DNA of 64,000 nt from Pyrenophora tritici-repentis. Lineage: Eukaryota > Ascomycota > Dothideomycetes > Pleosporales > Pleosporaceae. Made by a program: the position numbers and the translations under genes. The notes below the pieces were generated by a model, which worked only from the letters and a program-made list of their open reading frames with translations, searched no databases and was not told the DNA's origin. The first letter of the stretch is position 1. Every line of letters starts with the position of its first letter. Below, piece by piece: positions 1 to 64,000 of the stretch. The DNA is taken from assembly GCF_003171515.1 (NCBI RefSeq), contig NC_089397.1:2294001-2358000 (forward strand), in the 5' to 3' direction.

Positions 1-91
1 AATAGCTATCTAATAATTCCGTGTTTTCAGTGCTTTGAGTCATACAAGAGAAAATGAGGTGGCCAGATCCTGGGAGCTAGCACAGGAACTA
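1..91. repeat. Dispersed repeat segment, left flank of Tc1 insertion
   Basis: This stretch is nearly identical to 19069-19155. In the other copy the sequence runs straight into a palindromic MITE at a TA. Here a Tc1/mariner element lies between the same flank and the same type of MITE. The segment contains no convincing gene. It may be part of an older unrecognised repeat. The match is seen directly; its origin is unknown. Confidence 0.6.
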
Positions 92-134
92 CGGAGGTGA
101 CTTTCAAAAGTTCTTGCTGACAGGGGGGTCTATA

Positions 135-1618
135 TTACTGCCGTAGTACCACCGAAGCTTGGACTGTTCGGTCGCGCCGCCCCTCCTTGTATTCGTTGCC
201 GCCTTCAAGTCTAATAATCTCCTTTACATGAAACTGTATACGCTCTATCCAAGCCTGGATTTGGTGTTGAGGTAGCTCATCCCAAGCCTCCAGCCATGCC
301 TTTGTGCCCTCTGCTCTATTTTTTAGAGCGCCTTTCCTGGTGGTTCTCCGCTTGAGCCATGGCCAGGCTGCTTCAATAGCGTTGAGGTCAGGTGAATTGC
401 CACACCATCACAGTCCGCAACAATCAATTAAGTGGGTCCTAGAAGGTTCAGATTGGATTGATTGATTACCGCTTTAAGCCTAGTAGTTACCTATAGGAGT
501 TTAAGCCCTACCTAGATAGGTAAGTGGGTCTAGGAGAGTGACCGGATTGAATTGATTGTTGCGGAGTCTACACACCATAAAAGCTTCTCTACTCCCTCTC
601 TACTGTATACTAGTTGTTGGGCGTAGTGGGCATGCGAAGGAGCCTTGTCCTCTTGAACTACAGTACATGGTCTCCCTTTCTGGCACTCCTTAGCGAAGGG
701 AATGAGCTTTGGGATTAGAACTTGAGTCTGGTAGCGCCACCAATCTATGCCTCTTCCACTATCACGAGACAGCTTGCCGGTCTCTTTTGTCCATCTCCAT
801 TGCGGAGTCCTGCCTGGCTTGTTCCTTAATCCCATCCTCTTCATGCCAGTTGTAAGCTCCCACTCCTGCCTCATAATAGGCTCAAGGACCTTGTTCATCT
901 CTTCAATTTGAAGAGCTGCCTCTCTCTTCTGCTGTGCAGTCTCAGGGCACCAGATGTGGCATGGGCCCTTGTGATCATAAGAGAAGCAGCCCCAGAACAT
1001 GAACTCTGAGTAGCCTTTCCACTGCTCGCGAATGACTGTTTTGGTGAAGACCTCATCAGGTTTTCTCCAGACCCGATAGCCACCACGGCGGTGGTTGAGC
1101 ACGACAGAGGTCTCATCAGACCAGATGACATTCTTCCAGTCCTCCAGAGTCCAGTCTTGATGGGCAAGACACCACTCAAGTCTCTCCTGTCTCATCTTCT
1201 TCGTCAACCCAGGCTTCCTCGTGGGCTTCGTCTTGTTGTAACCGGCTGCTTTTAGGACTCTCCACACTGTGGTGGATGATATGTTGTAACCGTGAACACT
1301 AAGATCACCAGCTATATCAGCACAGCTCTTCTCTCTCCCATATCTATCTCGGCATACTTGTGAAAGAGTGGCGTTGTGGATAGCTTCCTGCTTATGAGGG
1401 CGACCAGCGCGAGGGGCGTCTTCGAGGTACTCGGGGAGGAGTTTAATAGTGGGTGAATTAGGCTCAAATCCACGTTGGCAGGCTCTACCATAAATTGAGT
1501 CAATAGTGCGTGGTGAAATACCTGTGATAGCGCTGATCTGGGCGGTAGATTTGCCACCAAAAGGTGACTTCAGCGTCACAATAAGCGCACGGGTATAGGG
1601 ATCAGTGTTAGGAGCCAT
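135..1618 (-). pseudogene. Tc1/mariner transposase, split by a MITE
   Basis: The likely start is the ATG at 1618, reading MAPNTDPYTRALIV; upstream reading frame belongs to the adjacent MITE. An N-terminal helix-turn-helix (GISPRTIDSIYGRA) is followed by a second HTH (SVHGYNISSTTVWRVLKAAG) and the DDE domain: VIWSDETSV supplies the first Asp, VVQEDKAPSH the second, and the C-terminal SPDLNAIEAAW the Glu. The last part lies beyond the MITE at 409-570 and ends with a stop at 135-137. Subtracting the 162-bp MITE and one 8-bp duplication from this span leaves a multiple of three (438 codons), so the gene was open until that insertion. As it stands the product loses the catalytic Glu. Confidence 0.88.
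409..570. mobile_element. hAT-type MITE family M1, copy 1 (162 bp)
   Basis: The terminal inverted repeats are CACAGTCCGCAACAATCAAT and, from the other end, TAGACTCCGCAACAATCAAT. The copy is flanked by a perfect 8-bp duplication CACACCAT (401-408 and 571-578), the size made by hAT transposases. There is no coding capacity. It is inserted in the Tc1 transposase gene. Full copies recur at 19528, 21639, 54679 and 56024, with a truncated one at 50450. Confidence 0.93.
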
Positions 1619-1771
1619 AGTATAGTTGAAAACACCAAAAAATTGAGTATATAGACTATCACCACCATTACCTCCAGCTTCAAAAAATCTGGATGGGTGC
1701 CAAGAAAGTCGGGCCGACTGATCGGCCGCTAACAAATACGCTAGCAAGAACTTTTGAAAGTCACCTCCGTA

Positions 1772-1913
1772 AAGTCTTTCACTATGTGACGAAAAACCCC
1801 GTGTGCCGAGAACGACCAACCGGATCGCAAAGATGACACGCTTCTCTACGACCCTCACGATCCGATTGGTCATCTTCGGCACACGGAATTTTTCGTCACA
1901 TAGGGGCAGACTT
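1772..1913. mobile_element. Palindromic TA-flanked MITE P1, copy a
   Basis: A near-perfect fold-back of about 142 bp with ends AAGTCT...AGACTT and TA on both sides (1770-1771, 1914-1915). The inner arm carries TGTGACGAAAAACCCCGTGT and its inverse. TA flanks and terminal inverted repeats suggest mobilisation by a Tc1/mariner or pogo transposase. Related copies lie at 2221, 14807 and 19156. Confidence 0.85.
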
Positions 1914-1915
1914 TA

Positions 1916-2220
1916 GCAACTTCGTCGCGATTTGGATTCAAAGCACCAAGATTTAGGCTGCAAATCGATTTCGTTTAGATACGAATAACCTCATTCAAAA
2001 ATCACAGCTTATACGACATTGGAAATACCACGTTCTAGTTAAACTATTGCTATTGTTCGGCTGCGAACAGCCGCAGATGACTTTGTTGTTCTGGCCCCTG
2101 ACCCTATCCCTGTCGCTGTCCCTGCCCCTGCCCCTCTCAAGCTCTCCATAGATTTTAGAACCGACAGAACCGACAGAACCGACAGAACCGACAGAACCGA
2201 CAAAAAATTCTAATGTAGTA
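1916..2220. other. Non-genic spacer with C-rich and 10-bp tandem repeats
   Basis: No gene is visible. Around 2100-2140 there is a CT-rich run of CCCTGT/CCCCTG units. At 2157-2206 a 10-bp unit (ACAGAACCGA) is repeated about five times. Both are simple-sequence tracts and not coding. Confidence 0.6.
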
Positions 2221-2363
2221 AAGTCTGTCCCTATGCGACGAAAAACTCCGTGTGCCGAAGATGACCAATCGGATCGTGAGGGTCGTAGAGAAGCGTGTCA
2301 TCTTTGCGATCCGGTTGGTCGTTCTCGGCACACGGGGGTTTTCGTCACATAGTGACAGACTCT
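2221..2363. mobile_element. Palindromic MITE P1, copy b
   Basis: The left end AAGTCTGTCCCTATG follows a TA at 2219-2220. The inverse arm ends near CATAGTGACAGACTCTGG, where the last bases have drifted and the right TA is not exact. The internal sequence matches copies at 1772 and 19156, but its centre is inverted relative to copy a. Confidence 0.8.
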
Positions 2364-2503
2364 GGTTACAGTACACAAAGAAGAGTATGAAGAAAGGCAA
2401 ATACGAAAATCGCTATGGAACAGCGTTAGCCGTCATTAGTTTGTGAATCCCCTTCTCAGACAAAACGCGCTATCTGGTGCGATGATATTAAATATCATGT
2501 TAT

Positions 2504-2689
2504 TAGCGATTGCGGCTTCACCCCTCCTTTCCCCCTGCACGTAAGCATTTTAAAGACTAGTCATTATTGGATCGGCAATTGACCAATCACATCACCTATT
2601 TTGCTGCGAACATTCACATCCATACGGAAGTTTGAGGGGCATTCAGACTCGTTACGTAGCTGCATGTAGGGGTAAAGCTGCAATCGCTA
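2504..2689. mobile_element. MITE family M5, copy 1
   Basis: The inverted ends are TAGCGATTGCGGCTTCACCC and, reversed, TAGCGATTGCAGCTTTACCC, about 186 bp apart. A second copy with the same ends lies at 4951-5130 and a half copy at about 5155-5210. The superfamily could not be assigned because the flanking duplication is unclear. Confidence 0.65.
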
Positions 2690-2707
2690 ACAACTGTAAA
2701 ACAAGTG

Positions 2708-2849
2708 ACGTCTGTCACTACACGGCGAAAAACACTGTGGGCTGAGAATGTCTAATGGGAGAGCAAGGGCGTGATATGAGTCAGCAATTCCCACTGCCTA
2801 ATTGGTAGTTCTCGGTCTACAGTGTTTTTCGCTGTACAGTGACAGACGT
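2708..2849. mobile_element. Palindromic MITE P2, copy a
   Basis: A fold-back of about 142 bp, beginning ACGTCTGTCACTACACGGCG and ending with the inverse. It has the same length and internal layout (GAAAAACAC...GAGAA) as P1, so P1 and P2 are probably sister families. Flanking TA sites are not obvious. Confidence 0.65.
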
Positions 2850-3086
2850 TGGTTAAAGAATATTTATTAAATAGTTCCTTGCTATCTTATTCTTTTTATC
2901 CAGTGTGTGGTATTTAAGTGGTTACACCCGAGCTTTGTACTACAAAGCAGTATCGCCTACCCTCGCTGCTATGCTGTTATCTAACAGTATACTCTTTCTA
3001 GGCATGCACCCTGTTTCTGACAGTAGTAAACCTATTTAGCAGAGCATACTTACTTGGCAAGCAATGTGCCAAAGTAAAATGCTCTA

Positions 3087-4682
3087 CTAAAGTTTAGAAT
3101 AAACATCCTCTTCAAATTGAGTAAAAAGGCTATTAGATATTACATCGAATGGAGGAAAAACTTGTGAAGTATACAAGCCACAAATTCCTCTCTTGAAGTC
3201 AATCCACTATAAATCAGTCAGCTGTACTCTATTATGATGGTGAATATGTCTAAATTCTCTATCTATTTAACGTCCATCCCTGTGCAACGAGAAACCCGGT
3301 GAACCGAGAACAGCCAATGGAACTGTAGGGATGACGAGTTTTGCAACAAGGCGGTGTTTCATTGGCTCTTCTCGGCCCACAGGATTTCTCGTTGCACAGA
3401 GATGGACGTCAGTTGAGAATGTAAAAGCATAAAGACTTACCCATTTGATATTAGGGAGTCCCCCCCAACAAACCGCACCTGCTTCTCTCCTTCCTTCGAT
3501 AAGATCCGAAGTAACTAAACCTCCGAAAGCCCATTGACATGGTATGTGTAGAGGCACTCCCATAGTTGCCTGCAACATCCTGTCTGACATAAAGCGAGTA
3601 AAATATCTGGACTCACTAGGCTGCGGTGTAAATAATCTTTCTATCGTTTCCGGGTGTAATACCTCTCCATTTTTCTGCAATAGCATTTCCAAGAGCTTCA
3701 TAAAATCTTCCGCACTTCCGTAGAGACCAACGCCGCCACAATCATCTGGAGGGTCTTCGGGCCAGACAGCGGCTAAAGTTGAGATTCCATTATCTTCCAT
3801 CCGGACTGCTAATTTAGGAATCCTTGAACGAATATCTTCAGGAGAAAGAAGCGAAAAGGTCATACTTTTCATTCCTAAAGGGTCGAAGATGTACTTCTTC
3901 ATATAGTCGCCTAGCTTTAGTCGCTCTGGGTTCGTTCGTTCGACGATTTTACCGGCCCAATCCATACCACAGCCATAATGCCATCCCTCTCCCGGTTCAA
4001 AAAGAAGAGGCAGATTGAACCCATAGACCTTGAAATATAAAGCGTCAGCCCCAAGCTTGTACAACATCAGAATAAGATCTCCAAAAGGAGTGTTCAGCGG
4101 AATTCAAGAGAAGCTTACGATGTCGCCAGTGGTTCCCTTTTTTGACTCTCCTTTTAGGTTTGTATACCTTGCAAGCTCCTCCGAAAGAGATTCGTACCCC
4201 ATACCACTTGTATGCGTAACTAGATGATATATCGAGATCTTATTCTCTGCTTTCGACATGATTGGCTGTCCTGTCTCATCAAATCCGTGCAAAATCATGG
4301 GTTCCTTCCACTCCATGAGAAAGTCCGAGGCGTAATCATCCAAGCAAAACAAGCCACGTTCGATGCAATGTAAAACCGCAACCATCGTCACAAGTTTAGT
4401 ACAAGATGCTAGCCATACTACAGTAGAAGGCGTAAAAGATGACGCGCTCGGCTCAGGTGAGATATCTCCCGAGAAATGAGAATATCGTTTGCCTGTCGTA
4501 GAGAGTAAGCTTTGATCAATAAGAAGCAGGTACATGCCTAGAACAAATCATTCAGGCTACGCTTCTCGCAAACTGAAGATGTAAGAAATCGAGAACATAT
4601 TATATCTACCTGCTCTATTGACAGCCAATGTGACAAGGCCGGGAAAGCCTCTACCAGGAGTGTCCATTTTTGCACAGTCCAT
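3087..4682 (-). CDS. LovD-like transesterase (beta-lactamase family, class C)
   Basis: Four exons on the minus strand: 4610-4682, 4119-4537, 3441-4055 and 3087-3206. All three introns are GT-AG and the joined frame is open for 408 codons, the usual length for fungal acyltransferases of the LovD type. The nucleophile motif S-x-x-K is seen as LASCTKL, followed by HLVTHTSGM. The catalytic Tyr region reads HYGCGMDWAGK, and the C-terminal glycine-rich part reads CWGGLPNIKW. Proteins of this family move a small acyl group onto a metabolite hydroxyl, or hydrolyse one; the substrate here is unknown. The gene is divergent from the P450 at 5235. Intron 3 (3207-3440) contains a whole MITE (3270-3410), making it 234 bp; without it the intron would be about 90 bp. 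The start at 4682 is the first in-frame ATG; the N-terminus looks slightly short for the family. Confidence 0.82.
3270..3410. mobile_element. Palindromic MITE P2, copy b, inside an intron
   Basis: A fold-back with ends ACGTCCATCCCTGTGCAACG and its inverse (CGTTGCACAGAGATGGACGT). It lies wholly within the third intron of the transesterase gene and leaves both splice sites untouched. An RNA copy of the intron could form a long hairpin. Confidence 0.8.
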
Positions 4683-4950
4683 GGCGATAATAAAGTGAGC
4701 GTGCCATGGGCTTTAACAGAACATAAAATTCATTGGAACTACAAATTGAAATAGGAAATGTTTGATTGTTTACTTCTGAATTCTATTACGAATATCCCCT
4801 ACTGGATTCTACGAGTATGACGTGTACAGCGCTAAAATGACGTGTAAGATAGAAAAGTTGCACATCGTGCATGAAAATGATGTGTAACGCGAAGGCACTA
4901 AACATAGGCCTCTTCTTACTCTTATCGCAATGAACGTTTGATACAGTCAT

Positions 4951-5130
4951 TAGGGATTGTGGCTTCACCTCTTCGTGTAACATGCCACAAAATCAGTCAC
5001 CGTTAGATCGACAACTGGCCAATCAAACCAACTATCTTGCGGCAGACATCTAGCGCTAAGCCATATACAGAACGTGGGGCTATCAAAAACCGTTGTGCAG
5101 CTGCGTGCAGGGGTGAAGCCGCAGTCGCTA
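4951..5130. mobile_element. MITE family M5, copy 2, in the shared promoter region
   Basis: The ends are TAGGGATTGTGGCTTCACCT and, reversed, TAGCGACTGCGGCTTCACCC. It sits between the divergent transesterase (3087-4682) and P450 (5235-7121) genes, so it lies in or beside both promoters. A further half copy (TTGTGGCTTCCCCTCTTATA) follows at about 5163-5212, directly upstream of the P450 start. Confidence 0.6.
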
Positions 5131-5234
5131 GCCATTATTTATACCAGGTTTTAGGTATTATATTCAGTAACCATTGTGGCTTCCCCTCTTATAGCATGCC
5201 ACTGTACTTATCTCCTTGAAAAATTCACTTTTGG

Positions 5235-7121
5235 ATGGGCAAGAATAATTCAAAAATGCTTACGGCCTGGATTAGCTTTTTTCACCCCATGGAGTCTTTT
5301 ATGACCTCCAGGCAGTTTGCAACTTCTCTAAAAAAGCACCTAGCAGTCTTAGTAACAACCTCGTTTCTTGGATATCTTATTCTCATCATCGTTTATCGGC
5401 TGTTCTTTTCGCGCCTAGCCCATATCCCAGGTCCCAGACTAGCTGCGGCAACGAGGTTATACGAATTTTACTACGATGTTATTCTTAGAGGCCGATTCAC
5501 CATGAAGATCCAGGAGTTGCACAAACAATACGGTGAGTTGCTTTCTTTCCAGGAGAGACATGATTCTCATCTCGAATAGGACCGATTGTGCGTATCAGCC
5601 CATTTGAGGTGCACATTAACGACCCTCAGTATCATGAGACTGTATATTCGCTTACTTCCCCACGAAATAAGTCCGAATGGTTTTTGAAATACCTGAACGT
5701 CCCAAAATCAACATTTGCCACGGTCGATCACAAATTGCATCGTCTTCGTCGTTCAGCCATTTCTCCATATTTTTCCAAGCAGAAGGTTCAGGGCTTGGAG
5801 CCATTACTCAGGGGGAAGGTGAAGAAACTTTGTGGGCGGGTCCGTGAGTTCTCTGGGACTGGAAAACCACTCATGATAGAGCATGCTTACACCTGTTTTA
5901 TGACGGACATTATAACGGAGTATACTTGTCCACAATGCTGGAATTATCTTGATATTCCAGACTTGTTTCCTGAATGGCACAAAACCATCAAGGACGTGAT
6001 GGAAATTGGGATGATTACTCGACATATTCCCTGGGCAATAGTTCCCTTGTTTTTCCTACCTGAATGGTTTGTGTCTCGAACTTTCCCTAAGGTGATGAGA
6101 ACCAAGAAGTATAGACAAAAGTGTGATGAAGTCGCTAGAGCAGTCTTTCAAGGATCCAAAGCCAAAGACGATACCTTGGAGGGAGAACCATCAACTCACC
6201 CCCTCTTTTCAATGGGCTTGCAAATGCCCGGCTTCCACCCGAAGAAAGAACGGAGGAGAGAGTCAACCATGAGATTGTGAGCCTCATCGGAGCTGGGACG
6301 GAGACCACAGCAAATACGCTCGCAGTGATCACTTTCCATGTTCTGGACAAGCCCCAAATACTAAATAGGTTGAGGAACGAGCTAGGAAATGTAATGCATG
6401 ACGGGATTTCGGTTCATATGTTAGAGCAGTTACCTTACTTAGTTGGTTGCCTTCAATTAACATTAGTATGGAAACTAGCAAGCTAATATCTACTAGACAG
6501 GAGTTATATTCGAAGGCCTTAGGTTAGTAATGTCATTGTATCACCTATTTGTATAAATAGAGCTGACATATTTATATCTCAGGCTCTCCTATGGATTATC
6601 CCATCGTTCTCAGCGGAGTTCACCAGAAGGGCCACTCTACTACAAGGATATTAAAATTCCGCCAAACGTAAGCTCGAGAAGGGAACTCTAGATCGTTTTC
6701 CATCACTAACCATAGCAAAGACCCCTGTCGGCATGACGTCTGTTATGATTCATCACGATGAATCCATATTCCCTCGCTCGCACGACTTTATTCCTGAGCG
6801 TTGGACAGATCTACAAGAGCGAAAGATTTTGAACAAATACCTAGTAGCATTTGGTAGAGGTTCAAGACAGTGCGTTGGGATGAAGTAAGTTTGAATGTTC
6901 AACTCCCAAATTTTCCAATCGTCCACAGATGTTATTTACTAATAGATCTTCAATGATTTAGTTTGGCTTGGTCAAATCTATATCTCACTGTAGCGACTTT
7001 GTTTACAACCTTCAATATGCAGCTCTACCAAACAAGCAGAGCTGACGTTGATATCAAACATGATACTTTTGTACCACAACCACAAAGAGGAAGTTCAGGC
7101 GTTCGGGTTTTAATTGAATAG
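5235..7121 (+). CDS. Cytochrome P450 monooxygenase 1 (apparent frameshift)
   Basis: A membrane-anchored P450 of the trichodiene oxygenase-like fungal type. The N-terminus has a hydrophobic anchor ([20 protein letters not shown]) and the hinge [16 protein letters not shown]. Exon 1 is 5235-5532; the intron 5533-5579 restores [12 protein letters not shown]. The I-helix reads [14 protein letters not shown], the E-x-x-R is within EGLRLSYG, and the haem loop is [10 protein letters not shown] at about 6850-6880. Further introns are 6523-6582, 6668-6720 and 6885-6961; one near 6470-6511 is uncertain. Between the codons for HPLF and [12 protein letters not shown] (near 6210) the frame shifts by one base with no plausible intron, so the gene may be broken, or the base call may be wrong. 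It would oxidise a cluster metabolite at the ER membrane; the substrate is unknown. Confidence 0.75.
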
Positions 7122-7536
7122 ATTTTTGTCGCAGACTGGATCATTCTAGGAATATATGGATCAAAGCTGGACTGAGCGCTCGGTCTGGAAGATGAAGCGC
7201 TCTCATTGGCGAACTGATCCTTGACAATATATAGTTTGATATCTTCTGAGTCTCGGCAGGACAGCAGAATCTGATCAAATCCCTCACGCTTGATATCCTA
7301 TCAGTCCCACAGCTCCAACAGTTATTGTTGGAGTGGGTGAACCGTACGCATAGGGAAGAAGTTGAGGATTGACTGAGGTTGTATTGTACAAGCTATGGAA
7401 AGTTTATGTAGGTGAGTGACCATAAACAGCGCTAGTCTCAGATAGGCATCGTCCCATCACCAAACCGTGACAGTTATGAGCTTGGTGCTATGAAATCGCA
7501 TATCGATTCTCCCTGCATATTTTGTATCTCTGTGTA
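7122..7536. other. P450 3' flank, no gene seen
   Basis: This stretch separates the P450 stop from the hAT-1 target duplication. I see no gene, no repeat shared with the rest of the window and no clear terminator. Confidence 0.5.
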
Positions 7537-7720
7537 CAGAGGTGCAGACTTTCCAACAAGCAAGTAAAGCAAGTCACCGCTCTAAACTTGACTTGCTTGG
7601 TTCAAACATAGGCTTTACTTGACTTGCTTGGGGTGATTTTTTTACTTGCTTGACTTGCTTGTATTACTTGCAAGTACTTGGATTACTTGACTACTACAAA
7701 GAGATTAAGCTACATACAAA

Positions 7721-10421
7721 TTACCAAAACTCAGTGTTCCACTCTAGTATGTTGTAATCTCCTACAAGCTGCTCATCTGAAAGCTTAGCCTCGCTACAGT
7801 TGTACGGTTTATAACCAGCTCGCACCCATGACCTTACTAATTGAAGAGCTGCGAGTAGCTCACTGCCCAGAGCACGTCGTTTAGGTTCAAGAAGGTCGCC
7901 AAGCTCACTGAAGAGCAGACTCCGCAACAATCAATCGGATCGGCATGATTGATTCCTATCTAGGTTAAAGGCTGCCTAATAAAGTAACTCTTTAACCTAT
8001 ATAGGAATCAATCATGTCGATCGATTGATTGTTGCGGAGTCTGCTGAAGAGGCGCTCACAGTCGCTGCTTGATGCTGGGATAGTCATGATATCGATTGCA
8101 AACTGCGCTAAATGCGGGTATTTCGGCAGTAGTTGTATCCAGTATTGGACAGGATTTCCATCTGCGTTGTACTGCTCCTGCGTCCACTGCGGCTCTTGTG
8201 TTTTCCAGCGCTCAAACTCGTCAAGTGGAGCCTCTCGGTCATTGTTGCGGCTAAGTATAGCAATAATTGCCTCGTCTATGTTGTTGCTACTCGGCGCAGT
8301 TGTATACCGCTGGCGTGCTCGTTGAGGTTTGTATGCCGCCCAAAGCTGTTGGAACGACGCGTTGGCACTAGTAAGCCAATCAGCTTTGTCTGCCCACGCC
8401 ACATCGCAGTAGTTCTTGTAGTACGGGTGTAGGCAAACAGCGGCGTAGTAAGCGGGCGAGTCGTCGAGCTTGTTGTAGTAGTCGTTGGCTTTGCTCCACG
8501 CGGCGCGGAGGTTGACGTTGAGGTGATCCTCTGGAGCCTCGGCATGAGCGTTGAAGTCGACGTGCTCGAACGGGCGCGCCCGGGCCTCAAGCTTGCTGAG
8601 TACGTACTCAAAAACGGGTATAACCTCATAGATTGCGCCGTATTTGCCATCCTTAGAGCGTCCCTCGAGGCGTTTTGTGGCGTACTTGAGCGGCTCTAAG
8701 CAGTCCTGGTACTCTGCAATCACCGCCCAGTCAGCAGCTCGGAGCCCAGTTGATCTCATCCAGTTTGGGGCGTCGGGCCGCTTATTATTCCGCTGCGCAG
8801 CGTGCGCATCTTCAAGGATAACCCTATTGATATGATGCTCAGCGTACAAGTTATACGCGGCTTGAAGCTTGGTAGCGCGCTCAAAAGCAGCATAGTATGA
8901 GTTCCAGCGAGTGACGACAGGCTTGACTGGCTCGAGTACTTTGAGACGCCCTTCAGCAGGCAGGTTGTTGTTGGCAAGGCGCTGGTAGCCACGAAAAAGC
9001 TCGTACTGTTGCGGCGTTTTGATATAGTTGATGACGTCAACTAGCACTCCAATAGGGCCATCTTTCCGCCACTCTCGCATATACTGCTCCTCGGTATTGT
9101 ACTGCTCTTGAGTGTTGCCGTAGGCGTCTTTGTTGGTGCCAAATATAATAGCCTGGCCGATGAGGTTAAGCGTGTGACAACTGCAGCGGAGGCGCCGGTG
9201 AGCGGACTCAAATTCGTACTCGCGCGCGAGCGCGGCGATCGCAGTGTCGTTGTTGGTAGCGTTGTCGAGTACAAAATAGCCTAATCGGTCGCTTGTTATT
9301 CCGTATGCTGAGAGCGTCGTCGAGATAGCTTTGGCAATAGCCTCACCGGTGTGGGCGCCAGCGAGCTCAGGCAGATCGATTGGTAAGTCTCGTATTATTC
9401 CAGCTGCGTCGGCAAAGTGAGCGACTACTCCAAAGAAGCCACGTTTACCACCCTTTGTTGTCCAGCCATCAAAGCTTACGTGTATTTTGCTTACTGAGCC
9501 TGACAGGGTGTCGATAACTTGCGGTCGTATAGACCGGAACAACCTCATCACAAAGGTAGAAACGCTGGTATTACTTACCCACAACGCTGCCTCTGCCTCT
9601 GGGTTGGCAAATCTCATCATCTCTCTAAAATCAGGCGTCGTAAGTTCGCTGAGCGGGTGGTTTCGGTTAACAAGCCACATGACAGTGGCTGTTCGAAAGC
9701 CCTCTACGTCGAAGTTTCCAAACGCGTTAGCAGTGTTTTGTTGTACGTCTAAACCAGCGTCAAAAGCTTGCCGCAACGACAGCTGGCCTCGAGCTCTCTG
9801 CGCTAACTTTGGGCCATCTTTCGTAAGGTTGTGGCCAGGCTTTGGTTGGCTGAGATGGGTGGCTGCTGAGGTTGTAGCCTGAGTAATGTTAAACAAACCA
9901 CCACGGCCAGCGTCGATAGTTTTGTGTACATGGCAGTACTTGCACACAAACCAGATTCGAGATGTAGCATGGCGCTCAACAACGCGGTAGCCATACTGAA
10001 AGATCCAACTTTTTGGGCGCTTAGAACGCGCCAATGGCTTGATAAAATCAGGTAAACGTGCCCAGTCAATGCCGTCAAAGTTCTCAACTAGTGCGCTGTT
10101 TGTCTCATCCTGACCACCCTCTCCAGCCTCAGTTGTAGCCACCGTGCCAGCTCGGCTGCCCTCGGTGGGCGCGACAATCTCAGCCTCCGCCTGCGACTCT
10201 AAGAACTGCAACTCGAAGGTAGGTATTGGCGGCGAGGCGTTAGCCTGGCTTGCGGCAGCTAGGGTTTTGCGAGGTGATCGACGCTGAGGTCTAGGCTTAG
10301 ATGCAGGCTTAGATGCAGGCTCAGGTGAAGCCTCAGGAGTTGAGGCGACGTTGTTGGTGGCAGCGGCTACTTTCGTACGTTTGCTCCGAGCAGAAGTTTG
10401 TGGTAGGCGACGTTTGGCCAT
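7721..10421 (-). pseudogene. hAT-1 transposase, split by a MITE near its 3' end
   Basis: The start is the ATG at 10421 (MAKRRLPQTS), followed by a basic, Ala/Pro-rich N-terminus. A BED-like zinc finger comes next (WFVCKYCHVHK...HLSQPKPGH). The RNase H-like core includes KIHVSFDGWTTKGGKRGFFG and GYFVLDNATNNDTAI. The C-terminal hATC dimerisation domain begins SSSDCERLFS. The MITE at 7916-8043 splits it; the remainder (LGDLLEPKRRALGSELL) resumes at 7915 and ends at 7721. Taking away the MITE and one 8-bp duplication leaves 855 codons in frame, so this insertion is the only visible defect. Confidence 0.88.
7916..8043. mobile_element. hAT-type MITE family M2 (128 bp)
   Basis: A nearly complete palindrome with ends CAGACTCCGCAACAATCAAT and the inverse. 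It is flanked by the 8-bp duplication CTGAAGAG (7908-7915 and 8044-8051). The outer ~20 bp match those of family M1, so both probably answer to one hAT transposase not present in this window. It breaks the hATC domain of hAT-1. Confidence 0.92.
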
Positions 10422-10820
10422 ATTGGGGGTATCAGGGCAGTATAAATCACTGGAAAACGCGTTGCTATAGGGGATACTGCATTGCGATAGGCTTCTAGAC
10501 AGGCGTACGTCGAGATTGGAGCAATGCGCTAGACTAAGGCTAACGTTATTTGATAGCCGCTTAGCCTGTTTGGGACTCAACCGAGGCAACTGCAACACTT
10601 CAAAACCATCGCGACATCTACCGTACAGCAGTTTTAGCACCCTCATCACAGTAACGCTAAAACAACCAAGTAAACCAAGTAAGCCAAGCAAGCAAAGTAT
10701 CTTGACTTGACTTGCTTGCTTAGCTGCCCAGCTCTTACTTGACTTGCTTGCTTGGTTTAAACCAAGCAAGTCAAGCAAGTAATCCAAGTCAACTTGCTTT
10801 TTGGAAAGTCTGCAGAGGTG

Positions 10821-11244
10821 CCCTTCAAAAGTTCTGTCCTGCCAAGAACAACCCAGCCGAAGTCTAGCCGCCTCACCCAAGGCTTATTGTTGCAGTACAA
10901 TGCAGTCAATTAAAGTGTAACCGCGCGAGGCAGTCATCAGAGTATATTGTGTTCTGTTGTTGTTGTGCTGTCATGGCCACCTTATATGTAGCCATAATCA
11001 GGGTCTATTTACATGACGTATCTCTGATGCTGGTGAGGGGAGAAAGTGCTCATGGAGGGGAGGGAGGAGCGCCAGGACAACGCACGTGACATGCGCAATA
11101 CCTTTGCCTCACAAACCGCAACACTGTCCCTATTTACTCACATCTAGGAATCTCCACTGCGTAGGTATAACGTGCTTGAACGATAGTGGTGGTTCGCTGC
11201 GGGGGGTATTCGACCCACAGAGACGGACGTTAGCTATCTCGTCC
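10821..11244. other. Intergenic, remnant of a P2 MITE end
   Basis: No gene is visible. Near 11205-11237 the sequence GACCCACAGAGACGGACGTT resembles one arm of the P2 palindromes without its partner, so it is probably a decayed half. The 3' end of the methyltransferase follows directly. Confidence 0.5.
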
Positions 11245-12318
<1,074 letters not shown>

Positions 12319-12951
12319 CTAGAATGTGACTTATAACGATTCAATAAGATAGAGGATTAGTCGTTCCTTGAGTAAAGAGATTGGCTTAGATATGGCAGAT
12401 CAGATTGTAACAACGAAGCCTCAGCCTAAAAAAATGCTACTAGAATTTTGACCAGAAGGAAACATGTTATATAGCTGAGGCTAGTAGTAATTTCTCACTC
12501 TTTAGATTAACTAGGGTATGTAAAACTATGTAGCCGGTTATGTTACAGCCGGAAGTCAGTATTCCGAAACATAGACTTTTAATACGGCTACCTCAGGGCT
12601 TATTATAGATTGGGTAGCTTTTGAGATAGTACCTTACAGGATATGATAGTGTCGGACGGTACTAGGTAAACAGTTGTCAGAATATGGGCATATTTTGGGT
12701 GGTGGACAAAATCTGGGTGTTCGGAGCACCCAGATTCTGTGGATCAGTTAAAATTAGTCAGCGCGCACGATCCACCGCGATCCAACTGATCGAACTGCGT
12801 TGGATCAGAAACAACACAATACGACACCACATCAGACCAGAATAATACAATCAATCCCTATCATATTATTAGATTATTATCCCCGTCTTTGATAACCCAT
12901 CACAATCTGACAACAGTACACGGCAGTTCTTGATGGTTTGACCGGGACCAT

Positions 12952-13166
12952 AGCCGTTACCGTGACACTAGCCGTTACCGTGACACTAGCCGTTACCGTA
13001 GCCGTTACCGTGACACTAGCCGTTACCGTGACACTAGCCGTTACCGTGACACTAGCCGTTACCGTGACACTAGCCGTTACCGTGACACTAGCCGTGACAC
13101 TAGCCGTTACCGTGACACTAGCCGTTACCGTGACACTAGCCGTTACCGTGACACTAGCCGTACTCT
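12952..13166. repeat. 18-bp minisatellite in the methyltransferase/aminotransferase intergenic region
   Basis: About twelve tandem copies of an 18-bp unit, GCCGTTACCGTGACACTA, with two shortened copies. The units are almost identical, so the array is young or being homogenised. It lies about 300 bp upstream of the aminotransferase start and could alter promoter spacing. The open frame through it (repeated TLAVTV) is a by-product of the 18-bp period and not a gene. Confidence 0.9.
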
Positions 13167-13466
13167 ACTACTCATACTAATAATACAAAGCTACTAATTC
13201 CATAGTCAACACCAATGTAAGTCAGATAATTGCGAGCTACACATTGGTTTATTATCCCCTACATATCGACTCTACACTATCGGCTACTATAACTAAGGCT
13301 TCAGCTTATCCCCCTTGTATTCGTTGTTCCGTATTTCGTTGTCTCGCTTGCCTTCATAGTAATTGATTAGTAAGTACGAAATCTAGATTTATATTCAAGT
13401 GGTTTAACTAATCTTTGCCGTAAGAGTAACAAGCTACTAAGAGAATACTAAGGACTACAATTTATC

Positions 13467-14655
13467 ATGTCGGGTTTTCCGCCTCCTCCAGTAGCTACTA
13501 TTGATTGGAACAAAGCCGACAATAACCGTCAAGTATATGAAGGTGTGTGCATACTAGGTATTAGAAAATAAAAGACTTATAGTTGTAGTAAATGGTCACA
13601 TTGAATCCACGTACTCGAAAACCACTGGGGAATGGACACCTCTTAAGTTCGTTTCAGATCCTTATATGCGCGTCCACGGCATGTCGCCAGCTCTGAACTA
13701 CGGCCAACAGGCTTTAGAAGGGTTCAAAGCCTTCCGTACGCCTGGCGATCCCGGTAGAATTGTCCTGTTCCGTCCCAACCTCAACGCCATCCGCTTTCAG
13801 CATTCAAGCATCGTCCTTTCGATGCCGCCTGTCCCCGTTGAGATGTTTCTCCGAGCTTGCAGGGCTGCTGTAGCTCTGAACGCTAACTACGTTCCACCGT
13901 ATGAGTCCGGGGGAGCGCTTTATGTTCGACCGCAGCTGTATGGGACAAGCGCTCACCTTGGACTCAGTGCACCAAGTGAGTATACATTCTGTGTCTTTGT
14001 AGTTCCGACAACATGTGCCCACCTTGGAACACAGCCAGTTAAGGCACTTATCTTAGACGATTTTGACCGCGCAGCACCAAAGGGTACAGGTCACGCAAAG
14101 GTGGGTGGAAATTATGCACCCGTAATTCGTTGGAGCGACAAGGCACGCGCAGAAGGATTTGGTATCACACTACACTTAGACAGTGTGCATCACAAAGAGG
14201 TCGATGAGTTTAGCTCTTGCGCATTCATTGGCGTGCACTCCCAGGGCGATTCAAACATAACATTAGTGGTACCTGACTCTCGTTGCACAATCGATAGCGT
14301 CACGAGCGACAGTGTTCAGCATATCGCTCAACAATTGGGATGGAAGGTGGAAAAGCGCCCTGTCGATTACAAAGAGTTGCCCTCTTTTAGCGAAGTCCTT
14401 GGAGTGGGGACTTCAGTGGTCCTAATACCGATCAAATCCATCACTCGACGATCTATTACACAAGGAATGCCTAGCACTCCACGCCTCCAAGTTGAGGCTG
14501 AGTCTGAGATTATTACATATCTATCCGAAGAACAAAACAAGGGTGGTTTAGTGTTTTCCACGTTGTTGAATCAACTGAGCGCCATCCAACGGGGCAAGGC
14601 CTACGACGAGTTTGGATGGCTTTTTACTGTGCACGAAGAAGACCGAAATATCTAA
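13467..14655 (+). CDS. Branched-chain amino acid aminotransferase (class IV, PLP)
   Basis: Two exons, 13467-13542 and 13589-14655, with a 46-bp GT-AG intron; the joined frame gives 380 residues, the normal size. The PLP lysine lies in GTGHAKVGGNYAP. Family features include LNYGQQALEGFKAFR near the N-terminus, GALYVRPQLYG, and the cofactor-binding EVLGVGTSVVLIP near the C-terminus. The enzyme interconverts Leu/Ile/Val (or related residues) and 2-oxo acids. With no mitochondrial presequence evident and P450/methyltransferase neighbours, it more likely supplies a precursor for a metabolite than serves basic metabolism. Comparable aminotransferases occur in fungal cyclic-peptide clusters such as HC-toxin and apicidin; that link is by analogy only. 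Confidence 0.87.
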
Positions 14656-15714
14656 CGTCTCTCCCTGAGTGCTGGGATACCTGCCGTGCTGGAACAAATG
14701 AGAGGGGTACTTTGACTTTCAACACTTCGCTTTCTGCGCGCATACTGAAAATCTTGAGGAGATTATGACACCTACTATCCATCACCCCGTAGCGAGAAAA
14801 TCACTAAAGTCTGTCCCTATGTGACGAAAAACCCTGTGTGCCGAAAATAACCAACCGGATCATGAGGGTCGTAGAGAAGAGTATCATCCTTGCGATCCGG
14901 TTGGTCATTTTCGGCTCACAGGGTTTTTCGTCACATAAGCGCAGACTTTAGAAAGCTAGTAAAAATACAAATTAACTTTTCACCTCACCCACGCGTGCAA
15001 CAACTATCTTCATTTACCTCTAATGTATAGCTATTGCTTTTTCTTGTTGAGGCAGTGCCACCTTGTTGCTGTTACAGCGGCTTGTTGCTTTGGCTCAGCT
15101 AAATTCATTGCTTCTGCAGTCTTGCATAGACTGCGACAATAGGCAATACATTAGTAGTACCGTCCACGATACAGTGTTTGTATACTTTAGTTTTTTATGC
15201 CTCTTATCTGATAAGTTCTCACATTGCTAGGTACTGCTTTGGTCAGCTCTTCGAGCTTCGACAGATCGCGCTTCGGGTTTAAGATATTGTAATGCTTCTA
15301 GATACCATCTACAGCAACTTTCTCTCCTAGTAGCTAGAACTATAACTCCTGGTCAGCTGGTTGTTCCTGTACAACAGTCACTCGTGTGACATTAGTGTCG
15401 CCATACGGCATCGTTATCTCAGTCGAGTTAACAAGATAAAGGTGAAAGTAGTCGTTGTCATTTACACATCTACAGCCATTTTAGTACTGAGTTACATAGC
15501 CCTAAGAAATACACACCAAACTCACAACTATGGGCGAGGCATAGCAAGGATAGGCTAGGTCAATTCATATCTAACAAGGCAAGCGTAATTATGCACTACG
15601 AATCCTGATGTAATAGATCACGTAAGAAACTAACTAGTTATGCTAGATAATAAACAATCGCTGGCATAGTAATTGCTTTAAGCTGACCGAGATTTTTCCC
15701 TTTAAAATGCGTTT
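14656..15714. other. Intergenic between convergent genes
   Basis: Apart from the MITE at 14807-14948 I see no gene or repeat here. The aminotransferase and P450-2 converge on this spacer. Confidence 0.5.
14807..14948. mobile_element. Palindromic MITE P1, copy c
   Basis: The ends AAGTCTGTCCCTATGTGACG and inverse are flanked by TA at 14805-14806 and 14949-14950. Almost the whole 142 bp folds back on itself. It lies 3' of the aminotransferase gene. Confidence 0.87.
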
Positions 15715-17460
15715 CTAGGAACGAGAACAGAATTGTAAGATAGGGCCGTGTTTCTGGCCTGATATATAATCCTGGAGCATGTACTCAGGCGGTACTATAT
15801 CATCAATAGTAGAACACAGCTCTTCGGCATCAGCTATGCGAAAGTCGAATTTCCAGAGGAGATGAGCAAATGTTAACATGATCTGTGCGATTGCAAGAGG
15901 TTTTCCAACGCAACTACGTGGCCCAATGTTGAAAGGAAAATATGGTTGGCGGAGATTTTTGTGCTCTTGATTCTCGGACTTTGCTGCACCTTTGTTCGGA
16001 AGCCATCGCTCGGGTATGTAAGTATCCGGATCGGACCAATTTTGGGGGCTGCGGTGCATAGCATAGATGCCAGAACCAACCTCGCAACCAGCTGGTATAT
16101 AGTCTCCGTTGATCTGGGTCCCACCTATTTCCACTTCTCGCCAGAGAGGCCCTCCAGCAGGAGGCGTGATGCGCAGCGCTTCGTCGAGACATGCCCGAAG
16201 AAATACACACGAATTGAGTTTGGGACCAAAGACTATGTCGCCCTCGGAATCGAATATTGTCCGTACCTCCTCTCTCGCACGTGAATAGCATCGTGGTGAC
16301 CAGCTTAAATAGTGAGATAGAGATGCCATCGCTGTAGACGTTGTATCAGTTCCTAGCAACGTATTGTTAGAGAGAAGAACGTTTAGTATTATACATAAGA
16401 ATAGAGGCGGAACTTACCGGCTACTATAAATGTCGCTGTCTCGGTGCTGATTTCTATCGGGCTTAACCCAGTACTAGAGTCAGGATGCTTGCACTGCTGT
16501 AGAAAGCTAAAAATGTCCTTGACAGGGCCTGCCGGGCCTTTTTTAAGGCGTTGCTGCAAAAGCTCGCGCAGGAACTTAACAAATTTAGCTCCACCTTCTT
16601 TAGCTTTGAAGAATAGTTGTCGATCAAACCCTCTGCTAAGAGCCAGCTCCGGGGCCTGCATAAGTACACCCAGCCGTACGTTTGACTTTTCGATTGCTTC
16701 CACTACATAGCGAAAATGTGGTTCTTCCATCGTGCGGTAGTCTAACCCGAAGGTCACAGCCGTTATAACATCAAAAGCAAGATTAGTAACTATGTTCGCT
16801 AATGTTAGAACTTTTAGGAAGTAAAAATTGAAGTTGGATGAGAGACTTGCATGAGTGTGCCATATTGATCGAATCCGACCACGCATCGCCACTCTCGCAT
16901 CCTAGGCAGATTTGGTCATTTATAACCTTACAAAATCTTTGAATTCTTTCCTGGATAGTAGTTTCTAGCACCCTCAGGTTGTTCTCTGAGAATGCCTGGC
17001 TTAATATTCTCCGGCGATGTGCATGTTGCACTTTGTCAGACATAGTCAGAGTATTGATCGCCTGCGATGATAAAACACGATACGTTGTAGATTTACGCAC
17101 GTGCGAGCCTTGACCGTAAATATCTACACATGTAAGCAACAAATATAAAAGAACGATTTACAGCACATGCAAGGATCTTCATCTTACCACGGAGGGCGCC
17201 TGGCGTATTAATTAGGATGCGGTTAGGTGCATAACGTACATGACTACCTAGGGCACATCAGCTAATGAGATTTATAATGTGATGGAATTGTTAGCAGATA
17301 CTAACCATATTTCAGATGACAACGAAGTATGTCCCGATGGATGTCACCTCTCCACGCATGGTACGCGCTGTATAGATTTGTGAATCTTGCTAACACGGGA
17401 CCAGGGTATTTTGCTAAAGGATGGTACCATGCCCTATGTACTATCCAGCATATAACCTTC
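15715..17460 (-). CDS. Cytochrome P450 monooxygenase 2
   Basis: Minus-strand exons are about 17460-17306, 17247-17188, 17123-16851, 16798-16418 and 16352-15715; phases agree across all four introns. The proline hinge reads [15 protein letters not shown]. Further on come [13 protein letters not shown], the C-helix [14 protein letters not shown], the I-helix [14 protein letters not shown], the E-x-x-R in [11 protein letters not shown], and the haem loop [16 protein letters not shown]. The intron at 16799-16850 has a GC donor (GCAAGT), an allowed minor class. No in-frame ATG was found ahead of [11 protein letters not shown]: a TAA lies just upstream, so the first exon is either missed beyond another intron or lost. 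The enzyme would oxidise a cluster product; substrate unknown. Confidence 0.78.
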
Positions 17461-17857
17461 CATTAGGTCTCTCGCGTCAGTAAATATTACCGTCTGGTCC
17501 TTTTAATTTATAGTAATCGGTGGATGCTTACAGCGACAAAACAGATTACTAGCCAAGGGATGATAACAGTGTTACCTATCCTAGCGTTCTTAAGTAGGTC
17601 CATGAGGAAAATCTGCATTCTAGAGTCGTGTTTTTAACGATTTGCGCTTCTTTGTGAATTTAAGTTGTAAGGTAGCTTACACAGAAACATAAATACAAGA
17701 TACGTTAACTAGTTATAGGAAAGATCTTATACTAAATCAATATAGAGAAGGTTTTAAGACCTTAGACTAATATTATCCGTCACCTGGACGAACAACCGAG
17801 AACATAGTTATCAGACGGAAAGCTTTATTGAGAAATGACTAAGCTCGGTAGGGTACT
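17461..17857. other. No gene recognised
   Basis: AT-rich sequence upstream of P450-2. It could hold the missing first exon or promoter of that gene, but I could not find a convincing exon. Confidence 0.4.
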
Positions 17858-18858
17858 TAGAGTTCCGAGCCACCGGTGGTTTCGGGCCATCCACCCACCA
17901 ACCACCCAATCCACCACGCGTTTCCACTTTTGAAGCTATACAACTCCACCACAACACGACTAAAATGCCTATAAATGAGCAATCTATACAACGTGCGCTA
18001 GCCGATCGCAATGTAAGAGTTTTTCCGAGCCTCCGGGCAGGAAGTAGAGCGTACAATGTGCCCAGAACAACCCTGCAGCGCTGCTAGGCAGGTGCAACGC
18101 GCTACGCAATCGCCCACCAGCTACAGCAGCGCCTAACTCCCGAACAAGAACAGCACCTAAATAGTCGATTGGATTCTAATCGAAGATCAGCGCGCAATGC
18201 CGCCCACCCATTCTATAGTACGAGCTGTTGCGACCCAATTGCTGGCCATGAACGGTGACGACCGCCCGTTTGGGCGCGGCTGGGTATCCCAGTTCCTCCG
18301 GCGAACCAGCGGACCCATTCGGTAGTCGGTAGATCTATCCATGCCGCCCGAGCTGAGGCAGCCGATCCGACCGCGATTCGAGCTTTCATCGAGCTCTTTG
18401 AGCACACCCGACGCCAGTACAACATCTTGTTGGAAGATATATACAGTATAGATGAGACTGGACTTAGGATAGGCATTTGCAACAACCCCATGGCGTTAAG
18501 TTCATCTAAGAAAAGAAAAACTTACCGGAAATCTCCAGAAAACCGAGAGTGGATATCGATAGTTGAGTGCGTCTTGGCTACCAGCCACACGCTACGCCCG
18601 GTAGTAATATTCAAGGGACAGCATCTCGAAGCCAGCTAGTTCCCGTTAGAATCTATACCAGATTGGCTGTATGCAACGTCAGAAAACGGCTGGGCTTCGA
18701 ACAGTACAGGCCTTGAGTGGTTACGCCGCGTTTTTATACCGGAAACCACTCACAATCAATCACGCAGTCGTGTCCTAATACCCGACGGCCATGGCTCTCA
18801 TACCAATGTTGAGTTCATGTCGGAGTGCTACACCCACCAGATACAACTACTCTAACCA
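17858..18858 (+). pseudogene. Degenerate pogo/Fot-type transposase remnant
   Basis: Pieces of a pogo transposase appear in order but with several stops and shifts. First MPINEQSIQRALADRNVRVF (Psq-like HTH), then QQRLTPEQEQHLN (CENP-B HTH). Next IYSIDETGLRIGICN carries the first catalytic Asp, followed by WISIVECVLATS, NGWASNSTGLEWLRRVF and LIPDGHGSHTNVEFMSECY with the second Asp. The C-terminus is missing. It is most like the transposases at 28808 and 43671 but much older. Confidence 0.8.
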
Positions 18859-19068
18859 AGCTTAACGTCCTTTTTCTCGTATTCCTCTTCTGACGTTCTA
18901 CTAAACATATGCCGGGTTGAATTTCCGACTTTGCAAAAGAAAAGCCCTTGCAATTCAGACGTGAGGCTGTACCTACATATGCGCCTAGCGTTGCAGGCCT
19001 GCGTCGACCGACTGCGCCACAAAAGCTAAGGGTGCCTTACTAAGGGAAAGAGCCGAATTTCTTGCTTT

Positions 19069-19155
19069 AGCTATCTAAAACTCCGTGTTTCCAGTGCTTT
19101 GAGTCATACAAGAGAAGATGAGGTGGCCAGATCCTAGGAGCTAGCACAGGAACTA
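19069..19155. repeat. Second copy of the 1-91 repeat
   Basis: It matches 1-91 almost base for base and runs directly into a P1 MITE at the same TA. Here no Tc1 element separates the two. It may belong to the 5' debris of the LINE that follows, but that is a guess. Confidence 0.6.
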
Positions 19156-19296
19156 AAGTCTGTCCCTATGTGACGAAAAACCCCGTGTGCCGAGAACGAC
19201 CAACCGGGTCGCAAAGATGACACACTTCTCTTGGACCCTCGTAATCCGATTGGTCATTTTCGGCACACAGGTTTTTCGTCACATAGGGACAGACTT
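19156..19296. mobile_element. Palindromic MITE P1, copy d
   Basis: The ends AAGTCTGTCCCTATGTGACG and inverse carry TA on each side (19154-19155, 19297-19298). It closely matches copy a at 1772. The downstream flank differs from that of copy a although the upstream flank is the same. Confidence 0.87.
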
Positions 19297-19527
19297 TAGG
19301 AGAAGATTGACCCACGGCATTGCTGACAAGAGCTGGTACTATTCAGGTAAGGTCACCATGAAACGAGAGAGGCTTAGCATGGGATCAAAAGTCACCTGCT
19401 TACGGAAACCAGAAGGTGCAACTGCATGAGAATGTAAGTGCGAGGTGAGAGCTTGGATCTAATTGGATGTAACTGTTGAGAGCGTTACATGCCGAAGCGA
19501 TCCTCCGTGTTGCGTTATTATGACGTG

Positions 19528-19689
19528 TAGACTCCGCAACAATCAATTCAATCCGGTCACTCTCCTAGACCCACTTACCTATCTAGGTAGGGCTTAAACT
19601 CCTATAGGTAACTACTAGGCTTAAAGCGGTAATCAATCAATCCAATCTGAACCTTCTAGGACCCACTTAATTGATTGTTGCGGACTGTG
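19528..19689. mobile_element. hAT-type MITE family M1, copy 2
   Basis: Orientation is opposite to copy 1. The perfect 8-bp duplication is ATGACGTG (19520-19527 and 19690-19697). It lies just upstream of the truncated LINE. Confidence 0.93.
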
Positions 19690-19736
19690 ATGACGTGTAG
19701 TACGAAAGAGAATGACCTGTAACTACTCAATCTAAC

Positions 19737-19931
19737 GTGTTCAAAGCATGCAATTTGTGCGGAGAAGAACATGCAACTACAACACACAAATGCTCAGTGT
19801 GTAATACAAAAGGAAAACCCTGCAACCATACACTCCCTCACTGTATTAACTGCAAAGAGCTCCACTTTACAAACAGCAAAGAGTGCGAACTCTACCTAGC
19901 AGTAACAAAGAGCATCCCCGCAGGATTTTAA
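19737..19931 (+). pseudogene. LINE ORF1 C-terminus (zinc knuckles)
   Basis: About 64 residues with cysteine/histidine spacing CNLCGEEHATTTHKC, CSVCNTKGKPCNH and CINCKELHFTNSKEC, typical of the nucleic-acid-binding tail of LINE ORF1. The 5' part is absent. Its TAA overlaps the ORF2 ATG in TAATG (19929-19933), which suggests termination-reinitiation coupling, known from other fungal LINEs. Confidence 0.75.
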
Positions 19932-20023
19932 TGTTGAACAACATTAGAATCCTCCAAGTCAATCTCAACAAGAGCATTACAGCGACTGAGTCTACACTGC
20001 AACTTGCAGTTGAACTTAAAGCT

Positions 20024-20260
20024 TATTGGAACAAGGTCTCCTCTGGTGGTATGACTACCATAGGGAACCGAGTAGAGGTATGTTAGGTCACCACGTATTG
20101 GATTGAACTACACTAAGAGCTGTTGTTCTGTCTTCTTATTATCATGATGATCTGGGGATTTACATGACAGATCATCATTCCGCGTCGGTCCTTCTGCTCG
20201 GGCTTACTTCCACGAGCCTCATCCCCGCCGACCTGGACTGAACCTTACATCTTCTCAACA
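20024..20260. mobile_element. Solo LTR (237 bp) inside LINE ORF2
   Basis: The insert is bounded by the 5-bp duplication AAGCT (20019-20023 and 20261-20265). It begins TATTGGAACAAGG and ends CTTCTCAACA. The usual TG...CA ends would apply if the second base was G before a G-to-A change. The LINE frame resumes exactly after it. The parent LTR family is not otherwise present in the window. Confidence 0.75.
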
Positions 20261-21638
20261 AAGCTGATATAATTGCAATTCAAGAGCCATGGCTAACCAC
20301 CAACGACAACTACGCAACAGCAAGATCTATAAATCACACTGCGTTTATCCAGATCTTACCAGTAACAAACCTACCCGTCCGCCCTAGGGTTCTATTTTAT
20401 ATATCTAGAACACTGGAAGCAGAGACATTCACCCAACACGACTTCAAAACAGACCCAGACGCAATGGCTATTACAATAAAAGGTTCTAATTTCCAATTTA
20501 ACCTATTTAACGTATACAACCAAACAAACGCCGAAGGGGAAAAAACACTGCCTAGAGCTATACTCAACACCAAGCTTCCGCCAAGTTTTATCTTAGTACT
20601 AGATAGCAACGAGCACCATCCATTGTGGGACCCGCTATGCCCAACGACGAGCCAAGGAGCACAGCCATTTATTGACTGGATTGAAGAACAAGACCTAGAG
20701 CTCCTAAACACACCAGGAGTAGGCACATTCTTCAGACCACACCTATCTAGAGAAACAGTCCTAGACCTCTCACTTGTCACTCCAGACTTGGCTAGCGAAG
20801 CTACGGACTGGCAGACTATACCTGAAACTGGATCAGATCACTACGGCCTCCTATTCTCCATCCAAACAAACGCAGACCTTGTAGAAAACCCGACAAATCA
20901 ACCCAGATTTAATACTGCAAAGGCTGATTGGGACACCTTCAACAAGGAACTAGAAACGGCAATCCAAAACAGTCAGACCTTGCAAGATATGGACCAGATC
21001 AGTGATCCAAGAAAGGCAGACTCAATGGACCTTCTCCTCGGCAACAATACAGAGCTAGAGCAACAGCTAGAAGAGATTGGCAAAGCAATAACTCAAGCAA
21101 TCCAAACTGCAGCAAACAAAGCTATCCCTATCACTAGACTTGGTCCAAAACCAAAAGCTTGGTGGAACAAAGAGCTGACAAAGCTACGACAAGACACTTC
21201 CCACTATAGAAGGATTTTTAAAGAAAAGCTCGAAACTACTGCGATACACGACGCCTACCTAGAGAAAAGAGACTTCCTACGTGCACGAAACACCTACAAC
21301 AAGGCAATCAAAGACGCTAAAAGGAAACACTGGAATGAATTCCTAGAGAAGGAGGACCCGCAGTCAATCTACAAAGCCATGGCATACACAAAGGATAATA
21401 AAGTCAAAATAATTCCACCTATACAAGGAGAAACATCATTCGACAAGAAATGCCAAGCGTTCCGCAACACGCTATTCCCACCACCGCCCACAACCGAAGC
21501 GCCCACATTCACCAACTACCAGGAAAAGAGATGGGATTGGCCAGCACTATCCACGACTGAACTAGAACGAGCATGCTCAAGTCAAGTCAAAAGTAGTACC
21601 CCAGGACCAGATGCAATAACACAAGACATAATCACAGC

Positions 21639-21800
21639 TAGACTCCGCAACAATCAATTCAATCCGGTCACTCTCCTAGACCCACTTACCTATCTAGGTA
21701 GGGCTTAAACTCCTATAGGTAACTACTAGGCTTAAAGCGGTAATCAATCAATCCAATCTGAACCTTCTAGGACCCACTTAATTGATTGTTGCGGACTGTG
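21639..21800. mobile_element. hAT-type MITE family M1, copy 3, in LINE ORF2
   Basis: The perfect 8-bp duplication is ATCACAGC (21631-21638 and 21801-21808). It has the same length and orientation as copy 2. It splits the reverse transcriptase domain. Confidence 0.94.
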
Positions 21801-24472
21801 ATCACAGCCGCGTACAAAGCTCAACCGCAAACGATGTTTAAAGCTTTCTCACTCCTATTCGACTACGGATACCACCCAAAATGCTGGAAACAAGCTACAG
21901 GAGCTGTTCTCAAAAAGGCATCAAAACCAGACTATTCAATCCCAAAAGCCTACAGAGTCATTACTCTATTAAGCTGTTTAGGAAAGATTAACGAGAGGAT
22001 CACCGCAAGTAGGCTGAGCAATCTAGCAGAAATCACAGAGCTACTACACCTAACCCAAATTGGGGGTAGACTCAAGAAATCTGCAATAGATGCAGCTATG
22101 CTACTCATCGACCAAATCCAGCACCAGAAACAGAAAGGCCAAATAACATCAACTATCTTCCTGGACGTAAAGGGAGCATTTGACCACGTCTCACACAATC
22201 AATTCCTGCGAACACTTAAGAAGCTAGGCCTCCCAATTAGTCTTATCACTTGGACAAAATCCTTCTTCTCAAATAGATCGCTAAGACTCTCCTTCGACAA
22301 TAAGACACAAGAATTCTCCGAGATAATAGCTGGGATACCTTAAGGCAGCCTAGTGTCTCCGATCTTCTTTCTTATCTACACCAGAGACCTCTTCCCAGGA
22401 CTACAAAGCTTCAACCTATCCTATATCGACGACCTATCTCTATCGACATCCTCAACATCTCTAAAGAAAAACGTCAAAATACTAGAACAGCAAGTCCGCC
22501 TACTATCTCACCGAGGGAAAAACTTAGCGATTATGTTCGATATAGCTAAGACAGAGCTCATTCACTTTACCGCCAAGAAAGAGAGAAAAGAGAGAAGCCT
22601 ACAGCTTCCAGACAACACCATTGTAGAACCGAAAGACACAATCAAATGGCTAGGCATCCACATAGACAATAGACTGTCTTTCAAGGAACATATTGCTACA
22701 CGCGTAAGCCAAGCAACAAAAGCATTTCACAGGCTAGGGAGACTGGCCAACATCGAAAGAGGACTCTCCCCAAAAGCAGTACGACAACTATACCTAGCCT
22801 GCGTCACAAGCGTTGCAGACTACGGATCACAAATATACTGGAAGAACCAAAGCTACGCCACTAGCCTCCTACAATCACTGCACAACCTAGCGTGTAGGAA
22901 GATAATTGGAGTGTTTAGAACGTCACCATCCCTACCAACAAGCATTGAATCCGGACTTACGTCACCTGCAATTAGACTCAACACCAACAACCGAAAGTAT
23001 GCGTCTAGAGCACACCAGCTATCCAGCAACCACCCAATCCAGAAAGCAATTACAAGGATCACAAATACAGACAAAGCTAGCTACAAAAAGCCAAACCAGC
23101 ATAGACAACTATATACTATTGTTAAGTCAATCCCAGAGAGAGACAACAATAGCGTAGAAAAGATAATCCCATATAGGTTCAGACCGTGGGAAAGTCTTAA
23201 CTACAAGGTTACTGTATCAAAAAAGAGCAAAGAGGAAGAGGCAATTGCACACGCGGATTATATCCTATCAAGGAGCGGAGATAACTTCACCGCAATCTAC
23301 TCAGATGCCTCACAACACGACAAGGGAATAGGGATCGGCGTAGGTGTAGTAGCGTACAGCTCCACCCACGAAGAAACCTTTTCTCAAAAGACAAACATTG
23401 GATGCTCCCAACTAGTCTACAACGGTGAACTAGAGGGGATAGCACAGGCATTTGAACACGCGGCTATAGTGGCACAAGAAGGCCAAGAGATCTACGTATA
23501 CGCAGACAACCAAGCAGCAATTCACAGGCTTAACAACCTATCGGACAACCCGGGACAACAGTGGCTACTAAGATGCATCAGAGCCGCAAAGAGAATAACG
23601 ACAAAGAAAGCATCTACCCACCTGCAGTGGGCCCCAGGACATAACGACGTCAAAGGCAACGAAAAAGCCGACACGCTAGCAAAGGAAGCAGCTAAAGAGA
23701 GACCAACAACATCGACCATAGCGAGCCTAGCCTACTTAGGCACAGAAATCAACAAAATACAAAAAACAGAACAACTGATGGAGTACAAGAGGTATACCGA
23801 CAGGCCCACCAAAAACAGAAGCTCCTACTCAAGGATCTTCAAGCTCAACACACATACAACAATCAAAGTCCCGAAGGGAACACCAAGAGAAATCTCGAGC
23901 GCGTTCTACTCACTCAAGCTAGGACATGGATACTTCAACTCCTACCTTAAGAGATTCAACAAGAGAGACTGCAATCTATGTATATGCTACAAACCACAAA
24001 CACCACAGCATCTACTTCTAGATTGCAAACAGTACAAAGCACATCGGAATACACTCAAAGAAGCAATACCACACAGACCCATCACCCTCCCACTTCTCCT
24101 CCAAACAAAGACAGGCATCAAAGCTACTCTAGCCTTTATTGCAAGTACTGGGATTGGCACGAGAAAATGGCACCTTGGGCAAACCACCGAACAGACAGAC
24201 ACTGTATAAAACTACAAAAACAATATTTCCTTATCCAAAAGAGCCCGCTGCTACATCTCTTTCTATTCACCACACTGCTCTTTAGCACCCGCGCCAATGG
24301 AAGACTAGCTCTGAAATTGGAGTACGCAAAACACCACCCAAATTGTACAAGACCCATAGAAACTCCACAACGACCATCATACATAGAACGGCTTAGCCAA
24401 AGTCCTACATAGTCACCGACTGATACAGGACTCTAATGGAAATATCTGTGCGTACGATGAGCCAGTTCGCTA

Positions 24473-26612
24473 CCGTGCCCGTGCGCGACACGAGCCAGTT
24501 CGCGAGTCGAGCCATCTGAACATCATAACATTGAAAACAGCCCATTTCCACGACGCGATAACTCTACAACCATAGACCCAATTCAAGAAGCAATTAGATA
24601 TATTGAATCGCGTGAAGCTGGAGATAATTTCTCGTACCGCCAAGTTGCAAAAATGTTCAAAGTCGATCGAACGACGTTGTCGCGAAGACACCGCGGTGTT
24701 CAACGATCAAATGCAGCCTACAACGAACAGAAGCTCCTACTCAGCCCACAACAAGAGGATGAACTTGTAAAATACACAGAAAGATGCACAAGGCGAGGCT
24801 TGCCACCTACACGAGAGATGATACAAAATTTCGCCGGGACAGTAGTGAAGTGGGAGGTTTCTGAAAGCTGGGTTACGCGGTTTCTCCATCGCCACACCGA
24901 CGACCTCACCATTAAATGGAGTGCCGGGATCGATCGCAACCGGCACCAGGCTGACTCTGAAGAAAGATACAAGCTCTACTTTGACATGTTGCACTCGAAG
25001 ATGCGAGAGCACAACGTCGAGGCGCGCAATACGTACAATATGGATGAGAAGGGCTTCTTTGTTGGCATCACATCACGCTCAAAGCGCGTCTTTTCGAAGG
25101 CAGTATGGGCTTCAAAAGAGCGTACAGCGGCGGTTCAAGATGGCAACAGGGAATGGATAACGCTGCTGGCTTGCGTATGCGCTTCTGGGGATGCACTGCC
25201 GCCCGCTCTCATCTACCAGGGCACCTCAGGGCTTCAATCAGGCTGGGTCGACGCCGTAGAGGTCGGTAAACACGAGGTTTTCTTCTCAAATTCAGGCTCA
25301 GGATGGAGCAACAATGATATAGGATTGGCCTGGCTTGAACAGGTGTTCCAGCGCTGTACGAAGCAGAAAGCGGGCCGCAGCTACAGGCTTCTCATCCTTG
25401 ACGGCCATGGCAGCCATGTAACGACTGATTTCATAGATTTTTGCGACGGCAATCGCATTCTCCTCGCTATCTTCCCCCCGCACGCTACCCACAGCCTCCA
25501 GCCGCTTGATGTGGTCCTCTTCGCGCCGCTCTCGAAGTACTACTCTCAAGAACTCGACCGCCACCTTCAGCGCTCGCAAGCGCTATTGCGAGTCACAAAA
25601 CGCGACTTCTTTAGCTTCTTTTGGCCTGCCTGGGGCTCTACAATGACGCAGGATAACATTTTGAAGAGTTTTCAAGCTACAGGCGTGTGGCCGATGGATG
25701 CGGAAGTTATACTCAAACGCTTCTACAACACCAACTCAGAGCAAGATGAGGCTTCAAGACTTGGGCAGCACGGCGACGGCGATAGCTGGAGAGAGCTGCG
25801 AAAAGTTTTTGACGCCGCAGTCGATAATAAGGCCAGGCTTGAAGCCCGGCGGCTTGAGGCTTCACTACACTCTCTACAGGTGCAAAACGAGCTCCTCCAC
25901 TATGAAAACGACGGCCTACTGCAAGCGGCGAAGGGCCAAAAGAAGCACAAGACAAAGAGCAAGACTATGGATCTTCAACGGCGCAAAGAGTACCACGGTG
26001 GCGCTGTTTTCTGGTCTCCAAGGAAGCTCCGCGAAGCCCGCGCCCGCGAGGCGACGAAACGACATGAAGCCGAACGCGAACAACTCCAAAAAACTCACGA
26101 TAGAGAGCTGAAAGCGGCGGCAAAGTTATACCAAAAGCGGCAGGCGGCGGCAGCAAAGGTGGCTCAACAACATGCCGCTGAGGAGCGCAAAATGGCAAAA
26201 AAAGCGAAGGCTGAGGAACTTGCCGCCGCGAGGGCGCTCAAAAAGCTGCAACGCGACGCTGCAACCGCACAAAAATCTCACGATACAAGCAATACACCTA
26301 AGCGAAAAGCCTCACACAAAGCCGGCAATAATACAGCAAAGCGTCGTCGTGTTAGTAGGCGTGGAAATGGTGCTGTTCCTGCACCTGCGACGCCGCCCGC
26401 ACCACCCAAAAAGACGACGCGCGGTCGGCAAATCAAGACGCCAACGAGATTCAATTAAATAGAAAGTATCGCATACATCTATAGATCAATACTCCAAAAA
26501 ATCTCGCGATAATCGCTTTTGTAGGTGGCTCTACAGCCTCATCTTTACAATCTCAATATACATGGTTGGGTGGCTCGACTCGCGAACTGGCTCGTGTCGC
26601 GCACGGGCACGG
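24473..26612 (+). mobile_element. pogo-A transposon
   Basis: The inverted ends are CCGTGCCCGTGCGCGACACG and reverse, running for over 40 bp. A TA lies at 24471-24472 and 26613-26614. The element is 2140 bp with one transposase gene. The right TA is also the left TA of pogo-C. Confidence 0.92.
24572..26458 (+). CDS. pogo-A transposase (DDE_1), start codon probably lost
   Basis: An N-terminal Psq-type HTH (YRQVAKMFKVDRTTLSRRHRG) and a CENP-B HTH (PTREMIQNFAG...SWVTRFLHRH) precede the DDE_1 domain. The catalytic Asp residues lie in YNMDEKGFFVG and LILDGHGSH, and the third acidic position near HSLQPLDVVLF. A long basic, coiled-coil C-terminus follows, ending with a KRRR-type nuclear signal. By comparison with pogo-C (MEPIDAAL) the start should be at 24572, but the codon there is ATA. 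The first downstream ATG is 24653, which would remove part of the first HTH. The frame is otherwise open for 629 codons. Confidence 0.85.
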   Translation: MDPIQEAIRYIESREAGDNFSYRQVAKMFKVDRTTLSRRHRGVQRSNAAYNEQKLLLSPQQEDELVKYTERCTRRGLPPTREMIQNFAGTVVKWEVSESWVTRFLHRHTDDLTIKWSAGIDRNRHQADSEERYKLYFDMLHSKMREHNVEARNTYNMDEKGFFVGITSRSKRVFSKAVWASKERTAAVQDGNREWITLLACVCASGDALPPALIYQGTSGLQSGWVDAVEVGKHEVFFSNSGSGWSNNDIGLAWLEQVFQRCTKQKAGRSYRLLILDGHGSHVTTDFIDFCDGNRILLAIFPPHATHSLQPLDVVLFAPLSKYYSQELDRHLQRSQALLRVTKRDFFSFFWPAWGSTMTQDNILKSFQATGVWPMDAEVILKRFYNTNSEQDEASRLGQHGDGDSWRELRKVFDAAVDNKARLEARRLEASLHSLQVQNELLHYENDGLLQAAKGQKKHKTKSKTMDLQRRKEYHGGAVFWSPRKLREARAREATKRHEAEREQLQKTHDRELKAAAKLYQKRQAAAAKVAQQHAAEERKMAKKAKAEELAAARALKKLQRDAATAQKSHDTSNTPKRKASHKAGNNTAKRRRVSRRGNGAVPAPATPPAPPKKTTRGRQIKTPTRFN

Positions 26613-26614
26613 TA

Positions 26615-28736
26615 CCGTGCCGGACGGTCATGTGCCTCGGACGGCTACATGCCCGATCCGCCCCACCAAAACCACCACCACCACCAACTTTGCCACGCCG
26701 CGATCACCGCAAATGGAGCCTATCGACGCTGCGCTTACAGCTATACAAGCTTTAGAGCCTGGAGAAAAACTGATATATACTTAAATTGCGAAAAAGTACG
26801 GCGTTGAGCCTACGACGCTTAGGCGGCGGCACCAAGGTCTAACCACCTCGCGCGCGGCCTACTATGAAAATCCGCGCGCTCTCCACCCACAACAGGAATT
26901 AGAGCTTATACAGTACATCGATCGAATTAGTAAGCAAGGCTTGCCACCTAGTAGAGATACAGTACGCAGGTTTGCTTCACAGCTTGCCCAGAAAGAGCTT
27001 GGATACCACTGGGTTGATCGCTTTGTTCAACGCTATCCCAATCTTCTCAAATCAAAACTGGTCACCGCCATGGATCGCAAACGCCACAGAGCGGATTCAG
27101 AACTGAAATATAAGCTCTACTTTGAGCTTCTACGCGATAAACTCAGCCAATACCAAGTTGAGCCGCGCCATATCTACAATATGGATGAGAAGGGCTTCAT
27201 GATTGGAGTCGAATCTCGCTCAAAGAGGATCTTCTCCAGGGCTTCTCTAGAGGGCGGTATCAGAAGATCTTTGATCCAAGATGGCAACCAAGATTGGATA
27301 ACTCTCATCGCTTGTATCTGCGCTGATGGATCTCACCTTGAGCCAAGCCTCATCTATCAGGGTCAATCTAGATCGATCCAGGACTCGTGGTTGCAAGGCT
27401 TTGATCCAGATATTCATCGAGCCCGAATCGCCTCATCCCCCTCCGGCTGGTTGAACAACGATATTGGGCTTGAATGGCTCAAACAGGTGTTTGATCCTGC
27501 CACCAAAGCAAAAGCTCGATCGTCTTACCGACTATTGTTTGTAGATGGGCATCAGTCTCACCTCACGATGGATTTCCTGGACTATTGTGACCAGAACAAG
27601 ATCTTGTTAGCGATCTACCCACCTCACGCGACCCATACTTTGCAGCCTCTTGACGTTGGCCTATTTAAGCCTCTATCGACCGCGTACTCCAATGAGCTAT
27701 CGAGCTTCGTGAATCAATGCCGTGGGCTGCTATCTATCACTAAAAGCCACTTCTTCCCGCTGTTTTGGAGAGCTTGGAAGACCTCATTCAAGGAATCTAC
27801 AATCCTCCGGGCGTTTGAAGCCACAGGCCTATCGCCATTCAATCCAGAGATAATACTCCAGAAGTTCCGAACTACAGTCCGTGAGAGCGATAGCGAGTCC
27901 TCTAACTTTAGTGCGTCTGATTGGAGAAAGATCAGGCAGCTAGTAGATCGTGCGGTCAACCATAAAGAGAGCAGGAAGATCTCGCAGCTTAATCAAACTA
28001 TCCTTAAGCTATCCACCCGATCATCGCTTGTTGAGCAAAAGAATAAGAAGTTGCGAGAAGCCTTAATTGAGGAGAGGCAGCGCAAGCAGCGATCTCGGCA
28101 TAGACCACTCGAGCAATCCGAAGGGTACTATGGTGGAGCGGTTTTCTGGTCCCCGCGGAAGGTGAGAGAAGCTCGTAGCGTCCAGGAGCAGAAAGATCGT
28201 GATACTGAGCAGCTACAACAACAAAAAGCTGCCGCGATCCAGGCTCGGGAGGATTCAAAGCTAATCAAAGCGCGCGAGATCGATGCGAGGCGTCGGGCGC
28301 GAGCGGAGGCGAAGCTACTGAGGGAGAAGAAGAGAACGGATGAAGCCGCCGAGCGAGCAGCTCGTCAAGCAGCCCGCAAAGCAGCAAAACGACTTCAACA
28401 AACTATCAAAACTTCCCAGAAGAGTAAGAAGAAGAGCCTTCAAGCTCGTACAAAACCAAAACCAAAAAAATCTATCGTTTGTGATCGTGGTGGTGGTGCG
28501 CAGCCATCTACTCACCCAACGAGCCCACCACCGATTCGATCGCGACGTGGGCGCGACATCAAGTTGCCAGCCAAACATAAGTAGATGGAATATCGCAATA
28601 CTATTTCTAGATCGCAATGCCAAAATATCTCACAATAACAGCTATTTAGTGCGGCTCTACAGCCCCATCTTTGTGGTGGTTTTGGTGGGGCGGATCGGGC
28701 ATGTAGCCGTCCGAGGCACATGACCGTCCGGCACGG
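26615..28736 (+). mobile_element. pogo-C transposon
   Basis: The inverted ends are CCGTGCCGGACGGTCATGTG and reverse, over 60 bp long and extending to GGTTTTGGTGG. TA lies at 26613-26614 and 28737-28738. The first bases resemble those of pogo-A, but the rest differs. It sits directly between pogo-A and pogo-B, one TA from each. Confidence 0.92.
26713..28584 (+). pseudogene. pogo-C transposase with one early stop
   Basis: It starts MEPIDAALTAIQALEPG. A TAA at 26782-26784 interrupts the first HTH just before IAKKYGVEPTTLRRRHQG; a CAA would fit the family. The rest is open: CENP-B HTH (PPSRDTVRRFASQLAQ, WVDRFVQRYPN), the DDE_1 core with IYNMDEKGFMIGVESRS and LFVDGHQSHLTMDF, THTLQPLDVGLF, then a basic coiled coil and RRGRDIKLPAKHK at the end. 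Apart from that one stop it looks functional and is a close relative of pogo-A. Confidence 0.87.
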
Positions 28737-28738
28737 TA

Positions 28739-30498
28739 GTTTGCGTCCACCCCTAGTTTGCGCCCACCCAGCTCAACACGCGATAACACAACAACGCCGC
28801 ATTCAATATAGATCCTCATGAAGAGGTTTTACAAGGTGCTATCCGCGATCTTGAATCCGGTGTTTTTACGAGCCAGAGAGCAGCTGCTAGGGCTTGGGAC
28901 GTTCCTCGCAGCTCACTCCGGCGCCGGCTGCAGGGCAGCGTTCCACACGCGATAGCTCATCAACAGCAGCAGCGACTAACACCAGAACAGGAGGCCTTCA
29001 TAGTTGACTGGATCATCGAGGAGGATACGCGTTCTTTACCTCCATCTCATGCGCGCGTACGAGAAATGGCGACTCGAATACTACGACTTGGTGGCGACCA
29101 CGAGCCCCTCGGTCAGCGATGGATTTCATCCTTCCTTGCGCGTCAACCTCGAGTTGCAAGTATTGTTGGACGATCGATTGACACCCTAAGAGCTGAGGCT
29201 GCGAGCCCTGCTCAGATTCTCGCATTCCTAGAGCTCTTCTACAGGACTCGAATAGAGCTGAATATCAGGGTAGAGGATATATGGAATATGAACGAGACTG
29301 GCATCGCACTAGGAGTATGTACCAACTCTCAGGTGGTCGCACGAGCTGGCAAGCGTAAAGCTTACGTCAAAACTCCAGGCGATCACGAGTGGGTATCGAT
29401 ACTTGAGACAATCTCAGCTACTGGGCAGAAACTCAGGTGCATAGTGATATTCAAGGGACAGAGCCTACAGACAACGTGGTTCCCGTCTAGCTCAGTTCCA
29501 GACTGGTTATATACCACCTCTAAGAATGGATGGACCTCGCATGAGATAGGAATTGAGTGGCTAAGGTGCATATTCATCCCAGACACTCAGCCTCATGGAG
29601 ATCAATGGAGGATACTGATACTTGATGGACATGGGTCTCACGTCGATATTGAGTTCATGCTACTCTGCCGTCAGCATAGGATATGGACTATATACCTTCC
29701 TCCTCACGCCTCTCATCTCCTACAGCCTCTCATCTCCTACAGCCTCTAGACCTAGCTCCTTTTAGCGTACTCAAGTCAGAGTATAGAGCTAGGATTGGAG
29801 CTCTATCTGCTCGTGATGACGCAGCTCCTATAAAGAAGGAGCGCTTTATATCCTCCTGTCATCAAGCTCGAGAGTAAGGCCTCTCTGAGCGCGTTATTCG
29901 AGCTGGTCGGAGGGCTACAGGCCTCTGCCCATACAACCCTTCTATTGTCCTCAACTCCTCTTAGGTTTATGCTCGTCCTATTACTCCTCCATCGCCTGCG
30001 CAGCCTCAAACTCTTGTAGATCAATCCTTCTTAACTCCAAAGAGGGCTCAAGATCTATATAAAGCTCAGCAGCAGCTTCTACAGTTAGGATCTCTCTCTC
30101 GGAGCACACGCCAAGTGCTTGGCAAAGCAGGGAAGGCTATATCTCTATCAACTGCTCTCACAGCTCAACTACAGGCTGAGAATCAACACTTGAAATATCA
30201 ACTAGAGCAACTTCAGAGTAGGCAGACGAGAAAGAGGGTCAGGATTAATCAGAATGAACGCTTTAGCAATGCTGAGAGTATCAAAGCTGCAATAGACAGA
30301 GCAGCAGCTCAAGTTGCGCAGTCATCAACAAAAGAGACAGAGAAAGCTGCAAAGACTGCAGCAGCTCAAGCTGAAGCTCTTACTCTAGCATCCATATGTA
30401 CACAGTTTCAAATATAAGCGCTGTTGTTGAGTTATCGCGTGTTGAGCTGGGTGGGCGCATTCGCGCACGGTGGGCGCAAACTAGGGGTGGACGCAAAC
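28739..30498 (+). mobile_element. pogo-B transposon
   Basis: The inverted ends start GTTTGCGTCCACCCCTAGTT and extend to about 70 bp with one internal insertion on the right. TA lies at 28737-28738 and 30499-30500. It is about 1.76 kb. It belongs to a different pogo branch from A and C. Confidence 0.9.
28808..30417 (+). pseudogene. pogo-B transposase, degenerate
   Basis: The expected start (codon at 28808, ATA instead of ATG) precedes DPHEEVLQGAIRDLESGVF. HTH regions are RAWDVPRSSLRRRLQG and WISSFLARQPRVAS. The first catalytic site reads IWNMNETGIALGV, so the usual Asp of MDETG is Asn (one G-to-A change). The second Asp is present in LILDGHGSHVD. At about 29715-29750 a 17-bp tandem duplication (CTCATCTCCTACAGCCT) shifts the frame before LDLAPFSVLK. 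Stops at about 29876 and 29961 follow; both could be CAA/CAG changes. The coiled-coil C-terminus is still readable. The element is inactive. Confidence 0.85.
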
Positions 30499-30500
30499 TA

Positions 30501-31191
30501 GGCCCCCGAGTTTATTGCGTTCAATTAGAGCAAGTAGGGTCACCTGACGCGACGTGTCACACTTTCGCAGCCCCACTGGGTCGCAAGATTTGACGGCCCC
30601 TCCACGGAGACTCATTGCAGTCCAAGAGTTCATCTTCGCAACACTGACTAGGTAGGTCACAAAACAGCTTCTGAGTGGCTTCGACACGTTTCGGAGAAAC
30701 GTCCGCAGTAATATATAAATTTCCGATGCAGCACTACAGGTGTCTGAGCTCCAGAGTTGTCAACAATCAAGCCAATCTGCAATCAAGCCAAATGTGGCCC
30801 CTGCTCGCTAGCCTTGTCGATCAGGCACGGGCCTATGAAAGAGACGTGCCACCCCTATATTTAGGTATAGCTGTACCTGTATATTCTAGGCCGCTAGTAA
30901 GCAGGGGCCACATTTGGCTTGATTGCAGATTGGCTTGATTGTTGACAACTCTGCTGAGCTCAGCGCAAGTCGGCCCGATGTAGGATCGAGGCGGGTATCT
31001 TAGGCAGAGCTATGGTGCGGGCTGATGACGGGCCAACACTCGTAGCCGAACACATGCTCCTTGTGCCCACTTTCTCACTCAGCAGCCAAAAACAGCCAGT
31101 ATCAGCGTCGGGTGATAGGACATGTGTATACCGCCATGTTGAGATATTGCGTTGTTAGGTGCGTTACTCGCTTGTACGCGTCACTCACACA
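30501..31191. other. Intergenic, contains MITE M3
   Basis: No gene is recognised. A TATA-like stretch (TAATATATAAATTT) lies near 30705-30720 without a convincing downstream reading frame. The 202-bp MITE at 30752-30953 is the only identified element. Confidence 0.5.
30752..30953. mobile_element. hAT-type MITE family M3 (202 bp)
   Basis: The inverted ends CAGAGTTGTCAACAATCAAG and reverse continue for about 50 bp (to GCCCCTGC). The 8-bp duplication is CTGAGCTC (30744-30751 and 30954-30961). The TTGACAACTCTG terminus resembles M4 at 52219 and the hAT-3 end. Confidence 0.92.
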
Positions 31192-31348
31192 TACTGTGGT
31201 ATCAGGCATAAGTTTTGTACAGTGGGGCAAACAGGGGCTGATTTCAACTAGTACAAGTTGAGATGGTCTATTCAGTATTTGGTATAGCCGCCCTGGGCAG
31301 CCAATACAGCCTCACACCTCTCTCTCATACTATTTACTATTATTATTA

Positions 31349-33174
31349 ACCTGTTTTATCAGTGAGCGCCCCACGAACACCAGCGAGGCGTACGCGCAGC
31401 GACGTAGCTCAGCACCACAACACAAATTTTGTACTCTTGCAACAGTATAGTATTATTCAGAAGCGTCACTATTATTTATATCCTCAATTTCTACCTTGCA
31501 GGTGCGAGAGTTGTGCCCAATCTCACCGCAACGGCCGCAGCGTCGCCCTGCGCGCACCCTCTTCGCCGGCTCCTCACCCTCCTCACGTCTGCCACCCTCC
31601 CTTTCAGCAATTAAGTCTAATACCTCGCCGACTGTTAGTGTCTCCTCTGCCCGTACGTAGCGTCTCTTGCGACTTTTACGCTTTGTTGCTGCTTCAGTAG
31701 CAGTATTAAGGCGCACTATCTCTGCGCGCATCAACACCATCTCATGAGCCATCTGCTGCGCGCCTTTTGTCAGCTGCCGCACCTGCTCATCAAGTGAACT
31801 TGCTGGAGACCCTCGATGGATTTTCACCCTGTTTTGAACCAGCGTTGATTGCGCCTCCATTTCTTTGGCGTTGCGTGGTGTTTTCGCCTCCCAAGCGGCG
31901 TCGACTTGCTGTGGTGGAGTTTGCGTACGCAGCTGCACATCCAGCTTCGATAACACAGCCTGTGGATCATGTGGAGACAATCCAGCGCCTCGAAACCCTG
32001 CGCAAGCATTCTCTCTTGTAAACGCCTTCTCAAAAGCTACTTCAAAGGCTGGTAAGAAGGTCTGTTTGCTGATGTGGTTGATGCGATCGCGTGCCAAGGC
32101 TGAGATCTGATCACCGTACGCGCGCTTCAATGGCGAGAAACAGGCGACGTCAAGCGGCTGCAGGAGGTGCGACGAGTGTGGAGGCATACAGAGGGCAATA
32201 ATCTTCTTCTCCTTGCAGCGATCCTGGAAATCTATCGAGCAATGGCTCTCGTGGCCGTCGATAATCAGCAGCCTATACGCTCCTACAGGCCTCGCATGCG
32301 TATCAAAGTGATCAAGCCAGGCGAGCGCTAGATTGTTGTTCGTCCAGCCTGTTGGGCTTACTTGAATAACCCAGTTGCGTGGGAGGTCCTCAGTAAACCA
32401 GTTAGAGATAAGAACCTTGCCGGCAAAGATGAGGAAGGGTGGGATAACACGCCCTGTTGCGCTGACGCCCTGTATTTACGTAGTCCACTCGCGATCACCA
32501 GGCTGAAGCTTCTTCGCTTTCCCAGGTTTCTCTATGCCTGTCACAACAAGTTGTGAAGATATCTTGCCCATCAGGAAGCCAGACTCGTCAAAGTTGTACA
32601 TGTCGTCGTCCACAATACCGTACTTCGCCTTCATGTTCTGAACCAGCGTGAACCAGGGCTCGATGATCGCTGGGTCTTCACAGAGAGCTCGCTGGTGATC
32701 GTATGGACGAGTCCAGCGCGTGCGCAGCTCAGGTGTACGCTTAATAAACCTGTCAACCCAGCATTTACCAACAGGCTCACCGCCGCGGTCGCGCAGCAGT
32801 CTATCAGCCATATCTTGTACGTGTAGCTTTGAGGGCGGTACTCCACGTAGGTTCTCGTCAAGTATACGCTGCAGAATCACTTCCTCTTCTAGCTTCGTCA
32901 GGCGCTTTGATCTGGGCTCGCAGTCGCGTCTAGAGGGCTTCCCGTCGCGTCGTCGTTGTATCGTCCTACGAGGAACGCTGTAGACTGCCTCAGCACGTCG
33001 CAGGCTCGTAATCTGGTCGCATTTAATGTCAGAGAGGGCAAGCTGCACGCCAGCTTCAGTATAGGGCTTGTGAGGTTGTGGTTGTTGAGACATTACGTGT
33101 TGAGTGTCGCGCATGCGCTTCGCTGGTGTTCGTGGGGCGCTCACTGAGGTGGGGCGCTCACTGATAAAACAGGT
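31349..33174 (-). mobile_element. pogo-E transposon, in the TTA tail of the composite element
   Basis: The inverted ends are ACCTGTTTTATCAGTGAGCG(CCCCA) and reverse. TA lies at 31347-31348 and 33175-33176, both within the (TTA)n repeat that is the tail of the composite retroelement. It is 1826 bp. The right end has an extra partial repeat of the GGGGCGCTCACTGA motif. Confidence 0.9.
31453..33114 (-). pseudogene. pogo-E transposase with one stop and a C-terminal zinc knuckle
   Basis: It starts at the ATG at 33114 (MRDTQHVMSQQ) or 33093. HTH regions are AEAVYSVPRRTIQRRRDG and WVDRFIKRTPELRTRW. DDE_1 motifs are MYNFDESGFLMG, LLIIDGHESH and HSSHLLQPLDVACF. One TAA at 32476-32478 follows GDREWTT where a CAA would fit; frames on both sides are otherwise open (554 codons in total). 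The C-terminus has a coiled coil, a basic region and a CCHC knuckle, CGRCGEIGHNSRTC, absent from the other pogo transposases here. Confidence 0.86.
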
Positions 33175-33645
33175 TATTATTATTATATATCCATTAGAGT
33201 CCTGTATCAGTCGGTGACTATGTAGGACTTTGGCTAAGCCGTTCTATATAAGTTGGTCGATGTGGAGTTTCTTTAGGTTTTGTACAATTTAGGTGACAGT
33301 TTGCGTACTCCAATTTCAGAGCTAGTCTTCTATTGGCGCATGTGCTAAAGAGCAGTGTGATAGAATAGAAAGAGATGTAGCAGCGAGCTCTTTTGTAAGG
33401 AAATAAAGTGTTGAGTGTAGGCGTCTATATATAGGGATCTATTACCACAAAATAATAGATCTATATAGCTAGTGCCTGGTCGGTGTTTTGCTCGTAGAGC
33501 AGTTCGGTATATCGAGTCGGTTTAGGGCGTTCGGTAGGTAGAGTGGTTGTTGTAGTCCTCTATATATAGGGATCTATTACCACAGAATAATAGATCTATA
33601 TAGCTAGTGCCTGGTCGATGTTTTGCTCGTAGAGCGGTTCGGTAT

Positions 33646-33824
33646 TGTGATGGATCAAACCTACGATCCCTCACGCGATCACGTGCCATACAATCACGTG
33701 CCACGCTGGCAGTTGGCCCGTGCGAGGAATAATAAAGTTCCCCTCGTACTTGTATATAGATCTGTACACACAATCTCACTTATTAGAGGCATCCTAACTA
33801 TTGCAGTGTACTAGTGCCTTTACA
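33646..33824 (+). repeat. 5' LTR of the gypsy element
   Basis: It begins TGTGATGG and ends TTTACA. It contains two CACGTG hexamers and a TATATA stretch (about 33753-33759), which are plausible promoter elements. It is identical to 41168-41346 and to the solo LTR at 41824-42002 (inverted). Confidence 0.93.
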
Positions 33825-33826
33825 CT

Positions 33827-33835
33827 ATTGTGTGT
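33827..33835 (+). promoter_or_regulatory. Possible self-primer binding site
   Basis: ATTGTGTGT, 2 nt past the LTR, is complementary to ACACACAAT in the LTR (33766-33774), just downstream of TATATA. Tf1-type chromoviruses prime reverse transcription with their own mRNA 5' end in this way. Nine bases could match by chance. Confidence 0.45.
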
Positions 33836-34350
33836 CAACCCCTACATACCTAGGATACTTCGCATCAGGCTCAGTTATCAGAAACACCGTCCGCGCCGAG
33901 CGCCGCCGCCGATTGAGCAACTGCGACTTGCTACATCGGGCAGAACAAGACGTTCTGCGACGGGTTAGGTCTTGACGACGAGGATCGCAAAGTATTGCGC
34001 TAGAAGCCCACGGGTGGAGACACCAGGCTCAACAAGCAAGTATTGCTCGTGAGGGTTGTCACCAACGCTGGTAGAGGACAGGTCCACCTACATCAACGGA
34101 CAAGTAGGCAGAGGGCAAGGCATCGAGCTTCGAGAAGCGCGACCCTACGGTAAGCCCTGCGCAACACACGAAAAGACCAGAGACACCAGGCTCAACAGGC
34201 AAGTATTGCTCGTGGGGGTTGTCACCAACGCTGGTAAAGGACAGGTCCACCTACATCAACGGACAAGTAGGCAGAAGGCAAGGCATCGAGCTTCGAGAAG
34301 CGCGACCCTACGGTCAGCCCTGCGCAACACACACGAAAAGATCATCGCGA

Positions 34351-36698
34351 TGGCAAACCCGGCCAATACCCAGAATACCCAAGGTACCTCAGCCACCGGT
34401 GCCACCTTCGGGCAAGCTTCCCAGGATCCTACTCAATCACAGATGGGCCCGCCTCTCGTACCAGTACGAGCTTGCCTCTCCAACCGCCGAGAGAGCATGC
34501 TTCTGGCAGCCCATCCGTCATCCCAGCCATCAGTATCAGCTAGCGGCGACCTAGAGCCCATGACTGCTACACGCGAGATTGTCGGCATCGAAATCAACGA
34601 CGTCCTGCTCGAATACCTCAAAGATTCTAACTACGTTTACCTCCGTTATACCGTTGACACCGAGTGGTTCGAATTACAAGAGGATCCCGAACCTGACGAG
34701 CACAGCAATGCCTTTTACTCCCTTAGCACAGGCCGAATCCGCACTGATGGCAACATCACCCACAACATCAACGACTTCACTGTCACTAACTCTAGTAACC
34801 TCCAGAAGAACGTGAAGGATCGTCCCGACTTCTGGTGGCGATTTATTGTCTCTACGCTAGTCTCCCTACGCAACTGCACTGACGCCATCAATAGGCATCT
34901 GCAGACTGTGGACCGCAATGAAGGAGAGACTCAAGCTCTACGAGACCGACTAGCGAATGTTGAAGCAGCCCTTGATGAAACTTCGAACAGTAAACAACTA
35001 CAAGTTGGCATGGTTAGCAGCAACCTGTACAAGGAGAAGCTGACAGAGATCCGACGCCTCACCTCGGACATCGGAAAGCTCAAAGCTGCGTCAGAACAAC
35101 TCCCCAACGTTCGCGATGACCCCGCCTTCAAAGCCCTCGCCGCTGAGCGCGACCTTGCCGCCACCGAACGCAATGAACTCAAGCAGAAGGTTGAGGACCT
35201 ATCCCGCCGAGCCGATGAACCGGAGAGCGGTCCTAACTACGCAGAGTTGGCACAGAAGCTCAAGGAGGAGTCTGACAGCGCCGACTGGTGGGCAGACCAA
35301 GCTAAGGCCAACGCTGAGCTCTGCGACAAGTTCAAAGGACAAGCTGATCGCTATTCTATCGAGCTTAACCAGTATGATGTCAAGTACTCTAACATGGAGG
35401 CGAACAAGAACGAAGCTCTCGCCCTTAAGGATAAGGCTTACGATGAGCTCAACCTCCAGCTCACCGAGGCTAGACGTGAGACAAAAACGGTCACCGACCG
35501 ACTGCTGCAACATGAACCCAACTATCAGCCGTACACCCTCTGGCGGCGCGAGCGATCTTACGACCCAGTACGGCCTGTACAATCAAGCGTTTTGCTACAG
35601 CGACCTGTAGATGGTACCGCTGACCAACTCTCACAAGATCCTCGCCGAGCTGGGTACACCCCATGGGATAACCGTACTCCCGTGCGCGACGCCTCGCTAC
35701 CTCCTCCATCATCGAACCCATACGCCCCCGCTCCTACAGTACCGCGACCGCCGCCCGTCGCGCCCTCTACCGCCGGTGGAGGATTCTCTTACAAACTCCC
35801 AGAACTTGAGACGTTCAAGGGCAAGGTCGACGACGACTACGAGCGGTGGCGCGAGATGGCAGTGGCCAAGTGTCGCACATACCCAGAGGACTGGCAAGCG
35901 GTTGACTACCTCAAGTTCCGCATTCAAGGCGAAGCTTACGAGCACATCCGAGATGTCAAAGCTCGCCATTTCCTAGATTTCCTAGAGACTCTCGACAGCC
36001 AGTATCTCACCTATGATCGGGAAGCTGACGCCGAAACCCTCATCGCCGACGGCTCGCTCCACTACAAGTCTGGACAGAAGTTCATGGAGTGGAAGTCTAA
36101 GTTCACCTCTTGCATGCGAATCCTCAAACACAAGAACGCGACCCAGATCCGATACGCTCGCGAGTTCATGCGACCCGGGTTAGCTATCGCGACCACTGCC
36201 GGATCTCACAAGGATGAGACCATCCAGTCCTTCTTGCTGCGAGCGCAACACATCGACCAGGGACATCAACAGATTGACGCTGGCCGAAAATTAACTCCCG
36301 TTACGAAGACCGCTGGTGCTAGCCGTACCCAAAAGTTGGTCACCTTTCGGACACCCGACACTCCAGGTCACAACAACGCCGCCAGCACGCATACGTACAA
36401 GAAGATGGCCTTCGAGCGGTCAGAGAAAGACAAGAAGCGTCTAGCTGACTTGAAGCTCTGCTTCAAATGTGGCAAGGATGACCATCAGATGAGGCACGAG
36501 ACTGCCCCCTGCCGCGGCAAGCCCTTCACTCCTTCTCACCAAATCCCCGCACTGGCTTCTTTGTACATCAATGCTCTCGACGCTTCCAACGAAGAGGAGC
36601 GAGACGAGGATACTGAGGAGCCGCTGGACGACAACGACTTAGTGGATGACGATGGCTTCTACGTCAACGACGAGGAACTACTTGAGCATTTAAATTAG
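34351..36698 (+). CDS. gag: Gypsy Gag
   Basis: The frame is open from 34056, but the likely start is the ATG at 34351 (MANPANTQNTQGTS); the upstream part reads through a 163-bp tandem duplication in the leader. The protein has a long coiled coil (about residues 190-390), a capsid-like retrotransposon gag region (YKLPELETFKGKVDDDYERW, FMEWKSKFTSCMRILKH) and a zinc knuckle CFKCGKDDHQMRHETAPC. An acidic tail ends at the TAG. It would form the virus-like particle and package RNA. A GC-rich hairpin directly follows the stop. Confidence 0.85.
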
Positions 36699-36731
36699 GG
36701 GCTCCCGCGCAGAGCCGCGTGCGGGAGCTCA
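36699..36731 (+). promoter_or_regulatory. Hairpin directly after the gag stop codon
   Basis: Following TAG GG, GCTCCCGCGC and GCGTGCGGGAGC can pair around a six-base loop. Its place at the gag/pol boundary suggests a recoding or reinitiation signal. This is inferred from position and pairing only. Confidence 0.45.
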
Positions 36732-37552
36732 ATTGGCGTAACGCAAAAAGACACCAGCGCCGTGTTCGAAACCAGCATCGCCGTTTCGAGATCGCTGCAG
36801 CCTTGCTGCTCGCCCCTGACGAAACGCCAACTATGACGGAGGTCCACTTCGTGTCCTCCGCCTCCATCGGAGGCAAGCCTTCTAAAGACTTCAGCCGACA
36901 ACTCGAGTTTCCCGGCTCCGCTCTCACGCGACCTGATTGTTGGCAACCGATTTCTACCCTTATCGACACGGGAGCCAGCGCATGCTTCGTCAATCAGTCA
37001 TGGGTTAACCAACACCGCCTAGATACTATGCCTGTGGCCAAACCCATTCGATTGTCACTAGCCAACGGCGGAGAAGTGGACAAGCTTACCCAGGCCGTTG
37101 ATCTGCCCGTCCGACACGGAAGCCATACGCACAACGTCCTATGCTACGTCACCAATATCGGCAAGTACGACGTTATCCTAGGCATGAATTGGATGGACTA
37201 TCACCAGCCTGCCCTCCACTTTGGCGACCAGCGATCACTCACCTTCGCTAAGGCAGGGTGCAAACTTAACTGCCTCCACGAAGGACTCCCAGAGACGGTT
37301 TACGAAAACGGAGTTTGTCACAGTCACGTACAACTAGTCAAGGGAGACTACCAGACAGGCGACACCACTACTAAGACGAACAAGGATGGTAAGGTGACGA
37401 CTGAGGAGACTATGGCTGATATCTACCTCATCTCCGCTGCCGCTGCAACCGCACTCGCAGCCAAACATCCTGACCAGGTCATATGGTTGGAACCCCGCCA
37501 TTGGGCCAAGCTTGCGAAGCCCCCGATGAAGACCGAGAAGGCATCGGCGTAG
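36722..37552 (+). CDS. pol: Gypsy protease domain frame
   Basis: It is in a different frame from Gag, with no obvious ATG near its start (only GTG at 36719), so expression probably needs recoding. The aspartic protease motif is LIDTGASACFVNQSW, with VILGMNWMDYH completing the retropepsin fold. It overlaps the downstream RT frame by about 70 bp (37483-37552). That implies a second frameshift, or a one-base change in this copy. Confidence 0.72.
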   Translation, partial: RELNWRNAKRHQRRVRNQHRRFEIAAALLLAPDETPTMTEVHFVSSASIGGKPSKDFSRQLEFPGSALTRPDCWQPISTLIDTGASACFVNQSWVNQHRLDTMPVAKPIRLSLANGGEVDKLTQAVDLPVRHGSHTHNVLCYVTNIGKYDVILGMNWMDYHQPALHFGDQRSLTFAKAGCKLNCLHEGLPETVYENGVCHSHVQLVKGDYQTGDTTTKTNKDGKVTTEETMADIYLISAAAATALAAKHPDQVIWLEPRHWAKLAKPPMKTEKASA

Positions 37553-40500
37553 CCGCAGTCTCGCAAACTGACTTTGAGAAGTACATGCACAAGATGGAGC
37601 AACCTTACATGACTAGAGACCAGATTGGCCAGCTGGTACCTGAGTGGGTGTTGGACGAACTACCTGATCTGTTCAACCCTCATCTGGCTCATCAACTCCC
37701 CGAACGAAGACCAGGAGTCGACCACCCCATCGACCTGCTTCCTGACACTACGCCCCCTAAGCCCCATGTCTACGGACTCACTCGTACCGAGACTGAGGCT
37801 GTTAAGAAGTATATCGATGACATGCTGCAAAAGGGCTTAATCAAGGCCAGTAACTCCCCGTTTGCGTCACCTGTCTTGATCGTCAAGAAACCTGGAGGAG
37901 GTCTCCGCATATGTGTCGACTACCGAGCACTCAACAACGTCACTAAGAAGAATCGAAATGCGCCACCAGCCATCAAAGAAACTCTAGCGCGCATGGCCAA
38001 AGTTCAGATTATGTCTCTCGTCGATGTTGTAGCCGCTTTCAACACCGTTCGGATTAAAGAAGGTGACGAAGAGAAAACCGCCTTCCTCACCCGGTACGGA
38101 CTCTATGAGTATATGGTCATGCCCTTTGGACTGTGCAATGCACCAGGGACGTTCCAAAACTTCATCAACGAAACGCTGCGCGAATACTTGGACGTTATAT
38201 GTACCGCCTACCTAGACGACATACTTATATATAGCGACAACGAGAAAGACCACCGTTCGCATGTCCTAAAGGTTCTCCGCAAGATTCAAGGCGCAGGACT
38301 ATCGTTGGATCCCACGAAGTGCAAGTTCGAAACCAAGCGAGTCAAGTACTTAGGCTTGATCCTCACCACCGACGGCATCGAAATGGATCCGGAGAAGGTC
38401 TCCACTGTCCTCGATTGGCAACTGCCGAGATCAGTGAAGGACATGCAGTCTTTCCTCGGCTTCTGCAACTTCTATCGCCGGTTTATTAAAGGGTTCTCAT
38501 ATATCGCTAAGCCACTCACGGAACTCACCAAGGAGGGTAGTCAACGACATTTCCCTCTCCAAGCTAATGGACAAGCTGCGAAAGCCTTTGAACAGCTAAA
38601 GCTTGCGTTTAAAACAGCGGGCGTACTGTCCCACTTTGACCCAGATTTGGAAACGTGGCTCGAGACTGACGCGTCGGACTTCGTTACCGCAGCTATCCTC
38701 TCGCAGATGCACAAAGGTGTTCTACGACCTGTAGCGTTCTTATCACATAAGATGACACCTGCCGAGTGCAACTACGAGATCTATGACAAGGAGCTCCTCG
38801 CGATTGTTCGAGCATTCGAGGAGTGGAGGTTTGAACTGTCAGGTACTGATGATCCCATCTTGGTATTGTCAGACCACCAGGCCCTCCAGACGTTCATGAC
38901 AACCAAACGCCTCAACCGACGGCAAGCTCGATGGGCTGAGTTCCTAGCTGAGTTCAATTTTAGAGTCAAATACCGTCCTGGTAAACAAGGAACTAAGCCC
39001 GACGCACTCACTCGCCGACCGGGCGATCTTCCAGCTAACGCCGAGGATGAGCGACGTCAACACCAGGTACAAGTGATCCTCAAGCCTGACCAGGTGGATC
39101 CTGAGTGTCGAGTTGCCACCTTTAGCTTCCACTTCGACGGTGGCTCCCGACACGCTGTATATCTGGCCAACGCCCTCGGTGACGAGCTCCGGACGTCCCC
39201 AGTCTCCTTGGCCATGATGATGTACCAAGACAGTGAAACGGACGACTTTAGCGACGAATACCTCTTCGCTCTCGGAGACACAGCGGAGGTCGATGACACG
39301 TCCGCTGCACCGCTTACGGAGCCGGACACGTCGCTGGACGAAGCCAATATCCTCCAGACCGTTCGACAAGCTTACCCGGATGACGACATCGTTCAAGTTA
39401 TCCTCAAAGCCAAAGCTGATGGCCAGCGCCGCATCCCGTACCACCTAATTCACGGTCCAAACAGGATACGCTTAGAGCTTGGTGATTGCTCAATACACGA
39501 CGGAGTCTTCTATGTCAAGAAGAAGGTCTACATCCCCGAATCAGGCACCCTGCGCACCCGGATCATCGAACGCGTACACCGATCCTATTGCGGTGGCCAT
39601 AGCGGCAAACACGGTAGCTACGACATGTTAAACCGCTGGTACTACTGGCCGAAGATGATAAATGATGTAGCACAGTACGTCAAGAACTGTTTGGCCTGTC
39701 GGAGATCGAAATCTTACCGCGATGGGAAACACGGGCTCCTACATCCACTCCCGATACCTGAGCGATATTGGAGTAGCATCAGCATGGACTATATCACGCA
39801 CCTGCCTCCTTGCACCGATAACGGCCGCACATATACCAACGTCTTAGTGATTGTTGATCGGCTTAGCAAGAAGAAGAAGTTTATACCTGTGGTGGACCTA
39901 AAGGTTGATACCCTTGTGAAAGCCTTCGTCGAGTACGTGTGGCGTGAGGAGGGATATCCCGACAGCATCGTCAGCGACCGTGGAGCCCAGTTCCTCTCCC
40001 ATTTCTGGACACGTCTTTGTCAACGACTGGGTACCAAGCCAAAGTTGTCAACGGGCTATCACCCAGAAACCGATGGGCAGACGGAGAACGCCAACGCTTG
40101 GCTAAAACAATACCTCCGGTCATATATTAACTACGAGCAAGACAACTGGGCTCTCTTTCTTCCTATGGCAGAGTTCGAAGCTAACAACGCCATCAACGCT
40201 AGTACTGGGACTACCGCTTTCCGCCTCACTAAGGGCTATGACCCGAAGTCTGGTCTTGAACCACCTAAGGTGAACACTGGTCTCACTGCCCCAGCTCGCA
40301 GAGATCAAGACAACGCCAACAAGTTTGCAGAAAAGCTAGACGCGCTACGCAAAGCCCTTCGGCTCGAACTACAATGGTCACAAGCTAAACAGGCGGAATA
40401 CGCAAACGACGCCCGGCTCCCAGCGCCTGAGTTTAAGGTCGGCGATCAAGTTATGTTGGACGCCCGTAACTTCCGTACTACACGTCCTAGTCTATCACTT

Positions 40501-41079
40501 GACTTCAAGAACCGCGGTCCCTTCACTGTCACACGCGTCATTGACAATATGGCTTACGAACTACTCCTGCCTCCAGAGATGGGCAAGCTCCACAACGTCT
40601 TCCACCCGTGGTTACTACACTTACACGAGGAGGCTCCGCTGCCTGGTCAACTGCGCGATTCCGCACCAGCTGAGTTCGCCGATCCCGACGAGGAAGATGG
40701 TACAAGCTATGAAGTGGAAGCCGTCCTAGACTCCCGCGTCAACAAGAGACTTAAAGACCCCTACTCTCGCAGCGGTCTTCTCCAATACTTAGTGCGATGG
40801 ACCAACTACCCCGCCGGCACCGACAACCCATCTTGGGAACCATACATGAACCTGGTGGACTCCGCAGACATTGTCCAACAGTACCATGAGTCCCGCCCTA
40901 AAGCTCCAGGACCACATCGAAAGTTTGCGACGCTCGCAGGCAAACAGGATTTACTTATGATTACAGTGATCGCATCCTCTAACAATCCTAAGCCTCCACC
41001 AGGAGCCCCGACGATACAGCAGACGGAGGAGACTATTGGCCCGCGTAGCTTTCGCAATACCGGCAACATTGCTGTTTAG
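37483..41079 (+). CDS. pol: Gypsy Pol: RT, RNase H, integrase, chromodomain
   Basis: Domains in order: reverse transcriptase (KPGGGLRICVDYRALNN; active site AYLDDILIYS), RNase H (LETDASDFVTAAILSQ), integrase zinc finger (HRSYCGGHSGKHG...CLACRRSK), and integrase core with Asp in ISMDYITHLPP, Asp in IVSDRGAQFLS and Glu in DGQTENANAWL. A C-terminal chromodomain follows (YEVEAVLDSRVNKR, LQYLVRWTNYP, SWEPYMNLVDSADIVQQYH). The chromodomain places it among the chromoviruses, which use it to target chromatin. The frame is intact. Confidence 0.92.
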   Translation: MVGTPPLGQACEAPDEDREGIGVAAVSQTDFEKYMHKMEQPYMTRDQIGQLVPEWVLDELPDLFNPHLAHQLPERRPGVDHPIDLLPDTTPPKPHVYGLTRTETEAVKKYIDDMLQKGLIKASNSPFASPVLIVKKPGGGLRICVDYRALNNVTKKNRNAPPAIKETLARMAKVQIMSLVDVVAAFNTVRIKEGDEEKTAFLTRYGLYEYMVMPFGLCNAPGTFQNFINETLREYLDVICTAYLDDILIYSDNEKDHRSHVLKVLRKIQGAGLSLDPTKCKFETKRVKYLGLILTTDGIEMDPEKVSTVLDWQLPRSVKDMQSFLGFCNFYRRFIKGFSYIAKPLTELTKEGSQRHFPLQANGQAAKAFEQLKLAFKTAGVLSHFDPDLETWLETDASDFVTAAILSQMHKGVLRPVAFLSHKMTPAECNYEIYDKELLAIVRAFEEWRFELSGTDDPILVLSDHQALQTFMTTKRLNRRQARWAEFLAEFNFRVKYRPGKQGTKPDALTRRPGDLPANAEDERRQHQVQVILKPDQVDPECRVATFSFHFDGGSRHAVYLANALGDELRTSPVSLAMMMYQDSETDDFSDEYLFALGDTAEVDDTSAAPLTEPDTSLDEANILQTVRQAYPDDDIVQVILKAKADGQRRIPYHLIHGPNRIRLELGDCSIHDGVFYVKKKVYIPESGTLRTRIIERVHRSYCGGHSGKHGSYDMLNRWYYWPKMINDVAQYVKNCLACRRSKSYRDGKHGLLHPLPIPERYWSSISMDYITHLPPCTDNGRTYTNVLVIVDRLSKKKKFIPVVDLKVDTLVKAFVEYVWREEGYPDSIVSDRGAQFLSHFWTRLCQRLGTKPKLSTGYHPETDGQTENANAWLKQYLRSYINYEQDNWALFLPMAEFEANNAINASTGTTAFRLTKGYDPKSGLEPPKVNTGLTAPARRDQDNANKFAEKLDALRKALRLELQWSQAKQAEYANDARLPAPEFKVGDQVMLDARNFRTTRPSLSLDFKNRGPFTVTRVIDNMAYELLLPPEMGKLHNVFHPWLLHLHEEAPLPGQLRDSAPAEFADPDEEDGTSYEVEAVLDSRVNKRLKDPYSRSGLLQYLVRWTNYPAGTDNPSWEPYMNLVDSADIVQQYHESRPKAPGPHRKFATLAGKQDLLMITVIASSNNPKPPPGAPTIQQTEETIGPRSFRNTGNIAV

Positions 41080-41167
41080 GCTTACAGAAGCTTTTGCAAA
41101 GCAAGCTAGACAACTCTTTTTAATTACTTTAAGCGACGGAACCTGCTTTTTTTTGAAGGGGGGGTAG

Positions 41168-41346
41168 TGTGATGGATCAAACCTACGATCCCTCACGCGA
41201 TCACGTGCCATACAATCACGTGCCACGCTGGCAGTTGGCCCGTGCGAGGAATAATAAAGTTCCCCTCGTACTTGTATATAGATCTGTACACACAATCTCA
41301 CTTATTAGAGGCATCCTAACTATTGCAGTGTACTAGTGCCTTTACA
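41168..41346 (+). repeat. 3' LTR of the gypsy element
   Basis: 179 bp, identical to the 5' LTR. It is preceded by the polypurine tract at 41154-41167. Confidence 0.93.
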
Positions 41347-41704
41347 GGTATAGGGGGTCGGTATATCGGGCTGGTTTAGGGCGTTCGGGTATAGATAGCA
41401 ACTAGATATATAGATCTATTACTTTGCAAGTAATAGATCTATATACCTAAGAAAGAGCCGTTGCTCTGTCGGTTTCGTAGAGGGTGCCTTCAATCGAACA
41501 TCTAAAATCAGTTGGCGCACAGACCACTTGCAGAGATTTCTCTCAACTGAGACCAGATCACAACTCTGTCAAAGTTGCAGTAGCCAGCGCGCCCGCCACA
41601 ACGCCTGCAGGTAGAAACAGGCGTTGGAAACTGATTTTAGGAAGGCATTTCAATAGATTTGAGATGAAAAAAGGATGATATATATACTATTTACTATGGA
41701 AGCA

Positions 41705-42440
41705 AAAATGGCACCTAGGGCAACCACCAGAAATACAGACAGTCACTGTATAACACTATCTTAGAGAGAGCTACTCTATAAAACTAATAAAACTGTATTT
41801 CTTACTATAAGAGCCCGCTGCTATGTAAAGGCACTAGTACACTGCAATAGTTAGGATGCCTCTAATAAGTGAGATTGTGTGTACAGATCTATATACAAGT
41901 ACGAGGGGAACTTTATTATTCCTCGCACGGGCCAACTGCCAGCGTGGCACGTGATTGTATGGCACGTGATCGCGTGAGGGATCGTAGGTTTGATCCATCA
42001 CAGCTACATCTCTTTCTATCTACCACACTGCTCTTTAGCACTAGCGCCTACTCCAGATCTACTCTAGAATAGGAGCACGCAAAACATCCTCCAAACTGTT
42101 GTCAGATATTCACTCTCATCTGGAATACTGATGAAATAGGTAATAATGGTGATGATATTGATTATTGATTGTGTCTTTGTTCTGTCTACGGTTGTGGGCA
42201 CACCTAGGGGGTGCCAAGCCTTCCTGTGATCCGATTGGCTCTCACAGATGCCGGGTCACGCTAGTCTAACCCAGCGTCTGTACGCTCTCATCTTCAACAG
42301 TGCTATTATCTGACAACTGTACTACCCCAAAGAAACTACTCATAGAAACACCTATATAGAACGGCCTAGGCCAAAGTCTTGCATAGTCTCTGACTGAAAA
42401 GGACTCTAAATGGAATAATAATAATAATAATAATAATAAT
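41705..42440 (+). mobile_element. 5'-truncated LINE copy with (TAA)n tail
   Basis: It starts AAAATGGCACCTAGGGCAAC, matching the LINE at about 24165, and runs through the 3' region to CTCTAAATGGAATAATAATAA. Target duplication ACTATGGAAGCA lies at 41693-41704 and 42441-42452. A solo gypsy LTR is inserted inside. The middle (about 42100-42300) has diverged from the 24-kb copy. Confidence 0.85.
41824..42002 (-). mobile_element. Solo LTR of the gypsy family
   Basis: It is the exact inverse of the 179-bp LTRs at 33646 and 41168. It splits GAGCCCGCTGCTACATCTC of the LINE 3' region, giving a 4-bp duplication GCTA. Its identity to the nearby full element shows the family was active recently. Confidence 0.92.
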
Positions 42441-43575
42441 ACTATGGAAGCAAGATATTCTGGTGTAATAGAGTCCCAGGCTTCTTTTACTATAAGGCGA
42501 AGCTGGGGATAAGTCCTCTCACGCCCATGCTCCAGGTCTGGGTAGTGTATCTCAATGTAGTCCTTCATCTTGTTCCACACTCCCTCAATAGGGTTGAGAT
42601 CTGGAGAGAAAGGTGGCCAAGATAGCGTCCTCACCTCTCTTAATAGAAGCTCACAGGCAGTCTCTTTTGAGGCATGAGATGAGGCGTTATCCTGCATGAA
42701 TACTAGCCCTGGGTACGTCCTTATCCACCCATGGACCAGAGCAACAATCCTTTCACAATATCTTTCTGTGTTGATTGACCCCCATTCCTTCTCCCAAAAG
42801 AGACAAGGCCCCTTTCTACTCCCATTAAAGCAGCCCAGAACATCCAACCTCTCTTTCTAGGCAGCCTCTCTACTATACAGGTCTCATCCAGACTCTCACT
42901 AGCTAGCCGAGTAACACGTCTCTTCCTGTGCCGCCCTCCACACACCCAGCTTTCATCGCTCCAGAGTATTGTATTCCATTGCTCGACTGTCCAGTAGATA
43001 TGGGCCTCTGCAAAAGCCACTCTCTTGGCCCGGTTTGCTAGTGAAAGTGGTGGTTTCTGGAGAGCAACTCTCCTCCTGTACCCAGCTGAGCGTAGGGCAT
43101 GGCGAATAACGTACTCTCCAACATGCCACTGCTCAAAATAGCGGGCAAGCTCAAAGAATGTCATTTGTCTTGTTTTTTTGGACGTCCTTATAAAGCTAAT
43201 AAGCTCCTGTACTTGCTCTGGGGAGAGTACTGGGGGTCTACCTGACCTCTTTTTTGGGGTAAGAGGGACAGTGAGAACGTAGCCCACCTGCCTCCGGGTA
43301 AAGCCCAGGTGCTCAGCGATCCATGTCTGTGTATGGCCGGCCTGGTGGAGTGTGTGTACCATGAGCCTCTGGTCTCTGGTCAGGTGCTTTCTGTGCTTTG
43401 GGGTACTTGGCTCATCCATATTGCCTGTGAGTAGAGAGAAAAGCCCCCCAAAACAGAGCGGTGAGGCAAAAAGTGGCTTGCAGATCACTAAGAAAGAAGA
43501 GGTTTGGTGTCATCCGAACTGGCGCCGAACTAGTGCTCCACTGTACAAAACTTATGCCTGATACCACAGTAGGTA

Positions 43576-45359
43576 AGCTAGCTGACCGGGATGTTGATCA
43601 CCCGGGGATGTTGATCACTCACAAATCCCAGCACTCCCACACAAAACACGTGTTTATTCTCTCAACGTAGTTACAATTGCCACTCTGTACACATAGACTG
43701 AAGCGTTTGAGCTGCTGTTTCAGCTGCTGTTCTTTCTGCAGCCTTTTCCTCAGCATTAACATCGCGCTGTGCCTGAAGAAGCTGTGAGGCCTGTACGGCA
43801 ACCATGATTGTATCTACATCTGCAAAGCGTTGATTTGGGTCAACACGAACCTTCTTTCGTGGCTGTTGAGGCTTAAGAGCCTCAAGTTGACTATAGAGTC
43901 TTCTGTTCTCTGTTTCTAACTGTGCTGCGCGTATATTTGCTGTAGCAAGTGCCTTGCCAACTTTCTCGATAAATTAATAAGTCTTTCGCCCAAGACTTTC
44001 GTCCTTGTGAAGCTGCCGCTGCGCTACAAAAACCTCACGAGGTCCGTGAGGGGTAGAGAGATAACTCTGAGTAGATTGAGGTTGATCCTGACGCGGTAGA
44101 GTAATAGGCTGTTAAGTTACTTGAGATGAATTGACTACCCGGTCAATATTGAATGGGCAGATACCTGCAGTAGCCCATCCTTCCCGGATAACTCTCTTAG
44201 TAATTGCGCGCTCTCTTGCGTGATAATAAGCTGTAATAAAGCGCTCTTTCTTCACTGGTGCGGCGTCGTCAAGGTACGAGAGAGCCTGAATTTGCTGGCG
44301 GTAAAATCTCTTTACAACCGAGAAAACCGAGAGATCCAGAGGCTGTAAGATATGAGAAGCGTGCGCAGGTAGAAACAGAAGATAGACTTTATTCTTTTTA
44401 CAAGTCCATAGAAAATCCAGACTTATATGGCTACCGTGGCCATCGAGAATTAGCATCCTCCAACGATCTTCTAGTAGAGCTGTCTCGGGTAGAAACACCC
44501 GCTCCAACCACTCAACTCCTATCGCATTCGATGTCCAGCCATTCTCCGACGCTGTGTAAAGCCACTCAGGAATTATTGCTGGAAACCAAGTGCTTTGTAG
44601 GCTCTTCCCTTTGAAAATGACCGAACAGCGAAGTTTCTTGCCCGTAGCCGACACGCACTCGATTACCGACGCCCACTCGCGGTTCTCTGGAGACTGATGG
44701 TAAGCCTTCTTCTTCTGACTAGATGCGAGTACTCTAGTGTTGGCACATACACCTAAGGCCTTCCCAGTCTCATCCATATTCCATATATCCTCAGCTCTTA
44801 TACCCAGCCTCGTACGAGTCCTCTCAAAGAGCTCAAGGAACGCGCTTATCTGTACTGGTGTCGCTCCCTCAGCTCGAGCAGCTTCAATCTTTCGGCCTAC
44901 AACAGATGCGACGCGTGGGTTGCGCTTGAGGAAGGCAGCCATCCAATGCTTGCCTACGGGTCTGTGGTCCCCATTCATCCGGAGGATTCGGTTCGCCATT
45001 TCTCGTGCGCGTGCGTGGGAGGGAGGAAAAGCTCGTGCATCTTCTTCGAGTATCCATTGTACGAGGAAGTCCTCCTGCTCTGGAGTCAATCGCTGCTGGT
45101 ATACGTGGCTGGCTTGGTTGCTTTGTCTGCCGCGTATGCGCGTTGAGATTGTGGATTGCGGGATGTTGTACGCCTTTGCAGCCGCCCTCTGACTTAGGAA
45201 AACACCAGCATCGATATCGCTGATAGCTGCTTGTATAGCTGCTTCACGGTCGCCCATTTTGATTGAGTATGTAGAGAGACAACACGTGTTTTGTGTGGGA
45301 GTGCTGGGATTTGTGAGTGATCAACATCCCCGGGTGATCAACATCCCGGTCAGCTAGCT
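43576..45359 (-). mobile_element. pogo-F transposon
   Basis: The inverted ends AGCTAGCTGACCGGGATGTT and reverse continue for about 80 bp to ACACGTGTT. TA lies at 43574-43575 and 45360-45361. The left TA is only 2 bp beyond the TA flanking the Tc1 element (TAGGTA). Confidence 0.92.
43671..45257 (-). pseudogene. pogo-F transposase with two C-terminal stops
   Basis: It starts at 45257 (MGDREAAIQAAISDIDAG). HTH regions are AAAKAYNIPQSTISTRIRG and WMAAFLKRNPRVAS. The DDE_1 residues lie in IWNMDETGKALGV, MLILDGHGSHISLDF and ASHILQPLDLSVF. The frame is open to 44115, then has TAA at 44112-44114 and 43974-43976, and continues in frame to CTEWQL at 43671. The catalytic core is intact; only the coiled-coil tail is cut off. 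It belongs to the same branch as pogo-B and the 17.9-kb remnant. Confidence 0.87.
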
Positions 45360-46635
45360 TATGCAAAACCCCTGTATGTCTATCAACGAGCCTCTCAGAC
45401 CCACAGCCTCGGACAATCGGCGTTTCTAGTCGCTGCGGGGCATTGGATGGACATGTCAGCTACAGGTTCCCGTATGTATATCGTTGAGGTTCCGCCTTTC
45501 TCCACGTCTGCATATCCAAAAGTGCTCTTGTCGACCAAATGAGTGGTTTTCGTCCTAAGTTGACTCGACGGAGAGGCGCATGTAAAGAGTGCCGTCAAAA
45601 GAAGGTTCGATGTAAGTTTGTTCACTATTGACCCAGGTATGCGCTAAGGGACACAGGCGATGGAGCGAATCCGTGTAACCACTGCCAAGTACACAATAAC
45701 CTTTGTTCTATTCCGAGACTCGCCACTAACACCATAGCAGCGGAGCGAATCTTTATGTGAATACAATCTGCATCGCTCAGGACGTCGTCTACAAGAGGAG
45801 AACATACGGGGCCCTGGCAAGCACGTCTCTACAACGACACAGCCGTATGCGACAAGTGGCAACACGATGCCTGATTCGTCAAACCCAGATCATTCTTCTG
45901 AGGTTGTTGTTGGTCAGGACACTCAGAGCTCAGCAAATCCTTTAAACACGCCATTTAGCGAGGTGTATTTCTCGCAGCTGGTGTCCGACAGCGCGCACTC
46001 GTATCTGGATTTGGATTTCCCAGATGAAATGACGCCAGGTACCAACCAAGTCCGAATCATAGGTACATATCAAGGCCCCTTCTTTCCACTTTTCATTTCT
46101 GTGGAGGCGTATCTATAACTCTTTTAGTTGAGGTAGTTGTTCTTACTCCAACAGAACGAATAGTTGACCAGAGAATAGAGCCATGTCAGCAAATAACTAG
46201 TTCCCAGAACGAGATACCGCACTATGTCTCTAGAAACGACACACTCATGCTAGACTGGCTCAAATTAGGCTGCGACCAAATCCCACATCAGCATAGCACT
46301 GCTCAGCTCTGTGACTTGCCAGGAACTGAAGCAGACAGTGGCGGCGCTGGGTGTACTCTTACATTCTTCTCGGAACGAATAGTAGCCGATAAAGCAGAGG
46401 TAAACGATCTGTTCCTCTTCCTTGACCGTTCAGCTCTAATCTTTAACGCTACAAAGGCAAAGCCGTTCTCAACCCAAAAAACGTACAGAATTACTGCTCT
46501 TTTCCAAAATGCAGATAGAGGGAGCCGTAGACAGCAGGCAGTGTTGGACAAAGTCAAGGTGCTGCTTTCTTCAGAACACCAGACTTGTCTCTCTAGTCTC
46601 TTACGCAAGATTAACCCTTGCGGGGAGAATCCGGG

Positions 46636-49363
46636 CAGTGATCGGAATGGTCTGGTCTGGTCTGGTCTGAGGGTACAGACCAGACCAGACCAGGTGCTTA
46701 CATAAGGACCGGTCCGACCAGACCGGTCCGACCAACAAGACCGCCAAGAATGAGGCTGAAGCAAAGAAGGAAGCCGAGGAAATGTGTTTTACTACTGACT
46801 GTCAATCTAGTCGTCTTCGTTCTCACTATCCTCGATATCGCTGTTCCCCTCAGCTTGGGGCTTTCCATACCAGGCCCGGAGACACTCGCACGCTTCTATA
46901 ATATCTGCCTTCAGCCTACCACGGCGATCGACGATAGTAAGCTTCGCGCTACTAAAAAGACGTTCGCATTCATCCGACATAGGCGAGATCGCAAACATGT
47001 CTAGAGCGAAGCGAGCGAGATCTCGTTGGGAGTCGTAGCGAGATAGCCAGTACGCAATAGCCTCATTGCAACCTGCCTCTTCGTTATGAAGCCGGTCAGT
47101 AGAGATGTATTGTTCATACAAATCAGTTGTAGAAACTGGAGCGTCTATTCGAATGCGCTTATGTTCCCGCTGGCGATCAAATGCTGGGTCAGGATCTCTC
47201 TCCTTCCTGGCTGGTGGTGGCAGCATCTCGACAGGGTACCTTCCCTTATACTCTGTCTCCCAGAGATGCTTCACCGCTAATTGTGCGTTTTCAAACCACC
47301 TCTTCTTCTCTTCGTCGCCATGAAGAACCCACTCTTGCCTGAACCATCCCCACTTGCGATATGGATCAAGGATTTGAGCCGCATAATATGCCGGTGGAAG
47401 GTCAGTATCTTCAGGGAATCGATTTTGCCAATTCAGCTGCTGATTGTTATAGTACTCAACGCACTTTAACCAAGCAGCATCAGCGCAGCCTTGAAGGTAC
47501 TTCCATGTAAAGTTGTTATCGTCCTCAGTGTGGATGTCGTGGTAGTGATCCTTCGTCTCGCTTATCTCCCGGAGAAGGCAGTCCAAAGTTGAAAACCAGT
47601 CCGCAAGTGACGTCTTCTTACCTTCAGAAAGCAAAGTTGCAGCATAGAAGTCTTTGAGAGCGAGTTCAATCTTTTCAAGCTCAAACCAGTGCTGTCCATC
47701 AAGCTTAAAGTTCGCGATCCCTACGGAGCCCTTTCCAGGTACATGACGAGCCGAGAAGAGCTCTAAACGTTCTCGAACATTTAATGCACGTGTAATCGAA
47801 TAAAACCATGAGTTCCAGCGGGTCGAGTTGTTCTGGATAAGCTCAAGCCCGTCGAATTGCGAAAGATCTCCGCCGATAATAATTGTAGCAAACTCCTCAC
47901 GCCGTTGTGGAGTAAGCCTGATGTATCGCACCAGGTTGTGAAGACGACCCAAACATCCGAACTTCTTCCAGAGCTCTTCCACCTTCGTATAGTCGCCACG
48001 TTGATGATGCTTCTCCAGCTTCGCAAGATACTTCTCACAGTTTCGCCCCATAAGGAACGCCTGGCAACAGAGGTTGATGACATGGCCCAAGCAACGCAGC
48101 CGGCGATGACGACGTTGTTTTGACTTCATCCATGGGCAGAGATCCTTGAGTATAAACTCAACAGCGGTATCATTTGCCGAGGCATTATCCAGCATAAAGT
48201 ATCCAATCTGATCTCCGCTAATGTCGTATTCTTCCAGCAATTCAAGGACCACCGATCCAAGATTCTCTCCAGTATGTTCGCCGTATATACGTCGCATACC
48301 TAAAGCGGTAACACGTCGCATGCCGGTAGTATCAATCCACATAGCGACGACGCCTAGGATAGCGTAAGGGTTTGGTGAAGTCCAGAGATCAAAGGAGATA
48401 GAGATCCTACTCCGTGAATGGTGTAGGTCTCCCTAAGCTGTTGCTTCTTCGATATGAATGCATTCATTACCCAGCTTCGGATAGTCTTCGCAGCCTTCGG
48501 GAGGTGGTTGAGTAGTGCCGGATTTAAAAAGAGGAGTAGTTCACGAAAGTACTGGTTCTCTAATTGAAAGAAGGCGATATGGCAGTACACAATCCAACGA
48601 ATTAGAAGCTCTTTAAACTTCTCTACTGACTCCTTCTAGAAAAAGGTGCTGGAAGCAGCCCCATCCTTTTGCTGGTCGATTATAGACTTCCGTACAGAAC
48701 CCTTTCGCTTGATGCCACTCTGGGGATCAATCTGGTGCTTGTTCCAGGTGATTCCGGATCCTAGAAGTGCCATTGATGACAAACAACTCTTGCTTGCTCT
48801 TCCCAACCCTGCACTCATGGCAGTAATACACCTCTTTCTTATCGCTATCTCGAATGTATTGGAGTCCGTACTTCCAGATGTGTGATGTACCTTGACGGAA
48901 ATCCTTCCTTGCAATTATTGCACGTTTCACGTACGTGATACCGCCCTGCACGAACTCATCTGGAGATTCGTGATATTGAATAGGAGTGGGTGATAGTATA
49001 GGGGTGGGTGATGACGTGGGGATAGGAGATGGAGTAAGAGACGTTAAATCTAGTCTTATAATATTCGATGGGGACGGTGAGGTTGGTGTTGAAGGCTCCA
49101 TAACAATAGTATATAAGTAGGTTGTTAAGGACTTGATTGTTCTATGTAAGTAGAAGACTTACCTTGATCTTAATGACTCATATTGTGCTAAATTTTCTGG
49201 CTAGATTAGTCTAAGATCTAGTCACGTGGACCTATTTATAGCCGGACCGGTCCGATCATCTAGACCGGTCCGACCACGGTCTCAAAAAATCGCCAGACCA
49301 GACCAAGTCTTGGCGGTCTAGACCAGACCAAGACCAAGTCAGACCAGACCATTCCGATCACTG
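46636..49363 (-). mobile_element. hAT-2 transposon inside the regulator gene
   Basis: The inverted ends are CAGTGATCGGAATGGTCTGG and reverse. The 8-bp duplication is AATCCGGG (46628-46635, 49364-49371). The subterminal regions carry many GGTCTGGTCT/AGACCAGACC and GGTCCGACC repeats. It is 2728 bp with a decayed transposase on the minus strand. Confidence 0.93.
46807..49101 (-). pseudogene. hAT-2 transposase, decayed
   Basis: The N-terminus is 49101-48727 (MEPSTPTSPSPSN, a Ser/Pro/Thr-rich stretch, then a BED-like finger YYCHECRVGKSK...TSRIRNHLEQ). A frame shift near 48740, a stop near 48638 and another shift near 48420 follow. From 48342 the core is open: TGENLGSVVLELLEEYDISG, GYFMLDNASANDTAV, HVINLCCQAF, and the hATC domain SPMSDECERLFSSAK with GRLKADIIEACECLRAW at the end. 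It is unrelated at close range to hAT-1 or hAT-3. Confidence 0.85.
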
Positions 49364-50449
49364 AATCCGGGTCTGGACCTAAACGATCTTCCTGTGAAGA
49401 AGCTCCTTCAGAGTATGTCTAGGATGCCGCCAACTAGAAATCTGCTAATGCTTTACCAGAAGCATTTAAAGACCCAGGAGGGTAAGTCAACCAAGCAACG
49501 GGTGCACTGTGTGAGCTGATGTGTGAGAAAGGCTGAGTCTGTTCATTAAAGAGCAAGATGTCATGCGTATACAAGAGTGTTGTTTCGATCTAAAAGATCG
49601 GCCTATAGATGTTAGTGATATGTCATTGCTAATTGTATCACTGGCTTGGGGAGCCTGTTAGATCCGGAAGTAAGCTCGGTTTCCAGAGTAGCGCTACTGG
49701 ATGCTGTGCTTGAAACTTCATCGTTGCTACTTCGCCAGGAAAGTAGTGTCCGTCAGTTCTTGGTATGTTCTTCCGCTCGATGACAACGAAGGTTTTGCTA
49801 ATTTAAGCCAGGCGCTTGTTGCTGTAGTTCGTAAAAGTCTGATCATCTACAACGAAGCAGTCGGCTAACCTCTCCAGCTCTGTCTTACCGAAAAAAACGG
49901 GGTCAGACAACCTACCTGCACTCATACTTGCAGTATTTCGACTGCGGCCTCCTTGAGTCTCCATTTAGAATCCGTCCTACACAAGTTCTGTGTTAGCGAC
50001 GAACAAGCCGTTCAGACCAAACGAGCTATCTGGCTACTCTACTGTATTGATAAGTCTTATGCATTGAGGTGGCAAACCTTCTCTGTAAGCTCTCACTCTA
50101 CCTGGTTATCTTAGGCCTATCGGATTAAGGCTAATACAAGGTAAACAGCTGGTTGGTGACGGTTCTCTTCCGACTACGAACCCACCCGACAACGTGCTTC
50201 AAAGTGATTTTTGCAACTACAACCTCAGAATGGTTGCGGATTCGGTGTCAGTACTCCCAAATTTGTTCGAAAATTCTGCAGCTCCGAGTAGGCGTAGAGA
50301 AGAGCCATCTGAAGATCGTCCTAACAAGGCTGTGGCGTTGTCAATGGCGCTGGAAGAATGGTATAGAGCAACTGGGATTAATCAAATGACGCACTCACTG
50401 GACCACAGTGATATCATACGCACCAAGCTCCAGATATCTTACTATTACT

Positions 50450-50525
50450 CACAGTCCGCAACAATCAATTAAGTGGTCCTAGAAGGTTCAGATTGGATTG
50501 ATTGATTACCGCTTTAAGCCTAGTA
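50450..50525. mobile_element. Truncated M1 MITE (copy 6)
   Basis: It begins CACAGTCCGCAACAATC like the full copies but breaks off after GCCTAGTA and continues as hAT-3-type sequence. No matching right duplication exists. One G is missing (AAGTGGTCC versus AAGTGGGTCC). Confidence 0.85.
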
Positions 50526-50792
50526 AAAAAGAGTGTATTTTAGGTTATAACTAGGTTTCGAACTTACGCACTACACCTAAAAATCATCGTGAGATTGCCC
50601 CTCCACCAAGTCCTTCAGCCCCAAGTTTCCAACCGCCCCATCTAACCAAGCTAAGCAAGCTGACTGAGCGAGCGCCTATCCCTAAGCTCGCTCGGCTTGC
50701 AAGCGCGCATTGCGCGCTCAGCTCATTCGGCTTGGTCAAAACGTCCAAGCCGAGCGAGCTGAGCGAGCCGGCTCGCTCGTTGACAAGTATGG
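50526..50792. mobile_element. Terminal fragment of hAT-3
   Basis: It matches 58165-58432 and 59218-59485, from AAAAAAGAGTGTATTTTA to GTTGACAAGTATGG, with almost no differences. It is fused on the left to the M1 MITE and on the right to a LINE fragment. Confidence 0.87.
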
Positions 50793-51943
50793 TCGCAGAC
50801 AAGACTCGCAGACACACCAGCTCCTGGCGGAAAGTTTACAACGACATAACGAACATGCGAACCCAAGACTTCCACAGGCAAGAGCAGATTCCGTGCTTCC
50901 TTACGCCGCCCTGGAGACAGGGCCCAACCACTTACATTGATGCGACCGCTCAGGAAGCGCGGGCGCGACACGACAAAGAATACGTAAAGGAAGACAGCCT
51001 TAGCATCTACACAGATGGCAGCGGCATCGAAGGCGAGATAGGCTCTGCGGCGCTGTGTCCGCTCACACAACAGGCGCGATCCGTACACATGGGTTCAGAC
51101 ACAGAGTCGACGGTATATGCAGCAGAACTACAAGGCATCAGCTTAGCACTGCAGATCGCTCAAGAGTATGCGAGCCGAAACGGTGCGCGACGAGACGTCG
51201 CCATATACACAGACAACCAGGCCGCCGTCTGGTCCATCGCTAAGGCGGAGGGACGATCAGGCGCCTACATCCTCGCGGACATCGCGCGACAGGTCCGGGA
51301 GCTCCAGGACAACGGACGGACAGTGACCGTCTGATGGATACCGGCCCACGTCGGCATACCCGGGAACGAGGCCGTCGACAAAGCGGCCAAGGAAGCCACC
51401 GGATGGAGAGAAGACGGCCGCAGAAGCTTGCCGGCAGACGCGCCCCCCCAGCTGTTCACTATAAGGTCGACTGTGAAAAGATGGTGCAGCATACAAGCCG
51501 AACGGGCATGGATAGCAAAGTGGTGCAAGGACACCAAGGGCCGAGCAACCTACAGACACACTCCAACGCCCACCAAGAAAGTACTCCGGCTCCACGAGGG
51601 GCTCACTAAGCGGGAGAGCGCGCTGCTGGCGCAGCTGCGGACAGAGAAGATCGGACTCAACGACTTTCTCTTCGCCCGAAGAGTGCCAGACGTCACTAGC
51701 CCGCGCTGCGACTGCGGAGCGAGACGACAGACCGTCGCACATATCCTTCTCCACTGCAGCAAGCGCAGGCATCTCCGGGACCGTATCTTCGCCAACCTGT
51801 CCGGACGAGACAATATCCGGACCATCCTAGGCACGCCACAGCTAGCCACCAAAGTCATCGGGTATGTAGAGCAGACGCAGATCCTTGGGCAAAATGGGGA
51901 TCGTAGACGCGCAGACGACAGCCGAGCGCTGGGGGGAGACTGA
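50793..51943 (+). pseudogene. Fragment of a second LINE family: RNase H and 3' end
   Basis: Readable parts are the end of a reverse transcriptase connection (LTPPWRQGPTTYIDATAQEA), RNase H (SIYTDGSGIEGEIGSAAL, YAAELQGISLALQIA, IYTDNQAAVWSI, IPGNEAVDKAAKEAT) and a C-terminal CCHC-like segment (CDCGARRQTVAHILLHC). A TGA at 51332-51334 replaces what is probably CGA before WIPAHVG. Its codon use is much more GC-rich than the LINE at 19.7-24.4 kb, so it is a different family. Confidence 0.82.
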
Positions 51944-52218
51944 AGGTATTGCAGACGCAGAACACGAGGCAACCGTGCCTCTACGAGCCTAGAAGTACAG
52001 TGTTCAGTTAGTAGAGTCACTATCTAGATGAGGTGGCAGCCAAACGTAGGTAGTGATGAGAGGGAAACGGCAGGCCTCTGGGGACAGATGGTTCTTTGGA
52101 ATGAAGTGAGATGCCTGTAGAGTTGGCTCATCTCGCTGAGGGGTGTTTCTCGCTTACGGGCGATGCACGTTATGAGAGTACGCTCTAACTTACCGCAACA
52201 CGTTTGATCGATGAAAAG

Positions 52219-52376
52219 CAGAGATGTCAACAAGCAAGTCAAGCTGGCTTGATTCTTATCGATTGCAGATCACAGACAATATAGAGGCTCGTGCACAGTG
52301 GCACGTCCCAGAGAATGGTCTGTGATCTGCAATCGATAAGAATCAAGCCAGCTTGACTTGCTTGTTGACATCTCTG
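52219..52376. mobile_element. hAT-type MITE family M4 (158 bp)
   Basis: The inverted ends CAGAGATGTCAACAAGCAAG and reverse continue for about 60 bp. No 8-bp duplication is found (ATGAAAAG on the left, GCTGCAGC on the right). The left flank is unrelated to the pogo remnant on the right, which points to a rearrangement. Confidence 0.8.
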
Positions 52377-52600
52377 GCTGCAGCAGGCCCACCACCATCT
52401 CAATCACGACACGGCTGAGCTATCAAGCTCCCAGCAATATATAGATAGCTATATATATTGATCAAGGCCTATAGAACTTTACTCTAAAGCATATCGCGAT
52501 TATAGCTATCGCGCGAGGCTCAATAGCTTCATGTTGTGCTGTCGATTTTGGGGTTCCGAGCGGGCGTTACGCCGTCACGCACGGTAAGGTAAAGGCGGCG
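52377..52600 (+). pseudogene. 3' end of a decayed pogo element
   Basis: The sequence resembles the last codons of the pogo-C transposase (PPP..SRHG..IKLPA) and its 3' region, including TTATAGCTAT and a terminal CGTCACGCACGGTA. No TA-bounded partner end lies nearby. Confidence 0.55.
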
Positions 52601-53160
52601 GACCTTGCGCTTCCAGTATGGGCGAAAGCTGCAAAGGTTAAACCCGGGCTCATGACCTGATGGAAAGTACGGTAAAGAAGTCCATGTAGTGTGAGGTACT
52701 TGTCGAATTGTGTGTGCTACGGTACGGAAAGAGCATATAGAGATGGAAACCGGCTAAGCCCAAACAGGCTAGATAGCCAAGTACACGCTCCAAGGAGCAG
52801 GGACGTCGGGGCTATCGAACACTATGTATTAATCACACGCGTTCGGAAGACTACAATCGCTTGATCTCAAAGTACTTGCCGTCCGTCTCGCGACGGGGTG
52901 CGTCTCGTGACTTAGGGATGGACGTTAAACTTCAACCGATCTTCCACCGGTCCGAAGGACCAACCGAAGTCGTTCTGCAAATTCCCTCGGTTGGAGCAAC
53001 ATCCGGCGCAACCCCACAAACGTGTCTATGCTTACTTGATAGTGTCTTTGAATGGCTTACGTGGCTGGCTACTAACTATGCAATTAGTTATATTCTTTGG
53101 CTACCTAGCTAGGGCCCGTTAACGAACCAACAGTCTGCCGTTCATTTTCAACATTTTCAC
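52601..53160. other. No gene recognised
   Basis: A GGGATGGACGTTAA near 52916 resembles a P2 MITE end. Otherwise I see nothing I can assign. It should contain the promoter of the repeat-protein gene that follows. Confidence 0.4.
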
Positions 53161-53912
53161 ATGTCTCCTCAAAGCATGAGTAACAACGCCTTGATGCGCT
53201 GGGCACAGTCTGTATCTCTTGCTACTGCTACTCTTGTCCAATCACTGGAGCCTAACGATGTACAACTTGGGACACCGATTGCCTCTGAGAAAGTCCAAGA
53301 GCATAGTCGCGATAGCAGCATTGAACAACGTTTTAATCTCGAGCGTACACGGTATTTGTTCCTATGAGGATACATTGGTATTGGCTTCTCATAGGTCATT
53401 ACAGATCCGATCTTGAAGAGATGCGAGACAAACACGATTATCTTGATACGCCACTACAAGACAACGACAGACACTCGAATACCTCAGAGTCGCAACCTAG
53501 CCCATCGAATGATCACGCCAGGGCAAGGGACTTTGTGGGAAAACGACTTCCTTGGAAGATTCAAGATTTACGTGAATGTCGACAGAATTACCATGCAGAG
53601 CACAAGGGCGGTGGCTCGGACCGCATCTGGAAGAGCTACCGGGGCGACTACCGGGGCGGCTACCGGGGCGGCTACCGGGGCGGCTACCGGGGCGGCTACC
53701 GGGGCGGCTACCGGGGCGGCTACTGGAGCGGCTACCGGGGCGGCTACTGGGGTGGCTACCAAAAAACTTACGGCGGAAGCTCTCGCCACAGCTTCCTAGA
53801 CGCTGACTCGGGTGATCCTGAAAAACGGAATCAAGTTACGGATCAAATTCCTCACCAAGGTGCGCCTCGAAACGAGAACAACTATGGATCAGATTGGGAA
53901 CCCTCTTCTTAA
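53161..53912 (+). CDS. Hypothetical protein with GYRG tandem repeats
   Basis: Two exons, 53161-53344 and 53395-53912, with a 50-bp intron (GTACAC...TAG). The joined frame gives 233 residues. The N-terminal third is polar and helical (NALMRWAQSVSLATATLV, SSIEQRFNLER). A charged middle (LEEMRDKHDYLDT) is followed by about twelve copies of the four-residue unit GYRG or GYWG/GYWS (53637-53760), encoded by a 12-bp minisatellite CGGGGCGGCTAC. The tail is Asn/Asp/Ser-rich. RGG/YGG-type repeats are common in RNA-binding, phase-separating proteins; no folded RNA-binding domain is present. I do not recognise the family. Confidence 0.6.
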
Positions 53913-54069
53913 GAATGATAATATCAGATTTCTACCTGCCTTCTGATCAACCAACCTTACCGGGTATCGCGCCAATCTGGTCGATATTTTTAATTGGTGG
54001 AAAACGGGGGTTACATATCTTCAGGCAGCAAGAAATAGATCACAGCATGCATATGTAACATGCTTTCCT

Positions 54070-54195
54070 AATTATGTGGCGGAAAACCCGGTGAGCTGGA
54101 ATCAGCCAATCAAACACAGCAAAGAGCCGGAATATCTGCTAACCCTGCGCTTTCATTGGCTCATTCCGGCCCGCCAGGATTTTCGCTACAAGTGA
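54070..54195. mobile_element. Palindromic MITE, P2-related
   Basis: GTGGCGGAAAACCCGGTGAG and, inverted, the arm CCGCCAGGATTTTCGCTAC flank a ~100-bp centre containing CAGCCAATCA and its inverse. Layout and motifs (GAAAACCCGGTGA, CATTGGCTC) resemble P2 copy b at 3270. The ends are drifted. Confidence 0.6.
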
Positions 54196-54641
54196 GGTAC
54201 GCTATCCTCACAAGTAGTTCAATTTTTGTAAACCCAGGGTACCTTGTATGGCCACGTGGATTATCTACCGGCCAATCAGCCTACTACTCTAACTTATGTA
54301 TATAAGCCTTCAGACCTCTCAGTCATCAGAACACAGATCATAACACTTCACAGTACACATCATATCCTATGACGGTTATGAGGAGAAGCAGATCGCGTGT
54401 TGGTGGTCTGGTGCTGCTTCCTCGCTTTATTGAGCACCTCTTACCTCAGATGCATCACGGATACGTCATGTTAACAGACCCTGCTGTTGCTTCTTAAAGG
54501 AGCACAGCACGAACAACAGAACAACAGAACGTAGTTAACAAGCGAGCGGGCCATAACTTAACGTGGTGATCGGCGTGGCGCTCGGCAAAACACCAGAACA
54601 CCAAAGCGACGCCAACTTCAACACGCGACAACTCAACCAAT
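54196..54641. other. Promoter-like region and small frame, then pogo-D 5' end
   Basis: TATGTATATAAGCC (about 54295) is a good TATA context. An ATG at 54369 opens a 42-codon frame (MTVMRRSRSRVGG) that ends at 54497 and matches nothing I know. It may be the 5' end of a host gene cut off by the transposons that follow. The rest is pogo-D leader. Confidence 0.4.
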
Positions 54642-55119
54642 ATGAACCCAATAGAGCTTGCAGTTAAAGCGATAGAAGCACAGTCCGCAACAATCAATTA
54701 AGTGGGTCCTAGAAGGTTCAGATTGGATTGATTGATTACCGCTTTAAGCCTAGTAGTTACCTATAGGAGTTTAAGCCCTACCTAGATAGGTAAGTGGGTC
54801 TAGGAGAGTGACCGGATTGAATTGATTGTTGCGGAGTCTAGATAGAAGGGCAGGGTGAAGGAGAACAACTTTCATATACGAAGGTTGCTGAACAGTACAA
54901 CGTGCGCAGACACATACTGGCTAGAAGATGCAAAGGCACCCAAGCCCCCATGCAAGCCAAAGCAATCAACCAGCGCAAACTCAACCCACAACAAGAGGAG
55001 CTCATCAAGCACGTGGACAAACTCAGAGTAAGAGGCCTTTCACCTACAAGAGAGAATCTGAGAAAATTTGCTTCAGGGATAGCTCAAGAGGAGGTGGAAA
55101 AGCAGTGGGTTTGTAACGG
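54642..55119 (+). pseudogene. pogo-D transposase N-terminus, truncated by hAT-3
   Basis: It starts MNPIELAVKAIEA, is interrupted by the M1 MITE (54679-54840) and resumes in frame as EGQGEGEQLSYTKVAEQYNV. It continues through the CENP-B-type region (LNPQQEELIKHVDKL, SPTRENLRKFASGIAQEE) to QWV at 55110. It then meets the hAT-3 terminus. Relatives are pogo-A and pogo-C. No remaining part was found to the right. Confidence 0.82.
54679..54840. mobile_element. hAT-type MITE family M1, copy 4
   Basis: The perfect 8-bp duplication is GATAGAAG (54671-54678 and 54841-54848). It is inserted in the first HTH-coding part of pogo-D. Confidence 0.94.
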
Positions 55120-55300
55120 GCACAGATGTCAATGAGCAAGCTGAGCGAGCTCAGCCAATTGGCTTGCTCAGCCAATTGAGCGGAGGCCAGCAGCTCGCTC
55201 GGCTCGCTCGGATTGGCTGAAACAGGGCTGTCAGCTCGCTCGGCTTGATGGGCTCAGTCCCGATTAGGAAAGTTATATAGAAACCTTGGTGTTGAGTTTC

Positions 55301-58002
55301 TCAGCTAATATCCCACTTATGTACACCGTATTTCGCGTCCATCTCCTCATCGCTGATAGCCTCCTTTACAGGCACCTCACCACTGCCAAATCCAGCTCTT
55401 ACCCATCGTCGATCGCACTGTATTGCTGCTAGAAGTTGCGGAGAAATGCTGCGCCGACGGGGCTCGAGGAGGTCACCCAGCTCGCTGAATAAGCGCTCAC
55501 ACTCACAGCTTGAGCCTGGGATTGATAGCATGTCGATAGCAAATTTGCTAAGGCTGGGGTAGCGATCGCGGAGTCCTACCCAGTATTTTATAGGGTCGAC
55601 GCCCTCGCTAGCGATCGGTTCGCTGCGTTTCCAAGCCTCATATTCATCCTCCTCGTTCTCCGTAAGCCCTGCAGGCTCAATAAAGCTGTTGATAGCGTCG
55701 TCTATATCATTGTGCCTGACTTTGGGGCGTAAGCGCGGCTTCGGTAAGCTTTTGTACTCCGCCCACAAATGTTGAAACTTGCGGTTGCTGCTCTCTAGCC
55801 AATCAGGCTTATCCGCCCACGCTGCGTCAAGGTAGCTTTTGTAGCGAGGATGAAGGATTGTAGCAGCATAGTAAGCTGGCGAGAGGTCGAGCTTGTTGTA
55901 GTACTCGCGGGCTTTAACTAGGGCAGCGCGGAGGTTGATAGCAAGGTGGTCTTCGGGTGACTCTGTATGCTCATCGTGAATGACGTCTTCATAGCTTTGC
56001 AAGCGGTCCTCATAGACTCCAAGCACAGTCCGCAACAATCAATTAAGTGGGTCCTAGAAGGTTCAGATTGGATTGATTGATTACCGCTTTAAGCCTAGTA
56101 GTTACCTATAGGAGTTTAAGCCCTACCTAGATAGGTAAGTGGGTCTAGGAGAGTGACCGGATTGAATTGATTGTTGCGGAGTCTAACTCCAAGTAAGTAT
56201 TCAAATACTGGAATAACCTCAGCGATTGCTCCAAAAGCACCGCTTTTGCCGCGGCCTTCAAGCCGTTTTGTAGCTTGTTTCAGTGGCCTGAGCACATCAA
56301 TATACTCAGCAATCACCTGCCAGTCATGGGCATTGATCCCATCAGACCTCATCCAATCCGGCGCTGCAGGCAGCTTGTTGTTACGACTTCGGGCGTACGC
56401 GTCTTCAGTTTCAATCTTCTGAATATGGTAGTTGGCGTACCCATTAACCGCTAATTGCAACTCAACAGCGCGCTCAAAACACGAAACGTAAGAGTTCCAG
56501 CGAGTAACAACTGGCTTGACGGGCTCCTTGATTTTGTGCTGTTCTGTTGGCGCGTTGACAGGCTGGTCCCTAATAGCGAGCTTCTGATACTTCTCAAAAA
56601 GAGCGTACTGTTGTGGTGTTTTGATGTAGTTGATAACCGCGAGAAGCACTCCTAATGGTCCATCGCCTCGCCAAGTAGCCATGTTCTCAGCTTCGTTCAC
56701 GCGCTCAGTCTCCTCGTTGTCGTAGGACTCTTTCTCCTCACCCCAGAGTAGCATCTGGCCAATGAGATTAAGCGTATGAGGACCGCAGCGAAGGCGACGC
56801 TCAGTAGTGCTGAAGCCCATCTGCAAGGCGAGAGTGTTGATCGTGGTGTTGTTGTTATGTGCGTTGTCGAGGACGAAGTAACCGAGCTTGCCCACAGTGA
56901 TTTCGAACTGCTTGAATATTGCCATCACGACCTCAGCCATAGCCTCGCCGGTGTGGGCACCTGTCAGTTGTGGGAGCGCAATAGGCAAGTCCCTGAGCTC
57001 GCCAGAGCTATCAACGTAGTGGGCGACGATACCTAAGTAACCGCGCTTGCCACCTTTTGTCGTCCATCCGTCAAAGCTTATATGGACTTTGCTCATTGAT
57101 TCTGAAAGGCTTGCGACAACCTTTAGTAACAGGTAGTTGTACAGGCGTATAACGTATCGTGAGACGCTGTTATAAGATGCCCACAGGGCTCGTTCTGCCT
57201 CTACGCTAGCTAATTGTATCATATTGCGAAAAGACGATGATTCGAATTGTGAGAGTGGGAGGTTGTTTTCGACGAGCCAGGTGACGGCCGCAAGCCTAAA
57301 CTCTTGTATATTGAAGTTGGTAAGCTCGTTGGCAACAGCCTGAGAGCAGCCCTTCTGAAGGGCGCGTTCGAGGAGAGTTTCTTTCCGAGGAGCGACGGTA
57401 GTGCGCTTACTTGGAGGCTTCAAGCCATGACCTTTCTTGTCTTCTCCGAGATGACGTGCTGGCGCTGATGGAGACTGCGAGACGTCATGTATGCCACGGC
57501 CAACAGTAGTGAACTTGTGCTTATAGCAATAGTGGCAGATCCACGTGACTTTTGCGACGTTGCTGCGCAAGGCGATGCGATAGCCATGGCTGTATACCCA
57601 GCTTGCTCGGTTCGAAAGTGATGTGGGCGGCTTGCAGTGCTTTGGGTAGCGACTCCAATTAAAGCCGTCGTATTTGTCCTCTACCCATACGAAACCCTCG
57701 TCGACAGCCTCGCTAGCTGCTCCTGAAGCTGCAACAGTGGCATGCTCGCTGCCCTCAGGTGGTGGGATGATTGTCTCTTCGGCGCGCGACTCTCGGAGGG
57801 TCGCTTCAAAATTTGGTGCTTGTGGCGCGGCGACGAGAGCTTGACGCGGCGACAGCGGTGGAGGAGGTGGAGATGGTGAGAATGGCCGAGTATCGACTAG
57901 CACAGGTTGGCTGGCAGTCCCGCGATGACGCGCTGCGACTCTAGGGCGCTTCGAAGTTGTCGCGATTTCTAGAGCATTAACGCGTGTTCTTTTTGCTGGC
58001 AT
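55301..58002 (-). pseudogene. hAT-3 transposase, split by a MITE
   Basis: It starts at 58002 (MPAKRTRVNALEIATTSKR). A basic/Pro-rich N-terminus is followed by a BED-like finger (WICHYCYKHKFTTVGRG...RHLGEDKKGH), the core (KVHISFDGWTTKGGKRGYLG, GYFVLDNAHNNNTTI) and the hATC domain (SSCECERLFSELGDLLEPRR; ending YGVHKWDIS). The M1 MITE at 56024-56185 interrupts it after PVFEYLLGV. Removing that MITE and one 8-bp duplication leaves 844 codons in frame. It is a relative of the hAT-1 transposase. Confidence 0.88.
56024..56185. mobile_element. hAT-type MITE family M1, copy 5
   Basis: The perfect 8-bp duplication is ACTCCAAG (56016-56023 and 56186-56193). It lies inside the hAT-3 transposase gene and is the only visible lesion there. 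Confidence 0.94.
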
Positions 58003-58432
58003 TATAGCAACGGCGAGGTAGATAATAGCTGCAAATAGAGACGCGTTGATGGAGTATAGGTGAGTGTGGTGGGTGATAAGTAGTAAGTGAAGTGTCGCAG
58101 AAGGAGAATATTGTTGCCAGGCCGTTAGCCGGAAATTTAGTAGCTTATTTGCTAGAAATATAGCAAAAAAGAGTGTATTTTAGGTTATAACTAGGTTTCG
58201 AACTTACGCACTACACCTAAAAATCATCGTGAGATTGCCCCTCCACCAAGTCCTTCAGCCCCAAGTTTCCAACCGCCCCATCCAACCAAGCTAAGCAAGC
58301 TGACTGAGCGAGCGCCTATCCCTAAGCTCGCTCGGCTTGCAAGCGCGCACTGCGCGCTCAGCTCATTCGGCTTGGTCAAAACGTCCAAGCCGAGCGAGCT
58401 GAGCGAGCCGGCTCGCTCGTTGACAAGTATGG

Positions 58433-59485
58433 CACAGATGTCAATGAGCAAGCTGAGCGAGCTCAGCCAATTGGCTTGCTCAGCCAATTGAGCGGAGGCC
58501 AGCAGCTCGCTCGGCTCGCTCGGATTGGCTGAAACAGGGCTGTCAGCTCGCTCGGCTTGATGGGCTCAGTCCCGATTAGGAAAGTTATATAGAAACCTTG
58601 GTGTTGAGTTTCTCAGCTAATATCCCACTTATGTACACCGTATTTCGCGTCCATCTCCTCATCGCTGATAACCCCCTTTACAGGCACCTCACCACTGCCA
58701 AATCCAGCTCTTATCCATCGTCGATCGCACTGTATTGCTGCTAGAAGTTGCGGAGAAATGCTGCGCCGACGGGGCTCGAGGAGGTCACCCAGCTCGCTGA
58801 ATAAGCGCTCACACTCACAGCTTGAGCCTGGGATTGATAGCATGTCGATAGCAAATTTGCTAAGGCTAGGGTGGCGATCGCGGAGTTCTACCCAGTATTT
58901 TATAGGGTCGACGCCCTCGCCAGCGATCGGTTCGCTGCGTTTCCAAGCCTCATATTCATCTTCCTCGTTCTCCGTAAGCCCTGCAGGCTCAATAAAGTTG
59001 TTGATAAAGTTGCCGCGATTTCTGGAGCATTAACGCGTGTTCTTTTTGCTGGCATTATAGCAACGGCGAGGTAGATAGTAGCTGCAAATAGAGACGCGTT
59101 GATGGAGTATAGATGAGTGTGGTGGGTGATAAGTAGTAAGTGAAGTGTCGCAAAAGGAGAATATTGTTGCCAGGCGGTTAGCCGGAAATTTAGTAGCTTA
59201 TTTGCTAGAAATATAGCAAAAAAGAGTGTATTTTATGTTATAACTAGGTTTCGAACTTACGCACTACACCTAAAAATCATCGTGAGATTGCCCCTCCACC
59301 AAGTCCTTCAGCCCCAAGTTTCCAACCGCCCCATCCAACCAAGCTAAGCAAGCTGACTGAGCGAGCGCCTATCCCTAAGCTCGCTCGGCTTGCAAGCGCG
59401 CATTGCGCGCTCAGCTCATTCGGCTTGGTCAAAACGTCCAAGCCGAGCGAGCTGAGCGAGCCGGCTCGCTCGTTGACAAGTATGG
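58433..59485 (-). mobile_element. hAT-3 internal-deletion derivative
   Basis: Both ends match hAT-3, but the middle of the transposase is missing. The C-terminal part (58613 to about 59003) is joined directly to the first ~14 codons (MPAKRTRVNAPEIAA). The junction near 59003-59010 (TTGTTGATAAAGTTGCCGCG) shows no clear long homology. It lies directly against hAT-3, same orientation. It is non-autonomous but could be moved in trans. Confidence 0.87.
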
Positions 59486-62036
59486 ATAGCGGGATCAGCT
59501 GTGAGAGAAGCGAGGATAGCGAGAGTAGGAAAGCAGGAGCCGCAGGCGCGATAGAAGTAAGAGTAGCAAGAGCAGTAAGAGCAGGATGTGTAGCCGCGAG
59601 GATAGAGGCAATTAAGGTAATTAAGGTGATTGCGATGATTGCGAGGACAGTAAGAGCAACAAGGGCAGCGCAAGAAAGGCGCGAACGGCAAGGGAATTAA
59701 CAATTAAGTTAATTGTAGCGATTGCAAGGACAGCGGGAACAGCGAGGATAGTAAGGGCAGTAAGGGTAGCAAGGACAGCGGAAGCAGCGAGGACAACGAG
59801 GACAGCGAGGATTGTAAGGACAGCGGAAGCAGCGAGGATAACGAGGACAGCGAGGATAGTAAGAACAGCGAGGATAGTAAGGACAGTAAGAGTAGCGAGG
59901 ATAGCGAAAGTAGGAGAGTAGCAGTAGCAATAGCAGTAGCCGGAGGTGTATATAAGCTGTAAGAGGTAAGAGGTAGAAGTAAGGATATTATAAGCAGCAA
60001 GGATAGCAGGGGCAGAAGCAGCAACAGGTGCAGGGGTAGTAGGAGTAGTAATAAGAATATTAAGAGCAGTGCAAGTTATAAGGACAGGGGACAAAGTAAG
60101 GACAGTAGAGATAGTAAGAGTATCAGAAGCAGCGAGAACAGAAGCCGTAGGATTGATAGCGAAGATATTAAGAGCAGCAAGGAAAGCGAAAGCAGCGAGG
60201 GTAGTAAGAGCAGCGACAAGAGGAGCGGTAGCGGCCGCCGAAACCGCATTTACCGCAGGTGGAGGAGGCGTAGGAGGTAAGGGGCAGAAGAGAGCAGTAG
60301 AGACAGCGGGAACAGCGGGGAAAGGGAGAGCAGCAAGAAGGACGGGGATAGTAGAGATAGAGGAAGTGGCGAGAGCAGAAGCAGTAATAGGGAGGATTGC
60401 GGAATGCGGAGGAGTAAGAGCGGTAGGAGTAAGAGTAGCAAGAGCAGGACGTAGAAGTAAGAGGGGTAGGAGCAGGAGCAGTAAGAATAGCAGGAGCAGT
60501 AAGAATAGCAGGAGCAGTAAGAATAGCAGGAGTAGTAAGAATAGTAGGCGTAGCAAGAGTAGGAGCCGCAGTGGCGATAGTGTAGAAGCGGCAGTAAACA
60601 CAGGTGTAGTAGTAGCCGTAGGAATAATAACGAGCATGTTGAGAGCAGTAAGGACGGCAGGAACAGTGGGAGTTGTAATAGTAGAACCCGTAACTGTAAT
60701 TAAATAGATCGTAAGAGTGATAGTCACGATAGAAGGAAAAGTTACAAGAATAGTAGCTGTAGCCGTGGTAGAAGCAAGAGTAATTATAATAGAGGCAAAG
60801 ATAGTAACAGTAGTAAGAGTAATAAGCACAGTAAGGGTATAGTAAGAGCAAAAGTTTAAAGAAGAGTTATTTATGTTAAAAATAAGTATGCAGGTATAAA
60901 GCAAAGAAAAGAAAGATTCGAAAAGAGAAAGTATTAAGTCGGTGAGATTCATAATCGATAGATAAGGTAGGTAAAATAGGTATAGTTTGTAGTATAGATT
61001 AGATAGTGTTTGAGAAAGAAATCAAGCATAGAATCAAGTAGGATTCAAGGATTAGGATTGTAGTAGAAGACAGAGCAAGTTATTAGGAATACATTAATAA
61101 GAAGATAGAAGAAAAGATTAAGTTCATATAAAAGTAGAGTAATAAGAAGAAGATATCAATAAAAAAGATATAAGAGATTATGTTTCAATAATATTAAAAA
61201 GAGATGTTAGAAAAGAAAGAAGAATAAAAGAAACCCGATATAATTAAAGAGGAGTATAGTAGAGGGAATAGAAGATAAGTAGAAGAAGAAAGAGAGAGAA
61301 AGATAAGGAAGTTTATCGAGAAGGAGATAAGAAGCAGTCGATAAAGAGAAAGAAGGAGAAGTAAAGAAAATAGGAGGAGAAGTAAAGAAAATAGAAAGAG
61401 AAGTAAAGAAAATATAGAGTAGGGTAAAGAGAGAGAGTAGCGAGAACAGCAGTAGTAATAAAGATAAGGATAGAGTTAAGGTACAGTACAATAAGGCATA
61501 GTGGGTATTTAAGCAACAGTAGTAAGACGAAGCAGGCCGTGTTAGACGTGCATACAGTAGGTAGAGTTTAAGTTTACCGACGTAGAATAGTGATAGAGGT
61601 ATATAGGGTAGTAGATAATGCGATGTGGTATATAGACGGCGGTAGGCGAAGGACAGAGCCGACACAAGATACAACAGTATTAGAGAACTAAGAGGCAGTA
61701 GGCAAAGGAGATAGTTGAAGAAGTATTTAGGTTGTGTTTAGTATAGCGAGTGGTATAACGTGTGTATACAAGCAATAAGAAGACAATAGATGCGGAGGAG
61801 ATTAGACAGCAGATATAAAAGATTGTTAGTTTCGAGGGTATTTATAGCAAGGTTGTTAGGATTAGTATAGGGAGGCAAGAATAGAGTAGCATAGGGATAG
61901 ATAGGAGGTTAGTAGAACAGAGGATTAAAGTAAATTTAATAGAGGGATTCGTAAGACAGTTTTAGAGCAAGTAGGGGTTAGGGTGCACAGAAACGAATAG
62001 GTTAATAAGAGAGTTGTATTAGAGTCAGCCGTTTAT
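59486..62036. repeat. Purine-rich low-complexity tract, left part
   Basis: The plus strand is dominated by A and G, built from loose 6-, 9- and 18-bp units such as AGCAAGAGCAGTAAGAGC. The clearest array is at 60475-60545, with a GCAGGAGCAGTAAGAATA unit. From about 60850 the tract becomes more A-rich. Long reading frames on the C/T strand (for example 59621-60952) arise because stop codons need purines; I do not treat them as genes. Function unknown; the asymmetry could allow triplex structures. Confidence 0.75.
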
Positions 62037-62049
62037 AATAGAGGAGAAC

Positions 62050-63619
62050 GTCCCCAGCTTGCAGGGGCCTTGAGGAAGGCTGAGCCAGGAAGGCCTGGTG
62101 ACAGCAGGTCCCTCAGCCTGCTCCGCTTGCGCTTCTCTGGTGGAGGCACAGAAGCGGCAGATGACGCTGACGACAAGGAAAACTTTGAGCCCCGGTCACT
62201 ATGAGCCACTCTTTGGCTCGTTGACCCTGTTTCTTGTATATTCGATACAATTGAGTTCATCGAACACCAACTTTTCGAGATGACAAAAAGGTCCTGGATT
62301 ACCCTTTTTTCATCTCAATTCCATTGAAATGCCTTCCTAGAATCAGTTTCCAACGTCTGCTTTTGCGTGCAGGCGTTGTGGCGGGCGCGCTGGCCGCTGC
62401 AACTTTGACAGAGTTGTTACCTGGCCTTAGTTGAGAGAAATCTCTGCAAATGGCCCGTGCGCCAACTGATTTTAGATGTTCGATCGAAGGCACCCTCTAC
62501 GAAACCGACAGAGCAACGGCTCTTCCTTAGGTATATATCTCTATTGCTGCAAAGTAATAGGCCTATATATCTAGATGCTACCTATACCCGAACGCCCTAA
62601 ACCAACTCGATATACCGACCCCATATACCGAACCGCTCCAGCACCTGCTGTCACCAGCACACGCACGAGCAAAACACCGACCAGGCACTAGATGTATAGA
62701 TCTATTATCTCTCTTGTAGATCCCTATATACAGACGCCTACACCAAATACCCTCTCCACCGAACGCCCTAAACCGACTCGATATACCGACCCCATATACC
62801 GAACCGCTCTAGCACCTGCTTTCACTAGCACACGCACGAGCAAAACATCGACCAGGCAATAGCTGTATAGATCTATTCTCTCTCTTGTAGATCCCTATAT
62901 ACAGACGCCTACACCAAAAACGCCCTCTCCACCGAACGCCCTAAACCGACTCGATATACCGACCCCATATACCGAACCGCTCTAGCACCTGCTTTCACTA
63001 GCACACGCACGAGCAAAACATCGACTAGGCAATAGCTGTATAGGTCTATTATTGTTAGGTTATAATAGATCCCTGTATACAGACGCCTACACCAAAACGC
63101 CCAAAAACATCGACTAGGCAATAGCTGTATAGATCTATTCTCTCTCTTGTAGATCCCTATATACAGACGCCTACACCAAATACCCTCTCTACCGAACGCC
63201 CTAAACCGACTCGATATACCGACCCCATATACCGAACCGCTCCAGCACCTGCTTTCACTAGCACACGCACGAGCAAAACATCGACCAGGCACTAGATGTA
63301 TAGATCTATTCTCTCTCTTGTAGATCCCTATATACAGACGCCTACACAAAACAACAGACAGACACTGTATAAAACTACAAACAATATTTCTTTTCGCAAA
63401 GAGCTCGCTGTTACATCTCTTTCTGTTCACCACACTGCTCTTTAGCACCCGCGCCAACGGAAGACTAGCTCGGAAATTGGACTACGCAACTATCCTCCAA
63501 ATTGTACAAGACCTATAGAAACTCCATATTGAACAACATACATAGAACGGCTTAGCCAAAGTCCTACATAGTCACCGACTGATACAGGACTCTAATGGAA
63601 ATATAATAATAATAATAAT
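62050..63619 (+). mobile_element. Composite non-autonomous retroelement CR1, copy X
   Basis: The target duplication AATAGAGGAGAAC lies at 62037-62049 and 63620-63632. From 5' to 3': a unique 5' segment (62050 to about 62530) including a small antisense frame shared with 41484-41678; about 4.5 units of a ~172-bp VNTR (about 62580-63345); about 250 bp nearly identical to the 3' end of the LINE at 24185-24446; and a (TAA)n tail. No protein needed for transposition is encoded. Confidence 0.82.
62580..63345 (+). repeat. VNTR of composite element CR1
   Basis: The ~172-bp unit contains CGAACGCCCTAAACCGACTC, GATATACCGACCCCATATAC, CACACGCACGAGCAAAACAT and GATCCCTATATACAGACGCC. These landmarks recur at about 62716, 62888, 63060 (shorter), 63149 and 63318. 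Copy A has only about two related, shorter units. Confidence 0.85.
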
Positions 63620-63632
63620 AATAGAGGAGAAC

Positions 63633-64000
63633 AATGAACAATAGAGGTTATTGCAGAGAAGGGTATAGGCCGAGGTAAAGGGAAGAAGAAAGAAGATATA
63701 GTGGTAATAGGAAAAGTTTCCGAGTTAGGGTATTTAGTAGATGTTATATAGATTAAGTGATAAAAGGGAGTAAATTAGATTAAAAATAAGGAGAGATAGA
63801 AATAGATGAAGAGGAAAGGAAAGAAGAGAGAGGAACAGAAGAGAGAGAGGGGAAGGATGGATGTGGTGGAGAGGAGAGATGAGGAGGGGCAGGGAGGGTT
63901 GGAGCAGCAGGAGCAGGAGCAGGAGCGACAAGGCGGGTGGCGGAGGTGAATACAGCAGCGGCAACAGGAGTTTAGGGAGGTAGAGTAGTGAGGTAGGGAA
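63633..64000. repeat. Purine-rich low-complexity tract, right part
   Basis: It continues the composition of 59486-62036 after the CR1 insertion, with GGAAAGGAAAGAAGAGAGAG-type sequence. It runs off the window end. No gene is seen. Confidence 0.7.

Follow-up and report, generated by a model that had tools for sequence, protein, structure and literature searches.

A probable LINE-dependent composite retroposon with a variable tandem-repeat core in Pyrenophora tritici-repentis

A 64,000-nt stretch of the Pyrenophora tritici-repentis M4 genome (termed here the window; C8:2294001-2358000 of the 40.9-Mb assembly, which was searched as a whole) contains a copy of a repeated, non-coding composite that is most probably (at a probability of roughly 0.9) a non-autonomous retroposon dependent on a LINE. 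This reading draws on features visible in the genome sequence itself: the element's parts, its copy number, a constant junction, target-site duplications, variation of its VNTR, a parent-offspring pair of copies, and a LINE leader containing neither the head nor the VNTR of the element. From these features a presumed transcription start and a presumed RNA intermediate are derived.

The complete insertion, including a piece of host DNA, occupies 62050-63619 on the plus strand, between two plus-strand copies of the 13-bp target-site duplication AATAGAGGAGAAC (62037-62049 on the 5' side and 63620-63632 on the 3' side). It opens with an apparently 5'-transduced host segment of 208 bp (62050-62257, plus strand), which runs antisense to the final ~69 codons of a host gene and whose last 14 bp are GATACAATTGAGTT. 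The family element proper (62258-63619, plus strand) then consists of a 273-bp non-coding head with a fixed 5' end (termed part B; 62258-62530), a 57-bp linker between head and VNTR (62531-62587), a 765-bp VNTR (62588-63352), a LINE-derived 3' end of ~252 bp that begins ~17 nt upstream of the stop codon of ORF2 (termed part C; 63353-63604), and a (TAA)n tail (63600-63619), all on the plus strand. The VNTR comprises units F, F, G, p and E (~171, 173, 165, 86 and 160 bp); TRF reports a period of 171 at 62588-63102, and more units follow on to 63351. A terminal stem-loop, AGUCCU..AGGACU with an inner hairpin, is predicted at 63560-63591 on the plus strand. A coding element is rejected: the longest stop-to-stop stretch on the plus strand is 64 codons, and a stretch of 190 codons on the minus strand is without assigned function. 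An earlier interpretation made from the letters of the window (termed here the sequence-only reading) had described a VNTR, a LINE-like 3' end, a (TAA)n tail and a 13-bp duplication at this element, all of which are present; it had set the start of the 'unique 5' region' too far upstream, inasmuch as 62050-62257 lies outside the family (a 207-bp query has two genomic places, versus 52 for the head).

The start of the family at ~62258 follows from a similarity search of the genome with 62051-62530, in which the best 40 of 70 candidates were scored: two of these match from base 1 of the query, and the other 38 begin at bases 201-211. Pattern searches across the genome found 52 head 5' ends (46 exact, using the first 26 bases of the head; a reversed-pattern control gave 0), 50 element-type 3' ends (49 exact) and 75 LINE-type 3' ends (70 exact). 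The order of head, 57-bp linker, VNTR, part C and (TAA)n is kept in 42 merged segments, save for lost ends and later insertions, and the junction between VNTR and LINE is the same in 43/43 copies examined (one of 44 part-C rows, which has a different LINE end, was left out of this comparison). Two forms of the linker, one base apart (33 and 6 copies), cover all 39 copies having a whole or partial head. It is the VNTR that varies: it spans 161-1188 bp among 29 full-length copies (which measure 0.7-1.8 kb from the head to the end of part C), and its strings of units are of 11 kinds in 39 copies, with F units and G-p pairs varying in number and with the same E unit terminating the array in 38 of the 39. 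Over head plus part C, by comparison, 30 copies show a median pairwise difference of 0.19%, and 158 of their 435 pairs are identical; such low divergence suggests recent activity. Older heads, at ~83-93%, also occur.

The layout of head, VNTR, LINE 3' end and (TAA)n with target duplications is thus that of a multi-copy, non-coding composite genome-wide, and the search yielded what the sequence-only reading had predicted, namely many copies with variable VNTRs, target duplications and a shared LINE 3' end. The 5' truncation that it had also expected is not typical: for 38 of the 50 element-type 3' ends a head 5' end lies at most 3.5 kb upstream on the same strand. For 16 of the 52 heads, no element-type 3' end lies within 2.3 kb. 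Interruption or breakage is seen in six of them (at C7:1104.9, C4:3102.7, C8:2366.8, C27:17.1, C3:3611.9 and C10:2118.9 kb), one (C2:182716-183706, with its head at C2:183681) has a LINE-type 3' end instead, which suggests either recombination or a second junction, and nine others make up the rest. Heads are frequent near contig ends, 29 of the 52 lying within 200 kb of one versus ~10% expected (nine large contigs); a 27-kb contig carries one of the 29, the contig ends counted here are not proven telomeres, and the far end of C5 is undefined. Certain copies are segmental duplicates of one another (C9:150/195 kb; C10:2136/2164 kb; C22/C36; and, in part, C5:62/C6:55 kb). As a general cause of the copies, however, segmental duplication is rejected, as is an untransposed single locus, on account of the many differing duplications and flanks.

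Target-site duplications were sought in the 44 part-C rows, of which 14 lacking one end were dropped, leaving 30 testable copies. Duplications of 11-16 nt, or in two cases longer ones that run into a LINE tail, flank 23 of the 30; in one further copy (C2:278 kb) the duplication lies 9 nt upstream of the head (i.e., with 9 extra nt at the 5' side), which brings the total to 24/30. Among swapped-end controls, 853/870 are without a duplication, 12 of the other 17 give matches of 7-9 nt, and the remaining five (at least 10 nt, with none under 13 nt) all come from pairs whose flanks are shared by segmental duplication; the duplications at 23 of 30 copies therefore exceed chance. Six of the 30 testable copies have no duplication, one of these being read just 6 nt past part C and one just 68 nt upstream. 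Nineteen of 23 duplications start with TA or AA, as pairing between the target and the (UAA)n tail would predict, and the longest-match search itself leans that way. Segmental duplication accounts for two of the 24 duplicated copies, which leaves ~22 insertions documented as independent.

Comparison of two copies suggests a specific history for the window insertion, namely that 62050-62257 is a 5' transduction of host DNA beside a parent copy at C8:1796.5 kb. The two places that match 62051-62257 are the window and C8:1796555-1796761; there the two copies are contiguous and 100% identical from 62051 through part C, and they have the same 765-bp VNTR array. At the C8:1796-kb copy, GATACAATTGAGTT immediately precedes the head and immediately follows the tail, whereas in the window it stands before the head only and the whole insertion lies between the AATAGAGGAGAAC copies; hence the C8 copy came first and the window copy is its offspring. 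The parent's 5' flank corresponds, in antisense, to the 3' end of a host gene, whose reading frame runs through ...DADARNSIV in the left flank and NSIVSNIQETG... in the right, both reaching the GATACAATTGAGTT duplication. Relatives without the interruption exist, including a 451-aa protein from P. tritici-repentis (P0100), which is 100% identical to the interrupted host protein on its left side and differs from it by one residue on the right; the left part of the host protein has no Pfam match. The parent insertion thus appears to interrupt a gene that is intact in the protein record of another isolate, and so it is probably polymorphic within the species; by the same token, recent changes to genes in this crop pathogen, a disease agent of wheat, are probably due to the family. 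Among seven copies without an adjacent duplication, a search for other transductions found none besides the 9 extra nt at C2:278 kb.

The LINE taken here as the partner of the element is represented in the window by a 5'-truncated copy (19745-24446, plus strand) that begins in ORF1, the end of which, with zinc knuckles, is followed by a broken ORF2. Pfam recognises endonuclease and RNase H domains in this ORF2; the reverse transcriptase domain is known from the precomputed Pfam annotation of homologues alone, and the zinc knuckles of ORF1 were recognised by eye. That a LINE in the window has almost the same 3' end as the element, as had been claimed beforehand, is confirmed by 91-92% identity between 63353-63604 and 24190-24445. 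A full-length-type partner LINE, whose 5' side was read by eye (L094, L093), has its 5' end at C10:4287312 (L094:1483), a leader of ~221 bp with neither head nor VNTR in it, the start of ORF1, zinc knuckles farther along in ORF1, and a length of ~5.8 kb; the same 5' boundary recurs in a second copy (L062). Matches to the leader occur at 37 places, 19 of which pair with a LINE-type 3' end, in 11 cases at a distance of 5.67-5.70 kb. At six places the match is confined to the first ~110-180 nt of the leader, at 85-91% (C2:182457, C8:2207341, C5:3354180, C9:2007909, C2:308276 and C9:212993); these possibly represent a different subfamily of LINEs or a second family of non-autonomous elements.

The resemblance between part C and the LINE is unevenly distributed: 20 mismatches occur over the 252 positions compared and none within the last 68 nt, for which the probability is 0.002 if mismatches are evenly spread. 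The predicted fold of these 68 nt comprises AGUCCU/AGGACU plus the inner hairpin (z of -2.0 and -1.6, a thin support), and its closing A-U pair is C-G in a more distant LINE end (L055), and another (42 kb) has a G-U, as judged by eye from few sequences. The common 3' end, the tail and the duplications together suggest mobilisation in trans by a LINE, in which the stem-loop presumably has a role. The true driver could be another LINE that is closer to the element than the partner LINE, since part C is 8-9% off the LINE 3' end and the searches scored the best 40 candidates.

Other explanations account for parts of these data. Because the 3' part of the element is plainly LINE, the head and VNTR might form the 5' leader of a LINE with coding capacity, of which the copies would be internally deleted versions. 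Some LINEs do have tandem-repeat leaders, such as the monomers of mouse L1. Yet the LINE at 91% has an unrelated leader, and of the 37 matches to that leader none is followed, on its own strand and over the next 8 kb, by a head or an element-type 3' end; for the partner LINE this explanation, which the sequence-only reading had itself named as one way its proposal might fall, is largely refuted, and it is on the whole very improbable. Much the same low standing is given to the idea that every copy forms anew when reverse transcriptase leaves LINE RNA and jumps onto a plentiful non-coding RNA consisting of head and VNTR, which is the origin given for the WEIRD-MGL chimeras of another fungus in the sections consulted of their description, and which the head at C2:183681, followed by a LINE-type 3' end, would fit. 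The one junction in 43/43 copies stands against it, as compared with 28 different sites in 33 of those chimeras, and so does the fact that the best 40 matches to part C are 99-100% identical to the window copy, the LINE being at only ~91%; a template jump of this kind is likely to be right for the founding event only. Least probable, by a little, is a SINE-type element in which a Pol III head (tRNA, 5S or 7SL) is joined to a LINE tail: Mg-SINE, a SINE from a fungus whose 3' end is LINE-like, is described in the same literature sections, but an Rfam search of the head gives no match up to E = 1, a tRNA search of it finds none, and the distance from head to end of part C in the 29 full-length copies, with a VNTR inside, tells against it. 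The head furthermore contains a run of six T, and such a run usually stops Pol III.

For the window copy in particular, an alternative to transduction is a jump by reverse transcriptase onto a separate antisense RNA of the host. The 5' end of the host piece, in antisense, is 20 nt short of where the stop codon of the host gene ends, a position that would suit such an RNA; however, the parent's own duplication forms the exact join between host piece and head, and one transcript of the parent locus is enough, given that identity with that locus continues unbroken from 62051 through part C. A separate RNA is accordingly regarded as a slight prospect.

Under the preferred reading, that of a LINE-dependent retroposon, a founding fusion would have attached a non-coding head with tandem repeats to a LINE transcript that had been cut immediately upstream of the stop codon of ORF2, and the composite would have been copied as one unit ever since. 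Its transcript would begin with the first base of the head or close to it; the endonuclease and reverse transcriptase of the LINE would recognise the common 3' stem-loop and (UAA)n tail; and target-primed reverse transcription would insert the RNA copy at new sites, giving rise to duplications of 11-16 bp, while the VNTR would expand and contract from copy to copy. In the case of the window copy, the transcript of the parent would have started ~208 bp upstream, within host DNA, as is indicated by the host segment that the offspring carries in front. A broader proposal, held with moderate confidence, is that fungi independently evolved a still-active VNTR-composite retroposon paralleling primate SVA: one that was built once and then amplified, that has a fast-changing repeat core, and that spreads fragments of host genes by 5' transduction, but that, unlike SVA, captured the LINE machinery via a 3' stem-loop that it copied, and not via an A-tail.

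The likeness to SVA, first drawn in the sequence-only reading, is apt for the VNTR and for 5' transduction; it is inapt for the 3' end, because SVA, as the cited sections of its description have it, ends in SINE-R (from HERV-K10) plus an A-tail and has no LINE 3' end (PMC12593883). In the parts of the primate literature drawn upon here (PMC4432496, PMC12593883), SVA, LAVA, PVA and FVA are, like the fungal element, non-coding, LINE-dependent composites with a central VNTR, conserved end units and variable inner units, polymorphic insertions and 5' transductions. They differ, according to the same sections, in having a 5' CT-hexamer/Alu-like part, GC-rich VNTR units of ~30-50 bp, a 3' part that is SINE-R in SVA and other parts in LAVA, PVA and FVA, and an A-tail (PMC4432496, PMC12593883); the fungal element has an unrelated head, 171-bp units, a LINE 3' end and (TAA)n. 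A CT-hexamer or Alu-like region is absent from its head, both by inspection of the sequence and by the lack of an Rfam match, and the parts compared give no sign of an origin shared with the hominoid VNTR composites. Such composites are stated, in the section of PMC4432496 cited, to be specific to hominoid primates; an unrelated fungal VNTR composite would show that the layout arises repeatedly, and would provide a small-genome system in which to study VNTR function. 

Within fungi, related composites have been described. MINE of Magnaporthe, which consists of WEIRD plus a 5'-truncated MGL LINE, similarly has a non-coding head on a LINE 3' part, tens of copies and duplications (of 10-20 bp); it differs in its 28 junctions in 33 elements, formed via recurrent template jumps, and the sections available make no mention of a VNTR (PMC2104539). 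Compared by description, the P. tritici-repentis element has one junction in all copies examined and multiplies as a unit. Mg-SINE, as portrayed in those sections, is likewise non-autonomous, with a 3' end resembling that of a resident LINE (MGL) (PMC2104539), and the AfuSINEs have tRNA- or 5S-related heads in the part of PMC5063351 cited, whereas the P. tritici-repentis element has no such head and does have a VNTR. The partner LINE (called Tad1 in the sequence-only reading) shares the last ~252 bp and differs in its ORFs, its length, its unrelated leader and its want of a VNTR. The earlier statement that no fungal equivalent was known consequently needs qualifying: MINE and Mg-SINE are related cases, and in the open-access literature, as far as its accessible sections extend, neither a fungal VNTR composite nor a fungal LINE transduction was found. 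For P. tritici-repentis itself, Tad1 is mentioned in the consulted portion of the genome paper (PMC3538342), and neither 'SINE' nor an element of this kind appears in the portions consulted of the genome literature (PMC3538342, PMC9594970, PMC5913888). As the same portions report 540 de novo repeat families for M4, a repeat library may already contain the sequence without a name. Strains might be told apart by the element's VNTR lengths and insertion sites, and in the case described here both parent and offspring can be named, with the same VNTR array in each.

The window also holds an older copy of the family (31329-41697, minus strand), which is 5'-truncated inside the head and is bounded by the duplication ACTATTTACTAT at 31329-31340 and 41686-41697. 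Its parts are recognisable at ~33184-33405 (part C), 33415-33645 (VNTR) and 41352-41685 (VNTR start and head), all on the minus strand. The second copy of the sequence-only reading, on the minus strand and with its 12-bp duplication and 5' truncation, is therefore real, and two insertions that came later divide it: a Gypsy-type LTR element inserted in the VNTR (33646-41346; duplication GGTAT, LTRs of ~180 bp, a chromodomain) and, in the (TAA)n tail, a TIR element (~31349-33174) with ends ACCTGTTTTATCAGTGAGCGCCCC, which is probably flanked by a TA duplication. Of the sites that differ, the LINE part of this copy has the LINE's base at 13 and the young element's at 7, as would fit a composite already in existence at a time when its 3' end was nearer to that of the LINE. 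A further copy of the Gypsy-type LTR sequence is found at 41824-42007.

Several other features of the surroundings may be recorded. The young insertion is flanked by strongly purine-rich, cytosine-poor DNA (59700-62037 and 63634-64000), a composition seen also at L094:736-1481 (C 6-9%, A+G 72-78%), and one stretch of this flank (61088-61856) recurs on contig C10 at 93%. A near-identical repeat of ~162 bp, a MITE-like size, occurs at at least five places in the window (409-570, 19528-19689, 21638-21800, 54679-54840 and 56024-56185), one copy being within the LINE ORF2. Just downstream of the LINE lies an ORF for a DDE_1 transposase (24653-26458; 601 aa) with a Tc5-type DNA-binding domain. Amid the transposons are ORFs for a beta-lactamase-family hydrolase (3267-4067), a methyltransferase (11245-12267) and a class IV aminotransferase (13666-14655), which are possibly the remains of a metabolic gene cluster.
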